Assembly: GCF_011386835.1 (NCBI RefSeq)
Contig: NC_088797.1
Span: 39,493,583 to 39,557,582 of the forward strand
Direction: 5' to 3'
DNA: 64,000 nt
From: Chrysemys picta bellii
Lineage: Eukaryota > Chordata > Testudines > Emydidae
The notes under the pieces were generated by a model. The model ran no database searches, was not told the DNA's origin, and was given only the letters and a program-made list of their open reading frames with translations. A program made the translations under genes and the position numbers. This document shows positions 1 to 64,000 of this stretch, one piece after another (position 1 is the stretch's first letter; each line of letters starts with the position of its first letter).

Positions 1-160
1 TCCTCCGAAGTACGACACGTTGCCGCGCCACGAGACTATCAAGTACTCGGGAATCATTGCTCTGCACAGCAGGGCGGCATAAAGCCCTGGTCTTTGGAGG
101 CTTTCCCGCAGCATTCTCTCTCTCGTTCTCAGAGATCCTCATCAGGGTGATGTCGCCCAT
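1..160 (-). CDS. Unassigned open frame inside Harbinger copy 1 (partial)
   Basis: An ATG at 160-158 opens a minus-strand frame with no stop to the window edge (about 53 codons), beginning MGDITLMRISENERENAAGK. It lies in what should be the intron or upstream region of the plus-strand Myb-like gene, on the same strand as the transposase. I see no counterpart in the shorter copy 2. The composition (charged, Arg-rich) looks protein-like, but I recognise no domain. It could be a chance open frame in GC-rich DNA or a captured exon. The continuation is outside the window. Confidence 0.3.
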   Translation of the reverse strand, partial: MGDITLMRISENERENAAGKPPKTRALCRPAVQSNDSRVLDSLVARQRVVLRR

Positions 161-655
161 GGTGACCTGCTTTGAATTAGGTAGGGGAATGTTAGTGTTG
201 GGACTGCTTGCCCGTTCCTTTACAGAACTGTAACCGCTGGTTTGTAGCCACGCGGTGGAGGCGGGAGAGGGGCAGCCGAAAGGGATCGTTCCCGGGGACA
301 GCCGCGAGGGGGTGGGACAGGGGCAGAGTTCCCGCTTGCCGGATTGCTGGCAGCAGGAACTGACATTGCTTTAAATGTGAAATGAGGCCAGTGGTAATAT
401 AAAAGTTTTAAACTGCCACAAGTCTACGGCTTACCATGTCTGCCTGCAACAGAAATTCCGTTGTGCTGCCCCGCTTCTCAAATGTGCTGTGCAAGACCCC
501 AGGCACTGAATGCGAAGGCCGAGAATTCGACCTTGTGCTGAGTGCGCATGGGATAGGTGCTGTGCATGGTCTTGTTCACAGAGAAAGACTATGTTCTTTG
601 TTCACAACTACATTTATCTTTCTGAGGAATTCACTCCCTTTTTCCCATTTCCACA

Positions 656-1132
656 GCCCCATCTGCGACTGTCTCACAACCTAGCCTGGCATCACACTCC
701 CAGAGGCTAGCGCGGATTAGGCGTAGGAAGAAGAGGACACGGGAGGACATGTTCTCTGAGCTTATGGCCTGTTCCCAAGCCCAGGCAGCACAGCAGACCC
801 AGTGGCGGGAGAACTTGACCCGAATGCACCAAGCAAACATGGATCAGGAGGAGAGGTGGCGGAAGGAAGACCAGCAGGCGACTCAAACGCTGCTTGGACT
901 ACTGAGGGAGCAAACAGACACGCTCCGGCGCCTTGTGGATGTTCTGCAGGAACGGAGGCAGGAGGACAGAGCCCCGCTGCAGTCCATCTCTAACCGCCCT
1001 CCCCCGCCACCAAGTCCCATACTCACCTCACCCAAAGTGCAAAGAAGGAGAGGCGGCAGAGTCCCTGCTAACTCTCACTCCACCCCTGCAGAGAGCTCTA
1101 GTAGCAGAAGGCTCTCATTCCCCAAAATTTGA
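656..1132 (+). CDS. Harbinger Myb/SANT-like partner protein, last exon
   Basis: The exon starts after a pyrimidine-rich acceptor (TTTCCCATTTCCACAG) at 655 and ends at a TGA at 1130-1132. It contains a basic stretch (RIRRRKKRTREDMFSEL), then a long Gln/Glu/Arg-rich coiled-coil-like segment (about residues 35-100 of the exon) and a Pro/Ser-rich tail. In Harbinger elements the linked Myb/SANT-like protein binds DNA and helps bring the transposase to the nucleus and element ends; this exon is the C-terminal oligomerisation half, while the DNA-binding trihelix is in an upstream exon not in the window. It aligns with 30902-31374 of copy 2. No internal stop is seen, so this half may be functional. 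Confidence 0.7.
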   Translation, partial: APSATVSQPSLASHSQRLARIRRRKKRTREDMFSELMACSQAQAAQQTQWRENLTRMHQANMDQEERWRKEDQQATQTLLGLLREQTDTLRRLVDVLQERRQEDRAPLQSISNRPPPPPSPILTSPKVQRRRGGRVPANSHSTPAESSSSRRLSFPKI

Positions 1133-1881
1133 AAAGTTCTTTCCTTCCCGCCTGACACAAGCCCCCGTCCAAGTTTCACCTCCCAGTTCCATGTGTAGTT
1201 GATAATAAAAAATACGTTTCTGTTAACTGCTGTTTCAATCATGTTCTTTTGGAGGAGGAGGGGAAAGGGGGTTGGTAATTGGACAGGACAGTCACCTTTG
1301 GCAGGGTACATGGGCGGGGGCAGGCACAGCAGCAGGGCACATACACAGTGCAATGATGCAGTGACTAGTTATCCTGGTTAGTCTGGGAGGTTGTTTTCAT
1401 GTTATGTGGTGGGGGGTGGGTTGCTCTGTGACTTTGTGGCGGGGGAGGGCAGTTACAGATCTTAAGCGGCGGTCCTTATGCAGGATCACAGAGCCACACA
1501 GCAGGGGATCTGTAACCGTCCTCCCCCTGCCACAAAGTCACATAGCCCCCCCATACACACAGTCCCGATCAGGAGGGGTGACAGGCTCCGTTGAAACAAC
1601 CATCCCACCGCAGCGGAGCCTGTCAATCCTTGAGTTTAGAAGCTGCATTCGCGTCACTACACTACACCCGCTCCGCACCACAGTCTGCGTCCCAGTTTTA
1701 AAAAATTCCTGCGAAAACAGTATTAAAGAAAACGGTGTGCATTAACAAAGTAGAACTATTTTTATTTCGAAATGTGTGTTGGAAGGGGGGTGAAGGGGGT
1801 ATGTAACTGAATAGGATAGTCAACATTAACTGGGTAAAGAAACGGGGGCAGGTTTAGCTTCTCTGTACACAAACTTTAAAG

Positions 1882-3165
1882 TCACAGGTTACCCTGCTCA
1901 CTCAGGAACTTTGCTTTCAAAGCCTCCCGGATGCACAGCGCTTCCCGCTGGTCTCTTCTAATCGCCCGGCTGTCTGGCTGTGCGTAATCAGCAGCCAGGC
2001 TATTTTCCTCAACCTCCCACCCCGCCATAAAGGTCTCCCCCTTGCTCTCACAGAGATTGTGGAGCACACAGCAAGCTGCTATAACAATGGGGATATTGGT
2101 TTCGCTGAGATCACAGCGAGTCAGTAAGCTTCTCCATCTCCCCTTGAGACGGCCAAAAGCACACTCCACCACCATTCTGCACTTGCTCAGCCGGTAGTTG
2201 AAGAGTTCTTTTTCAGTGTCCAGGGCGCCAGTATAGGGCTTCATGAGCCAGGGCATTAGCGGGTAGGCTGGGTCCCCGAGGATGACTATAGGCATCTCCA
2301 CATCCCCAACAGTTATTTTGTGGTCCGGGAAGTAAATACCTTGTTGCAGCCGTCTAAACAGACCAGAGTTCCTGAAAACACGAGCGTCATGAACCTTGCC
2401 CGGCCATCCCACGTAGATGTTGGTAAAACGTCCCCTGTGGTCCACCAGTGCTTGCAGCACCATTGAAAAGTAGCCCTTTCGGTTAATGTACTGGGTGGCC
2501 TGGTGGTCCGGTGCCAGGATAGGGATGTGAGTTCCATCTATGGCCCCACCGCAGTTTGGGAATCTCATCGCTGCGAAGCCATCTATGATCGCCTCCACGT
2601 TTCCCAGGGTCACTACCTTTGGCAGCAGTACATCAACGATTGCCTTCGCTACTTGCATCACAACAACCCCCACGGTAGATTTGCCCACCCCAAACTGGTT
2701 CGCGACTGACCGGTAGCTGTCTGGCGTTGCAAGCTTCCAGAGGGCTATGGCCACTCGCTTCTGTACACTCAGTGCAGCTCGCAACCGGATGTCACTGCGC
2801 TTCAGGGCAGGGGACAGCAACTCACAAAGTTCCAGGAAAGTTCCCTTCCGCATGCGAAAGTTTCGCAGCCACTGGGATTCATCCCAGACCTGCAGCACTA
2901 TGCGGTCCCACCACTCAGTGCTTGTTTCCCGTGCCCAGAATCGCCGTTCCACGGCATCAACATGACCCATTGCCACCGTGATGTCCTCGGCGCTGGGTCC
3001 CCTGCTTTCTGAGAGGTCTGTGCTACTCTCAGACTTCAGGACATCACCGCGGTGCCGTAGCCTCCTCGCCTGACTTTTCTGCATCTGCCTCAGGGAAACC
3101 TGTATGATAAGCTGCGAGGCGTTGAGAGCAGCCACAACTGCAGCGATGGTCGCAGCGTGCTCCAT
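1882..3165 (-). CDS. PIF/Harbinger DDE transposase (HARBI1-like), intact
   Basis: A 427-codon frame with an ATG start and no internal stop or frameshift. The N-terminal region (about 1-100) carries the conserved WARETSTEWWD block. Residues 130-175 form a helix-turn-helix-like segment (ALWKLATPDSYRSV). The catalytic region follows: D210 in GAIDGTHI, D260 in PGKVHDARVF, D298 in LGDPAYPL and E334 in VECAFGRLKGRW. These are the acidic positions conserved in Harbinger DDE nucleases, though I cannot say which middle Asp is catalytic. The protein cuts and integrates the element at short AT-rich targets. It is longer than the domesticated vertebrate HARBI1 (about 350 residues) because of the N-terminal extension. 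It lies about 380 bp inside the right terminus. The sequence shows nothing that would stop it being active. Confidence 0.9.
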   Translation of the reverse strand: MEHAATIAAVVAALNASQLIIQVSLRQMQKSQARRLRHRGDVLKSESSTDLSESRGPSAEDITVAMGHVDAVERRFWARETSTEWWDRIVLQVWDESQWLRNFRMRKGTFLELCELLSPALKRSDIRLRAALSVQKRVAIALWKLATPDSYRSVANQFGVGKSTVGVVVMQVAKAIVDVLLPKVVTLGNVEAIIDGFAAMRFPNCGGAIDGTHIPILAPDHQATQYINRKGYFSMVLQALVDHRGRFTNIYVGWPGKVHDARVFRNSGLFRRLQQGIYFPDHKITVGDVEMPIVILGDPAYPLMPWLMKPYTGALDTEKELFNYRLSKCRMVVECAFGRLKGRWRSLLTRCDLSETNIPIVIAACCVLHNLCESKGETFMAGWEVEENSLAADYAQPDSRAIRRDQREALCIREALKAKFLSEQGNL

Positions 3166-3417
3166 GCTCGCAGTGCTGTGGCGTCCGCGCTGTCAATGAC
3201 TGGAAAAGTGCGCGAACTGATTTCCCGCCGGCGCTTTCAGGGAGGGAGGGCGGGAGTGATGAACGGATGACAACAGTTACCCAAAAGCACCCTCGACACA
3301 TTTTGTTACCCAGAAGGCATTGCCGGCTACACCCAGAATTCCAATGGGCAGAGGGGACTGCGGGAACTGTGGGATAGCTGACCACAGTGCACCGCTTCGA
3401 ATGTCGACGCTTTCACC

Positions 3418-3543
3418 GTTAGTGTGGACGCACAAAGTCGAATTACTGTCCTTAGTGTGGACACACACGTTCGACTTTGCAATATCGATTCCAAAAATTC
3501 AATGCAAGTAAAATCGAACTACTCTCGTAGTGTAGACAAGGCC
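3418..3543 (-). repeat. Terminal and subterminal repeats of Harbinger copy 1
   Basis: The terminal inverted repeat occupies about 3508-3543. Internal to it are two minus-strand copies of GTCCACACTAA, a likely transposase or Myb-protein binding repeat. The same motif occurs once just inside the left end of copy 2 (about 28839-28851). Confidence 0.6.
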
Positions 3544-6500
3544 AAAGAGCAACCAAATTAAAAGAACAAAGCACTGCATTCCACCCACCCCTCCCTCCTA
3601 TGATCCAGGAAGTGCTGACAGCATGTGATTGTGATAAAGGTTTTTTGTTCTGAAAAATATTTATTTAGCAATGTTCACTTTGTAGACTCTTCTTTTGCTT
3701 ACAAAGTGGCATACAGAAGCCCTTCTAAAAATGTGACTGTCCTTTCATGGCTCTAGAGTTTTAAGATCTGATCTCCATTACCTTCTGCTCCTTGTCTAGT
3801 TATAGGCACACATGGGTTTTTCCATGGGCCGATCCATTCTCTCCTCATGATTGCATCTCAGTCAACCCTTTTCACTCCATTCTCAACCCAGCAGAACTCT
3901 TATAAAAACAATTAAAGTACATATTCTTAGGTTAGGAGTCATTTCTTCTTCCTTTTAACATGCTGAGAGGAATTTGACAGTTTTCCCCTCACTAAGACCA
4001 TTCACTATATAATCTATGCAGTGATACCACAGTATTTTAACAGTTTGCTTTGCAGAATTAAAATGGCTGAACAAATTATAATAATATTTTAATCATATAT
4101 TAAGACCTGAGATATGCTGCTCTTTTAAGGTTATAAATTCTTACTGTTCTAAGAAAATTGTATCATAATATCCTTGTGACACCCCACAAATATGTCTTGA
4201 TTTGCTCAATGATATATTGTACATAAGGAATAGTTCTGATTTATTGCTTCAGTGACTAGCACCCAATTAGAGCAAATGGAATATTTCACAACAGATTTGA
4301 TGTACTGTATCAGTGGGTACTCTGGACCCATTAATCTAAAGGCCACTGGCATTCATACCAACGATAATCATAAGTAGTACCAGTGAGCAATATGAGCCAT
4401 TATGGTATCAATAAGAATGCAGTAAACTAAAGTAGGAAAAAATAGATGGAAGAATTATGCTTTGCAGGTATAGAGGCTGATTGTCAAGACTAAATAACTT
4501 TTACACTTTTTCAATAAATAGCAAAAGCAATTAGTTAGGCTCTCTAAATTTAATTAATAATCCGGAGACTTTTTTTTAATGGTTAAGTCATCCAAAACAC
4601 ATGCAAAACCAGCCTAAATACATTTTCTTTACAGAACTGTCCCCTACCTAATAATGGGGACACAGTTTTAATGCTCTCCCTCTTCCCTGGATGGGATTAT
4701 GACATGTATCCTTTTGCAACGTTTTTAATGCCTCTTCCAAGAAGTCAGGCACATCTTACATTGAGAAGGACAAGACCTTTCCTTTTGAGCAACTTAATAC
4801 TTAAATCAACTAACAGCAGTCACTGTTGAGAGAAACCAGAATCACTGACCTATGCCAATGGTTCTTGATTATGGAAGTGTGCCATCTACTTTACAACTTT
4901 TGCACTTATAGGTGGGCTCTGCTGGATCTAACCAATTCTATTACAACAAAACCAAATCAGTGTGTACAGCACTGTATAACAAGTTTCAGGTAAAAGCCAG
5001 TTTACCAAATTCATGCATCACCACTTCATCTGGAATGGTCCCTTAGAATAGTACTACTTATGCTAAACTATCTGTTCAATCTTGTATTTAGCTGTGACAC
5101 TATGAGTACCTTTCCCAGACCTGAGGAAAAGCTGTGTGTAGCTCAAAACCTTGTCTCTCACCAACAGAAGTTGGGCCAATAAAAGATGTTACCTCACCCA
5201 CCTTGTCTTTCTAATATCTTGGGACCAACACAGCTACAACAACACTGCATTTATATAGGAAACTTTAAGAGAACCTCCACAAACACAGGGCAAATGGAAC
5301 TGCTGTGACATAATATACACAAAAAGACAAAGTACCATGCAAATATACAGAGTCAAATAGAAAGAAATCATCATACAAGAATAACTGCAGTCAGTATTCA
5401 TTTAAAAGGAATTCAGATTTGATATTGATAAATGGCTGCTTCATTAACATCAGAGAAATATCTCAAAATTAGTGTTAATTTTCAAATGATTTTTGTACTA
5501 TTGTATTATATGCAATTCAGTAAACCTTTCAACAAATAATGCTAGTGAGAAATGATTCCAGATTCTAAAAATCAGAATCCCACACTAATTCAAAGTGAAA
5601 CAAGAGGAGTTTCACAAGGAGGTTTCAAATTGGGTTTTTGATACAGAAATCGGTCTTGATCTGCTATTTATTGAAAAGTTAATCATTCATATTTTGCATG
5701 TTTACATCATGTCCAGGAATTAATATGCATAGCAATCCTTAGTGTTAAGGGGAGCTGTCACATAATTCTGAATAATCTCTCTTCACACTTTTCAATCTTA
5801 TAATATTTATATAAATAAGGTAGCTTCGCTGTGTATTACCATTTACTAGCTATACTTTTATTCCTATGAAAACTGGTATTGATTATAAAACTGAGAAAAA
5901 GCATAAGAAAGCTGCTCCTTCATGTGTAGCAAAATATTGTGGTTAAAACTGGATGCTAATTATAATAAGATGTCAATGCACTTTGTTAAGTTGATAAGAT
6001 AATTTAGAATGTAACAACCCTCACATAGCTCACTCTAGTATGAAATCCCAAAGAGAAGTCTTACAGATGTTTCCAGCTGAAATACACAGTGTGGTCACAA
6101 GAACGCAAACATGGTTGTTAACAATTAAATACTCTTAAGGACAACATTTAAGACTTTATAAGATGAGGAAAGTTCTCAAGTACACTAAACACCAGGGGCT
6201 GTGGGTATATTCATACATAATACAGTAACTCTATTAACATTTAAACCCTCAACAGTTTACTGGATGCAGACCTGCCTCCAGAAATTCATAGCACCTTTGG
6301 GTAAGGCAACAATGGTATGTGTTTATTGAAATCTACATCTGGTAGCAATTTGTTCAGCAGCAACCAACTTTTTTTTCCCCTAAGTCAAATAATCTACAGG
6401 GGCCCATATACTGTGCAACTGTTCATTTGCACTCAGACGTGCATTGTATAATTTATGTTCTTAATTATAGAAAAAAGGTTTATCAACATGTTTTTGCATG

Positions 6501-7065
6501 TTGTGTAATTTCTTAGTCTTCACAAGAGAGTAACAGAATGTGTCTCAAACAGCCTATTCATTATTCACCATAATAGAACATATTGGGATAGAATAGGATA
6601 GATTTAACCCCCGGTTATTTTAAATATCTCAAATTTTTAAAATGGGTCTTTACTATGTAAAAAAGGAATAGATATATTTTGAAACCCCCACCTAGAATGA
6701 ACTATTAAAAATATTCTAAATACTAAATATTCACATTTTAAATTTCGTTTGTGCTTCAGATACCAAACCAAAATTGTGGCCCAGGCCAAATGAGAATTAT
6801 AAATAGCTGGAAATAAATAGCTGGACATTTTATAAAATGAACCCACTCCTGAAACACACAGTATGATACAATGCCTAAACAAATTTCTCATATGATGAAA
6901 AGATGTGGTTGGTACTAGAAAGTGATATCCAACATTAACTTAACTGAACCAGTACAACTGAGGCTGACATAGTGTTTGTTTACTTTCACATTTTCTTTAT
7001 TAAATAAAACATACGCTTCAAAATATTATTTTAGCATGTTTCTGGAGTTCTTTACTTTCACCATG
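3544..7065. other. AT-rich non-coding stretch
   Basis: Low-GC sequence with no frame of protein-like composition. The only recognisable feature is a dispersed-repeat fragment at 5090-5245; the rest looks like old unique intronic or intergenic DNA. Confidence 0.6.
5090..5245 (+). repeat. Ancient dispersed repeat fragment (CTCACCAACAGAAGTTGG type)
   Basis: The segment around CTCTCACCAACAGAAGTTGG...CCAATAAAAGATGTTACCTCAC is a repeat I remember from many amniote genomes. A second, more diverged copy in the same orientation lies at 40853-40965. The class (LINE 3' end or other) cannot be settled from this alone. Confidence 0.5.
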
Positions 7066-7073
7066 TTCTAATG

Positions 7074-7383
7074 CAGGGGTAGGAAACCTATGGCACGTGA
7101 GCCGAAGGCGGCACGCGAGCTCATTTTCAGTGGCACTTACACTGCCCGGATCCTGGCCACTGGTCCGGGGGGCTCCACATTTTAATTTAATTTTAAATGA
7201 AACTTCTTAAACATTTTAAAAACCTTATTTACTTTACATACAACAATAGTTTAGTTATATATTATAGACTGATAGAAAGAGACCTTCTAAAAATGTTAAA
7301 ATGTATTACTGCACGCGAAACCTTAAATCAGAGTGAATAAATGAAGACTTGGCACACCACTTCTGAAAGGTTGGCGACCCCTG
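7074..7383 (-). mobile_element. Non-autonomous hAT element (CAGGGGTCGGCAACC family), copy 1
   Basis: A 310-bp element with ends CAGGGGTAGG and CGACCCCTG, flanked by a perfect 8-bp target-site duplication TTCTAATG (7066-7073 and 7384-7391). The 8-bp duplication and CAGGG ends are hAT hallmarks. No coding capacity. It is inverted relative to the copy at 12087-12392. Confidence 0.85.
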
Positions 7384-7875
7384 TTCTAATGTTTCATTTT
7401 TGTTCATTGTTATGCAAAAAAAAAAAGACGACTTGTTGGCATGAAAATGCCACATTCCAGTATGCCTATCATTTAAAGATCACAAAAATGCGTCTATGGA
7501 GGTACAGGTATCCTGTAACACATCCTTTCTGCAGGACTGAAGCCTTAATCAGCTGCTGCCCTTTCCATTTGTGCAATAAAGCACCTGCCATTGTGCTTAG
7601 AGCGAAACAGACTACTGTAATAATTATTTAAACAAACCCTCATGCTTCAGGGCACAAGCAAACCTCTAACTAATAGGGATTAGGAAGAATCACTCTTTGT
7701 TAGCAAATTATTCTTCAACTGTCTACTGCATATTTGTTGGTACTGGCTACTGTCAGAGACAGGATATTAGTCTGATCTGACAATTCCTATTTCTGTCCAA
7801 ATGATATATTGTCCCAACTCTGCAATGTCACTACACAATTGTGACGTTAGTAGGGCTTAGCCCCATTAGCCCCTA

Positions 7876-8066
7876 AGACTATGTCTACACAACCTGCTGA
7901 CAGACATGGGCTAGCAGGGCTCGTTCTAGTGCTCTAAAAATAGCTGTAGAGACTGTGCTTTGAAGATGCACCCTTAGCCTGAGCCGCAACTTCAAAGTGC
8001 TCACTAGTCCAAATCTGTTAACCCAGGCAGGGAGGCTCACTCCTGTGGGCTGTGTAGACACACCCT
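7876..8066. mobile_element. MITE with GTCTACACA terminal repeats
   Basis: About 190 bp bounded by AGACTATGTCTACACA and its imperfect inverted copy TGTGTAGACACACCCT (13 of 16 bases match). The core GTCTACAC is shared with the Harbinger termini in this window, so it may be a Harbinger-dependent MITE. No clear target-site duplication. Confidence 0.55.
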
Positions 8067-8345
8067 AATAGTTGGCCCCTAATGGTTACTATGGTCAGAC
8101 CATGGCTATCCTCTTTGCCAGGTCTGCACTGCATGACTCACAGGCTACCTGGATACTCAAAAATTTACCGGGCCACATACTTGAGCATTGGGCAGGGTGC
8201 ACTGTGCATAGATAAGACTCTCAATAGTATCACTGTCTAGATCCTTCGACAGTTATCTCTGTGTTTGCGGAACACTGGCATTGTTATTCAAGAGGGGAAG
8301 ATTTGTGGTCTGCATAACCAGGGAGAAAAGAGATGTTAGATTTCA

Positions 8346-8560
8346 CAGCAGCATTAGCCAGGGACTTTTATGAGCCTTGTAGAATACTTTCTTGAAAGGG
8401 TTCAGTGGGGCATATCAGGAGCAGAATACAAATAGCAAATCTGAGGCAAAGTGAGGTTTAAATGAGTTGCCCAAGTTTACACAACCCGTCCCTCAGCAGA
8501 ACAAAGAATAGAATTTATATTTGATAAGTCCTAGCCTTGTGTCAGTCATTACAACACAAT
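8346..8560 (+). repeat. MIR-like SINE remnant, copy 1
   Basis: The core GAGTTGCCCAAGTTTACACA and the preceding CTGAGGCAAAGTGAGGTTTAA resemble the conserved core of MIR/CORE-SINEs. The upstream 80 bp is shared with 10723-10848, which indicates a family or a local duplication. Confidence 0.5.
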
Positions 8561-9389
8561 TTCCAATATCATCCAATGAAGTCTTATTGGTGTCTGTAAT
8601 AAAATAAAATACTGTAAAAAACCCCTCATTTAAAAAAAATTCTTCACAAAAATTGTGGCACAAACATTATGTTTGCTAAATTTTAATAAATTACAAAGTA
8701 TTTAGCTACCCCCTTTCATTCTACATTGTCCGTTGAGATGTAAGCTCATTGTTCATACTAAGTAATAAGTAATAAGAAGAAGCAGAATATACTTCTCACA
8801 GATTAAAAATATATAGGATATGACTTCTCACACCACTGTGCATATTGATATCGGCAAAAATCACATTTTTGCAACCCATTTTTCTTGCTCTGAACTGTGA
8901 CCCTGTACTAAAAAATGAAAGGGTTGCCAATATTACTACTTTATACCTCTTGTAGCAACATATCACCAAATTTTGCTGTTCAGGCCCAAAGATGAAGATG
9001 TGAATAAGTTATATTAGCAATTTTAGATGGGGGTAAAAATGTTAAAGTTATGTTTTTATTACGCTCATAGGTTTATTGCTATTATCATTGGCCCTTAGTG
9101 ACTAGTTAGTAATTTTATATCTCAAACATATGTGGTGGGACGGTCTAGCATATTAGAGACCTGGGAGGAAGAAGGGGAAAGAGGGAAAACAGTAAAAGGT
9201 GTTACAGACTGAGTTGAAGAGCAGAAGGTGTTTGAACTTAACACTGTAGACAGAGGTTTTAGAACCTTAGTTGTTCATTTGTTCTGAAAGGCCAGATTTC
9301 CAGAGACTTAACCCACAACTTAAGGTCTGCATTAAGTATTTGAAAGTTCTTTACAGCTTTTGAATGTAATTTATTAATTCTACACCGAT

Positions 9390-10127
9390 TTAAGACTTGA
9401 GCTTGGGCCCGACTTCCCGAAGTGGGTTTTGAGCTGCCTGGCACGGGTCGTGGCTCACCCCCAGTCCTTTCTCTTACGGGAGGTAGGAGATCTTCCCCTC
9501 CCAGTCTTTTTCGGCTTCTTCCCCAGAGACTTGGGGGGGACCAATGCTGGCTCGTGGATGGTGCTCTGGTGCCAGAGTGAGTGCCGACTCCATTAGGAGC
9601 ACTTTCAGATGGATATCGCGCTCCTTTTTCGTCCGAGGTTAAAGGACTTGCAGATACGGCACTTGTCACTTATATGCCCTTCACCTAAGCACCTTAAGCA
9701 GCTGGTGTGAGGATCGCTGACGGGCATAGGCCGTTTGCAACAACCTTAGGGTTTAAAGCCTGGGGACCGGGGCATGCCCCATCTCCTGGCTGAGTCCCAT
9801 TTGGGACTAACAAAAAGTTGAGAACTACTACTAAGAGTAACTAAGAAACTATTAACTATATACAACTATATTACAGGTTTTCAAAGTTCACAAGAACAGA
9901 AAACGAAACAAAGCTAGCTGAAGCAACAGATGTTCCAGCACCGTCACTGGCGGCAAGAAGGAACTGAGGGTGGGGGGAGCCGGCAGCACCCCTTATACTG
10001 CACCATGTGGGTGCCAGAGCCGGTCCCCTATGGATACTGCTGAGGGAAAAACCTCTGGCACCGGTGCACGTGGCGAGCACAGACACCTAACATGGAATGG
10101 ACATGAGCAAGCACTCGAAGAAGAACC
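9390..10127 (-). mobile_element. DIRS-type retrotransposon fragment A (gag end and right terminus)
   Basis: The right end ...GAGCAAGCACTCGAAGAAGAACC matches the right termini of the DIRS copies at 20042, 49733 and 58763, and the preceding AAGAAGGAACTGAGGGTGGG block is shared with copy D near 58577. Read leftwards, the sequence includes a decayed gag start with a Cys-rich zinc-binding-like stretch, interrupted by stops, and a Ser/Pro/Arg-rich segment (9259-9669 minus). RT and recombinase are absent. The left boundary is approximate. Confidence 0.75.
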
Positions 10128-10186
10128 AAAGTTTTATTAGATTTTCCAGTATCAATCACCACAGCAAAGGGTGAGTGAGCATAAGC

Positions 10187-10287
10187 ATGGCCATACTGGG
10201 TCAGACCAAAGGTCCATCTAGCTCAGTATCCTGTCTTCCGACAGTGGCCAATGCCAGGTGCCCCAGAGGGAATGAACAGAGCAGGTA
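10187..10287 (+). repeat. Dispersed reptile repeat (GGCCATACTGGGTCAGACCA)
   Basis: This block (GGCCATACTGGGTCAGACCA to AATGAACAGAGCAGGTAATC) is a high-copy interspersed segment I associate with turtle and crocodilian genomes. Its class is uncertain. It ends in a (CA)n/(CT)n microsatellite. Confidence 0.45.
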
Positions 10288-10295
10288 ATCATTCT

Positions 10296-10330
10296 CACAC
10301 ACACACACACACACACACTCTCTCTCTCTC
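10296..10330. repeat. (CA)n(CT)n microsatellite
   Basis: About 11 CA units run directly into about 6 CT units at the end of the preceding dispersed repeat. Confidence 0.95.
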
Positions 10331-10722
10331 CCCTTCCTCCCTGCCCATGTACCCATCTCCGCAGAGCAGGGGAGGGAAGACAGGGCTCAGGAGAGCTTTC
10401 AGTGAGTGCCTTAAAGAGACAACGCACGGCATCTCTCAGAAACGTCTCCAGCAGCCAGCACACCCCGTCTCTGTCACACGCACATATGGTCTTTCACACT
10501 CCCCTCCCAACACATACTTGTATTATTGTTGTTGTTACTTCTTAGTACTTCCTGCAATGCACATAAGATCTTGTAATTTATGCTGCAGAAATATGCACTG
10601 CTGTCTGGGCCAATTAAGCACCAGTAAGTTGTGTATGCTGCCAGAGCAACCACTCACCGATATTAAAAATGGGAAAACATATCCTGTTGCACAAAGCCAA
10701 AAAAGGAGGGGAAAATCCAGCT

Positions 10723-10848
10723 TTTGCAGCAGCGATACCCAGGGACTGTTTAAGCCTTGTAGAATACTTTCTCAGAAGGGTCCAGTGGGGCATGTCAGGA
10801 GCAGAATAGAGAAACTGAGGCAAAGTGAGGTTTAAGTGAGTTGCCATT
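10723..10848 (+). repeat. MIR-like SINE remnant, copy 2
   Basis: About 125 bp closely matching 8346-8475, including GCCTTGTAGAATACTTTCT and AGTGGGGCAT. It is truncated just before the GCCCAAGTTTACACA core of copy 1. Confidence 0.5.
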
Positions 10849-11006
10849 TGCAGGCACATTTCAAGGCCCTCCCTCCAAAGAACCCTACCAACAGACCATG
10901 CTCTCTCAAAGCCTCCCCCTCTTTTGAGGGATGGACCCAGCTGCCTATACATCCAGATCCTTTACCCTACACCTTCAGGTCATAATTTCCAAGAGTCTCT
11001 TATACA

Positions 11007-11279
11007 TGGAGCCCTACCAAATTCACGGTCCATTTTGGTCAATTTCATGGTCATAGTATTTTAAAAATCATAAATTTCATGGTTTCAAATACAGGAAGTC
11101 CCATTCCCACCCCAGCCCGGCTGGGAATAGCATCTGGAGCCTGGGGCATGGTAAGAATCCCCAGCCCTGCCCCTCCCCTACATTAGCCAGATTTCACAGG
11201 GGGACTAGATTTCATGGGGGATATTAGATTTTAAGGTCCGTGATGCATTTTTCACAGCCATAAATTTGGTAGGGTCCTA
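11007..11279. mobile_element. Non-autonomous hAT element (CCCTACCAAATT ends)
   Basis: A 273-bp element with ends TGGAGCCCTACCAAATT and AAATTTGGTAGGGTCCTA. It is flanked by CTTATACA (10999-11006) and CTTATAAA (11280-11287), a 7-of-8 target-site duplication. Non-coding. Confidence 0.75.
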
Positions 11280-12078
11280 CTTATAAAGTACAATTCCCAG
11301 ACACCCTTGTTTCTGAAAGAAGATAGAGCTAGACTACAGGTTTGTCTTAAAGGGACACCCTGCACTATTACACAGATTGTTTTTCAGTTGCTCAAACCAT
11401 TCTTCACTCTCTGACAATATCAAGAGTCAGTAAAGAACTCATGTTAGGTTGTCAGACATGGTGAGTTCCATTAATGCCATTCCTTTTTGCCAGATTGTTA
11501 TATACTGGCAATTGGGGAGCAGCGAAGTGTCATAGTCTTTGTCCTTTGGAAGAGGATGGTGCTAAGCATGATTAATGCCTGAACTGAATTATATAACTAT
11601 TATCAAGGAAGAAGTTGTGCTCTGAAAGAGTGATTAGCTTCCACAGACATCAGGTGAGGAAATTCAGTCAAACTATTTCTCAAAGACTCTGAAAAGAACA
11701 TTTTTTTATATTTTATTCACCACCAGCTAAAAATATCCCAGGCCCTTAAAATAACAATTTACTGTCATGACAAACTCAAGTTTCAGGTTTTCAGTTTAAA
11801 TGTTCATCTTAGCAATTCAGTGAGCACCTTTAAAAATGGATGTTTAGTATACCACAGTACTTTCCTTTGCTATGGTATTTGAGGTATTCTCTACAGTTAT
11901 AATGGGAAAAGTAAGAAGTAACTTTAATTGCTACTGGTAGAAAATGTCCACCATGCATTATTGTTTTAAGGTGATACAAAATACTAGATATAAACACAGA
12001 CAAAACAGTACTCAAAAGCAATAGAACACATTATGAAGAATCAAGACTAACCACACTAAATTTACAAGGAGTTACATG
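11280..12078. other. Unique AT-rich stretch
   Basis: No repeat boundary, exon-like segment or protein-like frame recognised. Confidence 0.5.
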
Positions 12079-12086
12079 TGCTATAG

Positions 12087-12392
12087 CAGGGGTCGGCAAC
12101 TTTTCAGAAGTGGTGTGCCAAGTCTTCATTTATTCACTCTAATTTAAGGTTTCGCGTGCCTGTAATACATTTTAATGTTTTTAAAAGGTCTCTTTCTATA
12201 AGTCTATAATATATACTTAAACTATTGTTGTATATAAAGTAAACAAGGTTTTTAAAATGTTTAAGAAGCTTCATTTAAAATTAAATTAAAATGCAGAGCC
12301 CCATGGATCCCAGGACCCAAGCAGTGAGAGTGCCACTGAAAATCAGCTCGCGTGCCGCCTTTGGCACACGTGCCATAGGTTGCCTACTCCTG
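12087..12392 (+). mobile_element. Non-autonomous hAT element (CAGGGGTCGGCAACC family), copy 2
   Basis: A 306-bp element starting CAGGGGTCGGCAAC and ending TTGCCTACTCCTG, flanked by a perfect 8-bp duplication TGCTATAG (12079-12086 and 12393-12400). Inverted relative to copy 1. Confidence 0.85.
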
Positions 12393-12400
12393 TGCTATAG

Positions 12401-13014
12401 TTTTCACAGCACCTGGAATGGTGTTACATTTACTAAGACTAATTTTTTACACCCCATATAAACTGAGGCAGTGGCTGCCATTTGTGGCATAGCTGTTTTT
12501 CCCTTCTATACAAACTGATGAGATAATAAATGTTACTTTTAAACAGCTGTAAATTTCTATGCAGTTTTATGATTTACAGTGAATTTTTATACAGATATGT
12601 TTTAAACTCTATCAATGTTTTGGCCTCATGACAGCAATTTACAATTTTACCATAACCCATGAAAAAACCTCAAACAACCACCTGCTGCTAACCTGTATGT
12701 CTTTAATACTGTACCATCAAGCATTCCATTTTTTTGGTAGTTCTGTTCTTAATTTTATTTCATATATTTGGAATTTTAACTAGCTACAACTTCTGTTATT
12801 CAAGAATAAACTGCAATACTTCTAGCTAAGGCATTTCTTCAGATTAAATACTTGCTAATGCTTCTATGAAAGGTTCATAATTTGTGCTAATTTTGTTCTC
12901 TAGCATATGACACACTGCCCAGAGTTTTAATTAGTCTGACTATTTCAACAACTGGAGATGAATGAATTGAATAATAAATTTTCCAATCCATGGAGTTGCT
13001 CAGTAACCTCTTTT
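12401..13014. other. Unique AT-rich stretch
   Basis: No gene or recognisable repeat. A CR1 fragment begins near its right end. Confidence 0.45.
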
Positions 13015-14437
13015 ATGACATGGGTGTTCCATAACTGGTTGGAAAACCATTCCCAGAGAATAGTTAGCAGTGGTTCACAGTCATGGTGGAAGGGCATAAC
13101 AAGTGGGGTCCCGTAGGGATCAATTTGGGGTCTGGTTTTGTTCAATATCTTCATCAATGATTTAGATAATTGCATAGAGAGTACACTTATAAAGTTTGCA
13201 GATGATATCAAGCTGTGCAAGTGCTCTGGAGGATAGAATTATAATTCAAAATGATCTGGACAACCTGGAGAAGTGGTCTGAGGTAAATAAGATGAAATTC
13301 AATGAGGACAAATGTACTCCACTTAGGAAAGAACAATCAGTTGCACACATACAAAATGGGAAAGGACTGCCTCAGAAGGAGTACTGCGGAAAAGGATCTG
13401 GGGGTCACAGTGGAACACAAGCTAAATATGAGTCAACGGTGTAACACTTGCAAAAAAAGCGAACATCATTCTGGGATGTATTAGCAGGAGTGTTGTAAGC
13501 AAGACACGAGAAGTAATTCTTCCGACCTACTCCACACTGATTAGGCCTCAACTGGAGTACTGTGTCCAGTTCTGGGTGCCACATTTCAGGAAAGACGTGA
13601 AAAATTGGAGAAAGTCCAGAGAAGAGCAACACAAATGATTAGAGATCTAGAAAACATGATCTATGAGTGAGATTGAAAAAAATGGGTTTGTTTAGTCTGG
13701 AAAATAGAAGACCGAGGGGACATGATAACAATTTTCAAGTACATAATAGTTTGCTACAAGGAGGAAAGAGAAGAATTGTTCTTCTTAACCTCTGAGGATA
13801 GGACAAGGTGCAATGAGCTTTAAAATCCTTAAAGGGAGGTTTAGGTTGGACATTAGGAAAAACTTCCCAACTGTCAGAGTGGTTAAGCACTGGAATAAAT
13901 TGCCTAGGGAAGTGGTGGAATCTCCACCATTGGGGATTTTTAAGAGCAAGTTAGACAAACATCTGTCAAGGACGGTCTAGATCAGGGGCTGGCAACCTGC
14001 AGCATGCGCATCAAAGGCTGATTTTTAGTGGCACTCTGCTGTCAGCCGGGGTCCCGGCCGCCGGCCCCGCTCAGCCTGCTGCCGGCCTGGATGGACGGAA
14101 CCCCAGGCCGGCAGCAAGCTGAGTGAGGGCCGGCGGCCGGGACCCTGCCTGGCAGGGGCTAGCGGATGCAACCCCAGACTGGCAGCAGACTGAGCGGCTC
14201 AGCCCGCTGCCAGTCTGGGGTGCCATCTGCCGGTCTGAGGTTCCATCCGCCGGCCCCTGTAAATGTAAAATGTATTACTGGCATGCACAACCTTAAATTA
14301 CTGTAAATAAATGAAGACTTGGTACACCACTTCTCAAAGGTTGCCGATCCCTGGTCTAGGTAATACTTAGTCCTGCCATGAGTGCAGGGGACTGGACTAG
14401 ATGACCTCTCGAGGTTCCTTCCTCTCATAGAATTCTG
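13015..14437 (+). mobile_element. CR1 LINE 3' half, split by a hAT element
   Basis: A 5'-truncated CR1 carrying the end of the reverse transcriptase (conceptual blocks GVP-GSILGP and KFADDIK around 13105-13215) and the 3' part ending near CTCATAGAATTCTGGGA at 14437. Stops and frameshifts break the frame. The hAT element at 13983-14353 sits near its 3' end. CR1 normally leaves 5'-truncated copies, so this is a dead insertion. Confidence 0.8.
13983..14353 (+). mobile_element. Non-autonomous hAT element (same family), copy 3 with GC-rich interior
   Basis: A 371-bp element with CAGGGGCTGGCAACC and GGTTGCCGATCCCTG ends and a 7-of-8 target duplication (GTCTAGAT / GTCTAGGT). It is inserted in CR1. 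Unlike the other two copies, its middle is GC-rich and strongly palindromic: GGTCCCGGCCGCCGGCCC near 14051 has an exact inverted copy near 14126, and a CTGCCGGCCTGG pair lies between them. Confidence 0.85.
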
Positions 14438-14530
14438 GGACTGGATCTCAGAATATTTATAAACAAATGAGTTCTTTGAAGGGTTGGTTTGAAGTTTGTA
14501 ACCCCCATACAGATGGCATAAATACACTAA

Positions 14531-14681
14531 CTCCTCACTTAACATTGTAGTTATGTTCCTGAAAAATGCGACTTTAAGCCAAACGATGTTAAGCGAATCC
14601 AATTTCCCCATAAGAATTAATGTAAATGAGGGGGTTAGGTTCCAGGGAAATTTTTTTCACCAGACAGAAGACTATATTTAT

Positions 14682-14717
<36 letters not shown>

Positions 14718-15431
14718 TATAAGTTTTAAACAATTTAATACTGGTACACAGTGATGATGATTGTGAAGCTTTGGTTGAGGTGGTGAAGTTAGAGGGTGGG
14801 ATATTTCTCTTACTGCTAAATGATGAACTAGCAATTGGCTGAGCCCTCAAGGATTAACTCTCTCTCTCTCTCTCTACAAAGCAGCAGGAATGGAGGGAGA
14901 TATTCACATTTCCCCTTTAAGTACACTGCCTTGTTAATTAGATCAGCTTGCTGAGACCACAGCTGCTGCACGCTCCCTCCGTCTTGAGCCCTGGTGTGTC
15001 CCCCCTGCTCTATGGAAGATGGGGTAAGCGGGGTGCAGGAGCAGGGGGGAGGGGGACACCCTGATATTAGCCTCCCTCTTCCTTCCCTCCTCCCCACACA
15101 GCAAGCAGGAGTCTCGGAGAGCAGCTCCATGGCAGAGGGCAGGAGCAGCACATGGCAGTGGGGGGAGGGACAGCTGCAATTGCTAGCCTGCTTGGTGGCT
15201 GCTGCACAGGGAACTTAGGGGAGCAGAGAGCTGATATGGGGAGCTGATGGGGGGCTGCCGGTCCACCCTGGTTCCAAGCCCCCACCAGCTAGCTGCAACG
15301 GGATGCTCTTCCTGCAAGCAGTAGACAAAGCAGGCGGCAGCCAAACGACGTTATAAGGGAGCATTACACAACTTTAAATTAGCATGTTCCCTAATTGATC
15401 AGCAACGTAACAACGAAACAACGTTAACTGT
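14531..15431. mobile_element. Non-autonomous DNA transposon with TTAACATTGT/ACAACGTTAA ends
   Basis: About 0.9 kb. The left end (CTCACTTAACATTGTAGTTATG) and right end (CGTAACAACGAAACAACGTT) are imperfect inverted repeats, and ATGCGACTTTAAGCCAAACG near the left mirrors GCCAAACGACGTTATAAGG near the right. The interior holds (CA)n at 14696-14717, (CT)n near 14860 and GC-rich sequence with no convincing gene. The transposon class is not certain. DIRS copy B starts directly after it. Confidence 0.55.
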
Positions 15432-15832
15432 GAAAAAGAAGTTACTCAACCTTGTGCAGTAACTGGAGTTCTTTGAGATGTGTCTCCTTATGGGTGCTCT
15501 GCTTCAGGTGTGCATGAGCCCCAAGCACCTGTGATCAGAGATTTTCATTACCAGTGCCTTTTCAGACCACACATGCACTCCAGATATTCTCATACAATGA
15601 TACATAACATTGCACAGGTGAACTGTGCTCAGTTCCTTCTCTAGCACGAAGTCCTATGAGATGGAACTCTGAAGCAGTGGGTAGTGGAGCACTCTTAGGG
15701 GGACACATCTTGAAGAACTCCAGTTACTGCACAAGACAAGTAACCTCTCCTTCAAGTAGTTTCCCTATGGGTACTTTATTTCAGCAGACTCCTGAGTAAT
15801 ATCCCCAGGAAGAGGGAGCTTTAGAGTTGGCT

Positions 15833-17706
15833 CTAAAATGGAGATGGAACTGTATTGCCAACCACGGCATCTGATCTAGAAGCATGAACCAAGTCATAAT
15901 GTTTGACAAAAGTATGTACTGAAGTCCAATTTGCAACTCTGCAAATTTCAACAACTGGAACATTTTCCAACAATGCCACAGAAATAGATTGGGACCTTGT
16001 AGAATGGGCTGTTACTAAAGAAGGAGGTTGAATGTTGGCAGCCTGATAACAAGAGATAATTGTGATGCTGCACCTCCTATTCTTCATAAAAATATTGTTA
16101 TGATAGAAATATGGCATAACTAAGGTATGTTTTATGCAAGACGGGTCATGTAAGGTATCATTTGAAAGGTTTTGATTTGCTGAATGTGATTATCCAATTT
16201 GTATGCATCATTTCTATATCTGAAGACAGTCAATATTCCTACGTAACAATTACAACTGTGTGTGTACTTCGGGGAACGCCCACCAGACAGTAAGCAAACA
16301 TCCTGAATGAGACATTTAAGAAGGACAATAGAACTCTGAAGATACTAATCTCCCACCTTCCTGAGGAGCTTCCTGGGATGTTGCTTTGACACTGCAGGGT
16401 CATCTGATGATGTCACCTGGTACGGAGTACCACCTTGGACACTACTTGTATTTTTCCACTGGAAACAAAGGGTTCCAGGCTTATGTAAATTCTATTTAAG
16501 GCCGGGGAGTAAATCAATCAGGGCTCTCCTCCATTGCCTGCCCAGGAAGGAAGACTGCTAAAAACACCTGAAGGGAAAGGCAGGATTGAGTCCAGGTTGA
16601 GACAGGGGTCTAGTCTGTAAAAAGAAATAACTGGAACTCTAAGCTACAGAAACTCTGCAACTTGCCTAAAACAACATTTAGGGTGAGAAATTACATTTTG
16701 TAACCTGTTTCTTGAGTGTATGAACCTTAGTTTGCGTGTTTTGTTGTATTTGCTCAGTAATCTGCTTTGTACTGTTTGCTATCCCTTATAATCACTTAAA
16801 ATTTACCTTTTGTAATTAATAAACTTGTTTCTTATTTATAACATAACCCAGTTTGTGCAATTCATATCGGGGGAGGCGGGGAGGACAAAAAGCTGTGTAT
16901 ATCTCTCTCCATATTGAGGGAGAGGGCAACTTTTATGAGCTCGCACTGTGCAGATTTTTCTATATAGCGCAAGAGAATATTATTTTGGGTTTACTTCCCA
17001 AAGGGGGTGTGTACGTGAGTGCTGAGTAAATCCCTGAGCTGATTCTTCCCACACAGTGCTGATTAAAGTCTGTCTACAGCTGGGTGTGACCTTACCTCTG
17101 TGTGTGCTAGAGAAGGCTTGAGGGCCTGGCACAGCATAGACAGGCTGAGGAAACCCAGGCTGGTGGAACGGGCAGGCTTAGTGAGACCTCAGCACATCAG
17201 GTGGCATCCTGGATTGGGGGGGTCCAACCAGTCACAGTAATACACCCACAGATCCACCTTTAAGAGTCTCTGAGTGGAGACTGTCGATCCTTTGGATCCG
17301 TCCTCAAACAAAACAAACAGTCTGGGAGACTTTCTGAATGGTTTGGTTCTGTCCAGGTAGAAAGCTAACGTCCTTGGGATATCCAAGGTGTGAAGAGCAG
17401 CCTCCTTCCTGTTCAGGTGTGGCTTTGCGGAAAAAAATGGAAGAAGAATACCTGGTAAACAGGGAATTCAGAAGATACTTTAAGTAGAAATTTAGGGTAT
17501 GGTCATATTAAAACATTTCTCCTGAGAAATAATGTAAAGGTAGGATCTGTCATTACAACCCCTATATCCCTTTCTCTGACTCTTCGGGCAGAGATGATTG
17601 TCACCCAGAAAGTTGTCTTTAGAGACAGGTGAAGTAGAGAACAGGTAGCCAGTGGTTCAAAAGGAGGTGTCATAAGGTAATTAAGGACCAGGGGTTGAAA
17701 TCCCAT
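15833..17706 (-). pseudogene. Tyrosine recombinase remnant of DIRS copy B, split by an LTR
   Basis: Left of the LTR, the minus strand encodes the C-terminal recombinase block with AHSTRSQS (His and Arg of the active site) and FVKHYDLV (Tyr nucleophile). Right of it lie the LAFYLDRTKPFRKS block and, near 17503-17706, an upstream portion (FEPLATCSLLHLS). Stops, frameshifts and the 1.2-kb LTR make it non-functional. The same blocks occur intact in copy E. Confidence 0.75.
16061..17236 (+). mobile_element. Solo LTR of a retroviral-type element
   Basis: 1176 bp with TGTGATG...GTCACA ends (TG...CA). The flanks ATAAT (16056-16060) and GTAAT (17237-17241) look like a 5-bp target-site duplication with one mismatch. 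Inside are a TATA-like CTATTTAAGG near 16490 and an AATAAA polyadenylation signal near 16818, which suggests U3-R-U5 order on the plus strand. No gag, pol or env follows, so this is a solo LTR left by recombination. The family resembles a long LTR I remember from turtles. Confidence 0.65.
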
Positions 17707-18214
17707 AAAGGGGTTGGCTGTCTAATCAATCCCTTGATGAATTTTGCCATCACAGGGTGGGAAAGCACTGAGAAACACTTTACAGATTAATGTAAGGCTG
17801 TGACAGCTGCCAAGTGGAGCCTGAAGAAACTCATGGAAAGAATTTTTTAATTTCAGCAGGTAATTGAGAACAGTGAAGAGGGAAGACTGAACAGGCGAAA
17901 CCTGCTGCTGGACACACCACCAGCGAAATCTCTTCTATTTTGGAAAGTAAATGTTTTGCATAGGTACCTTTCTGCTGGTTAATGATACTTCTTGTATTTC
18001 TGCCAAACAAGAAGTTTATATCCCCGAGAACAATTAAAGAACCAAACTAAGAGTGGATGAATTCTCAGAATGGAAGGAAAAGTCCAACCAGAGTCCTGAG
18101 ACAGCAGATAGGGAACGGACAGAAGTTTCAATGCTAGACAGAGAGCTAGGGAGATCAGATAAGGGTAAAAGACTTGTCTTGTCCACTTCTGCACAACTAA
18201 AATGACTCCAGCTT

Positions 18215-18467
18215 TGGGTTAGTCTACACTGAAAACTTACATCAGCATAGCTAAGTCTCTCAGACATGTGAAAAATCCACATCCCTGAGAGAGACGCAGC
18301 TATACCGACCTAACCCATGATGTAGACAGCGCTAGGTTGACAGAAGAATTCTTCCATCAATCTAGCTACCACCTCTTGGGGAGGTGGATTAACTACGGCA
18401 ATGGGAGAAAGCCTTCTGTTGCTGTAGTGAGCATCTACACAGTAGCATTTTAAGTGCAGGCATGCTT
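18215..18467. mobile_element. MITE with GTCTACACT end inside DIRS copy B
   Basis: About 250 bp starting GGGTTAGTCTACACTGAAAA, containing TAGACAGCGCTAGGTTGACAG and GGGAGGTGGATTAACTAC, and ending near AAGTGCAGGCATGC, a decayed inverted copy of the start. The TIR core is shared with the Harbinger elements. Confidence 0.55.
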
Positions 18468-20042
18468 TTTATCTTGTTTGATCATGTTCAACAATCTCAA
18501 AATCAACAGTATCGGAGGGTATGCATAGAAAACTACCTTCATCCAAGGAATGAGGAAGGCATCTCTTAGGGAATAAGGACCTCCTTTTGAACAGTCCTCC
18601 TTTCGAACAGATTTTCTTGCACATCCTGTTGGCAGTGATGATGAAGAGGTCCACTTCTGGAAACCCTCACATCAGAAAAATAGTTTTGAGAATCCTTTCA
18701 TAATGTTGACAGCAGTGTCTGCTGAAATTGTTGACTGTGGCATTTTGTATGCCTGTAAGATAAGAGGCTGAGACGAGGATGTGACTGGCTGTACACCAGT
18801 TCCATAGCTTCATTGCTTAGTCACAAAGAGAGGGAGATCTCATCCTCCCCTGACGATTGATGTAGAACATGCAGGCTACATTGTCTGTCATGACTCTGGC
18901 AGATTCACCCCTTATTAACAGAAAGAAGTGGATGTAGGCATTCCTGATTTCTCTCAGTTGCAGGAGACTGATATGCAGGAGGCACTTTTAGGCAGACCAC
19001 CTGCCCTGAATGGTGCAAGTCCCTAGGTGCGGTCCCTATCCCACAAGGGATGCATCTAATGTTATAGTGATGGTATGTAGAGGCTGGGTGACAAGGACTC
19101 TAGATCAGAGTTTGGAGGGACCCTTCCACCAATCTGAGTGAGTCAAGTACTTGGTGAGGGACAGACGCTACCTTGTAAGTCTTCAAATAACTCCTGATAC
19201 TGGAGCAGCTTTGAGCTGGGTCCTGAGGTCTCCAAATCAGTTGGTCTCTGAAATGACTAATTTCTCTTCAAATGAGGCTCTCTGTTAGGAGATCCAGGAC
19301 CCCTACTCTTTAGAGCTTTGTTGGTACCTTCCGCACTCTTCTCCCATGAGGATCTCGGTGACCTGGATGTGGAGGTTGACAGGGCACTAAGTTTACTCCA
19401 AGGCTGATGTATGGTTTTCTAGGCCTGGATCAGAGGCTGATTGCAGGGCTTGCGCCATCAGGGGAAGGCTAACCTTAATTTCCATTTTTCCTAGATCTGC
19501 TTTTGAAAGAGGTGCAGATCTCACACTTCAAAGGTATGTGGGGTCTCCCAAACAGCAAAGACATTGAAAATGTCTGTCGCTAACTAGGATGGATTCCCAG
19601 AAGGAGAGACGATACTTGAATCCCAGGGATCCCACCTACCCCAGTGATGACAACCCCTAAGGAGAGCCCATCAGACTGGGGGGCAGGGAGAGGGGGGAGA
19701 GAAGGGGTATTAAATGGAACCCCCCCTTAAAAACTATCAGAGCTATAATGCTAAGTAAACTTGAACTAAACTATTCTAAACTAAGAACTGTAATGCTATG
19801 TTATAGACTAAGCTTGATGTGGACATGCTAGGTGCTGTGTCTCAGACCACAGAATGGTTGAGAAAGGACTGAGACCAGTTCACCGACACAGCTCTATATA
19901 TCCCCAGTAAGGGCATGAGGATGTCTGGAGCACATGAGTAGGCCAAAAGGTCATTGCCTCCGAAATTCTCTGATCACTGGCACATGAGGCCTATGCACAC
20001 CTGTAGCAGAGTACCCGTAGAGATACTACTCAAAGAAGAACC

Positions 20043-21292
20043 TAGAAAGTCCTGCGCTTTATCTTTCTATCTGTGTATGGTATTTCTGTAGCTGCCATCA
20101 CTGTTGTGGTAAACAACTTTAGCTGCAAGACTAACTTTGCTCCCTAAATATTAGTGCGATTTGGCTGATGAATATTTGTCCCGTCTGTCCCACCCCAGGG
20201 TCTGGCCTTCTCATCTTTATAGGATCCTTATTCCCCCCTGCTCTGCCATTCTGCCTTATCTTGGAGCTCTTTCGCGGTGAATTTCTGTGGTGAGCTCCAT
20301 CGCCAATAAACCCTTCCACCTGCATTTCTACAGAACCATTTGGCCCCCTTCACCCTCTCAATCTGCAGCAGACACCAATTGTTAGCCACCTGAATAAGCT
20401 ACCAAGCATTTACCTTGCTGTTCACACTGCCCTATTAACAAATATTTCAGTTTACAGACATTTCATACATATCATGAAAAATGACTATTTCTGCTCAACA
20501 TTATGTGTTGATATCACTGCAGCTCTGGGAAGGGTATTTAAGTATTGCATTGGTTGAGTGCTGCTGTAAAGTAAACATGGAACACACAAGCATCACATTT
20601 TGCTAGTACCTAGAAAACTCATGGCTATATCTGACTGTCAGAACAGTAATCTAACAACAGTGGAATGGGAGCAGAGAATGGTTTTAGCAGAAGAAATAAC
20701 ATTCTTCACAGTATTTTTGTTCAAAGACTTAAAATCAATAAGGACTGTATTTTATATCAATGGAAAAATTTTAGTTTCTTGGAAAAATGTAAGCAACAGA
20801 AATACTATAGATATGACAATGTGAGGATATGTAAAAAGTATATATATATATATATCTTTTTTGTTCTAGTCATTTTATAGCAAACCACAACAGCAAGAAT
20901 GCACTGCTACTGCAAGGGAATAAATAATGTCAATATTTCACGAATAATTTTTGAAGGGAAATGTACAAATTACCACCCTGACATTTTTAGAAATGTTGGA
21001 CACACCTTACTTTTACAGAGCACCAAGCTTCTGGACTTCTTCATTAATCCAATGACAGCAGTAATAACAATCTAATCAGGATTTGAAACACTTCAGTGCC
21101 GTGTGACTGTATAAACAAACAACTTCTAGGCATGCACACTACAGAACTATTAAAAACATAACTTGGAGGGCTTCCAATTGTTACTAAACTTTAATCTGGA
21201 AGCAAGTCAAACAGCATTTTATTGCAAGATTTCTGAACGCAGTGAACCTATGTAAAATTTTAGCTTCTTTGAAAAATGAAAACTCAAGCAAA

Positions 21293-21294
<2 letters not shown>
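20043..21294. other. Unique AT-rich stretch
   Basis: No gene or clear repeat apart from a short (TA)n at about 20840-20855. Confidence 0.5.

Positions 21295-21324
<30 letters not shown>
21295..21324. repeat. (GT)15 microsatellite
   Basis: Fifteen uninterrupted GT units. Confidence 0.97.
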
Positions 21325-21327
<3 letters not shown>

Positions 21328-21648
21328 CGGTTGCATGTGCATGAAAACAGAAAGAATATCTGTGAAAATAGAGGAAGAGGATTGGGCAACATGAGGGCTT
21401 TAGAAAATATTTATTTCCAGCTGTATAATAGTAGTAGTGCCATTCACAAAGTAATAGATAGTGTACAGCTGACACTTTATTTTCCTTTCAAAGCTTAGTT
21501 TGGCTGTAAAAGTAGAGGTGTACAATAAAATACAATAAAAAATGACAAAGATTCAGAGGATTTAAATATTGAAGAATTGTCAGGCAAAGACTGTCTGTCT
21601 CTCTCTGGCTCAATAAATAGTTAATTACAGTGGAACACTTCCAGAAGG

Positions 21649-21670
21649 GGGTGGGGGGGGGGAAGGGAGG

Positions 21671-21702
<32 letters not shown>

Positions 21703-21719
21703 GACACACACAGACACAT
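21649..21719. repeat. Compound G-run, (GA)n, (GACA)n microsatellite
   Basis: A G-rich run is followed by about ten GA units and then GACAGACAGAGACACACACAGA. Simple-sequence DNA. Confidence 0.9.
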
Positions 21720-22033
21720 TCTGACTCTATAGTCTGGCAGTTAGGGCACTCCAAATCAAGCAGAGAAGGGACTAGAACCAGTACCACATATCACTAGTGC
21801 CCTCCTAATTGAACTACTGGCTAGACTGGGGTAGGTGCCCTCCTTTCTCCCCTTTTTTCACAAAAAAATTCAAAAGGACTTATTTTTCTTTTGATGCAGA
21901 ATGAAAACAAATTTCAAAACCTCTGACATTTTTTTAAAATGGAATTCCTGTTTTTCCAGACAGCCCTAATACAACCCTAGATATTATAGTGCATAATTTA
22001 GCAAACATCTTAAACGCATGCTTAACTTTAAGC

Positions 22034-22156
22034 TAGGGTGACCTGATGTCCTGATTTTATAGGGACAGTCCCGATTTTGGGGTCTTTTTCTTATATAGGC
22101 TCCTATTAACCCCCACCCCCGTCCCGATTTTTCACATTTGCTGTCTGGTCATCCTA
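22034..22156. mobile_element. Short hAT-type MITE (TAGGGTGACC ends)
   Basis: 123 bp with ends TAGGGTGACCTGATG and CTGGTCATCCTA, flanked by a perfect 8-bp duplication CTTTAAGC (22026-22033 and 22157-22164). Confidence 0.8.
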
Positions 22157-22164
22157 CTTTAAGC

Positions 22165-23805
22165 ATTTGAGTTATCCCATTCCAATCTAGCAATACATTT
22201 AGATATGTGCTTTACTCCCAATGACTACATTGCATTTAAGAACATGATTAAAGTTAAGCATGTGCTTAAGTGTTTTGCTTAACAAACAGTGGCAGTTGAT
22301 TTTGAAAGAGATATGGCCACTATATGTCAATGAGCTCTTGAAAAAAAAAAACTATCAAGAAAATCTCAAAAGTCCTCTACAAATGGTAATAACTCTTCTA
22401 TTCCAGTGGGATAATCCCACCCATGAACATTATTAAAGAGTCAGTCTTTACTTTCTGCACGCTAGCACATCAATACAGGTTACTCTTCACTACCTAGTGG
22501 TCATATTTCTATCAAGAAAACTGTTATTTTAGAATATATTAAATCCAATAAGTTTTCTAAACCAACTGAACATTACACACTTTGCAGTTATGCCTGAACT
22601 GGATGGCAAGTACAATAGCAGATTTTAGAAATACACTTTAATATGCAACCATTTATTGTAGGGCCAGGCCAAGGTAAAGCCTGGAAATGGTTTATTTTGC
22701 TTCTGACCCTATGCCTCCAATTTTGACATAATGAGTAAACACTGCTCAGACTCTTCCTCTTTGGTTGTAAAGCCTATGCATGCTGAACGAGGCTCACAAA
22801 CCAGACCAGTCCAGTCCAGGTTAGGAATGGACAGAAAAAGTGCTTCGAGAAATGGAGATGGAATTCATAAGTAAGCTGGGGCTGCTCCCAAAGTGAACTG
22901 ACTCCTGTGGATATAAGATCTCAGTGCTGGTGTGGGAGTTTCCCACAGCTTCTATTGGCCTCTAAAGCAATGTGTGTCATCAGGGCTGTTGATGAAGCTG
23001 TACATAAATATCTAACTGTTGTTAAAAAACAAAAAATGTTCCACAGGACCCATATTAAAACCAGATGTGAGATGCAGAAGTCAGAAACTTAGTGTCATTT
23101 TAAAAGACCCAGCAGAAACATGTGTTAATTGTATTATTTACTTTGCCAAGCAGTAAATTGCCATTCCAATGAAGTCATATCAGATGTCTATAATGCCTTT
23201 CCTATGTATTTTATGTTATTAGAGAGGGAAATGTTTTATTGTCTAAAATATTAAAGCTAGTATTTTGGATGACAAATTCTGTTCCGAAGTGGAGTAAAAT
23301 TTAGTGCAATTCAGATTCCTGCTCTTATTGTATACGGAGTTAACGTATTTTATATTTGTAGCTTTAAAAAGATGAATTACAACATTTACAAAGTGGTATT
23401 GTTAATACTCAAATATTACAGGCCTGATGGATAATTTAATAAACATTGCAAACAATCCATTCAGTAAATACAGATATCTTGCATACTTTACTGCACTTAC
23501 ACTCTATAGTAAGAATAAAAGCAGATCTACACATAGCTATCATACAATGTGTAGGGAAGGTAATGCATTCATAACATTAAATGTCATCTGAAATGCTTCA
23601 AGTAATGCAGTGATGCTCAGATTGAGGCTTGCAAGTGCCTCTTTAATGCGTCTCCTGCAGTTCTTTGCACCACATGAAATTAAAACACTGTGTGATTTAA
23701 TTATTACCCAATCTAAGTTATTAACCAATCAGGATGATTTTACTATGTTATTTCCCAACTGTAATTGATAAAATAATAATATTTGGTCAATCATTTTGCT
23801 TTGAG

Positions 23806-23808
<3 letters not shown>
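22165..23808. other. Unique AT-rich stretch
   Basis: No supported gene or repeat boundary. Confidence 0.5.

Positions 23809-23892
<84 letters not shown>
23809..23892. repeat. (TA)42 microsatellite
   Basis: 84 bp of uninterrupted TA dinucleotide, the longest simple repeat in the window. The length may be affected by assembly. Confidence 0.97.
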
Positions 23893-23896
<4 letters not shown>

Positions 23897-24225
23897 CTAA
23901 ATATTTACTGTTATATTGTTTACATTTGAATTTATAGTATTATAGGAAATGAAACAAATTCACACTACTATGGCTCTTTTGGGAATATTTCTTAAATGGA
24001 ACATACATTGACCAAAGAAAATCAACTGCCTGCCTGTTTCTTCTGCATGATAAGACCCAAAATTTCTCTGGGTACATAAAAATGTGTTAAATCTTTAAGA
24101 AGCAACTTGTTTAAGCTACATTTAGATATTGAATCAGGAAAGCACTTAGGCATGTGCTTTTAAGTCCATTCCTATGCAGTGAAAGCACTTAAGAATGTGC
24201 TTAAGGGACACAAAAAGCATGGGCT
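23893..24225. other. Short AT-rich stretch with GCACTTA motifs
   Basis: Contains palindrome-like AAAGCACTTAGGCATGTGC and AAAGCACTTAAGAATGTGC repeats (about 24138-24205), possibly a small MITE remnant. No gene. Confidence 0.4.
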
Positions 24226-25023
24226 TTAAATTCTGTAGTGGGGGACCCAAAACTGGACGCAATACTCCAGATGTGGCCTCACCAGTGCCAAATAGAGGGG
24301 AATAATCACTTCACTCGATCTGCTGGCAATGCTCCTAGTAATGCAGCCCAATATGCCGTTAGCCTTCTTGGCAACAAGGGCACACTGCTGACTCATATCC
24401 AGCTTCTCATCCATTGTAATCCCCAGGTCCTTTTCTGCTGAACTGCTCCTTAGCCAGTCAGTCCCCAGCTTGTAGCGGTGCATGGGATTCTTTCGTCTTA
24501 AGTGCAGGACTCTTCACTTGTCCTTGTTGAACCTCATCAGATTTCTTTTGGCTCAATCCTCCAATTTGTCTAGGTTACTCTGGACCATATCCCTACCCTC
24601 CAGTGTATCTACCTCTCCCCCCAGCTTAGTGTCATCCGGGAACTTGCTGTGGATGCAATCCATCCCATCATCCAGATCATTAATAAAGATGTTGAACAAA
24701 ACTGGCCCCAAGACCAACCCCTGGGGCACTCCGCTTGATACCGGCTGCCAACTAGACATCGAGCCGTTGATCACTACCCATTGAGCCCGACCATCTAGCC
24801 AGCTTTCTATCCATCTTATAGTCCATTAATCCAATCCATACTTTTTTAACTTGCTGGCAAGAATACTGTGGGAGATCATATCAAAAGCTTTGCTAAAGTC
24901 AAGATATATCATGTCCACTGCTTTCCCCATATCCACAGAGCCCGTTATCTCATCATAGAAGGCAATCAGGTTGGTCAGGCATGACTTGCCCTTGGTGAAT
25001 CCATGTTGACTGTTCCTGATCAC
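24226..25023 (-). pseudogene. CR1 ORF2 reverse transcriptase remnant
   Basis: Blocks in order: [28 protein letters not shown] (first catalytic Asp retained), [20 protein letters not shown], then [10 protein letters not shown], the YADD-equivalent motif with Ala replaced by Pro but both Asp retained, then [15 protein letters not shown] and [13 protein letters not shown]. The N-terminal fingers are missing through the deletion near 25020, and separate frames are needed. Non-functional. Confidence 0.8.
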
Positions 25024-25762
25024 CTTCCTCCTCCTCCTCCATCAGTTCCCTAAGGGAGTCAAAGTCTGCTTTTCTGAAGTCTAGGGTCTGTATTTTGCTA
25101 CTCTCCTTTCTTCCTTTTGTGAGGATCCTGAACTCAACCATCTCCTGATCACTGCTGCCTAGGCTGCGACCCACTGCTACTTCCCCTACCAATTCTTCCC
25201 TGTTTGTAAGCAGCAGGTCAAGAGGAGAACGGCCCCTGGTTGGTTCCTCCAGTAGTTGCACCAGGAAGTTGTCCCCAACACTCTCCAAAAACTTCCTGTA
25301 TTGTCTGTGCACTGTTGTATTGCTCTCCCAGCAGATGTCAGTGTGATCCAAGTCCCCCATTAGAACCAGGGCCTGTGTTCTGGAAACTTCAGTTAATTGT
25401 CCAAAGAAAGCCTCGTCTACCTCATCCTCCTGGTAAGGTGGTCTATAGCACATGCCCACCACGACACCACCCTTGTTGCTCTCACTTCTAAACTTAACCC
25501 AAAAACTCTCAACAGGCTTTTCTCTAGTTTCATACTGGCGCTCTGAGCAATCATACCACTTTCTTACATACAGTGCAACTCCTCCACCTTTCCTCCCCTG
25601 CCTGTCCTTCCTGAACTTTTTATACCCATCCATGACAGTGCTCAAGTCATGTGAGCTATCCCACCAAATCTCTGTTATTCCAATCACATCATAGTTCTTT
25701 GACTGTGCCAGGACTTCCAATTCTTCCTGCTTGTTTCCCAGGCTTCTTTCGTTCGTGTACAT
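24953..25762 (-). pseudogene. CR1 ORF2 apurinic-type endonuclease, mutated
   Basis: A 269-codon frame starting MYTNERSLGNKQ. It shows DVIGITEIWWD (catalytic Glu), GGGVALYV, GMCYRPP, GDLDHTDICWE (GDFN-type motif, here Asp in place of Asn) and a terminal SSDQEMVEF block in which the usual SDHE catalytic His is Gln. The endonuclease nicks target DNA to prime reverse transcription; the His-to-Gln change should abolish activity. After the domain the frame runs through a Glu-rich stretch into a deletion junction and stops. Confidence 0.8.
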
Positions 25763-25770
25763 GCACCTAG

Positions 25771-25947
25771 GATCATAGAATCATAGACTATCAGGGTTGG
25801 AAGGGACCTCAGGAGGTCATCTAGTCCAACCCCCTGCTCAAAGCAGGATCAATCCCCACCTAAATACCCAAATGGCCCCCTCAAGGATTGAACTCACAAC
25901 CCTGGGTTTAGCAGGCCAATGCTCAAACCACTGAGCTATCCCTCCCC
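25771..25947 (-). mobile_element. Cry-type tRNA-derived SINE with CR1-like tail
   Basis: On the minus strand it begins GGGGAGGGATAGCTCAGTGG, containing a pol III A box (TAGCTCAGTGG). A B box (GGTTGTGAGTTCAATCC) lies about 35 bp on. The tail (TTGGACTAGATGACCTCC, CCTTCCAACCCTGATAG, TCTATGATTC) is the CR1 3' end used by CR1 machinery. This tRNA-head, CR1-tail design is the SINE family described from cryptodiran turtles. It sits between ORF1 and ORF2 of the CR1 copy. Confidence 0.85.
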
Positions 25948-26069
25948 GATTGCTCTGCTTCCTCAGTATGAATCAGGAGCCCCCTCCCTCCCCCCTTGCA
26001 CTCTCTTCATTGTGTTTCCTCCCGGAATCCCACTTCCCCCAGGGCTTAGGTCACCGTCCCCTGGCGAAC

Positions 26070-27044
26070 CTAGTTTAAAGCCCTCCTCACTAGGTTAGCA
26101 AGTCTGCCTGCGAAGATACTCTTCCCTCTCTTCGTTAGGTGGATCCCATCTCTTTCTAGCAATCCTTCATCCCAGAACAACATCCCATGGTTGAGGACTC
26201 CAAATCCCACTCTCCAACACCACCTGCGTAACCACGCATTTACCTTTACAATTCGACGGTCCCTATCTGGGCCTCTTCCTTCAACAGGGAGGATGGACGA
26301 GAACACCACTTGCACCTCAAACTCTTTTATCCTTCTTCACAGAGCCACATAGTCTGCAGTGACCTGCTCAAGGTCATTCTTGGCAGTATCATTGGTGCCC
26401 ACATGGAGAAGTAGGAAGGGGTAGCGGCCCGAGGCCTTGATCAGTCTCGGCAGACACTCCGTCACATCCTGAATTCTAGCTCCAGGCAAGCAGCATACTT
26501 CTCAAGTCTCTCGGTCTGGTCGGCAGATGGATGACTCTGTCCCCCTTAGGAGGGAATCCCCGACCACCACCACCCATCTCCTCCTCTTAGAAGTGGTGGT
26601 CGTGGAACCCCCATCCCTAGGACAGTGCATCTCATGCCTTCTAGTCGATGGGGTCTCCTTCTGATCCCTTCCCTCAGATGGCTCTTCAAAATCATTTCCG
26701 CAGTAATACCTGTGCAGAGAGCCTGAAAACGGTTTCTTACTTCTATCTGAATAGGGGGTATATGGCTTTTCCTCATTCTTCTTCTGGAGGTCAACATGCT
26801 GCCAATTTTCTTCCCCGTTCTGCGCTGCCCTCTCTGATTCTTCGGCATGTTGTGCCTCCAGAACCAAATGCTGACTTCTGCCCAGAAAGTCTTCATTTTC
26901 TCTGATGCAACGCAAGGTTGATACTTGTGTCTCTAATCCTTTAACCTTCTCTTCCAATATGGAGACCAGTTTGCACTTTGTACAGACGAAGTCACTTCTA
27001 TCCTCTGGGAGAAAGACAAACAAGGCACATCCTATGCAGGTCAC
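26070..27044 (-). pseudogene. CR1 ORF1 with zinc-finger-like start and esterase domain, two nonsense codons
   Basis: A single frame of about 325 codons broken by TGA at 26504-26502 and at 26339-26337. The N-terminus has a Cys cluster (TCIGC, FVCTKCK), then a coiled-coil-like LVSILEEKVKGLETQVS segment. The C-terminal half is an SGNH-type esterase: GDSLLRG (nucleophile Ser block), HVGTNDTAKND (Asn block) and RDGIHLT (Asp-His block). This domain pair is typical of CR1 ORF1, whose product is thought to bind RNA and possibly membranes. Both stops look like single-base changes, so this is a young or lightly decayed pseudogene. Confidence 0.8.
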
Positions 27045-27285
27045 AACAGCAGATCAGATGATGAGACTTTGGGGAAAAAGTGGTTGTTTATCCATAGTTT
27101 GAAAGTTATTATATTATTTTTGGTCCACTCATAAAAATCAAACAATTTCCTATTAAAATTTCAAAGTTGTTTATACATTAATCCTCAGTTGCAACTGTGG
27201 CAGTGGACTAACTTTACCAAAGGAAGGAAGGAAAATCTTTTTTTAGTTATTAAAAGCTGATTTTTATGGTCTCCAGTACCATATA

Positions 27286-27458
27286 CACCTCTACCTCGAT
27301 ATAACGCTGTCCTCGGGAGCCAAAAAATCTTACCGCGTTTTAAGTGAAACCGCATGATATCGAACTTGCTTTGATCCACCGGAGTGCGCAGCCCCGCCCC
27401 CCCCGAGCACTGTTTTACCGCGTTATATCCGAATTTATGTTATATCGGGGTAGAGGTG
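27286..27458 (+). mobile_element. TA-flanked MITE (CACCTCTACCTCGATATAAC), copy 1
   Basis: 173 bp with inverted ends CACCTCTACCTCGATATAACG and CGGGGTAGAGGTG. The same family is at 51964-52152. TA-duplicating, Tc1/mariner-like by its ends, but the class is inferred. Right flank has lost the exact TA. Confidence 0.7.
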
Positions 27459-28757
27459 CAGTATCTAAACACTTCCATGAGAAGTCTAATGAGTGCTGGA
27501 AGATAAGCAGCCCTATAACAGGAGCAAGCATATATGTATAGTTACAAGCGAGGAGCTATTTATGTAAATTAAGTTCTGTAACTCATAGGAAAAAACCCTA
27601 ACACACATCTTACAATATACAAAATTTTTGTTTAGTCTTGCCTTGCATACAGTCATATCATATCATAAGACTACCTGGAGTCAATCTAAAAATATTTACA
27701 TTTAATAATCATGTAAACACATATGAAGATTAGGAGAGCACATTCTCCCCAAAAGGTAGCTCAGCAATAACTATGCCCCTGAGTGAGCCTCATAAAATCA
27801 TCGGGCAATGCTCCCCAGAACACCAGTATAAGTTGTATCAGCCTTATTGTGCAAATAAACTGACCTCAGATAAACAATTTCTACACGTGGGTCATTAAGG
27901 GTAAAAAACATTAACTGACATAGTAGCACACAAACTCAGTTGTGCACATTCTGTAAAGCAATTTTTACAAAACTTGTACTCTGAGAAAAGATCCAATCTT
28001 ATCATTATGAAAGTGTCAGCAATGGCAAAAATGCAACAAAGAGAGCATTAGAATATAGGAGGCATTACAGATCAAAGAAAGGTGTTAGCAGTTATTATTC
28101 CAGGTAAACTTGTCCTTCTAAGTCCTTCTAATTTTCAACCTGTTGGACCCTGTTTTTCATGAACACTCTGATTTAATTGGGGTAACAGAAACACAGTTTT
28201 GACCACCACAAGCCACAGAGGTTCTCATAAAATACAGGAGAGCTTATTTATTCCAAGGTTTAGCAATTCTAATTTAACCCAAGAATTTCTGTTGTCTCTT
28301 GAAAGGAGCAGGGAAGTAATCAGGAAAAGTTTATTTGCATGTACAGTACTGTGGTACTTGGGCTGATTATGATGTGAAAGTTTGCAGATGTTGTTTATGG
28401 GTTAGACAAATTCTCCTGCCAACAACCTCAATGTACCTACTATATAAAATGGATCTTATGGAACTGTAGGTTTAATAAATTTAACTTTACATACTGTAAT
28501 TCCACTGATGTCAAAGTTAAGCACATATATAAATCTTTGCATAATCTGGGCCCTAATCAGTAAGCAATGGGAATTCCTGCAGTGCAATGGATTGTTCATT
28601 GAGATCACACTGGCTCCCCATGAACAAATGATATCTGTACTGAAGTATGGGCAAAACCATAATGCTAAGATTCTTCCACTCTGAACAGCAAGGTTTCTAC
28701 AGCAAATATGAGGACAATGTAAGCAAACTGGAGAACAGGTTTCAGTCATGATTCTTC
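27459..28757. other. Unique AT-rich stretch
   Basis: No supported gene or repeat before the second Harbinger. Confidence 0.5.
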
Positions 28758-29384
28758 GGGTATGTCTACACTACGAAATTAGGTCGATTTGATAGAAGTC
28801 GATTTTTAGAAATCGATTTTATACAGTCGATTGCGTATGTCCACACTAAGCGCATTAAGTCGGCAGAGTGTGTCCTTACTACTGTGGCTAGCATTAACTT
28901 ACGGAGCGGCGCACTGTGAGTAGCTATCCCACAGTTCCTGCAGTCTCCGCTGCCCACTGGAATTCTGGGTTAAGCTTCCAATGCCTGATGGGGCAAAAAC
29001 ACTGTCGCGGGTGGTTTTGGGTACATGTCGTCAGTCTCCCCTCCCTCTGTGAAAGCAACGGCAGACAATCGTTTAGCGCCTTTTTTCCACGCAGATGCCA
29101 TACCATGGCAAGGGTGTAGCCCGCTCAGCTCAGCTCACCGACACCGCCGTTGTTGTGTCCTGGGTGGTGCTGGCAGCAGACAGTGCAGTAGGTCTGAAAA
29201 CCATTGTCATACACCGCTTCCGCTGCAACTCTGCTCTGCTGCTATTTCCTCGATAGCAAATTTCTCATTGTTGTCTGTCATGGGCTCCTGGGTATGTGTG
29301 TTCTTCCTCGGGAAATGTGCACGGTGCTTACCGTCGTCCTCCACCATTTCCGCTGCAACTCTGCTCTCCTGCAGACACCATACC

Positions 29385-30665
29385 ATGGCAAGCATGGAGC
29401 CCGCTCAGCTCACCGCTGCTGCTGTGAGCGTTGTAAACACCTCACACATTATCCTGCAGTATGTGCAGAACCTGCAAAAGCAGGCGAGGAGGCAACGACA
29501 GCACAATCACGATAGTGATGAGGACATGGACACAGACTTCTCTCAAAGCACAGGCCCTCGCAATTTGGACATCATGGTGGTAATGGGGCAGGTTCATGCC
29601 ATGGAACGCCAATTCTGGGCCCGGGAAACAAGCACAGACTGGTGGGACCACTTAGTGTTGCAGGTCTGGGATGATTCCCAGTGGCTGTGAAACTTTCGCA
29701 TGCATAAGGGCACTTTCATGGAACTTTGTGACTTGCTTTCGCCTGCCCTGAAGCGCAAGAATACCAAGATGAGAGCAGCCCTCACAGTTCACCAGGGAGT
29801 GGCAATAGCCCTGTGGAAGCTTGCAACGCCAGACAGCTACCCATCAGTCGGGAATCACTTTGGAGTGGGTAAATCTATCATGGGGGCTGCTGTGATCCAA
29901 GTAGCCAACACAATCACTGAGCTGTTGCTATCAAGGGTAGTGACTCTGGGAAATGTGCAGGTCAAAGTGGATGGCTTTGCTGCAATGGGGTTCCCTAACT
30001 GTGGTGGGGCGACAGACGGAACGCATATCCCTATCTTGGGACCGGACCACCTTGGCAGCCAGGAGGTAAACCACAAGGGGTACTTTTCAATGGTGCTGCA
30101 AGCACTGATGGATCACAAGGAACGTTTCACCGACATCAACATTGGGATGGCCAGGAAAGGTGCTCGCATCTTCAAGAACTCTGGTCTGTTTGAACAGCTG
30201 CAGGAAGGAACTTACTTCCCTGACCAGAAAATTACTGTTGGGGATGTTGAAATGCCTATAGTTATCCTTGGGGACCTACCCTACCCCTTAATGCCATGGC
30301 TCATGAAGTCATACACAGGCACCCTGGACAGTAGTCAGGAGCTGTTCAACTATAGGCTGAGCAAGTGCAGAATGGTGGTAGAATGTGCATTTGGATGTTT
30401 AAAAGCACGCTGGTGCAGTTTACTGACTGGGTTAGAGCTTAGCGAAACCAATATTCCCATTGTTATTACTGATTGCTGTGTGCTCCACAATATCTGTGAG
30501 AGTAAGGGGGAGACGTTTATGGCGGGGTGGGAGGTTGAGGCAAATCGCCTGCCCGCTGATTACGCGCAGCCCGACATCAGGGCGGTTGGAAAAGTACAGC
30601 AAGGTGCGCTGCGCATCAGAGAAGCTTTGAAAACCAGTTTCATGACTGGCCAGGCTACAGTGTGA
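29385..30665 (+). pseudogene. Harbinger transposase, inactivated
   Basis: The same protein as 1882-3165, about 426 codons, reading from ATG at 29385 (or 29394). A TGA at 29688-29690 replaces the Arg codon in the QWLRNF block. GATDGTHIPIL keeps the first Asp, but the PGKVHDARVF block of copy 1 is shortened by two codons to ARKGARIF (about 30150-30170), losing the His-Asp pair, and DPAYPL has become DLPYPL. VECAFGCLKARW keeps the Glu. Inactive on three counts. The 5' leader contains a partial tandem duplication (CATACCATGGCAAG at 29099 and 29379). Confidence 0.85.
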
Positions 30666-30901
30666 CAGTTCTGTTTGTTTCTCCTTGGTTGACTCTACTT
30701 TCCTGTAAGCCAACTGACCTCCTCCCTTCGATCACTGCTTTCAGAGGCAATGAAGTCATGATTGTTTCAAAATCATGCATTCTTTATTAATTCATCACAC
30801 AAATAGGGGGAAAACTTGCAAGGTAGCCCGGGAGGGGTGGGTGAGGAGGGAAGCACTGGGTGGGGTGGTGGATGAGGGGAGGAGGGAAGGACAAGGCCAC
30901 A

Positions 30902-32576
30902 CTACAGTTCAAAACTTATTGAATGCCAGCCTTCTGTTGCTTGGGCAATCCTCTGGGGTGGAGTGGCTGGGTACCCGTAGCCTGCCCCCCGCGTTCTTGG
31001 GCATCTGGGTGAGGAGGATATGGAACTTGGGGAGGAGGGCAGGCAGTTATACAGGGGCTGCAGCGGCGGTCTGTGCTCCTGCTGCCTTTCCTGCAGCTCC
31101 ACCAGATGCCTGAGCATGTCAGTTTGCTCCCCCATTAGCCTCAGAATTGCATCCTGCCTCCTCTCAGCCTGCTCCTCCCTCCTCTCATTGCGTTCATTTA
31201 ACGCTTGCCTGGACTCTGCCATTGTTTGCCTCCACGCATTCTGCTGAGCTCTTTCAGTGCAGGAGGACTGCATGAGCTCTGAGAACATCTCTTCACGAGT
31301 GTGGGTTTTTTGCCTTCTAATCTGCGCTAGTCTCTGGGATGGAGATGATAGGGGGAGTGTAGAACCATTTGCGGCTGCGGGGGGAAAAAAAGGGAGAGTA
31401 GTATTTTAAAAGATACATTTTAGAGAACAAAGGGAAGACTATTTCACACTGAATCAAGTGATTCACATTACATAGCATATGTGCTTTTGCTACAAGGTCG
31501 CATTTTGCCTCTTATATTGAGTGCCTGCCGGTTTGGTGTGTGACATCACACACGCTCGGCTGGGCAATAGAATTTGGCTTGCAGGCAGCAATGGTAAGGC
31601 AAAGGGTTTCGGCTTCTTCAACCTTCATAACATGTGGGAATGGTTTCAAACAGCAGCACCCTCCTTTCCCATACCAAGCAAAGCCCGTTGGGTTGGCCAT
31701 TTAAAAGGAGGGGCTGCGGTTTTAGGGTGAATGTGCAGCACAATCCAATCCCTCCCCCACCCAATTCTCTGGGATGATCGCCCAACCCCCACGTGGCTAG
31801 TATCAGGGAAGATCCCGGTCAGCCATGAACGGGACTCCCCCCACCGCGTGGCTAACAGCAGGGATGATTTATTTTCAGCCAAAGGCAAATAGCCAAAACC
31901 CGGACCCATCTGCTGCAAGGTTTTGTTCTGCAATGATTCCAGACTACTTACTACTGGCCTGGCATGGTAAACTAATCATTAAACACCCTTGCTTTTAAAC
32001 CCTGTATTATATTTTCAAAGGTACACTCACCAGAAGTTCCCTCTCCAGCTTCATGGTCTGGGAGCCCGCCTTGGGAGGGTTGGGAGGGTATTGGCTCCAG
32101 GGTGATGAACAGTTCCTGGCTGCCGGGAAGAAGGGATTCTCCACTTGCCTGCTGTGCATTATGCTATCCTCAACCACCTCCTCATCTTCAAACTCCTCAT
32201 CCCTGTTGCGTGAGACTCTTCCCTTGCAGGTGTCCATAGACAGTGGTGGGGTAGTGATAGGGGCCACCCCCATAATTGCATGCAGCTCATCCTAAAACTG
32301 GCATGTATGGGGCTCTGACCCGGAGCGACTGTTTGCATCCTTTGTTTTTTGGTAGGCTTGCTTCAGGTCCTTAACTTTCATGCGGCACTGCTGTGTGTCC
32401 CTGTTGTAGCCTCTGTCCATCACGCCCTTGGAGATTTTGGCAAATATATTTGCATTTCGTCTTTTGGAACGGAGTTCTGCCTGCACGGATTCTTCTCCCC
32501 AAACAGTGATCAGATCCAGTACCTCCCGTTCGGGCCATGCTGGAGCTCTTTTACGATTCTGGGACTCCATGGTCAC
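30902..32576 (-). pseudogene. Harbinger Myb/SANT-like protein, two exons, nonsense codon in exon 1
   Basis: Exon 1 (32576-32031) starts MTMESQNRKRAPAWPEREV and carries the Myb/SANT trihelix (WPEREVLDLITVW, CRMKVKDLKQAYQKTKD), then a TAG at 32294-32292 in place of an aromatic residue before DELHAIMG, then an acidic linker, and ends at a GTGAGT donor. Exon 2 (31374-30902) follows a CCCCCCGCAG acceptor and gives the TREEMFSELMQ and coiled-coil-like segments. The exon phases do not join cleanly in this copy, which suggests a small indel as well. The intact protein would bind element ends and escort the transposase. Confidence 0.75.
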
Positions 32577-32931
32577 CTGTGCTGATCAGCTCGCCACGCT
32601 GGCCAAACAGGAAACGAAATTCAAAAGTTCCTGGGGCTTTTCCTGTCTACCTGGCCAGCGCATCTGAGTTGAGATGCTGTCCAGAGCGGTCACAATGGAG
32701 CACTCTGGGATAGCTCCTGGAGGCCAATACCGTCGAATTGTGTCCACACTACCCCAAATTTGACCCAGCAAGGTCAATTTTAGCGCTAAACCCCTCGCCG
32801 GGGAGGAATATAGAAATCAATTTTAAGAGCCCTTTAAGTCGACAAAACAGGCTTGGTCGTGTGGACGGGTGCAGGGTTAAATCAACCTAACACTGCTAAA
32901 TTCGACCTAATCTCGAAGTGTACACCAGGGC

Positions 32932-34870
32932 TTCATGAGATTAATAGGATTAAACTGAGCTCAATATCGGATAGTATCATGTGATAAATAGAAACAATCA
33001 ATGTAAAATAACACTTTAAAAAAATCTCACCTATAAGGGAATTTTTTAAGAATTCAAAATACCAGGCAACAGTCCAAAGTAAGAATTAAGGGTGTGGCCT
33101 ATGCTGAGTCCCTCTTTTTGCTTAGAAGAGAAATGTACGCAAATAATATTTTTTTTAATCAGTTTTTTGATTTTTCCCTCAAATAAAGAAGGGTCTGTTT
33201 GTTTTAAATTGTGTAAGACAATTGTATATTTCATGCCAACATTAGGCACAGAGGAGACTTTTTAAAGTTCACTAACTGAAATAAAAAATTATTAATACTA
33301 CTTTAATTATTGCATACAATGTAATATACTATCACAGTTTTTGGATTAATCATTCTGCTGGAAGAAGCTATTAGTTCTTTATGCCAGAAAATATTGATAT
33401 TATGTAATTATTCTGAAATGCAATAACAAAAAACAGTTTTTAAAACCTGTGTGTTACAGTTCATGTTATGCTCCACATTATTAAATATTTATGCATATAA
33501 TCTACTCTGCTGCCCATACATTTTAATCAGATACTTTCTGCTTTTATAATAATCACCCAATTTAAGTGAAAATTATTGTAGCTATAGATGTATGAAGTTG
33601 TAAACTGCCTCAACTTCAAAATAATCTGTACCACTCTATATATTTTTGTAGATAATAGAATATCCACAAATTGACAAGTGGAAACACCTGAATGCATTCT
33701 GAAACTTGCAGATAATACTCATGAACTAATAAATGTGAAAGGATACATTATAAATCAGTTCAAATATTATTCCCTTTAATTATGTCATTAGAACAACACA
33801 GTCTTATAAGCAAACTGAAAAAGTCACTGATGTATGGCAATTAGACCAAGGCATCACCACTATTGTGCTAATAAGTAGCATCTGAAAAACTGTATAGTAC
33901 TTGTTTCATTGTTGGATCCTATCATTGCAAGTAATGATTTCTGGGGGGTTAACAATCTGATTTAATAAACCATCAGGTATTACATGGTTTCTTGTCTCCA
34001 GTATCTGTTGCAATTATTTTAAAAGGTTAAAACATGAGACCAAGAGCCAAGTCATCATTATCCCAGCAAACTTGTTAAGCAAAACTGATGAGACATTTCC
34101 AGCTGAAAAAACAGCTAAAACCTTTTATGCAGGCTACAATAACTGAATAATCACTTCTTAAAGCCAACTTTAAAAGCATTCATGGATAAAAACATTACTA
34201 TACCATACTGCAAGATTAATTATAGATGTACAACAATATAGACATTTATAGGCTTCAAAAGGGTCACAAATCATCAAAACAAAACACTGTTCAGAACTTT
34301 TATCTGTCTGATTTTAAATGGCACACAGTCAAGATTTTATATATCTTTATCCACTGCATTTTCCAGTAAGCCAGAAAGTGTCTCATTTTTTCTTTGTCAC
34401 TATGATGGGTAGTGGCACATTTTCCACATCTCCCATAACAAAATAGAAATTAACTTTGGATTGACCTAAAAGACACCTGATTTCTTTAGGAAGGATCTCA
34501 CACTGACACTACTCACTAGACAGTTACTTTTTCTTACAATTAACTTCCCCCAAAACTCAGAGAAATGTGGTTATTTTTCCTCTAACAGAAGTCTAATTGG
34601 CTGTGAACATATATACTGTACTGTAGGTCTTATGCTCTTAGAAGAACTGGTTACCTCACTCTTCCAGTAATATTTATGACCCTGTAACTCTAAGATGTTA
34701 TATTGTTATCTCACTGCACAGTGTGACACACACAAATAATTTTATAAACAAAATGTCAATGATCAATTCTAACAGTGAATCATTTGCTCCTATATTTATA
34801 AAGCTGAATATTAAGGACGAGGTACCTTTTGCCATTATGTGTTTAGTCTCTAAAGTCTGAAGTGTATTTT
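32932..34870. other. Unique AT-rich stretch
   Basis: No repeats recognised. Probably intron downstream of the exon at 34876-34998 (minus). Confidence 0.5.
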
Positions 34871-34875
34871 CTTAC

Positions 34876-34998
34876 CTCAGCATCTTGAGTTTCCTGATGT
34901 AATAAAGTCAGACCTGTTAGGTCTTCTAAGAAGGAATGTGAGGAATTAAAAACTTTTGCAAGGAAATTAAACCCCTCTCGCTCATACTGGTCAAGGAC
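34876..34998 (-). CDS. Probable host-gene internal exon, unidentified gene
   Basis: A 123-bp (41-codon) segment bounded by near-ideal splice sites on the minus strand: a pyrimidine-rich tract ending GTTTACTTCACAG before 34998, and GAG followed by GTAAGAAAA after 34876. The enclosed frame is fully open, starts [20 protein letters not shown] and ends QETQDAE. It has a soluble, helical, protein-like composition quite unlike the surrounding AT-rich DNA, with exact 3n length in phase 0. No transposon family explains it. I cannot name the gene; the heptad-like hydrophobic spacing could fit a spectrin-like or helical-repeat protein, but that is a guess. If real, the surrounding repeats lie in its introns. 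Confidence 0.6.
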
Positions 34999-36340
34999 CT
35001 GTGAAGTAAACAGACAGAAAAGGAAATAAATACAACATGTAAAAGGTTTACTATTACTCATTGCTACATATAGTTTATGAAATAAAGGGTAAGCTTTTTG
35101 CACACCCATACAATTATTGTGCAATGGCTAATGAAGAAAATCACAGTGGGGTAGGGATGAGGAGAAGAATTGACAATATTACAAACATTTTCATACCACT
35201 GCAGAGAATCTTTCATTTCAGAACTACCAATACAAAAAAGGCCAATAAAAAAAGTTGTATTCTCCTCCAAAATCATGCAGAAAAATTTTGTAGATTCTGT
35301 AGAACCTGGTGGAAACCTCCATTACACTTTATTTGTTCTGTTTTGTACGTCATGTACAACTGGGACAAAATTTTTAGCTATCGCAACACAAAGTGTACAT
35401 GTCATTCCTTTGACAAGAGATCTATTTTACATAGGATTTTTAATTTCCTAATGGTATGACTTTTTAATCACATACTATAGAAAATTACTATATTGTCCCC
35501 TCTTTATTTCTTCCCATATGTGATATATATACATTGCATATACAATTTCTATTACATATTTTTTTCTGTCCATTTTGAAAAGTCCTCACAATCACCACAT
35601 CATCTTAATAGAATGCTAAGCACTTTTGGATAAGATCCAAGAGCATGCCGCAAAGCTGAAATGTTTAGGAAAAAAATTCTCCTGTTATGTATTGTTCATA
35701 TTCCACCTTTTAATGTTTTTGTGGTGAAACAGCTGGGAACTGTACTGCTAATTCCTATTAATTACATTCACTCTGCTTCAGAAGGTAGGTAGCTTCCCCT
35801 AAAACTGAAGTAGTTCATTTTTCCTGGACTGCAAAAGAAGCTGGAAGTGCTGCAGCTAGTACTCTCTTTAATAATCACTAAGTGGATTCAACTAAGTGAG
35901 ACTCAATGTAAGTGATTAAATTTTGTTTTATTTTAAATGAAGCATCCATTCAGTGCTCCTAGTATATTTACTATAAAAAAATTTACAACTCAGAAATGAA
36001 GTCCTTCTTGCCCAGTCATTTAAAATTAACCAAAATCACCTCTTACCCCTCTTCAACAACCTCATTCTTTTCTAGTCCAACCCCTCCTCAAAAACCTAGG
36101 AGCCTTGAATTGCTATAGCAGAAAATTGTGGGAACTTGCACAAACTGTCAGCATTCATCATTAGAGATGCAGCAGAATACGTCTACAGGGCTTTCCCATA
36201 TGGTTCTCTAGAACTTCCGGCAAACTGCCCCAGGGGAATCTAATAGTTTTCAGCTGACAGCACTAGAAGTTTAATTGGCTAAGGAGTCTGGGATAGTAAG
36301 TCAAATCTTATTGTTAGATGTTCATTTAGCAGCACAATTA
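34999..36340. other. Unique stretch, probable intron upstream of the exon
   Basis: AT-rich, no further exon with both splice sites seen. Confidence 0.45.
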
Positions 36341-36348
36341 GCTACTGC

Positions 36349-36567
36349 CAGGGCCGGCTCCAGGCACCAGCTTACCAAGCAGGTGCTTGGGGCGGCCACT
36401 TCGGAGAGGGGCGGCACGTCCAGCTGTTCGGCGGATGGTCCCTCACTCCTGCTCGGAGCGAAGGACCTCCCGCTGAATTGCCGCCTCAGATCGCGATCGC
36501 GGCTTTTTTTTTTTTTTTTTTTTTGGTTTGGCTGCTTGGGGCGGCCAAAACCCTGGAGCAGGCCCTG
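36349..36567. mobile_element. Non-autonomous hAT element (CAGGGCCGGCTCCAGGC ends)
   Basis: 219 bp with ends CAGGGCCGGCTCCAGG and CCTGGAGCAGGCCCTG and a perfect 8-bp duplication GCTACTGC (36341-36348, 36568-36575). It contains a GATCGCGATCGCGG palindromic block followed by a T run of about 20. Confidence 0.87.
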
Positions 36568-36575
36568 GCTACTGC

Positions 36576-38560
36576 ATATTTAGGTTTCCATGTATTACAG
36601 ACAATTATGAAAGAATGAAAAATATTTTATATTAAAGAGGAGGAAAGCTTCTGCAAAATTCAAAGAGTTAAACAGTTCTAGAGGTGGTACTTTTGAAATG
36701 GAAATCTCTGAATGCTGACATCAATCTCTTAACAGCGTTAATCTGAGGAAGGACAAATAAATGGATACGACAGAATGAAGAATTAAGCCTCTTCTTAAAT
36801 CAAGCCATACACATTTAAACACTGAGACATAAATAGCACTATATGTTCTGGTAGGAAATCTGGAGAAACTGTTATTAATACTCCAGAGATGTATTTCATC
36901 ATACCAGGGTTTATGCGTTTTCTCTTTAGTGCATAGGTCTGTGTGCGAAGTTAATCCGAGTAAGAAGACAAACTTTCTTACATAATGATATTTTTAAAAT
37001 TCACTCCTTAGAAATGAAAACACCACCCTTAGCTAAGTGCACACAATACAATATATATGTAGAGAATTGGGAAACAGCCTTCCATTTGAGATGTGTCATT
37101 ATCTAGCATATACTGCAATACCTTTTCAAAATATATATATTTTAATGACTACTCTCTGTTCCAAAAGTCTATTAAAAGCAACCAGATGTGCAGCAGTTTC
37201 TTGCATCTGGCACTTCGTGAAACACTGCATATAGAAGTCAATTTATAAACTTGGACTGTGTTCAGAGTTAGGCCTGTATGTAGTCTGCAGAGTTATCACC
37301 ATTATCCGATATGTGTTGTTATTAATTTACTTTGTTGGAACCACAATACAGAGTTTATATGACATCTCTTTAATGATGTAGGCCAGATTATATGCATGGT
37401 ATGTAACAGCAACACACAGTCCACTTGCCATAAACTGTAGCATTATCCTGAAACATTAGAAGCATGTCAAATACAAAGCAGATAACATAATATATTGGTC
37501 CTTGCCCACAGTTAAAATTTGAAGGAGGTACACTACTTTTGGATAATCAAATGCTAAGGAAGTGGAAAAAAGGTAATACAGGCTCAAGTGACCAAGTATT
37601 AATGAAAGGATACTCGCAAAGGTTCAATCAGTTTCTAAATCATGTATTTTCTTTTGTTAATACTAACAACTTGGAAGCTATAAACAAGTAGTTACACATG
37701 TCAAATCCCTGTTACAATTCTTGTCCCCCTGCTGCTTCTTCTTACCCCCAGTGAAATACAGCACCAGCCCAATTTCCCTCTCCCAAGTTCTGTTTCATTC
37801 TACCCTCCTAAACCCAAACACTAGATTCTAGCCAAATGCCCATCTCCTAAATTCCCAGGAATTGTGACTCAACTCAGATTTGAACCTTTCCTGCTGCTGC
37901 TTCCCTCGTGGGCCCAGTATCATTCCTTCAGCAGCCAGAGTTCTGTATACAAACTGCCCTGCTTTATTTCAAGTATGCCTCTAAGCCTTTCTATATTTGC
38001 CACAATAGCTGTGCATGAATACTTATGTTTGCATTATGTGTACTTGCAAATGAGCAGCTTGCATGATTGCACTGACATTTTCAGTGCACAGTATTTGTTT
38101 TGGATGGATGACCTGGAAGTGGAGGAATTTTTTTGTATGTTGTTGTAATGCTTCTTTGTAATGTGATCAGTATGGAAATTCCAATTAAATGTACTTTTTA
38201 AAAAAAGGTATGTTCATAAAATATGAATATTAATAAAATAAGGTATGTTAATTCATAAAACTATGAGCTTGGGGTATATTATTTTGGGGTCTGTTAAATT
38301 GTAACAGAACCCATTTAAATTGCATATGAATATTATACTATTATGACCAAATCTCCTATTGCTATAAATTGATCTTAAACTACATTTTTCTAGCGTTGAA
38401 ACTCAATTCTGTTATACATACACACTTTCATGTGAACATGTTGCTGGCTTCACATGATCTTACGATGGCATATTTAGGTTAGGAAGGCAAACATGATAGT
38501 ACAGTGTCAGTGTCTTGAAAATCCATAATATCAACCTAGACGGACATCGCTTCTAGAGCA
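36576..38560. other. Unique AT-rich stretch
   Basis: No supported gene or repeat. Confidence 0.5.
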
Positions 38561-38567
38561 CTCTTCT

Positions 38568-39776
38568 ACAAGCCTTGTGGATGGTGGTGGTGGTGGTGGT
38601 GGGGGGAAGCGGTAGACGTGGTATATCTTAACTTTAGTAAAGCTTTTGATACTGTCTCGCATGACGTTCTCATAAACAAACTAGGGAAATACAACCTAGA
38701 TGGAACTACTATAATGTGGGTGCATAACTGGCTGGAAAACCATTCCCAGAGAGTAGTTATCAGTGGTTTACAGTCATGCTGAAAGGGCAAAACAAGTGGG
38801 GTCCCACAGGGATCAGTTCTGGGTCCATTTCTGTTCAATATCTTCATCAATTATTTAGATAATGGCATAGAGAGTACACTTATAAAGTTTGTGGACAAAA
38901 CCAAGCTGGGAGGGGTTGCAACTGCTTTGGAGAATAGCATTAAAATTCAAAGTGATCTGGACAAACTGGAGAAATTTTCTGAAGTAAATAAGATGAAATT
39001 CAATAAGGACAAATGCAAAGTACTCCACTTAGAAAGGAACGATCAGTTGCACACATACAAAATGGGAAATGACTGCCTAGGAAGGAGAACTGCGGAAAGG
39101 GATCTGGGGGTCATAGTGGACCACAAGCTAAATATGAATCAAACAGTGTAACACTGTTGCAAAAAAAGCAAACACCATTCTAGGATGTATTAGCAGGAGT
39201 GCTGTAAGCAAGAAACGAGAAGCAATTCTTCCACTCAACTCCACACTGATTAGGCCTCAACTGGAGTATTGTATCCAGTTCTGGTGCCACATTTCAGGAA
39301 AGATGTGGACAAATTGGAGAAAGTCCAGAGAAGAGCAACAAAAATGATTAACGGTCTAGAAAACATGACTGACGAGGGAAGATTGAAAAAATTGGGTTTG
39401 TTTAGCCTGGAAAAGAGAAGACCGAGAGGGGACATGCTAACAATTTTCAAGTATATAAAAGGTTGTTACAAGGAAGAGAGAGAAGAATTGTTCTTCTTAA
39501 CCTCTGCGGATAGGACAAGAAGCAATAGGCTTAAATTGCAGCAAAGGAGGTTTAGGTTGGACATTAGGAAAAATTTCCTAACTTTTCAGGGTGGTTAAGC
39601 ACTGGAATAAATTGCCTAGGGAGGTTGCAGAATCTCCATTATTGTTTAACTTGCTCTTAAAAATCTCCAAACACTTGTCAGGGATGGTCTAAATAATACT
39701 TAGTCCTGCCATGAGTGCAGGGGACTGGATTAGATGACCTCTCAAGGTCCCTTCCAGTGCTATAATTCTATGATTC
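38568..39776 (+). mobile_element. CR1 LINE 3' part with catalytic-site losses and a (GGT)n insertion
   Basis: A 5'-truncated CR1 ending CTATAATTCTATGATTC. The RT blocks read VVYLNFSKAFDTVSHD (catalytic Asp to Asn) and KFVDKTKLGG (YADD-type Asp-Asp now Asp-Lys). Stops occur near 38782 and 39150. A (GGT)n tract (38583-38605) replaces TAGACAGGAGG of the copy at 42896. Confidence 0.8.
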
Positions 39777-39780
39777 ATGT

Positions 39781-40369
39781 AACAGGTCCCAAGATTTTGA
39801 ACAACAAAACCAAAAAAGAGCTAACAACAAAATATGTTTTAAGTTGAATAGTTCATTGACTACAGGCATATTTCTAGTCTTACAAACAGAAAACTAAACT
39901 TTACCTTGAACCAAACTAAGAATAGAGTCCATGTAAGTTCCACAACCCAAGGCACAGGACCAAAAGAAACTGGTAAGTCAAGGAACCTATCATGGAGAAT
40001 ATCCTTGCAGCAACTCCATGTCTACTGATCTCAACAGTAGTAGCATCACACAAAGGAAGAAAAATGGTATCTCTGGTAGGATAGACCTAGACCATTTAGG
40101 GATTTATTTATAGGTCAATGTCAACACCTTAAACTCCACCTGAAATTCTCAGCCCATATTTATTTATTCAATTTATAACTACCACATGAAAGAGTGCCCA
40201 TCCCAAGCTCTGGTCATTTTTTAAAACTCTTAAAATATAATTAATTTTAAATAGACTCTGACAATTACCCACCCTTAGCACTAGCTGAACCGAAGCAAGA
40301 GAGGAACAAAACTTGCATTGCTCACTAAATAAAAACGCACCTCCTTATTAACTCTGCTAACAACTTCAT
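39781..40369. other. Stretch with possible LINE-derived text
   Basis: Contains 'GGGATTTATTTATAGGTCAATGTCAACACC', reminiscent of old LINE sequence, but too diverged to assign. Confidence 0.3.
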
Positions 40370-40624
40370 CTACACATTGATTAGGAGGGATGACAATGCA
40401 GAACCTGTTGGTACTCCACAAGACAGAAACCTCCAAGTTGAAGAGCTATCACCCAACATTGTTCTCTGGGAGCTCTCTGAGAGAAAAGAACAAAGCCATG
40501 CAAGAGCAGCCTTATCCACTCCAGCCAGAAACAAGACACTGACCACCTCTTGACACACAGTGTCAAAAACATAATAATTCAACTTCCGATCTTTATCCAT
40601 CACCAGAAGATGACCATCAATCAA
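40370..40624 (-). pseudogene. Old L2/L3-like LINE reverse transcriptase fragment
   Basis: An 84-codon frame with FDTVCQEV, LAWLCSFLSESSQRTMLGDS and LSCGVPTGSALSSLLINV. These correspond to the AFDTVxHxVLL, WxxSYLxxRxQxV and GVPQGSxLSPLLF blocks of Jockey-superfamily LINE RTs. It lacks the catalytic Asp-Asp block. It is distinct from CR1 copies in this window. Confidence 0.6.
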
Positions 40625-40852
40625 CGTTACAAGTGTGGTCTCTATTCTGTACCCAGGTCAAAACCACAACTGATAAGAATCTAGGAAGTCAGAGGTATCC
40701 AGGTACACAGAGTTCTCTTACCACAAACTTTTCCCTAAACTTAACCAAATATGGACGATTAGATAGTGGTCAATACTGGCTATCTTGTCAGCATCAGGAG
40801 ATACAGAGCTCAAGCACATGCTTTCTCTAGTGCAAATGGCACTCCGTCTTTA

Positions 40853-40965
40853 CCTGAAGAAGAGTTCTGTTTAAGTTCAAAAACTTTTCTCTCTCGCCAA
40901 CAAAAGTCAGTCCAACATATTAGCTTACTCACCTTGTGTCTCTAGTATCCTGAGACCCACACTGC
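40853..40965 (+). repeat. Ancient dispersed repeat fragment, second copy
   Basis: Diverged copy of 5090-5245 (CTGAAGAAGAGTTCTGTTTAAG ... CTCACCTTGTGTCTCTAGTATC). Confidence 0.5.
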
Positions 40966-41579
40966 ATACACTCTTCAAAGCTGTCACTGACAGTTTCCAC
41001 CACTAAAGATTCTATAATTCCCACCCACTTGCCTTTGCCAGTCAGGAAGGACAAAAGACCCAAAGCAAAGATTATGGCATGAAGTTCTCCCAGCACATCC
41101 AGACACTGGGTTGAGCTCAAACATGGAAGATTTAACATTTGTCCCTTCCAAATATTGTTCTTCCTCCTCAGATACAGTTAGCTGAGGTTTGAATCAGACT
41201 GATTTTATCCACAAAGCAACCTGAAATTTCATCACCACAAGAGGGCCTTTATAATTAAAAATTGTATCAATTTTCTGAACTAAAAATAAATAAGTAAACA
41301 TTAAAACTATAAAAGGGAGAAATAGTAGCAACTGGTATTTGACATAGCATCAATATCTGAGCAACATACACTGTACTACAGAAGTGCAATGATGACATGT
41401 TATCCTTATTAGCAGATATCTCAAACTCTCAGGTGGAAGCATCAGATGCATTTGTAGCTATAGAACATAATAAGGAAGAAGAAGACAGACTGAGGAAGAT
41501 TATTCATCCCAAACTCCCATGCCAATAGACCACACAAGATACTCCGCAAGTAGTCAGGAATAAATCAGACATCAGCTAA

Positions 41580-41840
41580 TCACAACATAATTTCCAAAAA
41601 GCATTTCCAGATTAAATAAGTGCCCAATTTGTTGTTGCACACAAAGGGAATTCTCTCCTGTTTAGCCATGTCCCAAAGGGCAGGAATCCTAAATTCTATG
41701 GTTGGTGTGGTTTTGCTTTTCTGGTTCACTAGAATTATTTTCTTTGCTGCTAATACAGTTCTCAGGACATCAGGATGATTGGTCTGAACAGGGCTTTTAG
41801 TGGAGGACAAATATTTGAGATATGGTATTATCAAAGCCAT
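41580..41840 (-). pseudogene. L1/Tx1-like LINE ORF2 C-terminal fragment
   Basis: An 86-codon frame with LAAKKIILVNQKSKTTPTIE and ALWDMAKQERIPF. It resembles the AKKxIxxxWKSxxxPTxxEW...MAxxEK segment near the ORF2 C-terminus of Tx1/L1-clade LINEs. Short and isolated. Confidence 0.5.
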
Positions 41841-42079
41841 CTTCTATATAGCGTAGATGTACATATACACTTATCTATTAAAATATATTACTGTGACCCT
41901 CACCAGGGATACTCAGGGTTGAGAGACACAGCAGGTGGTGATGAAGTGCATCCACTCCCTGAAACCAGCAGCCTCTGGCAACATAAGCACTATCTTCCAT
42001 GCCTCTGCAGGCCTGCTCTCTGTACAGGAAGTTATAGGCACAGACCAATCCCTGATTCCTCAGAGCATTCCCTGCAGTT

Positions 42080-42216
42080 CATAGGTACTAGAACTAGGAG
42101 TGCTGGTGGTGCTGCCGCACCCCCGGGCTTGGAATGGTTTCCATTATATACAGAGTTTACAGTTTGGTTCAATGGCTCTCAGCACCCCCACTATAAAAAC
42201 TGTTCCAGCACCTCTG
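42080..42216. mobile_element. Non-autonomous hAT element (CATAGGTACTAGAAC ends)
   Basis: 137 bp. The left end CATAGGTACTAGAAC and right end GTTCCAGCACCTCTG match as inverted repeats at 12 of 15 bases. Flanks CTGCAGTT (42072-42079) and CTGCAGTA (42217-42224) form a 7-of-8 duplication. Confidence 0.7.
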
Positions 42217-42239
42217 CTGCAGTATGCTGACCATTAGAC

Positions 42240-43566
42240 AAAAATTAGAAAGGCCCAGGCACAAAACGAGATTAAACTAGATAGATATATAAAGGGTAAC
42301 AAGAAAAAATTCTATAAATATATTAGAAGCAAGAGGGACAAGGTACGCCCGTTACTCAATGATGGGGGGGAAACAATAACAGAAAATGTGGAAATGGCAG
42401 AAGGGCTAAACGACTGTTTTATTTTTCACCAAAAAGGTTAGTAATGATTGGACGTCTAACATAGTGAATGCCGGTGAAAATGAGGTAAGATCAGAGGCTA
42501 AAATAGGGAAAGAACAAGTTCAAAATTACTTTGACAAGTTAGATATCTTCAAGTCACCAGGGCCTGATGAAATACATCTTTGAATACTCAAGGAGCTGAC
42601 TGAGGCGATATCTGAGCCATCAGCAATTATCTTTGAAAAGTTATGGAAGATAGGTGAGATTCCAGAGCACTGGAAAACAGCAAATATAGTGCCCACCTAT
42701 TAAAAGGGGAATAAGGACAACCTGGGGAATCACAGACCAGTCAGCTTAATTTCAGTACCCAGAAAGATAATGTAGCAAATAATTAAACAATCAACGAACA
42801 CCTAGACGATAATATGGTGATAAGTAACAGTCAGCATGGATTTGTCAAGAACAAATCGTGTTAAAGCAATCTAATAGCTTTCTTTGACAGGGTAACAAGC
42901 CTTGTAGACAGGAGGGAAGCGGTAGATGGGGTATATCTTGACTTTAGTGAAGCTTTTGATACCATCTTGCATGACCTAATGAACAAACTAGGGAAATATA
43001 ACCTAGACGGAGCTATTTATAAGGTGGGTGCATACCTGGTTGGAAAACCATTCCCAGAGAGTAATCATCAGTAATTCACAGTCAAGCTGGATGGGCATAT
43101 TGAGTGGGGTCCCACAGGAATCAGTTCTGGGTCTGTTCTGTCCAATATCTTCATCAATGATTTAGATAATAACAGAGAGTACACATAAAGTTTGCGGATG
43201 ATACCAAGCTGGGAGGGGCTGCAACTGCTTTGGAGGATAGCATTAAAATTCAAAACGATCTGGACAAACTGGAGAAATGGTCTGAAGAAAATAGTATAGA
43301 ATTCAATGAGGACAAATGCAATGTACTCCACTTAGGAAGGAACAATCAGTTGCACACATAGAAAATGGGAAATGACTGCCTAAGAAGGAGTACTGCAGAA
43401 AGGGATCTGGGGGTCATAATGGAACACAAGCTAAATATTAGTCACTGTTGCAAAAAAAAAATCATTTTATTTAGTGCTGCTGCTGTAAAAAAAGAAAACA
43501 TTTTGGGGTGTATTAGCAGGAATGTGGTAAGCAAGACACAGGAAATAATTCTTCCACTCTACTCCA
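42240..43566 (+). mobile_element. CR1 LINE RT segment, truncated at both ends
   Basis: Retains VYLDFSEAFDT and KFADDTKLGG-type text (catalytic Asp residues present) but with many frame breaks. It stops at CTCTACTCCACG, hundreds of bases short of the CR1 3' end. Confidence 0.75.
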
Positions 43567-43589
43567 CGTTGTTTGCTTAGTCAAGTTTA

Positions 43590-43808
43590 GTCTCTTGAAA
43601 GCATGTTATGATTTTGTTTTATATGTAACCATTTGTTTCCATTATTCTTTCTCACTATCACTTACATTCTTTGATAATAAACTTATACTTGTTTTCACTA
43701 TAAATATATGCGAGTGCTCTGGTGTTAAGCAAAATGATGATCCTGAGTGGACTCTTACAAGCTGGTAGGTACTGTTCCTTTGGGAACAGCAGGCCTGGTA
43801 ATACTGTG
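43590..43808 (+). mobile_element. Possible LTR (R-U5) fragment
   Basis: Contains GATAATAAACTTATACTTG, a poly(A)-signal context typical of turtle LTRs, and ends near GCAGGCCTGGTAATACTGTG. It lies between two convergent CR1 pieces. No clear termini, so tentative. Confidence 0.3.
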
Positions 43809-43817
43809 AGAATTCTG

Positions 43818-44455
43818 TGGCTAATCATTGAATCGTAGGACTGGAGGAGACCTTGAGAGGTCATCTAACTCAGTCCCCTACATTTATGGCAGGACTAAGT
43901 ATTATCTAGACCAGTGGTCTTCAAACTTTTTTGATCGCGCACCCCTATCAGTAAAATTTTTTTGAGCATGCACCCCCTGCCGCGCCAAAGCAAAAAAAAA
44001 AAGCTGCTTGGACTCCCACCCGAACTGCCAAAGCAAAAAACAAACAAACAAACAAACAAAAAACAAAGAAAAGCATTCCTCCTGCCGCGCACCACCAAGG
44101 ATCCTCTTGCGCACCCCACTTTGGAGACCACTGATCTAGACCATCCCTGACAGTGTTTGTCTAACCTGCTCTTAAAAATATCCAATGATGCAGATTCCAC
44201 AACTTCCCTAAGCAATTTATTCCAGTGCTTAACCACCCTGACAGGAAGTTTTTTCTGATGTATAACCTAAACCTCTCTTGCTGCAATTTAAGCCCATTGC
44301 TTCATGTCCTATCCTCAGAGGTTAAGGAGAATAATTTTTCTCCCTCCTCCTTGTAACAACGTTTTATGTACTTGAAAACGGTTAGCATGTCCCCTCTCAG
44401 TTTTCTCTTCTCCAGACTAAACAAACCCGATTTTGTCAATCTTCCCTTATAGGTA
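43818..44455 (-). mobile_element. CR1 LINE 3' end, minus strand, holding a hAT element
   Basis: On the minus strand it runs from ATTGACAAAATCGGGTTTG to the CR1 3' end (GACCTCTCAAGGTCTCC, then TCCTACGATTCA). It is interrupted by the hAT element at 43912-44133. Confidence 0.8.
43912..44133. mobile_element. Non-autonomous hAT element (CAGTGGTCTTCAAAC ends)
   Basis: 222 bp with ends CAGTGGTCTTCAAAC and TTTGGAGACCACTG and a perfect 8-bp duplication ATCTAGAC (43904-43911, 44134-44141). Inserted in CR1. Confidence 0.87.
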
Positions 44456-45228
44456 CTTTTGCACTCTCAACCAACCAACCAAAACAAAGACCATATTCTC
44501 CTGCTCACCAATGTGAGCTACTGTGAAACTATGGAACTATCCCATCACCTCCTCCTTTCTTCTTGTATTTCTTCCCTGATTTCTTTCCCACACAGCATGC
44601 CCCTCTTCAGTCCTTTGTAGAAGAGGGACCAGCAAAGTAGCATGCTTCTCTGCACTCCACATCCATTCCACTAGCAGAGTTAGAGTGATCCACCACCTTT
44701 CAAAATAATTTCCCTTTCTAATGCATCTGCATGTGTCTTTGATGATTGTAGCTTTTCTCCTAGGCTGATGAGACACCCTCCCTTCCAGTCTTCACTTTGC
44801 AGAGTTTTGGCCTCATATGAGCTCATATAAGAGCGTGATGGCTCTTAAATCGACTAAAAGATGTTGTGGATGTGCATAACCACCAGGATTAATTAGTCTA
44901 GTACTGAAACTATTTTTGTAACTGATACATTTTATTAGCAGCCCTTTTTATTCCCGTCTGTTTACTAAAGTAAAAGAATTGAATCTGATGATAGGGGAAT
45001 AATATAGGGGATTTAGTGTAAAAGAGCTTGTTTTGAAATGCAAAACAGATGTATAACTGTGGTGTTAGATGCTTTTAACAGTCTGCTCCACAAAGAAGTC
45101 TGAACTCTTGGATAGAAAGAGCTTCAATAAGAGAATCTCTGTCTCTAGGACTACATCATATAATCATATTTACCATATGGTTAAGTAAAAATATGAAATA
45201 CAAGCTGCTGATTTTAATTGCCTACCAC
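44456..45228. other. Unique stretch
   Basis: No supported gene or repeat. Confidence 0.45.
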
Positions 45229-45472
45229 TGATGCACAAACTGGCTCAAGTTTAGATGTTCATTTTTATCACATCATTTTTTAATCTTTAGTGATGTTTAA
45301 GCTTTTTTAAAAATTAATAATACAGCTGCAAAGCCTGAAACAATGGTATATTAAAAGCTTCAGGGAAAATAAAATGTGAGATTACTTCTACTGAGAATGG
45401 ATTTATTAGTTATATTTTTAAAAGTCATTATTAAATCATAAATATGGGTTTGTAAGTCACCTTCTAAGGCTG
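45229..45472 (+). repeat. Member 1 of a dispersed sequence pair
   Basis: About 240 bp from ACAAACTGGCTCAAGTTTAG to TAAGTCACCTTCTAAGGC, closely matching 51771-52192 in the same orientation. This copy lacks the MITE present in the partner and so represents the empty site. Confidence 0.75.
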
Positions 45473-46863
45473 TGCTTTAAATAACAGATACTGGTTTTGA
45501 GTAAAGAACTTGTATTGGTCCTTTGTTGTTCCTCCCCTTTGTACGTCTCCCACCCCTCCTACAAAAAAGAAAAAGAAAAAAGTTTAACCATTTCAAGAAA
45601 AGAAGCTCACAGAAAGTTACATTTTGTCAGAGAAAATTATACAAACTGGCAAGTTTTGCAGGCACCTGGAAGTCAGCCAGCCAGAATAGGTACCGTGATG
45701 CTCTGTTTTCAAATATAGAATTATGTTTACAATTACGATAAATGTTAACTCACTGAGAAGTGACACGTCAATTTCAGTGATTGCACGTAAAACAAGAGTC
45801 ATTTAGGAGCCCTGCCAGTTAAATTCTCCAGAGTTCTATCTAATTACAGTTGCAACAGGAAGTACAATGGAAAACTAGAATGGCCATGAACTGTGCTATT
45901 GCCTGAGTGTGCTCTGCATATAAAAGTGGGAGAGGAACTGAAGACAAGGGACCCAATTCCCTATGGCACAGGTTCCAGGGAACAGAAATCTAAGTTTGCA
46001 GAGGCAGTGTTGTGAACACTTAATTTTATTGCAAGTCTTCTGATAGTTGAAGTTTTTCTTAAAGGCTCAGCTTCTAGAATCACATGATTTTGTGAGGATC
46101 TGAGTTTTCATTAGTGTCTTGCCCTCACAGTTGTGGAGAAAAGCTTGAAAAATTGACCCCTAAGGGCTCAAAACCCATAAGGCAAGAACCCAACTTTGAT
46201 TACTTTTTAAAAGTCTTTTTATTTTTAAGGCAATCTCATTATTTTGGGGGACCTGACTCATGATTTTTGAACACCTATGGTTGGCAATATTGCAGGAGTG
46301 CAAGGTGATTATAACCTAAAATCCCTGCTCCACCTAAGGGGCAGTAGCTGGCTGTCACTATATCAAAAATAATGTATCATCCTTTTTATGACATTGCACC
46401 CACTTATCTGTCACCCCCCCAAATCCATTCTCCCATCCAAAGCCACAATCAGCCTGAAAAGGCTCTTTTACAAGAATAATCAAACTCCACAGAAGCGTTT
46501 CCTCCTTCCCCACCAATATTGCACTTGCCTGAGGCCCAGGAAATGTTCAGTCTTAGACAACTAACAGATTTTTCTAGACATGAAAACATCACAGCTTTAA
46601 GGTTTGATATTTCCTGTTACTGCAGGGCTAGAAAAAAAAGTGTCATACTACTGGAAAAAGAGGATTCCGACCTTCCCAATGGGACCCAGAACTTACATCT
46701 AGAAAAGCTATCCTATGTCATTTTAGAGCTTTTCATGGCTTCCTCTGAGACTTGTGCAGTTAGTCTCTTGGTAACTAAGGTATTTGGATTTATAGGCAGA
46801 AGGATATGAAAAATAAATCCAAGAAGATTTTTAAAAAACAAAGACAAAAAAATGGATACAAAC
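45473..46863. other. Unique stretch
   Basis: No gene or repeat that I can support. Confidence 0.45.
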
Positions 46864-47291
46864 CATTCCATAATTGTTGTTCTTTGAGAAGTGTTGCTCA
46901 TGTCCATTCCACGTTAGGTGTGCCGCGCTACGTGCGCCGTCACTGGAAATTTCCCCCTCACTGGTATCTGTTGGACCATCCCCAGCACCCTCTGGTGCTG
47001 CACGCTTATGTGCCAGAATAAGGGGCACTGGCCGGCCCCACACCCTCTCAATCCCTTCTTGCTGGCTAACTCCGACCAAGGGGCAGGAGGGTGGGTCGTG
47101 GAATGGACATGAGCAACACATCTCAAAGAACAGTTATGGAAAGCTAATAACCTTTTTTCTTCTTCGAGTGCTAGTTTATGTCGATTCCACATTAGGTGAC
47201 TCACAAGTGGTACCGAAGGAGGTGGGCTCAGAATTCATGAACATGTGGATTGCAACACTGCTCTCCTGAACGTGGCATCATCTCAAGCCTG

Positions 47292-47936
47292 CTAGGTGAT
47301 GGTGTAATGGGAGGCAAAGGTATGCACTGATGACCAGGTTGCAGCCCTGCAGATGTCTTGGATCGGGATCTGGGCCAGAAACACTACTGAAGAGGCCTGA
47401 GTTCTCGTCAAATGAGCGATCAAGCTGGCAGAAGGAGAGATGCTCGCCTTCTCGTAACATGCATGAAAACAGGAGATTATCCAGGATGAGATTCTCTGGG
47501 CTGAAACTGGTAGGCCTTTCATGCTATCTGCTATTGCCACAAAGAACAGCTTGATCCTCTCAATATAGAAGGCTAGGGCATACCTAACATCCAATGGACT
47601 CTTCTGAATTCCTGTGTGGTTTCGGGAAGGAAACTGGCAGGAAAATAGCCTGGTTACTATGGAACTGCCAGACCACCTTTGGAAAGAACGCCAGGTAGGG
47701 CATTTGTCCTTAAAGAACACCATGTACGGTGGTTCTGATGTAAGGGCCCCGATTTCCGAGACCTGAGCTCTCTGACATTTATGTATAGGGAACGCTCTTC
47801 CTGGGACTACAGGCTCTCTGTTCCTAGGTGTTCGAGGTGTGCTCCCCAACCTAGATCTGATGTGTCCGAAGTTAAAGATACTGAAGGCTGGGGGGTGACA
47901 AAGGGAACACCCAGTTACTGACAGGGGTCCTTCCAC
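47292..47936 (-). pseudogene. Tyrosine recombinase C-terminal half, DIRS copy C
   Basis: A 214-codon frame: FSIFNFGHIRSRLGS, VSEIGALTSEPPYMVFFKDK (the active-site Arg segment RRVSEL has become AQVSEI), LDVRYALAFYIERIKLFF, AHLTRTQASS (His and Arg retained) and FASHYTIT (Tyr). The N-terminal core-binding domain is missing and the first catalytic Arg appears lost, so it is inactive. Confidence 0.8.
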
Positions 47937-48111
47937 AGGTTGAGGGAAGTGAAGACCAGAGCGGGAATCCTAAGCACCAAGGCCAACCAAGTCTACAAGG
48001 GTCTGAGGCGCAGTCTTGCATGCTGTACCGCATAAGTGCACATGGCCATGTGACCCAAAAGTTTGAGGCAAAACCAGGCTGTCATGACGGGGTGGACCTT
48101 GACCCTGGATA

Positions 48112-48797
48112 TCAGGTCCGACATTGAGCCTCTGAAAGGAAGGCTCTGGCCTGGTTTGAGTCTAGCATTGCCCCGATAAACTCTGTTCTCTGGACTGGAA
48201 CAAGAGTTGATTCTGCTCGTTTATTAGTAGGCCCAGTGCTTGGAAGGTGGTTTGGACTAGGCTCATGCTGTTCTTCACATGCGCTTCTGAACGGAACCTT
48301 GATCAGCCAGTCATCAAGGTATGGACAAACCTGAATGTCTCGCCTACTATCACCGCCATGCATATCATAAAAACCCGAGAGGCTGCAGACAGACTAAAGG
48401 GAAGGATGGTGAACTGATAATGGGTCTGGTTTATGATAAACCTGAGGAACCTTCTGTGGCATTGGAAGATGGAAATGTGGAAACAGGTGTCTTTGAAGTC
48501 GAGGTTGGCGTACCAGTCCCCTTGATCCAGGAAGGAAACGATGAAGGCCAGAGAGACATGTGAAAACTCAGTTTCTTGTGATAACCTTTGAGACAACACA
48601 GGTCTAGGATGGGTCGAAGACCCCCTCTGGCCTTCAGGATTAGGAAATATTGAAAGTAAAACCCCTTCCCTCAAGTTCTGAAGCACCTTTTCCACCACCC
48701 CTATCCGCAGGAGGGCTTGTAAGAAAGGTGCCTGAAGAGGGATGGGTATGGGGGGGGTGAGAGGGAGGGGTGGAAGAAAACTGAAGGGTGTAATCAT
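48112..48797 (-). pseudogene. Reverse transcriptase remnant, DIRS copy C
   Basis: Two frames. The upstream one has WYANLDFKDTCFHISIF (motif A Asp kept) and HYQFTILPFSLSAASRVF. The downstream one has VCPYLDDWLIK (catalytic YLDD intact) and RTEFIGAMLDS. They join by a frameshift near 48310-48360. RNase H is deleted. Confidence 0.8.
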
Positions 48798-49280
48798 CCA
48801 CCACTAGGGGATCGGGGGTGGAGGAGTGGCCCAACACAGGTTGCACTCCACTCCACCCCTTTGTTGTCCTTTCTTGGTATCGGGGAGTGTCCCTCTTGGA
48901 CTGTTGCTTCTTACCCTTTTTTCTCGGGACCAGAGATGGAGAATAGTGCTGAGAAACAAACGGTGCTGGAGGGGTGCTTTGCACCGAAGTTGAAGCGCTC
49001 AGTGCCAGATTCGATCAGCTTGGCTCGGACGCCAGGCTAAGTGTGGCTTACATTAGGATAGCCCTTCATCTAACTTCCCTGTCTTTCTTTGTAAGAGGCC
49101 TCAAGTCCCAACAGATATCACAACACTCCTCTACATGAGCCTCTCCCAGACACTTCAGACAACTAGAGTGTGGGTCACTCACCAGCACAGGCTTGCCGCA
49201 GGAGGCACAGGGTTTGAAGCCCAGGGAGGGCCTAGCCCCAGGGGTGAAGGGAGCCCCTCTATGTTAAAGGGTCTAACTAT

Positions 49281-49418
49281 CTACTTAGAGGTTTTTAAGG
49301 TCAGGCTTGACAAAGCCTTGGCTGGGATGATTTAGTTGAGGATTGGTCCTGCTTTGAGCAAGGGGTTGGACTAGATGACGTCCTGAGATCCCTTCCAACC
49401 CTGATATTCTATGATTGA
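49281..49418 (+). mobile_element. CR1 3'-end fragment inside DIRS copy C
   Basis: TTAGAGGTTTTTAAGGTCAG through GTTGGACTAGATGACGTCC to GATATTCTATGATTG: the last about 140 bp of CR1 (or of a CR1-tailed SINE). Confidence 0.75.
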
Positions 49419-49739
49419 TCTATACTAATACTATTTACAATATTTATACTACTACTAAAATGAAGACTAATAAACTAAGCTGAAGAGAAACCACTGAATA
49501 ACACTTTGCCAAAGCAAGAGGAGTTGTTCCAGTGACCATCACAGGCAATAAGAAGAAATTCAGAGGGTGTGGGACCGGTAGTGCCCCTTATACTGGCACA
49601 TAAGCGCTTGACATCAGAGGGCACTTGAGCCAGACCAATGAATATTGCTGAGGGAAAAATTTCCGGCAACAGTGCATGCAGCATGCGCACACCTAACGTA
49701 GAATAGACATGAGCAAGTACTTGAAGAAGAACAAACATT

Positions 49740-51504
49740 TGTAAAATTGGTTACTGTAACATGTGGGGGCATATAAAAATGCATGATGTGATATAAAGGT
49801 TTATCAGAAATCACTAGTGATGACTCGCATAAATAACTTATGACTGCACCACTCATTGTAATGTGGTCATCCTAAATTCATGCCAATAAAACCATCATAC
49901 CACACCACTATGTATTGTGCACATGGATGAGAGTGAGTTTGAGTACACACTCACAAACACACACATATCCCTATATACATACATTATATTATTTTTATGA
50001 TCTCATTCATAAAATTAAGTTTCTGAAAAGGACTGCAATCCAGGTGCAAGCCTGAGGGGGTTATGTTGAAATAGTTGGATGGTTATAGACCAAGAACCAG
50101 CTATGGCATCGTTTTTGGCTGGTGCCCAAGTACTGAAAATACCCTATGTATAAATAACTGTCTCCCCATTTTCCTGTAATTAATATTTAAAAGGAAAGCA
50201 ATTAGGGTGGAAGAAAATATTCTCAGCTCATGTAAGTATAAATGTTTTATGTTAAAAATTCATCTAAATGAGAAATTCCTATTTTGATTGGGGGGGGAGG
50301 GGAATCTGTAGCAATTTGAAAATGTTTTGTCTGTTGTAAGAGTGTTCATAAATGTCAATATTTAAATGTAATGTAGATTAATTTGGGGGTGTGATTGACA
50401 GCAAACAGAAAGTATTACCCTCCTGTACAGCATGTCCTCAAAGATGTCTTGCCAAGTTTGGCTGTTTTTATCCTACTATGAGATTGCTTCAGATTCCAAT
50501 CCTTACTTTAGGGAACTGGAGAAGAGAAGGAAAACATTTTTTAAAGTTACTAATGTATCACATTTGTGTAACCTTGCCTTGTGTGTATAGGTGGCATGGG
50601 CTAGAGGGGACTGAGCCCCTCCAAATCAAACTACCTATCAACTCCCCAACTGCCTGGCTCTCTCCCTCCCCGCCCTCATGCATGTACAGGTCTGCATGCC
50701 CTGATATGTGCAACATGACACTATGGCGGTCTCCTCCAGATTCTTCCTAGTGGCAAGAGCCAGTGTGTCGGAATGGGGAGCCAGGGCCACACCAGCACTG
50801 GGGGACAGGTGGAATTTTTGCTGCCCAAGCTAGCTCTCCATTGCATCGGGTCCAGGAGCTGGGGTGAGTGCAGGGTTAGGCAGTTTCACTCTGTAATCCC
50901 CAGGCACAACCCCGCAGGACAGGAGACGAGCTGCTGCTGCCTGGGATGAGTGCTGGGCAAACTCGCTCTGCAACCTCCATGGGACAGGAGCTGCCACTGC
51001 CCCACGGTAAGTGTGGGACAGGCTCGGTCTCCAACCCTCCCCCTGCATTGGGCCCGGATACTGCTGGACCCAGCCCCATGAGACAGGAATCAGTGCTGCC
51101 TGGGGTGAGTGTGGAGCGGGCTTGCCCTCGAACCCCACTCTCTAGGTCTCTCCCAGCCTGGCCTAGCCTCCCCCAAACAATATTTCCCCCCTTCATCTAT
51201 GCCTGTGTGTGTAAAGTTCTCAGGAAGCTAGTGTGCTTGTCCCATCTCCTGAAATGGATTCCTTGTATATTTCACCTACAGGAAACCCTTTCATGACATC
51301 TAAAATATATGGCGTAAGAATTTAACTAGACAGTGCTACTAGTACTTTTAACTCTTCTTCCCCTCCCCAACTGAGATGGAATCTCTCTGTGCATGGCATT
51401 ATAGTAAGAGAGAATCACAGTAAGAGAGAATCCCTGTCTGGAAGCATTTACAATCCAAACAGAAAAAAACAAAGAAAGAGCAGGAGAAAACAAATATTAT
51501 CCCC
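49740..51504. other. Unique stretch, GC-richer near 50800-51150
   Basis: No supported gene. The GC-richer patch contains repeated TGCTGCCTGGGRTGAGTGY-like units (about 50934 and 51091), possibly a short degenerate tandem. Confidence 0.4.
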
Positions 51505-51770
51505 ATTTTTAGAGATGGGAAACTGAAGCACATATATATTGGGGGGGGGGGGGGGAAGGGGTGTTTCGAAGGTATTTAGTTGTCCAAAGATTCAGATAGG
51601 TGCCTAGTGGGATTTTCAAAAATGCCTCAATAGGTTAGGCACCTAATTCCTATTGATTTCAATGGAAGTTAGCATCTAAATACCTCTAAATCTGGCCCTA
51701 AAAATCACACAGGAATCTGTGGAAGAGCCAGGAACTGAATCCACATCCAGAGTCCTAGTGTCCGTCGCTA
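51505..51770 (+). repeat. MIR-like SINE interrupted by a small MITE
   Basis: AGAGATGGGAAACTGAAGCACA and CACACAGGAATCTGTGGAAGAGCCAGG are the two halves of a MIR-like core. Between them lie a G run (51541-51556) and a palindromic insert (GTGCCTAGTGGGATTTTCAA ... AATGGAAGTTAGCATC). Confidence 0.5.
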
Positions 51771-52192
51771 ATGTACAAACTGGCTCAAGTTTAGATCACA
51801 TCATTTTTTAATCTTTTGTGATGGTTAAGCTTTTTAAAATTAATAATACAGCTGCAAAGCCCGAAACAGTAATATATTAAAAGATTTGGGGAAAATAAAA
51901 TGTGAGATTACTTATAACTAATAAATGCATTATCAGTAGATTTTTAAAAGTCATTATTAAATACACCTCTACACCAATAAAACGATTTCCTCAGGAGCCA
52001 AAAAAATCTTACCACATTATAGGTGAAACTGCGTTATATTGAACTTGCTTTGATCCGCCGGAGCACGCAGCCCCGCCCCCCTGGAGCGTTGCTTTACCGC
52101 ATTATATCCGAATTCGTGTTATATCAGGTCGCGTTATATCGGGGTAGAGATGTAGTAACTATGCATTTATAAGTCAGCTTCTAAGGCCACAA
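51771..52192 (+). repeat. Member 2 of the dispersed pair, with MITE
   Basis: Matches 45229-45472 on both sides of the MITE at 51964-52152. Shared landmarks include TTAATAATACAGCTGCAAAG and AAAATAAAATGTGAGATTAC. Confidence 0.75.
51964..52152 (+). mobile_element. TA-flanked MITE, copy 2
   Basis: 189 bp with ends CACCTCTACACC and GGGGTAGAGATG and a TA duplication on both sides (51962-51963, 52153-52154). The comparison with 45229-45472 shows the pre-insertion site. Confidence 0.8.
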
Positions 52193-52449
52193 GACCATCT
52201 TGACGAAGGATAACTTCTTCATAATGTCCCATATTTTTGAGTAACCCATACCACTGAAAGGGCACACACTATAAAGCCTCTTAATTGAGGCCCCATCATA
52301 CTTCAAATTAAATTTCATATTAAATTATATATGTTGTATTTTTAAGATATAAAATTAATTGCATTATTGTATTATATTTAGATTTTTTCTTTATATAAAA
52401 TAATTGGAAGTTTTATCTTACTAAATTTCCCTTTCTTCTCTTTTAATCT
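52193..52449. other. AT-rich unique stretch
   Basis: Nothing recognised. Confidence 0.4.
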
Positions 52450-52798
52450 GGGCATCATTAACTCTGCCCTCCCTCAAAATAAGATTTTAGTCAAATCATG
52501 ATGCTTTTCTCTTAACACCTCCATGACCCACCCTTTTGTTTGTGTCCAGACTGCCAAAACTTCTATCCAGACCCTCATCTCCTCTTTTTACTTCTGCAAT
52601 CCTGACCTCTTTCAGGTCCATTCAAAATGCTGCTGATATAATCATCATCTTCCTAGATCATCAACCTGATCGTGTCACTGACTTCAAGACCCTCTACTTC
52701 CTCTCCCTTCTCTAGAAACTTCTGGTCCTTACTTCCAAAGTGCTTCTTTTATCTCACCATGTCACCACCCATTCCCTTTGTTCTGCCAACAAAAGATA
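52450..52798 (+). mobile_element. Old L2-like LINE fragment, left part
   Basis: Text such as GACTTCAAGACCCTCTACTTCC and the CTTCTGGTCCTTACTTCCAA block resembles the C-terminal coding region of L2-type LINEs. It continues after DIRS copy D at about 58770-58960 (GCATGGAATGCCTTTCCCAA, AAAATCCACACTCATGG). Assignment is from pattern memory. Confidence 0.45.
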
Positions 52799-52801
52799 GA
52801 T

Positions 52802-53104
52802 AGTTACCTGTTCCGTAACTGGTGTTCTTCGAGATGTGTTGCTCATGTCTATTCCACAGTATGTGTGCATGCTCGCCACGTGCACCAGTGCAGGAAGTTT
52901 TCCCCTTAGCAGTACCTGTACCGGGGGAGCACCGCTGCAACCCCTGGAGTGGCACCTCTATATCACGCTATAAGGGGAGCTGCGCACTCCCCCCACCCTT
53001 GGTTCCTTCTTGCTGGACAACTCCAACAGAGGGGAAGAAGGGTGGGGTGTGGAATAGACACGAGCAACACATCTCGAAGAATACCAGTTACGGAACAGGT
53101 AACT
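52802..53104. repeat. Inverted repeat at the 3' end of DIRS copy D
   Basis: Arms 52802-52858 and 53048-53104 (57 bp each, 2 mismatches) with a 189-bp spacer. Conserved core GTTCTTCGAGATGTGTTGCT. Confidence 0.92.
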
Positions 53105-53260
53105 GTCTTTTCTTCTCCGAGTAATTGCTCAAGTGTATTCCACAGTAGGTGATTCCAAGCTATATCTGTTGGAGGTGGGTAGGAGTTACAAGTTCCCAGG
53201 ACTCAGTACTGCCCTGCTGAACCCGGCATCATCCCTAGGTTGGGAGTCGATCGCATAATG

Positions 53261-54231
53261 CTAAGTAAATGTGTGAGCGAAGGCCCAAGTGGCCGCCCTA
53301 CAGATGTCCAGGATAGGGACATGAGCTACGTAGACAGCCGATGAGGCCTGAGCCCCTGTTGAGTGCGCCCTGATGATCGGTGGCGGGGGAACCCCGGCTA
53401 GATCATAGCATGTGCGTATGCACGAGGTGATCCAGCGGGAAAGACGCTGGGTGGAGATTGGTTGCCCCTTCACACGCTCGGCCGAGGCAACAAAAAGTTG
53501 CGAGGATTTCCACAACGGCTTGGTCCGATCCAGATAAAAAGCCAATGCCCTACGCACGTCGAGCGTGTGAAGGCGGCATTCCTCGTTGGAGGAATGGGGC
53601 TTAGGATAGAGCACGAGAAGAAAGATGTTCTGTTCCATATGGAAGGTGGAGACCACCTTCGGGAGAAAAGCCGGATGTGGGCGAAGCTGGATTTCATCCC
53701 TGTGGAAGACCGTATATGGAGGTTCCGAGGTCAGGGCCCTGAGTTCAGAGACATGATGGGCAGAAGTGATCGCTACAAGGAAGGCTACCTTCCATGAGAG
53801 GTGAGACCAGGAATACATGGCCAAGGGTTCAAAGGAAGGCCCCGTGAGGCGGGATAACACCAGGTGTAGGTCCCATTGCACCACAGGGTGTCTAGCATAT
53901 GGGAATAACAGTCAAGGCCTCTCAGGAAGCGGGAGGTTATATTATGGGAGAAGACCGAGAGTCCTTGCACCGGTGGGTGGAAGGCCGATATGGCCGCCAG
54001 GTGTACCCTGACAGAGGCGGGTGCCAGCCCTTGGGTCCTAAGGGACAGGAGGTACTCAAGGATGAGCTGGAGCAGTGCGGACGATAGGGAAGCTCCCCGC
54101 TCCCCCGCCCACCTGGAGAATCTCGACCACTTTGCCAGGTACGTCCGGCGTGTGGATGGCTTCCTACTTTCCAGGAGGACACACCTGACCTCTTCCGAAT
54201 ACCTCCCCTCCTCCTCGTCTAGCCACTGAGC
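53261..54231 (-). pseudogene. Tyrosine recombinase, DIRS copy D, frameshifted
   Basis: The N-terminal core-binding domain (SRKPSTRRTYLAKWSRFS, LILEYLLSLRTQGL, VHLAAISAFHP) is in one frame ending at 53785. The catalytic half is in another (53884-53261), with ITSAHHVSELRAL, where the catalytic Arg of ARRVSEL is His, then RAHSTGAQASS, where the HxxR Arg is Gly, and the frame stops just after AHTFT, before the Tyr. Three active-site defects plus a frameshift: dead. Confidence 0.85.
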
Positions 54232-55980
54232 AACCACGCTGTCAGGTGGAGCATGGCCAGATAGGGATGGAGAAGGCGGCCTCCGTCCTGGGAGAGGAGG
54301 TCTGGGCAAAGCGGCAGCCTCCTCGGAGGGGCCGCCAAGAGGTGCAGGAGGGTCCTGTACCAGTGTTGGCGGGCCCACGCTGGGGCTATAAGGATGACGC
54401 GCGCTTTGTCTGTTTTTACTTTTTGCAGGACTTTGCCGATAAGGGGAAACAGTGGGAAAGCGTAGAAAAGCTGGCCCAATCACTGCAGGAGGAAGGCATC
54501 CAAGATCGCGCCCCTCCCCACACACCCCCGGAACAGAACCGGGGGCAACGCCGGTTCTGGCAGGTTGCAAAGAGGTCGACCTGGGGAACTTCCCAATCTC
54601 GGAAGAGCCGGTGAGTGACCTCCGAGTGGAGCAACCACTCGTACTTGGGGGAGAAAACCCTGCTGAGGCGATCGGTTTGCGTATTGCGGACGCCTGATAA
54701 GTGGAACGCCCTCTGTGGGCTATACAGAACTCCCATAGGCTCAGGGCTTCCCGGCAGAGGGCCGAGGAATGAATCCCGCCTTGCCTGTTGATGTAGTACA
54801 TTGCGGCGGTGTTGTCTGTCAGGACTCTGATCACTTTGCCGCGAAGGTGCGTGTTGAAGGCAACACATGCCAACCGTATCGCCCTGAGCTCTTTGACATT
54901 TATGTGGAGGGACAAGTCTGAGGTCAACCACATCCCCTGGGTTTCCACGTTCCCTTTGTGAGCTCCTCAGCCCAAGTCCAACACATCGGACACCAGGTCT
55001 AAAGACGGGGTCACCTCGCGAAAAGGAACCCCTTGCAGCATATTGCTCGGTAAGACCACCATTGTAGGGAGGCAAGTATCGGGGATGGTACCATGAGAAC
55101 CTTGTCTAGCCCGTCCCGGGCCTGGGAGAACTGGGAGGCTAGCCAGAGCTGGAGGGGCCTCATTTGGAGCCTGGCGTGGCGGACCACATATGTGCATGCC
55201 AGCATGTGCTCCAGGATCCAAAGGCACGCTCTCACTGTTGTCACCGGGAAAGCAGTGACCGAGGCAATGAGATCTTTTAGGGCCTCAAATCTGCCCAGCG
55301 GGAGAGAGGCTGTGGCCCCTAAGGAGTCCAGCAGTGCCCCAATAAACTCTATGCGCTGCACTGGAACTAACATTGATTTGGTCTCGTTCACCACTAGGCC
55401 GAGATCGACGCATGTGGAAAGGAGCAGCTCCACATACGCCCTTACCTGGGACCAAGAGTTGCCCTTGAAAAGTCAATCATCCAGGTATGGAAAGATCTGT
55501 ACCCCTTCCCGTCTGAGGTAGGCCGCTACTACAGCCATGCACTTTGTGAAAACCCTGGGCATTGTGGATAGGCCAAACGGAAGGACTGTGAACTGGTAGT
55601 GGTCTAGCCCCACTAGGAAACGGAGGAAAGGCCTGTGCTCCTCGAAAATATGGATGTGAAAACACACTTCCTGCAGGTCCAGGGCAGCGTACCAATCTTC
55701 TGGCTCTAGGGACGGTATAACAGAGACCAGGGACACCATGCGGAACTTGGAGCGGACCAGAAAACAGTTGAGATCCCGCAGGTCCAGGATGGGCCTGAGA
55801 CCCCCTTTTGCCTTTAGAATCAGGAAATATCAGGAGTAGAAACCCTTGCCCTGGAATTCTACTGGAACTCTTTCCACCGCCCCCAGGTGCAGTAGTCGCT
55901 CCACCTCCTGCCCTAGGAGGTGGGCATGCTCCGGGTCCCACAGGCCCATCGGGGGGGGGGAGGGGAGGGGTTGGGCAGGG
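54232..55980 (-). pseudogene. RT-RNase H, DIRS copy D, with stops and frameshifts
   Basis: RT blocks: WYAALDLQEVCFHIHIF (motif A Asp kept), HYQFTVLPFGLSTMPRVF, IFPYLDD followed directly by TGA at 55475-55473 (Trp of YLDDW lost), then RIEFIGALLDS. A second TGA replaces Arg of the GFYSRYFLI block near 55832. RNase H: INVKELRAIRLA and VIRVLTDNTAAMYYINRQGG, after which the frame shifts (about 54700). The gene would need several repairs and is non-coding today. Confidence 0.85.
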
Positions 55981-56127
55981 GTAAGCTGAACTGCAACGTG
56001 TAGCCCCTATTGGTCCCAAGTTATACAGGACCACGCCCTGCAGAAGGCAGACAATTGGTTACAGAACACAAACTTTATTAATAGGGGAGTCTCCCTGGCA
56101 ACTGCCCTGGTGCCCCCCGGCAAATAG

Positions 56128-58509
56128 TCAAAACCACCTCTTTCCCTGCCTCTTGCCCTTAGAGGGCCCTGGCTGTGGGGCAGAGCGGGACTGTCGCCGA
56201 GACCGGCGCTTCTGGTCTCTCGGCCTCTTGTACGGGGGCTCGTATCTGCTTCTTGCAGGTTGAGCCAACAGTTGCGGTTTGGCCTTGTCCTTAGACGAAG
56301 GGACGTAGGAGCCCAAGGTTTGCAGAGTGGTACTGTAGTCTTTCATCCCGTGCAGCCTGACCTGTGAACAGAGCTTTCCCATCAAACGGCAGGTCCTGCA
56401 TGAGGGACTGGGCCTCCGCCGACAGCCCGGTCAGAAGGAGCCATGACGCCCAGATATCATAGATATGCATAGATATCGTGGATGCCATCGAACGGGCTGC
56501 CGTGTCAACCACGTCCAACGCTGCCTGAAGGGCCGCTTTGACCACCGCCGCCCCCTCATCCACCAGAGCCTTAAAGTCCTTTCTGTCCTGCTCCGGGAGG
56601 AGAGGTTCAAACTTCAGCAGGGACTCCCATAGGTTAAAGTCATACCGGCTCAGCAAGGCCTGATGATTGGTCACCCTGAGTTGGAAACTTGCAGAGGAAT
56701 AAAATTTCCTACCAAAGGAGTCCAGTCTTCTGGCGTCTTTGTTCTTGGGGGTGGGCATGGGCTGGCCCTGTCACTCTCAGTGGTTCACCAATTCCACCAC
56801 TAGCGAGTTAGGTGCCAGGTGAGAATAGAGGTACTCGTCGTCCTTAGCCAGCACAAAGTACTTCCTCTCAGCCTTCTTGGAAATCGGGGCCAAGGAGGCG
56901 GGAGTTTGCCACAAGGTGTTGGAGATGTTGGCCACCCCCTGGTGGAGGGGTAGTGCCACACGGTCCGGTGCCGAGGAAGACAGTACGTTAAAGAGGGAGT
57001 TGGGACACCACCCGCTTTAGCAGGTCTTGATGCGCCTTAAAATCCTCCTGTGGGATAGAGGGTGGGGGGTGCCATTATGGTGTCATTCAGCGCCAAAGAG
57101 AGCTGGCATGGAGCCGTGGGCCTCGGTCGGTACTGGGGGATTGACCCCCAGGTCGGAGACCGGGCACGGAGTCGCCAACTCATGACCTGCCGATTTGTCC
57201 CTCGGCCAAGATGGAGAGGCCAATGGAGCCTGGGATGCCCCGGCCACCGAACGGGTTCCTGTCTGGGTGGGCATCGGTGGCCACGGTGCCCATTGGCACC
57301 ACTGTCCCTGCCACGGGGCCCCTTGCCACTGCCCAAGTTGAGGGCCCGGTGGTGCTAGCTGGTCCGGCTGAGCCACACGGCCCGGAGATGGGCGGCTGGG
57401 TGCCGAGGCTGAGGTTCCCATCGACCGCGCAGTCTGATAGGAGCGGTAGGAACGGCGGTGCCTGCGACGCTGTCTTCCGCGGGACCGGGAACTTGATGTT
57501 GAGGACCGGTACCCGTCAGGAAGTGCTGCTCCAGTATTCGCCTTGGTGCCGGGAGCTCCGGTGCTCAAGAATTGCGAGGGGAGTCCCGTGTGCGACGTCT
57601 GGCAGCGCGGGAACTCAAGCGGGAGCGTCAACATTGATTGTGCTGAGACTGGCTACTGTAACTGAGTCACGAAGAGGAGCGTCTCCAGAGCCTGTCTCGG
57701 TGCCTGCGCCCACTACCGCGCGGCATGGAAAAACCTCAAGACTCCTGCCCAGGCTGCGAACCGGTTAGCCTGGTTGGCATCGAGGGCGGGCGCGAGCTGC
57801 GAGTTGACCGGCCACTGCGCGTCGAACGAGGCAGGGAGCGGTCCTTGGAGTGAGAGCTGTGCTGCGCTGGGGAGGTCTTGTGAGCACCCAGCGGCGGCTT
57901 GCTGCGGGACCGAGGGCCCATCACCAGCCGTGCCCTGGGTACCGGTAGGCTCAGAATGTCTTGTGTGGCCTGTAGAGCCTCTGGTGTCGATGGCATCCCG
58001 GCCGCAGGAGATGCGCGTGCGGATGGTGCCGGGCTGCTCCACTCAGCACGAGTCGGAGGTTTTGGGCCCGGGGGGGACCGAGGGCTGCCCGACACAGGAC
58101 CAGCCTCTCCCCTTTCCCTCTCTCGGCGCCGCTGCGAGGTGGAGCCCTTCCCCTGATTCTTGGAGGGGGAGCGGTGCCGGCTTGTGGAGGGGGCGTTGCT
58201 GCACACCGATGACGCGGTGCCAGGCGCTGAGTCCGCTCAGCGCACCAGAGTTGGGGCCAGTGCCAATTCCATAAGGAGAGCGTGAAGCCTGATGTCCCTC
58301 TCCTTCTTAGTCTGCAGTTTGAATGACCTGCAGATCTTGCAACATTCACTCACATGAGTTTTGCCCAAGCAGCAGAGACACTCAGTATGCGGATCACTCC
58401 TTGGCATGGAACGGCGACAAGAGTCGCACGACTTGAAACCTTGGGCACAGGGCATGCCCCGAGTCCACTCTAACAACTGAAAACTGTTAACTCTAGCGAA
58501 CGGTACCAC
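56128..58509 (-). pseudogene. Gag-like protein, DIRS copy D, broken
   Basis: The start region has a Cys-rich zinc-binding-like stretch (CDSCRRSMP, ECLCCLG, SECCKICRSF), then a stop at 58237 and a long Ser/Arg/Pro-rich low-complexity segment to about 57736. After frame changes comes the conserved gag core (56758-56291) with VDTAARSMAST, LLTGLSAEAQ and DLPFDGKALF, and a basic tail (YKRPRDQKRRSRRQSRS, 56385-56128). The DTAARSMA and LPFDGKxLF motifs are characteristic of DIRS gag proteins, which package the RNA. Frames differ between parts, so not expressed intact. Confidence 0.75.
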
Positions 58510-58769
58510 TAAGGTCGATTAGAAAGGCTGCAGCAGAGCTGGAGCACGAAGTTCTGACCATCTTCACTGGAGCCAAGAAGGAACTGAGGGTGGGGGGAGC
58601 ATGCACCTCCCCTTATAGCGCAATATAGAGGCGCCACTGCAGGGGTCTCAGCGGTTCTCCCCCAGTACGGGTACTGCTAAGGGAAAAACTTCTGGCACCA
58701 GTGCACATGGCGAGCACGGATACCTACTGTGGAATACACATGAGCAATCACTCGAAGAAGAATGGTGGC

Positions 58770-58960
58770 CTCCCATCAATCACCTGTCTGCTTCTCACAT
58801 AGGTGCCCTTGCACCTTTTTATATATTGTACCTTATGCATGGAATGCCTTTCCCAAAATAATATGATTACTTGGTGTTCTTTCAGATCCCTTCTTAAAAT
58901 CCACACTCATGGTGAACTGCCTAATGATAATGGTTACACATGCATGCACACACAGGCTCC
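58770..58960 (+). mobile_element. Old L2-like LINE fragment, right part
   Basis: Continuation of 52450-52798 after DIRS copy D (ATGCATGGAATGCCTTTCCC ... CTTAAAATCCACACTCATGG). Confidence 0.4.
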
Positions 58961-60567
58961 ACATTTGACTCTTGGCTGATATTTTACAACCTTATGGTCT
59001 TCTTATTGTCACTTTTTGTCCATCCCTTTATTCCCTTCCACCATGTCATGCCCAAGTCATATGCTAATCTGATTATCTCATTATAATTATAATTATATCT
59101 GATTATCTCATTCACAATTTTGGCTTCAGTTCCCATTGATATTAACTACTAATTAGCATACACTATTAAAAGATTGGCAATTTCTTTCCTCCAATCACAT
59201 TTAGACCATTAATCAAAGCTCGGACCATCCTCTACTTCAACGATCAATCAACAGCATGGAACTTCAACATCATGCTTATTCTTAGGTATAGAAAACAGGC
59301 TAAAACCAACATTCATGGCACCCATGGGAGGACAGGGCAGGGAAGGAAAATGCCCCTCCAACAGAACATTCACCCAACAGAAGAGCTCCTACCACTCAGA
59401 GAACCATCAGAAGGAAACCAAATTTTATCTGGCACAGAACCTGTCCCCTAAGAAGAGGGAAGTGAAATGTCAGTCTTTGATCTCCATGTGCTGAGTCAAC
59501 CCAACAGGAAAATCCCTGCCCATGTGAGGTGATTTATTTATCCTAAAAAAAACAAGGTTTAATGGCCTGATTTTTCAGAGATTCTAAGGCCCCAAGGCTC
59601 CCTTTGACTTCAATTAAAGTTGAGGGCACTCATCAGAGCTGAAAAATCAGTCCACTAATTTAAAATCTGTATTGCAAAGGGTACCAAAGAACAGAAGATT
59701 TTATAATCTGGACGAGCTGCAATACGTAGGCCAAATAGGGTTGAAGAACAACACAGTTTGACCCTAGCCATACCGATTTTCATCAGTTGCAGCCAGATCC
59801 TTAATGACATTTTATCTTAGTTTTTAATTCAATTTCCTTCACTCTTTATTATTTAAAAAGAAAATAGAAAAAATGTGTCCTGAAAACTTAAACTCTAACA
59901 GCCCACTCCTGTAAAAACAGATGTAGACAATTCACCAAAACACCTTATTAATCTAATCTATGTCTTGAATTGTGCAAATACATATTTATGCTTTTTTAAA
60001 AAAAAATGGTATTTGCCCAACAGACAGTGGCTTTCAATTTTCAAAGTTCAAATGTGAAAAATAGGTACAGATATGTACAGATTCCAAATAAGGGACACAG
60101 CAAGAAACGCAGAAGAATGTATGAAATGATACGAGGTTAATGCTGCAAATTCATGGTTAAACACAAAGAAATGGTAAAAGGGTATCTGCGAAAGGGATAC
60201 AGTTTTACCAACCCCAAGAGTTCAAAAACCATGAGTCAGGCCACAAAATATCATGTAATTGCAAAGAAAATAAAACATTTTGGTTCTTTTTTATTTTCTT
60301 TTGGTTTCTGAGTCTTTATGAAGCAATTGGGTCATATCTTGAAGCTTTCATCTACCACCAGGAGAGCTAGAAACTTACTTATATCTATATTGCTATAATA
60401 ATGAAGATTCTCATGTAACCAAAAAACTCCTGGAACGAAGGTCTGAAGAAACCTTAAGACGTATTTGGAAATGTCTAATACTGGACCTATTTGGATCTAA
60501 AACAAGTGGTGCCTCGCTGAATGAAAAATAATGGTACTGTGACATTACACCTCATATTCTTCATAGA
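58961..60567. other. Unique AT-rich stretch with one small MITE
   Basis: No gene. Contains the palindromic element at 59564-59653. Confidence 0.45.
59564..59653. mobile_element. Small palindromic MITE
   Basis: About 90 bp with exact 12-bp inverted ends CTGATTTTTCAG / CTGAAAAATCAG and a mirrored interior. No clear duplication. Confidence 0.5.
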
Positions 60568-60876
60568 AAAAGACGGTTACTCACCGTTGTAACTGTTGTT
60601 CTTCGAGATGTGTTGCTCATATCCATTCCATTAGGTGTGTGCGCGCCGCGTGCACGATCGTCGGAAGATTTTTACCCTAGCAACACCGGCGGGTCGGCTG
60701 TGGAGCCCCCTAGAGTGGCGCCTTCATGGCGCTGAATATATACCCCAGCCGACCCGGCGCCCCCTCAGTTCCTTCTTGCCGGCTACTCCGACAGTGGGGA
60801 CGGGGGGCGGGTTTGGAATGGATATGAGCAACACATCTCGAAGAACAACAGTTACAACGGTGAGTAACCGTCTTTT
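60568..60876. repeat. Perfect inverted repeat at the 3' end of DIRS copy E
   Basis: Arms 60568-60630 and 60814-60876 (63 bp, no mismatch), 183-bp spacer. The core GTTCTTCGAGATGTGTTGCT is shared with copy D. Another partial copy of the TTCTTCGAG...CATATCCATTCCATTAGGTG block follows at about 60877-60913. Confidence 0.95.
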
Positions 60877-60929
60877 CTTCTTCGAGTGCTTGCTCATATC
60901 CATTCCATTAGGTGACTCCCAAGCCCAAC

Positions 60930-61997
60930 TTAGGTGGTGGGGTCGGAGTGAGACATTGCTGTGTGCAAAACCGCTGATCCGAAGGCAGCATCGTCCCTGG
61001 ACTGCTGCACTAGTGCATAGTGTTCTGTAAACGTGTGGACTGACGACCAAACCGCAGCTCTACAAATGTCCTGGATCGGAACTTGCGCCAGGAAAGCCGT
61101 CGAGGAAGCTTGGGCCCTCGTGGAGTGAGCGGTGAGGTGTGGTACTGGGACACCTGCCAGGTCGTAGCAAGTCCGGATGCAAGACGTAATCCAGGAGGAT
61201 AGGCGTTGTGATGAGACCGGTGAGCCTTTCATTCGGTCGGCCACTGCAACGAAGAGTTGCGTCGTCTTTCTAAAGTGCCTTGTGCGGTCAATATAGAAGG
61301 CCAGGGCCCTGCGTACGTCCAGAGAATGCAAGCGTTGATCCTGGCGAGTAGCATGTGGTTTAGGATGAAAGACCGGGAGAAATATATCCTGGTTGATATG
61401 AAATGGAGAAACCACCTTAGGGAGAAAGGCAGGATGTGGGCGGAGCTGCACTTTATCCTTATGGAAAACTGTGTAAGGGGGCTCGGATGTAAGCGCCCTG
61501 AGTTCAGAAACGCGCCTTGCTGAGGTGATGGCTACGAGGAAGGCTGTCTTCCAGGATAGGTACAAAAGTGAACAGGTGGCCAGTGGCTCGAATGGAGGAC
61601 CTGTGAGCTTGGAGAGAACCAGGTTGAGGTCCCACGTCGGAACGGGCTGATGTTGTTGTGGGTACATCCGGTCTAAGCCCTTGAGGAATCTAACGACCAT
61701 CGGGTTAGAGAATACCGAGGACGCGAGTTCCCCTGGGTGAAAGGCCGATATAGCGGCCAGGTGAACTCTAATTGAAGATATCGCCAACCCTTGCTGTTTT
61801 AGGGAGAGGAGATATTCCAAAATGAGAGGGATAGGTGCCTGTAACGGGGACGTGGCTCGTTGTTCGCACCAACAGGAGAACCGCTTCCACTTGGCCAAGT
61901 ATGTGGTCCGTGTTGAGGGCTTCCTACTGCTCAGCAGAATCTGTTGGACAGAGTGCGAGCACTGCTGCTCTGCCTGGGTGAACCATGGAGCAGCCAC
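60930..61997 (-). CDS. DIRS tyrosine recombinase, intact
   Basis: About 355 codons of recombinase at the end of a frame that stays open back to 63794 (954 codons in all; residue numbers below use that frame). Core-binding domain: SSRKPSTRTTYLAKW, LILEYLLSLKQQGL, VHLAAISAFHP. Catalytic domain: Arg761 in TSARRVSELRAL, His890 and Arg893 in TAHSTRAQASS, Trp916 in AVWSSVHTF, nucleophile Tyr926 in TEHYALV (codon 61019-61017). This is the full R-H-R-H/W-Y set of tyrosine recombinases. It would integrate a circular DNA intermediate without making target duplications. It overlaps the end of the RT frame by about 65 bp in a different frame. Its true start or frameshift route is unknown. Confidence 0.88.
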   Translation of the reverse strand: MAAPWFTQAEQQCSHSVQQILLSSRKPSTRTTYLAKWKRFSCWCEQRATSPLQAPIPLILEYLLSLKQQGLAISSIRVHLAAISAFHPGELASSVFSNPMVVRFLKGLDRMYPQQHQPVPTWDLNLVLSKLTGPPFEPLATCSLLYLSWKTAFLVAITSARRVSELRALTSEPPYTVFHKDKVQLRPHPAFLPKVVSPFHINQDIFLPVFHPKPHATRQDQRLHSLDVRRALAFYIDRTRHFRKTTQLFVAVADRMKGSPVSSQRLSSWITSCIRTCYDLAGVPVPHLTAHSTRAQASSTAFLAQVPIQDICRAAVWSSVHTFTEHYALVQQSRDDAAFGSAVLHTAMSHSDPTT

Positions 61998-64000
61998 GCC
62001 GTGAGGTGGAGTGATTGCAGGTCGGGGTGACGCAGGCGGCCGTGGTCCTGAGAGATGAGATCCGGGCATAATGGAAGCGGGATCGGTGTCTGAACCGAGA
62101 GCTCCAACAGCGTGGTGTACCAATGTTGTCTCGGCCACGCTGGGGCGATCAGAATCACCTGTGCCTGGTCTCTGCGCAATTTGAGCAGTACCTTGTGGAC
62201 CAGAGGAAACGGAGGGAAGGCATAAAACAGGTGGTCTTTCCAGGGAAGGAGAAACGCATCCGAGAGGGAGCCCGGAGCTCGACCTTGCAGGGAGCAGAAC
62301 ACGTGGCACTTCCTGTTGTCTCGAGATGCAAACAGGTCTATCTGGGGAAACCCCCACTTCTGGAAGACGGAATGTATGATGTCCGGACGGATAGACCACT
62401 CGTGTGTTTGAAAGGACCTGCTGAGTCGGTCCGCCAGAGTGTTCTGGACTCCAGGGAGGAACGATGCCGTGAGATGGATTGAGTGGGCGATGCAGAAGTC
62501 CCACAGGTGAATGGCCTCTTGGCATAGAATTGACGAACGTGCTCCTCCTTGCTTGTTGATGTAAAACATGGCAGTGGTGTTGTCGATGAGAACTAACACA
62601 CAGCGGCCACGTAGGAGATTGAGAAATGCCTGGCACGCCAGGCGCACTGCCATCAGTTCCCGAACACTGATGTGCAGGGCTATCTGGGGTGCAGTCCCCA
62701 GGCCCTGGGTATGGTGTTCGTTGAGATGGGCGCCCCAACTCAGGGATGAAGCGTCTGTGACCAGGTGCAGAGAGGGTTGTGGGGCGTGAAACGGCATCCC
62801 CTCGCAAACCACCTTGTGGTCTAGCCACCATGTGAGGGAGGTCAGGACCGAGTTCGGGACCGTGACCACCATGTTCAGGCTGTCCCGATGTGGGCGGTAT
62901 ATTGATGACACCCAAGTCTGGAGTGGGCGAAGCCCAAGTCTGGCATGCCTGGTTACGTACGTGCAGGAAGCCATGTGACCCAGCAGGGTAAGGCACGACC
63001 TCACCATGGTAGTTGGGAAGGCCTTGAGTCCTTGAATGAGGCTCGTGATGGTGCAAAAGCGATTGTCTGGCAGGATGGCTTGTGCACGTCTGGAGTCTAG
63101 AACCGCGCCGATGAATTCTATTCTCTGGGTAGGTTCTAGAGTGGATTTGTCCTTGTTGAGTAGGATACCCAACTTGTTGAATGTGTGCACTATTATGTGG
63201 ACGTGATCTCGAACTTGTTCTTTGGTGCGACCGCGTACCAGCCAGTCGTCTAGGTACGGGAACACCTGTATCCCTTGCCGACGAAGGTACGCTGCCACGA
63301 CAGCCATACATTTCGTGAACACCCTTGGGGCCGAGGATAGGCCGAAGGGAAGGACTGCAAATTGGTAGTGCACCTTGCTTACCACGAACCGCAGGAAGCG
63401 TCCGTGAGGCGGGTAAATTGCTATGTGAAAGTATGCATCTTTCATGTCGAGGGCGGCGAACCAGTCTCCAGGATCGAGGGAAGGGATAATGGTCCCCAAA
63501 GAGACCATGCGGAACTTCAACATTACTACGAATTTGTTGAGTCCGCGCAAGTCCAAGATGGGTCGCAGACCTCCTTTGGACTTGGGAATGAGGAAGTAAC
63601 GGGAATAGAATCCCCTGCCCCTTAACTCCACTGGAACCTCCTCTATGGCCCCCATAGCAAGGAGCGTGGAAACTTCCTGTATAAGAAGTTGCTCGTGAGA
63701 AGGGTCCCTGAAGAGGGACGGGGAAGGGGGGGAGGAGGGGGGAATTGAGGAAAACTGGATAGCATATCCCCTGTCCACCGTGCGAAGGACCCAACGGTCC
63801 GAGGTTATAAGGGACCAGGCATGGTGGAAATGGGAAAGGCGATCCCGAAAGGATGGGGCTGGATCCTGTGGGATGACTGGGGCGCCGTCCTCGACCGCAC
63901 CTTCAAAAGTTCTGCCTGGGGCCTGAAGGTGGTCTAGGTGGCCCCTGGTTCTGACCAGGTTGAGGGCCGGTCCACCTTCTTCTACCACCTCGTCCTCGCC
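61931..64000 (-). CDS. DIRS reverse transcriptase-RNase H, intact, 5' partial
   Basis: Open from the window edge to a stop at 61931 (685 codons counted from a GTG at 63988, with the frame continuing upstream). RT: GFYSRYFLIPKSKGGLRPIL, motif A WFAALDMKDAYFHI (Asp181), LPFGLSSAPRVF, active site PYLDDWL (Asp247, Asp248), then RIEFIGAVLDS. RNase H: TDAS (Asp412), SVRELMA (Glu444), LIDNTTAMFYIN (Asp469), NTLADRLSR (Asp520), the full D-E-D-D set. The C-terminal region (WKDHLFYAFPPFPLV, ILIAPAWPRQHWY) is the conserved extension seen in DIRS pol proteins, often compared to a methyltransferase-like domain. All residues expected for activity are present. Confidence 0.9.
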   Translation of the reverse strand, partial: GEDEVVEEGGPALNLVRTRGHLDHLQAPGRTFEGAVEDGAPVIPQDPAPSFRDRLSHFHHAWSLITSDRWVLRTVDRGYAIQFSSIPPSSPPSPSLFRDPSHEQLLIQEVSTLLAMGAIEEVPVELRGRGFYSRYFLIPKSKGGLRPILDLRGLNKFVVMLKFRMVSLGTIIPSLDPGDWFAALDMKDAYFHIAIYPPHGRFLRFVVSKVHYQFAVLPFGLSSAPRVFTKCMAVVAAYLRRQGIQVFPYLDDWLVRGRTKEQVRDHVHIIVHTFNKLGILLNKDKSTLEPTQRIEFIGAVLDSRRAQAILPDNRFCTITSLIQGLKAFPTTMVRSCLTLLGHMASCTYVTRHARLGLRPLQTWVSSIYRPHRDSLNMVVTVPNSVLTSLTWWLDHKVVCEGMPFHAPQPSLHLVTDASSLSWGAHLNEHHTQGLGTAPQIALHISVRELMAVRLACQAFLNLLRGRCVLVLIDNTTAMFYINKQGGARSSILCQEAIHLWDFCIAHSIHLTASFLPGVQNTLADRLSRSFQTHEWSIRPDIIHSVFQKWGFPQIDLFASRDNRKCHVFCSLQGRAPGSLSDAFLLPWKDHLFYAFPPFPLVHKVLLKLRRDQAQVILIAPAWPRQHWYTTLLELSVQTPIPLPLCPDLISQDHGRLRHPDLQSLHLTAWLLHGSPRQSSSARTLSNRFC

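What the first reader, a model, noticed from the sequence alone, without database searches (positions are those of the whole stretch)
60568..64000. DIRS copy E keeps every catalytic residue and a perfect terminal inverted repeat
Four other DIRS pieces in the window are decayed, but this one has unbroken RT, RNase H (D-E-D-D) and recombinase (R-H-R-W-Y) sequences and a 63-bp repeat with no mismatch. That suggests recent insertion or a still-active lineage.
Basis: partly seen in the sequence, partly recalled or inferred. Interest (0 to 1): 0.75.

Follow-up and report, generated by a model that had tools for sequence, protein, structure and literature searches.

The report
Young turtle DIRS retrotransposon, 3' half
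The end of the window holds the 3' half of a fairly young, well-preserved jumping gene of the known DIRS family in a turtle-like genome; it looks recently inserted, but nothing here shows that it can still move.

Summary
Copy E (60568 to the window edge, minus strand) is the 3' part of a DIRS1-like tyrosine-recombinase retrotransposon; the closest protein found is from painted turtle (650/688 residues). RT-RNase H-MT and recombinase frames are unbroken and the named catalytic residues are present. The 63-bp perfect repeat is real, but is not the element's two ends. It is the right end (60568-60630) paired with the right internal complementary region (60814-60876), a defining DIRS part; the left end lies beyond 64000. 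In full-length copy D the same layout can be checked at both ends (45 of 52 columns for the left end). The repeat is weak evidence of age: decayed D keeps 58/61 (p=0.12). Intact frames plus perfect arms suggest insertion within about 0.5-1.2% divergence under an assumed decay model, so 'relatively recent' is supported. 'Still active' is untested: E has replaced three near-invariant RNase H residues, and the genome search did not complete. The recombinase frame overlaps pol for 656 codons, beyond a shuffle control; long overlaps are a known DIRS trait. New member of a known kind.

The parts
60568..60813 (-). right inverted terminal repeat with its right extension, and spacer up to the ICR; the outer 63 nt (60568-60630) pair with the right ICR
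   Evidence: naming after PMC3266345 (passages)
60814..60876 (-). right internal complementary region (rICR), 63/63 complementary to 60568-60630
60873..60914 (-). left internal complementary region (lICR), sharing the TTTT junction with the rICR; predicts the unseen left end of E. The equivalent in copy D matches D's left end (45 identical, 5 mismatched, 2 gapped of 52 columns). Boundaries by eye.
60930..63902 (-). tyrosine recombinase (YR) frame, 990 codons stop to stop, -1 relative to pol; first ATG in frame at 63311 (codon 198); catalytic core about 60990-62000
61931..64000 (-). pol frame: RT (YLDD aspartates at 63245-63250), RNase H (D-E-D-D between 62755 and 62429), methyltransferase-like region (about 62338-62210, label from recall and PMC3266345); runs off the window towards gag
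62666..62740 (-). three RNase H positions (residues 420, 434, 444) where E departs from near-invariant residues
52788..58762 (-). copy D: full-length but decayed DIRS of another family (62.3% nt to E over 2908 aligned columns), both ends in the window; used as the internal control

Best explanation
E is the 3' part of a DIRS1-like retrotransposon. Shown: pol (RT, RNase H, MT-like region), an overlapping recombinase frame, a right terminal repeat, and a right internal complementary region, followed by a stretch placed like a left one, arranged as in described DIRS1-like elements. Inferred from the published model: an RNA copy is reverse transcribed, the complementary regions bring the two ends together over the T-rich junction, a circle forms, and the recombinase inserts it at a matching short site without target duplication. 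E itself most likely inserted relatively recently (about 0.5-1.2% neutral divergence or less under the assumed decay model) from an intact source copy, and has since begun to drift, so E is probably not itself a source of new copies (inference).
For: Frames open. RVT_1 at E=1.9e-20. The named top RT hits come from turtles, newts and lizards, with fish further down; best 94% to P0001 of Chrysemys picta bellii. YR: best hit 71% over 94% of the query; 5 of the 120 listed relatives bear PF00589, PF13495 or PF02899. Catalytic columns. rICR 63/63. D's left end matches D's own lICR, a test of the layout. Frame and arm survival simulations. CpG ratio highest in E of four pieces.
Against: Gag and the left end were not seen. 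E deviates at 3 of 88 RT-RNase H columns conserved in at least 95% of relatives, above the 75th percentile of the relatives scored there. One residue beside the catalytic Trp of the recombinase (Val) is shared with only 4 of 104 relatives. The Pfam scan found no family in the recombinase frame. The age estimate assumes neutral decay, an indel ratio and a fivefold CpG rate, and E was picked as the best of several pieces.
Confidence: 0.85

Rival explanations
1. E is itself a currently mobile, fully competent copy.
For: No stop or frameshift in the 3.07 kb of coding seen, recombinase without deviation at 45 columns conserved at 93% or more, perfect right-end pairing.
Against: Three RNase H changes at near-invariant positions. 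Gag and left end unseen. No near-identical relative was listed, but these lists are clustered at 90% and two of them are capped at 120, so they cannot exclude one.
Confidence: 0.12
2. E is an older insertion that has kept its frames by luck or slow host mutation.
For: The 63-bp arms alone allow up to 2.4% divergence per arm at 95%. Decayed D keeps 58/61 and C 43 of 48 columns. E has the rarer residue at 13 of 27 scorable differences from P0001, P0001 at 14, so E's side has gathered real changes.
Against: With the whole recombinase frame required, both frames survive in only 9% (no indels) or 0.7% (indel ratio 0.1) of 300 runs at 1% divergence. High CpG ratio.
Confidence: 0.2
3. The pol or recombinase region has been kept by the host as a useful gene.
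For: Unbroken frames.
Against: The terminal repeat and ICR are preserved too, which a domesticated gene would not need. Near-invariant RNase H positions are changed in E. Host gene structure was not searched for.
Confidence: 0.02

Closest known systems
LOC122174245 product (P0001), Chrysemys picta bellii, unnamed DIRS gag-pol
   Same: 650 of 688 residues identical with no gaps over E's visible pol; its N-terminal 345 residues suggest what lies beyond 64000
   Different: 38 residue differences; it carries two changes at near-invariant RNase H columns, E carries three others
AcDIRS2 of Anolis carolinensis and other vertebrate DIRS1-like elements in PMC3266345 (passages seen)
   Same: the table gives for AcDIRS2 start TTT, circle junction AAA, long ORF overlap, ICR 39-60; E has a TTTT/AAAA junction and ICR parts of about 38 and 63 nt
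   Different: host lineage and sequence; no direct sequence comparison was made
Long YR proteins P0241 (Chelonoidis abingdonii, 945 aa) and P0242 (Pelodiscus sinensis, 956 aa)
   Same: collinear with E's overlapping frame: 495 of 929 identical without a gap, and 344 of 949 columns with 22 gaps
   Different: other families; these are predicted proteins
DIRS copy D in this window
   Same: layout, both ICRs, overlapping frame
   Different: 62.3% nt identity, decayed, gag and pol broken

Membership tests
DIRS1-like | pol with RT, RNase H and MT region | tested here: met
   RT by Pfam; RNase H and MT by conserved columns among relatives; the RNase H and MT labels rest on recalled motifs and PMC3266345, no family model hit them in E
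DIRS1-like | tyrosine recombinase in the same orientation, catalytic part in the non-overlapping 3' end | tested here: met
DIRS1-like | right ICR complementary to the right end | tested here: met
   63/63
DIRS1-like | left ICR complementary to the left end | tested here: inconclusive
   E's left end is outside the window; in copy D 45 of 52 columns match
DIRS1-like | two inverted terminal repeats | tested here: inconclusive
   only the right one is visible in E; D shows both, 159 identical, 27 mismatched, 2 gapped
DIRS1-like | gag-like first ORF | not testable with these tools
   beyond 64000; an N-terminal part is present in P0001 and, broken, in D
DIRS1-like | no target site duplication | not testable with these tools
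   left flank not in the window
PAT/Ngaro | split direct repeats in place of inverted repeats with ICR | tested here: not met
   E's 3' end is an inverted repeat with ICR; D's two ends are inverted copies. A 43-45 nt direct match at 88.9% in E is the right end against the lICR, as the DIRS layout predicts. E's own 5' end was not seen.

The most novel reading that the evidence does not exclude
In this DIRS group the whole of pol is kept stop-free in a second reading frame while the sequence of that frame drifts, so the recombinase may be made with a long, loosely constrained tail translated through pol by an initiation or frameshift route not yet described. E has no ATG in the first 197 codons of the frame. 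Its open run of 656 codons was reached by none of 2000 synonymous shuffles of pol (longest 343). D aligns through it with 3 stops in 731 columns (no shuffle was run for D), and two predicted turtle proteins run through it. The older copies C and A do not show it kept.
Probability: 0.25. Interest if true: 0.4.

Novelty: new member of a known kind. Interest (0 to 1): 0.22.

Why it matters
It corrects how such a copy should be dated: the easily spotted perfect repeat is right end versus internal complementary region, which decayed copy D still keeps at 95%, so frame survival is the better clock. It also gives a clear example of the end-to-ICR layout in a turtle-like genome and of a 656-codon overlap under stop avoidance, whose translation route is untested.

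Tried and rejected
Own-genome search for near-identical copies: the same request was made, and none was answered.

Viral contigs: 11 stretches matched a pattern, none encoded a relative; that tool may leave out records near the window's genome.

Reading the 63-bp repeat as left versus right terminus: rejected, since both arms lie within 309 bp at the 3' end.

Dating by the repeat alone: rejected as too weak (Fisher p=0.116 against D).

Canonical -1 slippery heptamers in the pol frame: two found, at 63731 and 63500. My rough estimate of the chance number, from no call, is about 2.7, so they carry no weight.

Codon-position counts, E against D: pol third positions differ most in the overlap (0.558, against 0.309 and 0.256). 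These are first positions of the recombinase frame, so that frame's sequence is weakly constrained although it stays open.

Host species: not determined. 'Turtle' rests on protein best hits only.

Literature: seven searches. In their listings I saw no title or abstract start about this family in turtles or its activity. Passages were read in five papers (PMC3266345, PMC9210276, PMC9004415, PMC4495291, PMC5438563), none whole. Only the held open-licence library was searched.

Full report
What is there. The window ends inside a transposable element read on the minus strand, with its 3' end at 60568. The pol frame runs from the window edge to 61931 and the recombinase frame from 63902 to 60930, both without stops. 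Pfam recognises RVT_1 in pol (E=1.9e-20); the recombinase frame matched no Pfam model at E<=0.001, although 5 of its 120 listed relatives carry PF00589, PF13495 or PF02899. The best pol relative is P0001, an uncharacterised Chrysemys picta bellii protein, 650 of 688 residues identical. The best YR relative is a Gopherus protein at 71% over 94% of the query, and the search with the long frame gave a Chelonoidis protein at 55% over 96%. The host is thus turtle-like; no tool named it. The protein lists are clustered at 90% identity and show the best 120 of 2403, 120 of 224 and 105 of 105 hits, so near-identical copies could be hidden.

The repeat. The 63-nt arms (60568-60630, 60814-60876) match 63 of 63 and do not extend. 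Both lie at the 3' end. Directly inside follows a stretch (60877-60914) that resembles the right end's inner part but differs from it. In DIRS1-like elements the left and right internal complementary regions overlap at a circle junction and are complementary to the left and right ends (PMC3266345, passages seen). E fits that layout, with TTTT (60873-60876) as the shared junction. The prediction is that E's unseen left end carries the complement of the left ICR. E cannot show it, but copy D, complete from 52788 to 58762, does: its left end matches its own left ICR at 45 identical columns, 5 mismatches and 2 gapped columns.

Integrity. Among 88 columns conserved in at least 95% of 120 RT relatives, E deviates at three, all in RNase H (residues 420, 434, 444; the usual residue in 116/119, 119/119 and 119/119 relatives). 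Across the relatives that could be scored (more than 50 such columns; their number was not printed) the median deviation is 0 and the 75th and 90th percentiles are 2.3% and 4.5%; E is at 3.4%. P0001 carries two deviations of its own. At 45 YR columns conserved at 93% or more, E has none. A Val next to the catalytic Trp is shared with only 4 of 104 relatives.

Age. Arms alone: zero mismatches in 63 bounds divergence at 2.4% per arm (95%). D's arms, in a copy with broken gag and pol, still match at 58 of 61; Fisher p=0.116. C keeps 43 of 48 columns. Frames: in a neutral simulation (CpG rate fivefold, 300 runs per value) both frames survive at 1% divergence in 26% (no indels) or 1.3% (indel ratio 0.1) of runs if YR is counted from 62069, and in 9% or 0.7% if the whole YR frame is required. 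Multiplied by the arms, the joint chance falls below 5% at about 0.5-0.7% with indels or 0.8-1.2% without, interpolated between the values run. E is the best of several pieces, so the bound is optimistic. CpG observed/expected: E 0.726, D 0.599, C 0.366, A 0.212, window 1-46840 0.307. E is the youngest-looking DIRS piece here, but the pieces are different families: 62.3% nt identity to D over 2908 aligned columns, 65-70% in the blocks of C and D longer than 300 nt.

Overlap. The YR frame is open for 656 codons inside pol. Shuffling synonymous codons of pol 2000 times gives on average 18 stops in that frame (minimum 7) and never more than 343 open codons; the third frame behaves as expected (84 open codons observed, mean 90; 1043 of 2000 shuffles reach it). 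D aligns through the frame with 3 stops in 731 columns; C gives pieces in two frames with 2 stops, and A only a marginal match (E=0.28). Predicted proteins of Chelonoidis (945 aa) and Pelodiscus (956 aa) run through it. Long overlaps are reported for half of 28 DIRS1-like elements (PMC3266345), so this is a known trait. In E the first ATG of the frame is codon 198; how the recombinase is started is not known from these data.

Known background. Turtle and tortoise DIRS elements are on record: Gopherus agassizii in a table of PMC3266345, and 792 painted-turtle regions with LAP2alpha (DIRS gag) homology, with 642 RT_DIRS1 and 594 RNase_HI_RT_DIRS1 cases (PMC4495291, passages). DIRS repeats rank third after CR1 and hAT in the painted turtle methylome, in the same order as in its genome and, by that paper's citation, transcriptome (PMC5438563, passages). 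A well-preserved DIRS copy in a turtle is therefore expected.

Conclusion. Sound observation, one misread part, ordinary biology. Relatively recent insertion is likely; present activity is not shown.

Noticed in passing
52788-58762 (-): Full-length decayed DIRS copy D with both ends, ICRs and broken gag/pol; its left and right terminal repeats differ at 27 of 186 aligned positions plus 2 gaps.
   Followed up: yes
46841-49734 (-): Copy C has DIRS-end matches at both sides only about 2.9 kb apart, so it is probably internally deleted.
   Followed up: partly
10064-10126, 15432-15483: Isolated stretches resembling DIRS terminal repeats; the second may be the right end of the old copy A (YR remnants at 15848-18009).
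   Followed up: no
1882-3192 (-): Unbroken 436-codon frame that looks like a PIF/Harbinger transposase (recalled, no family search run); a similar but split frame lies at 28989-30665 (+).
   Followed up: no
24953-27053 (-): Frames that look like a CR1-type LINE (recalled, not searched).
   Followed up: no
60930-63902 (-): Recombinase frame kept open through the visible conserved pol, with no ATG in its first 197 codons.
   Followed up: partly
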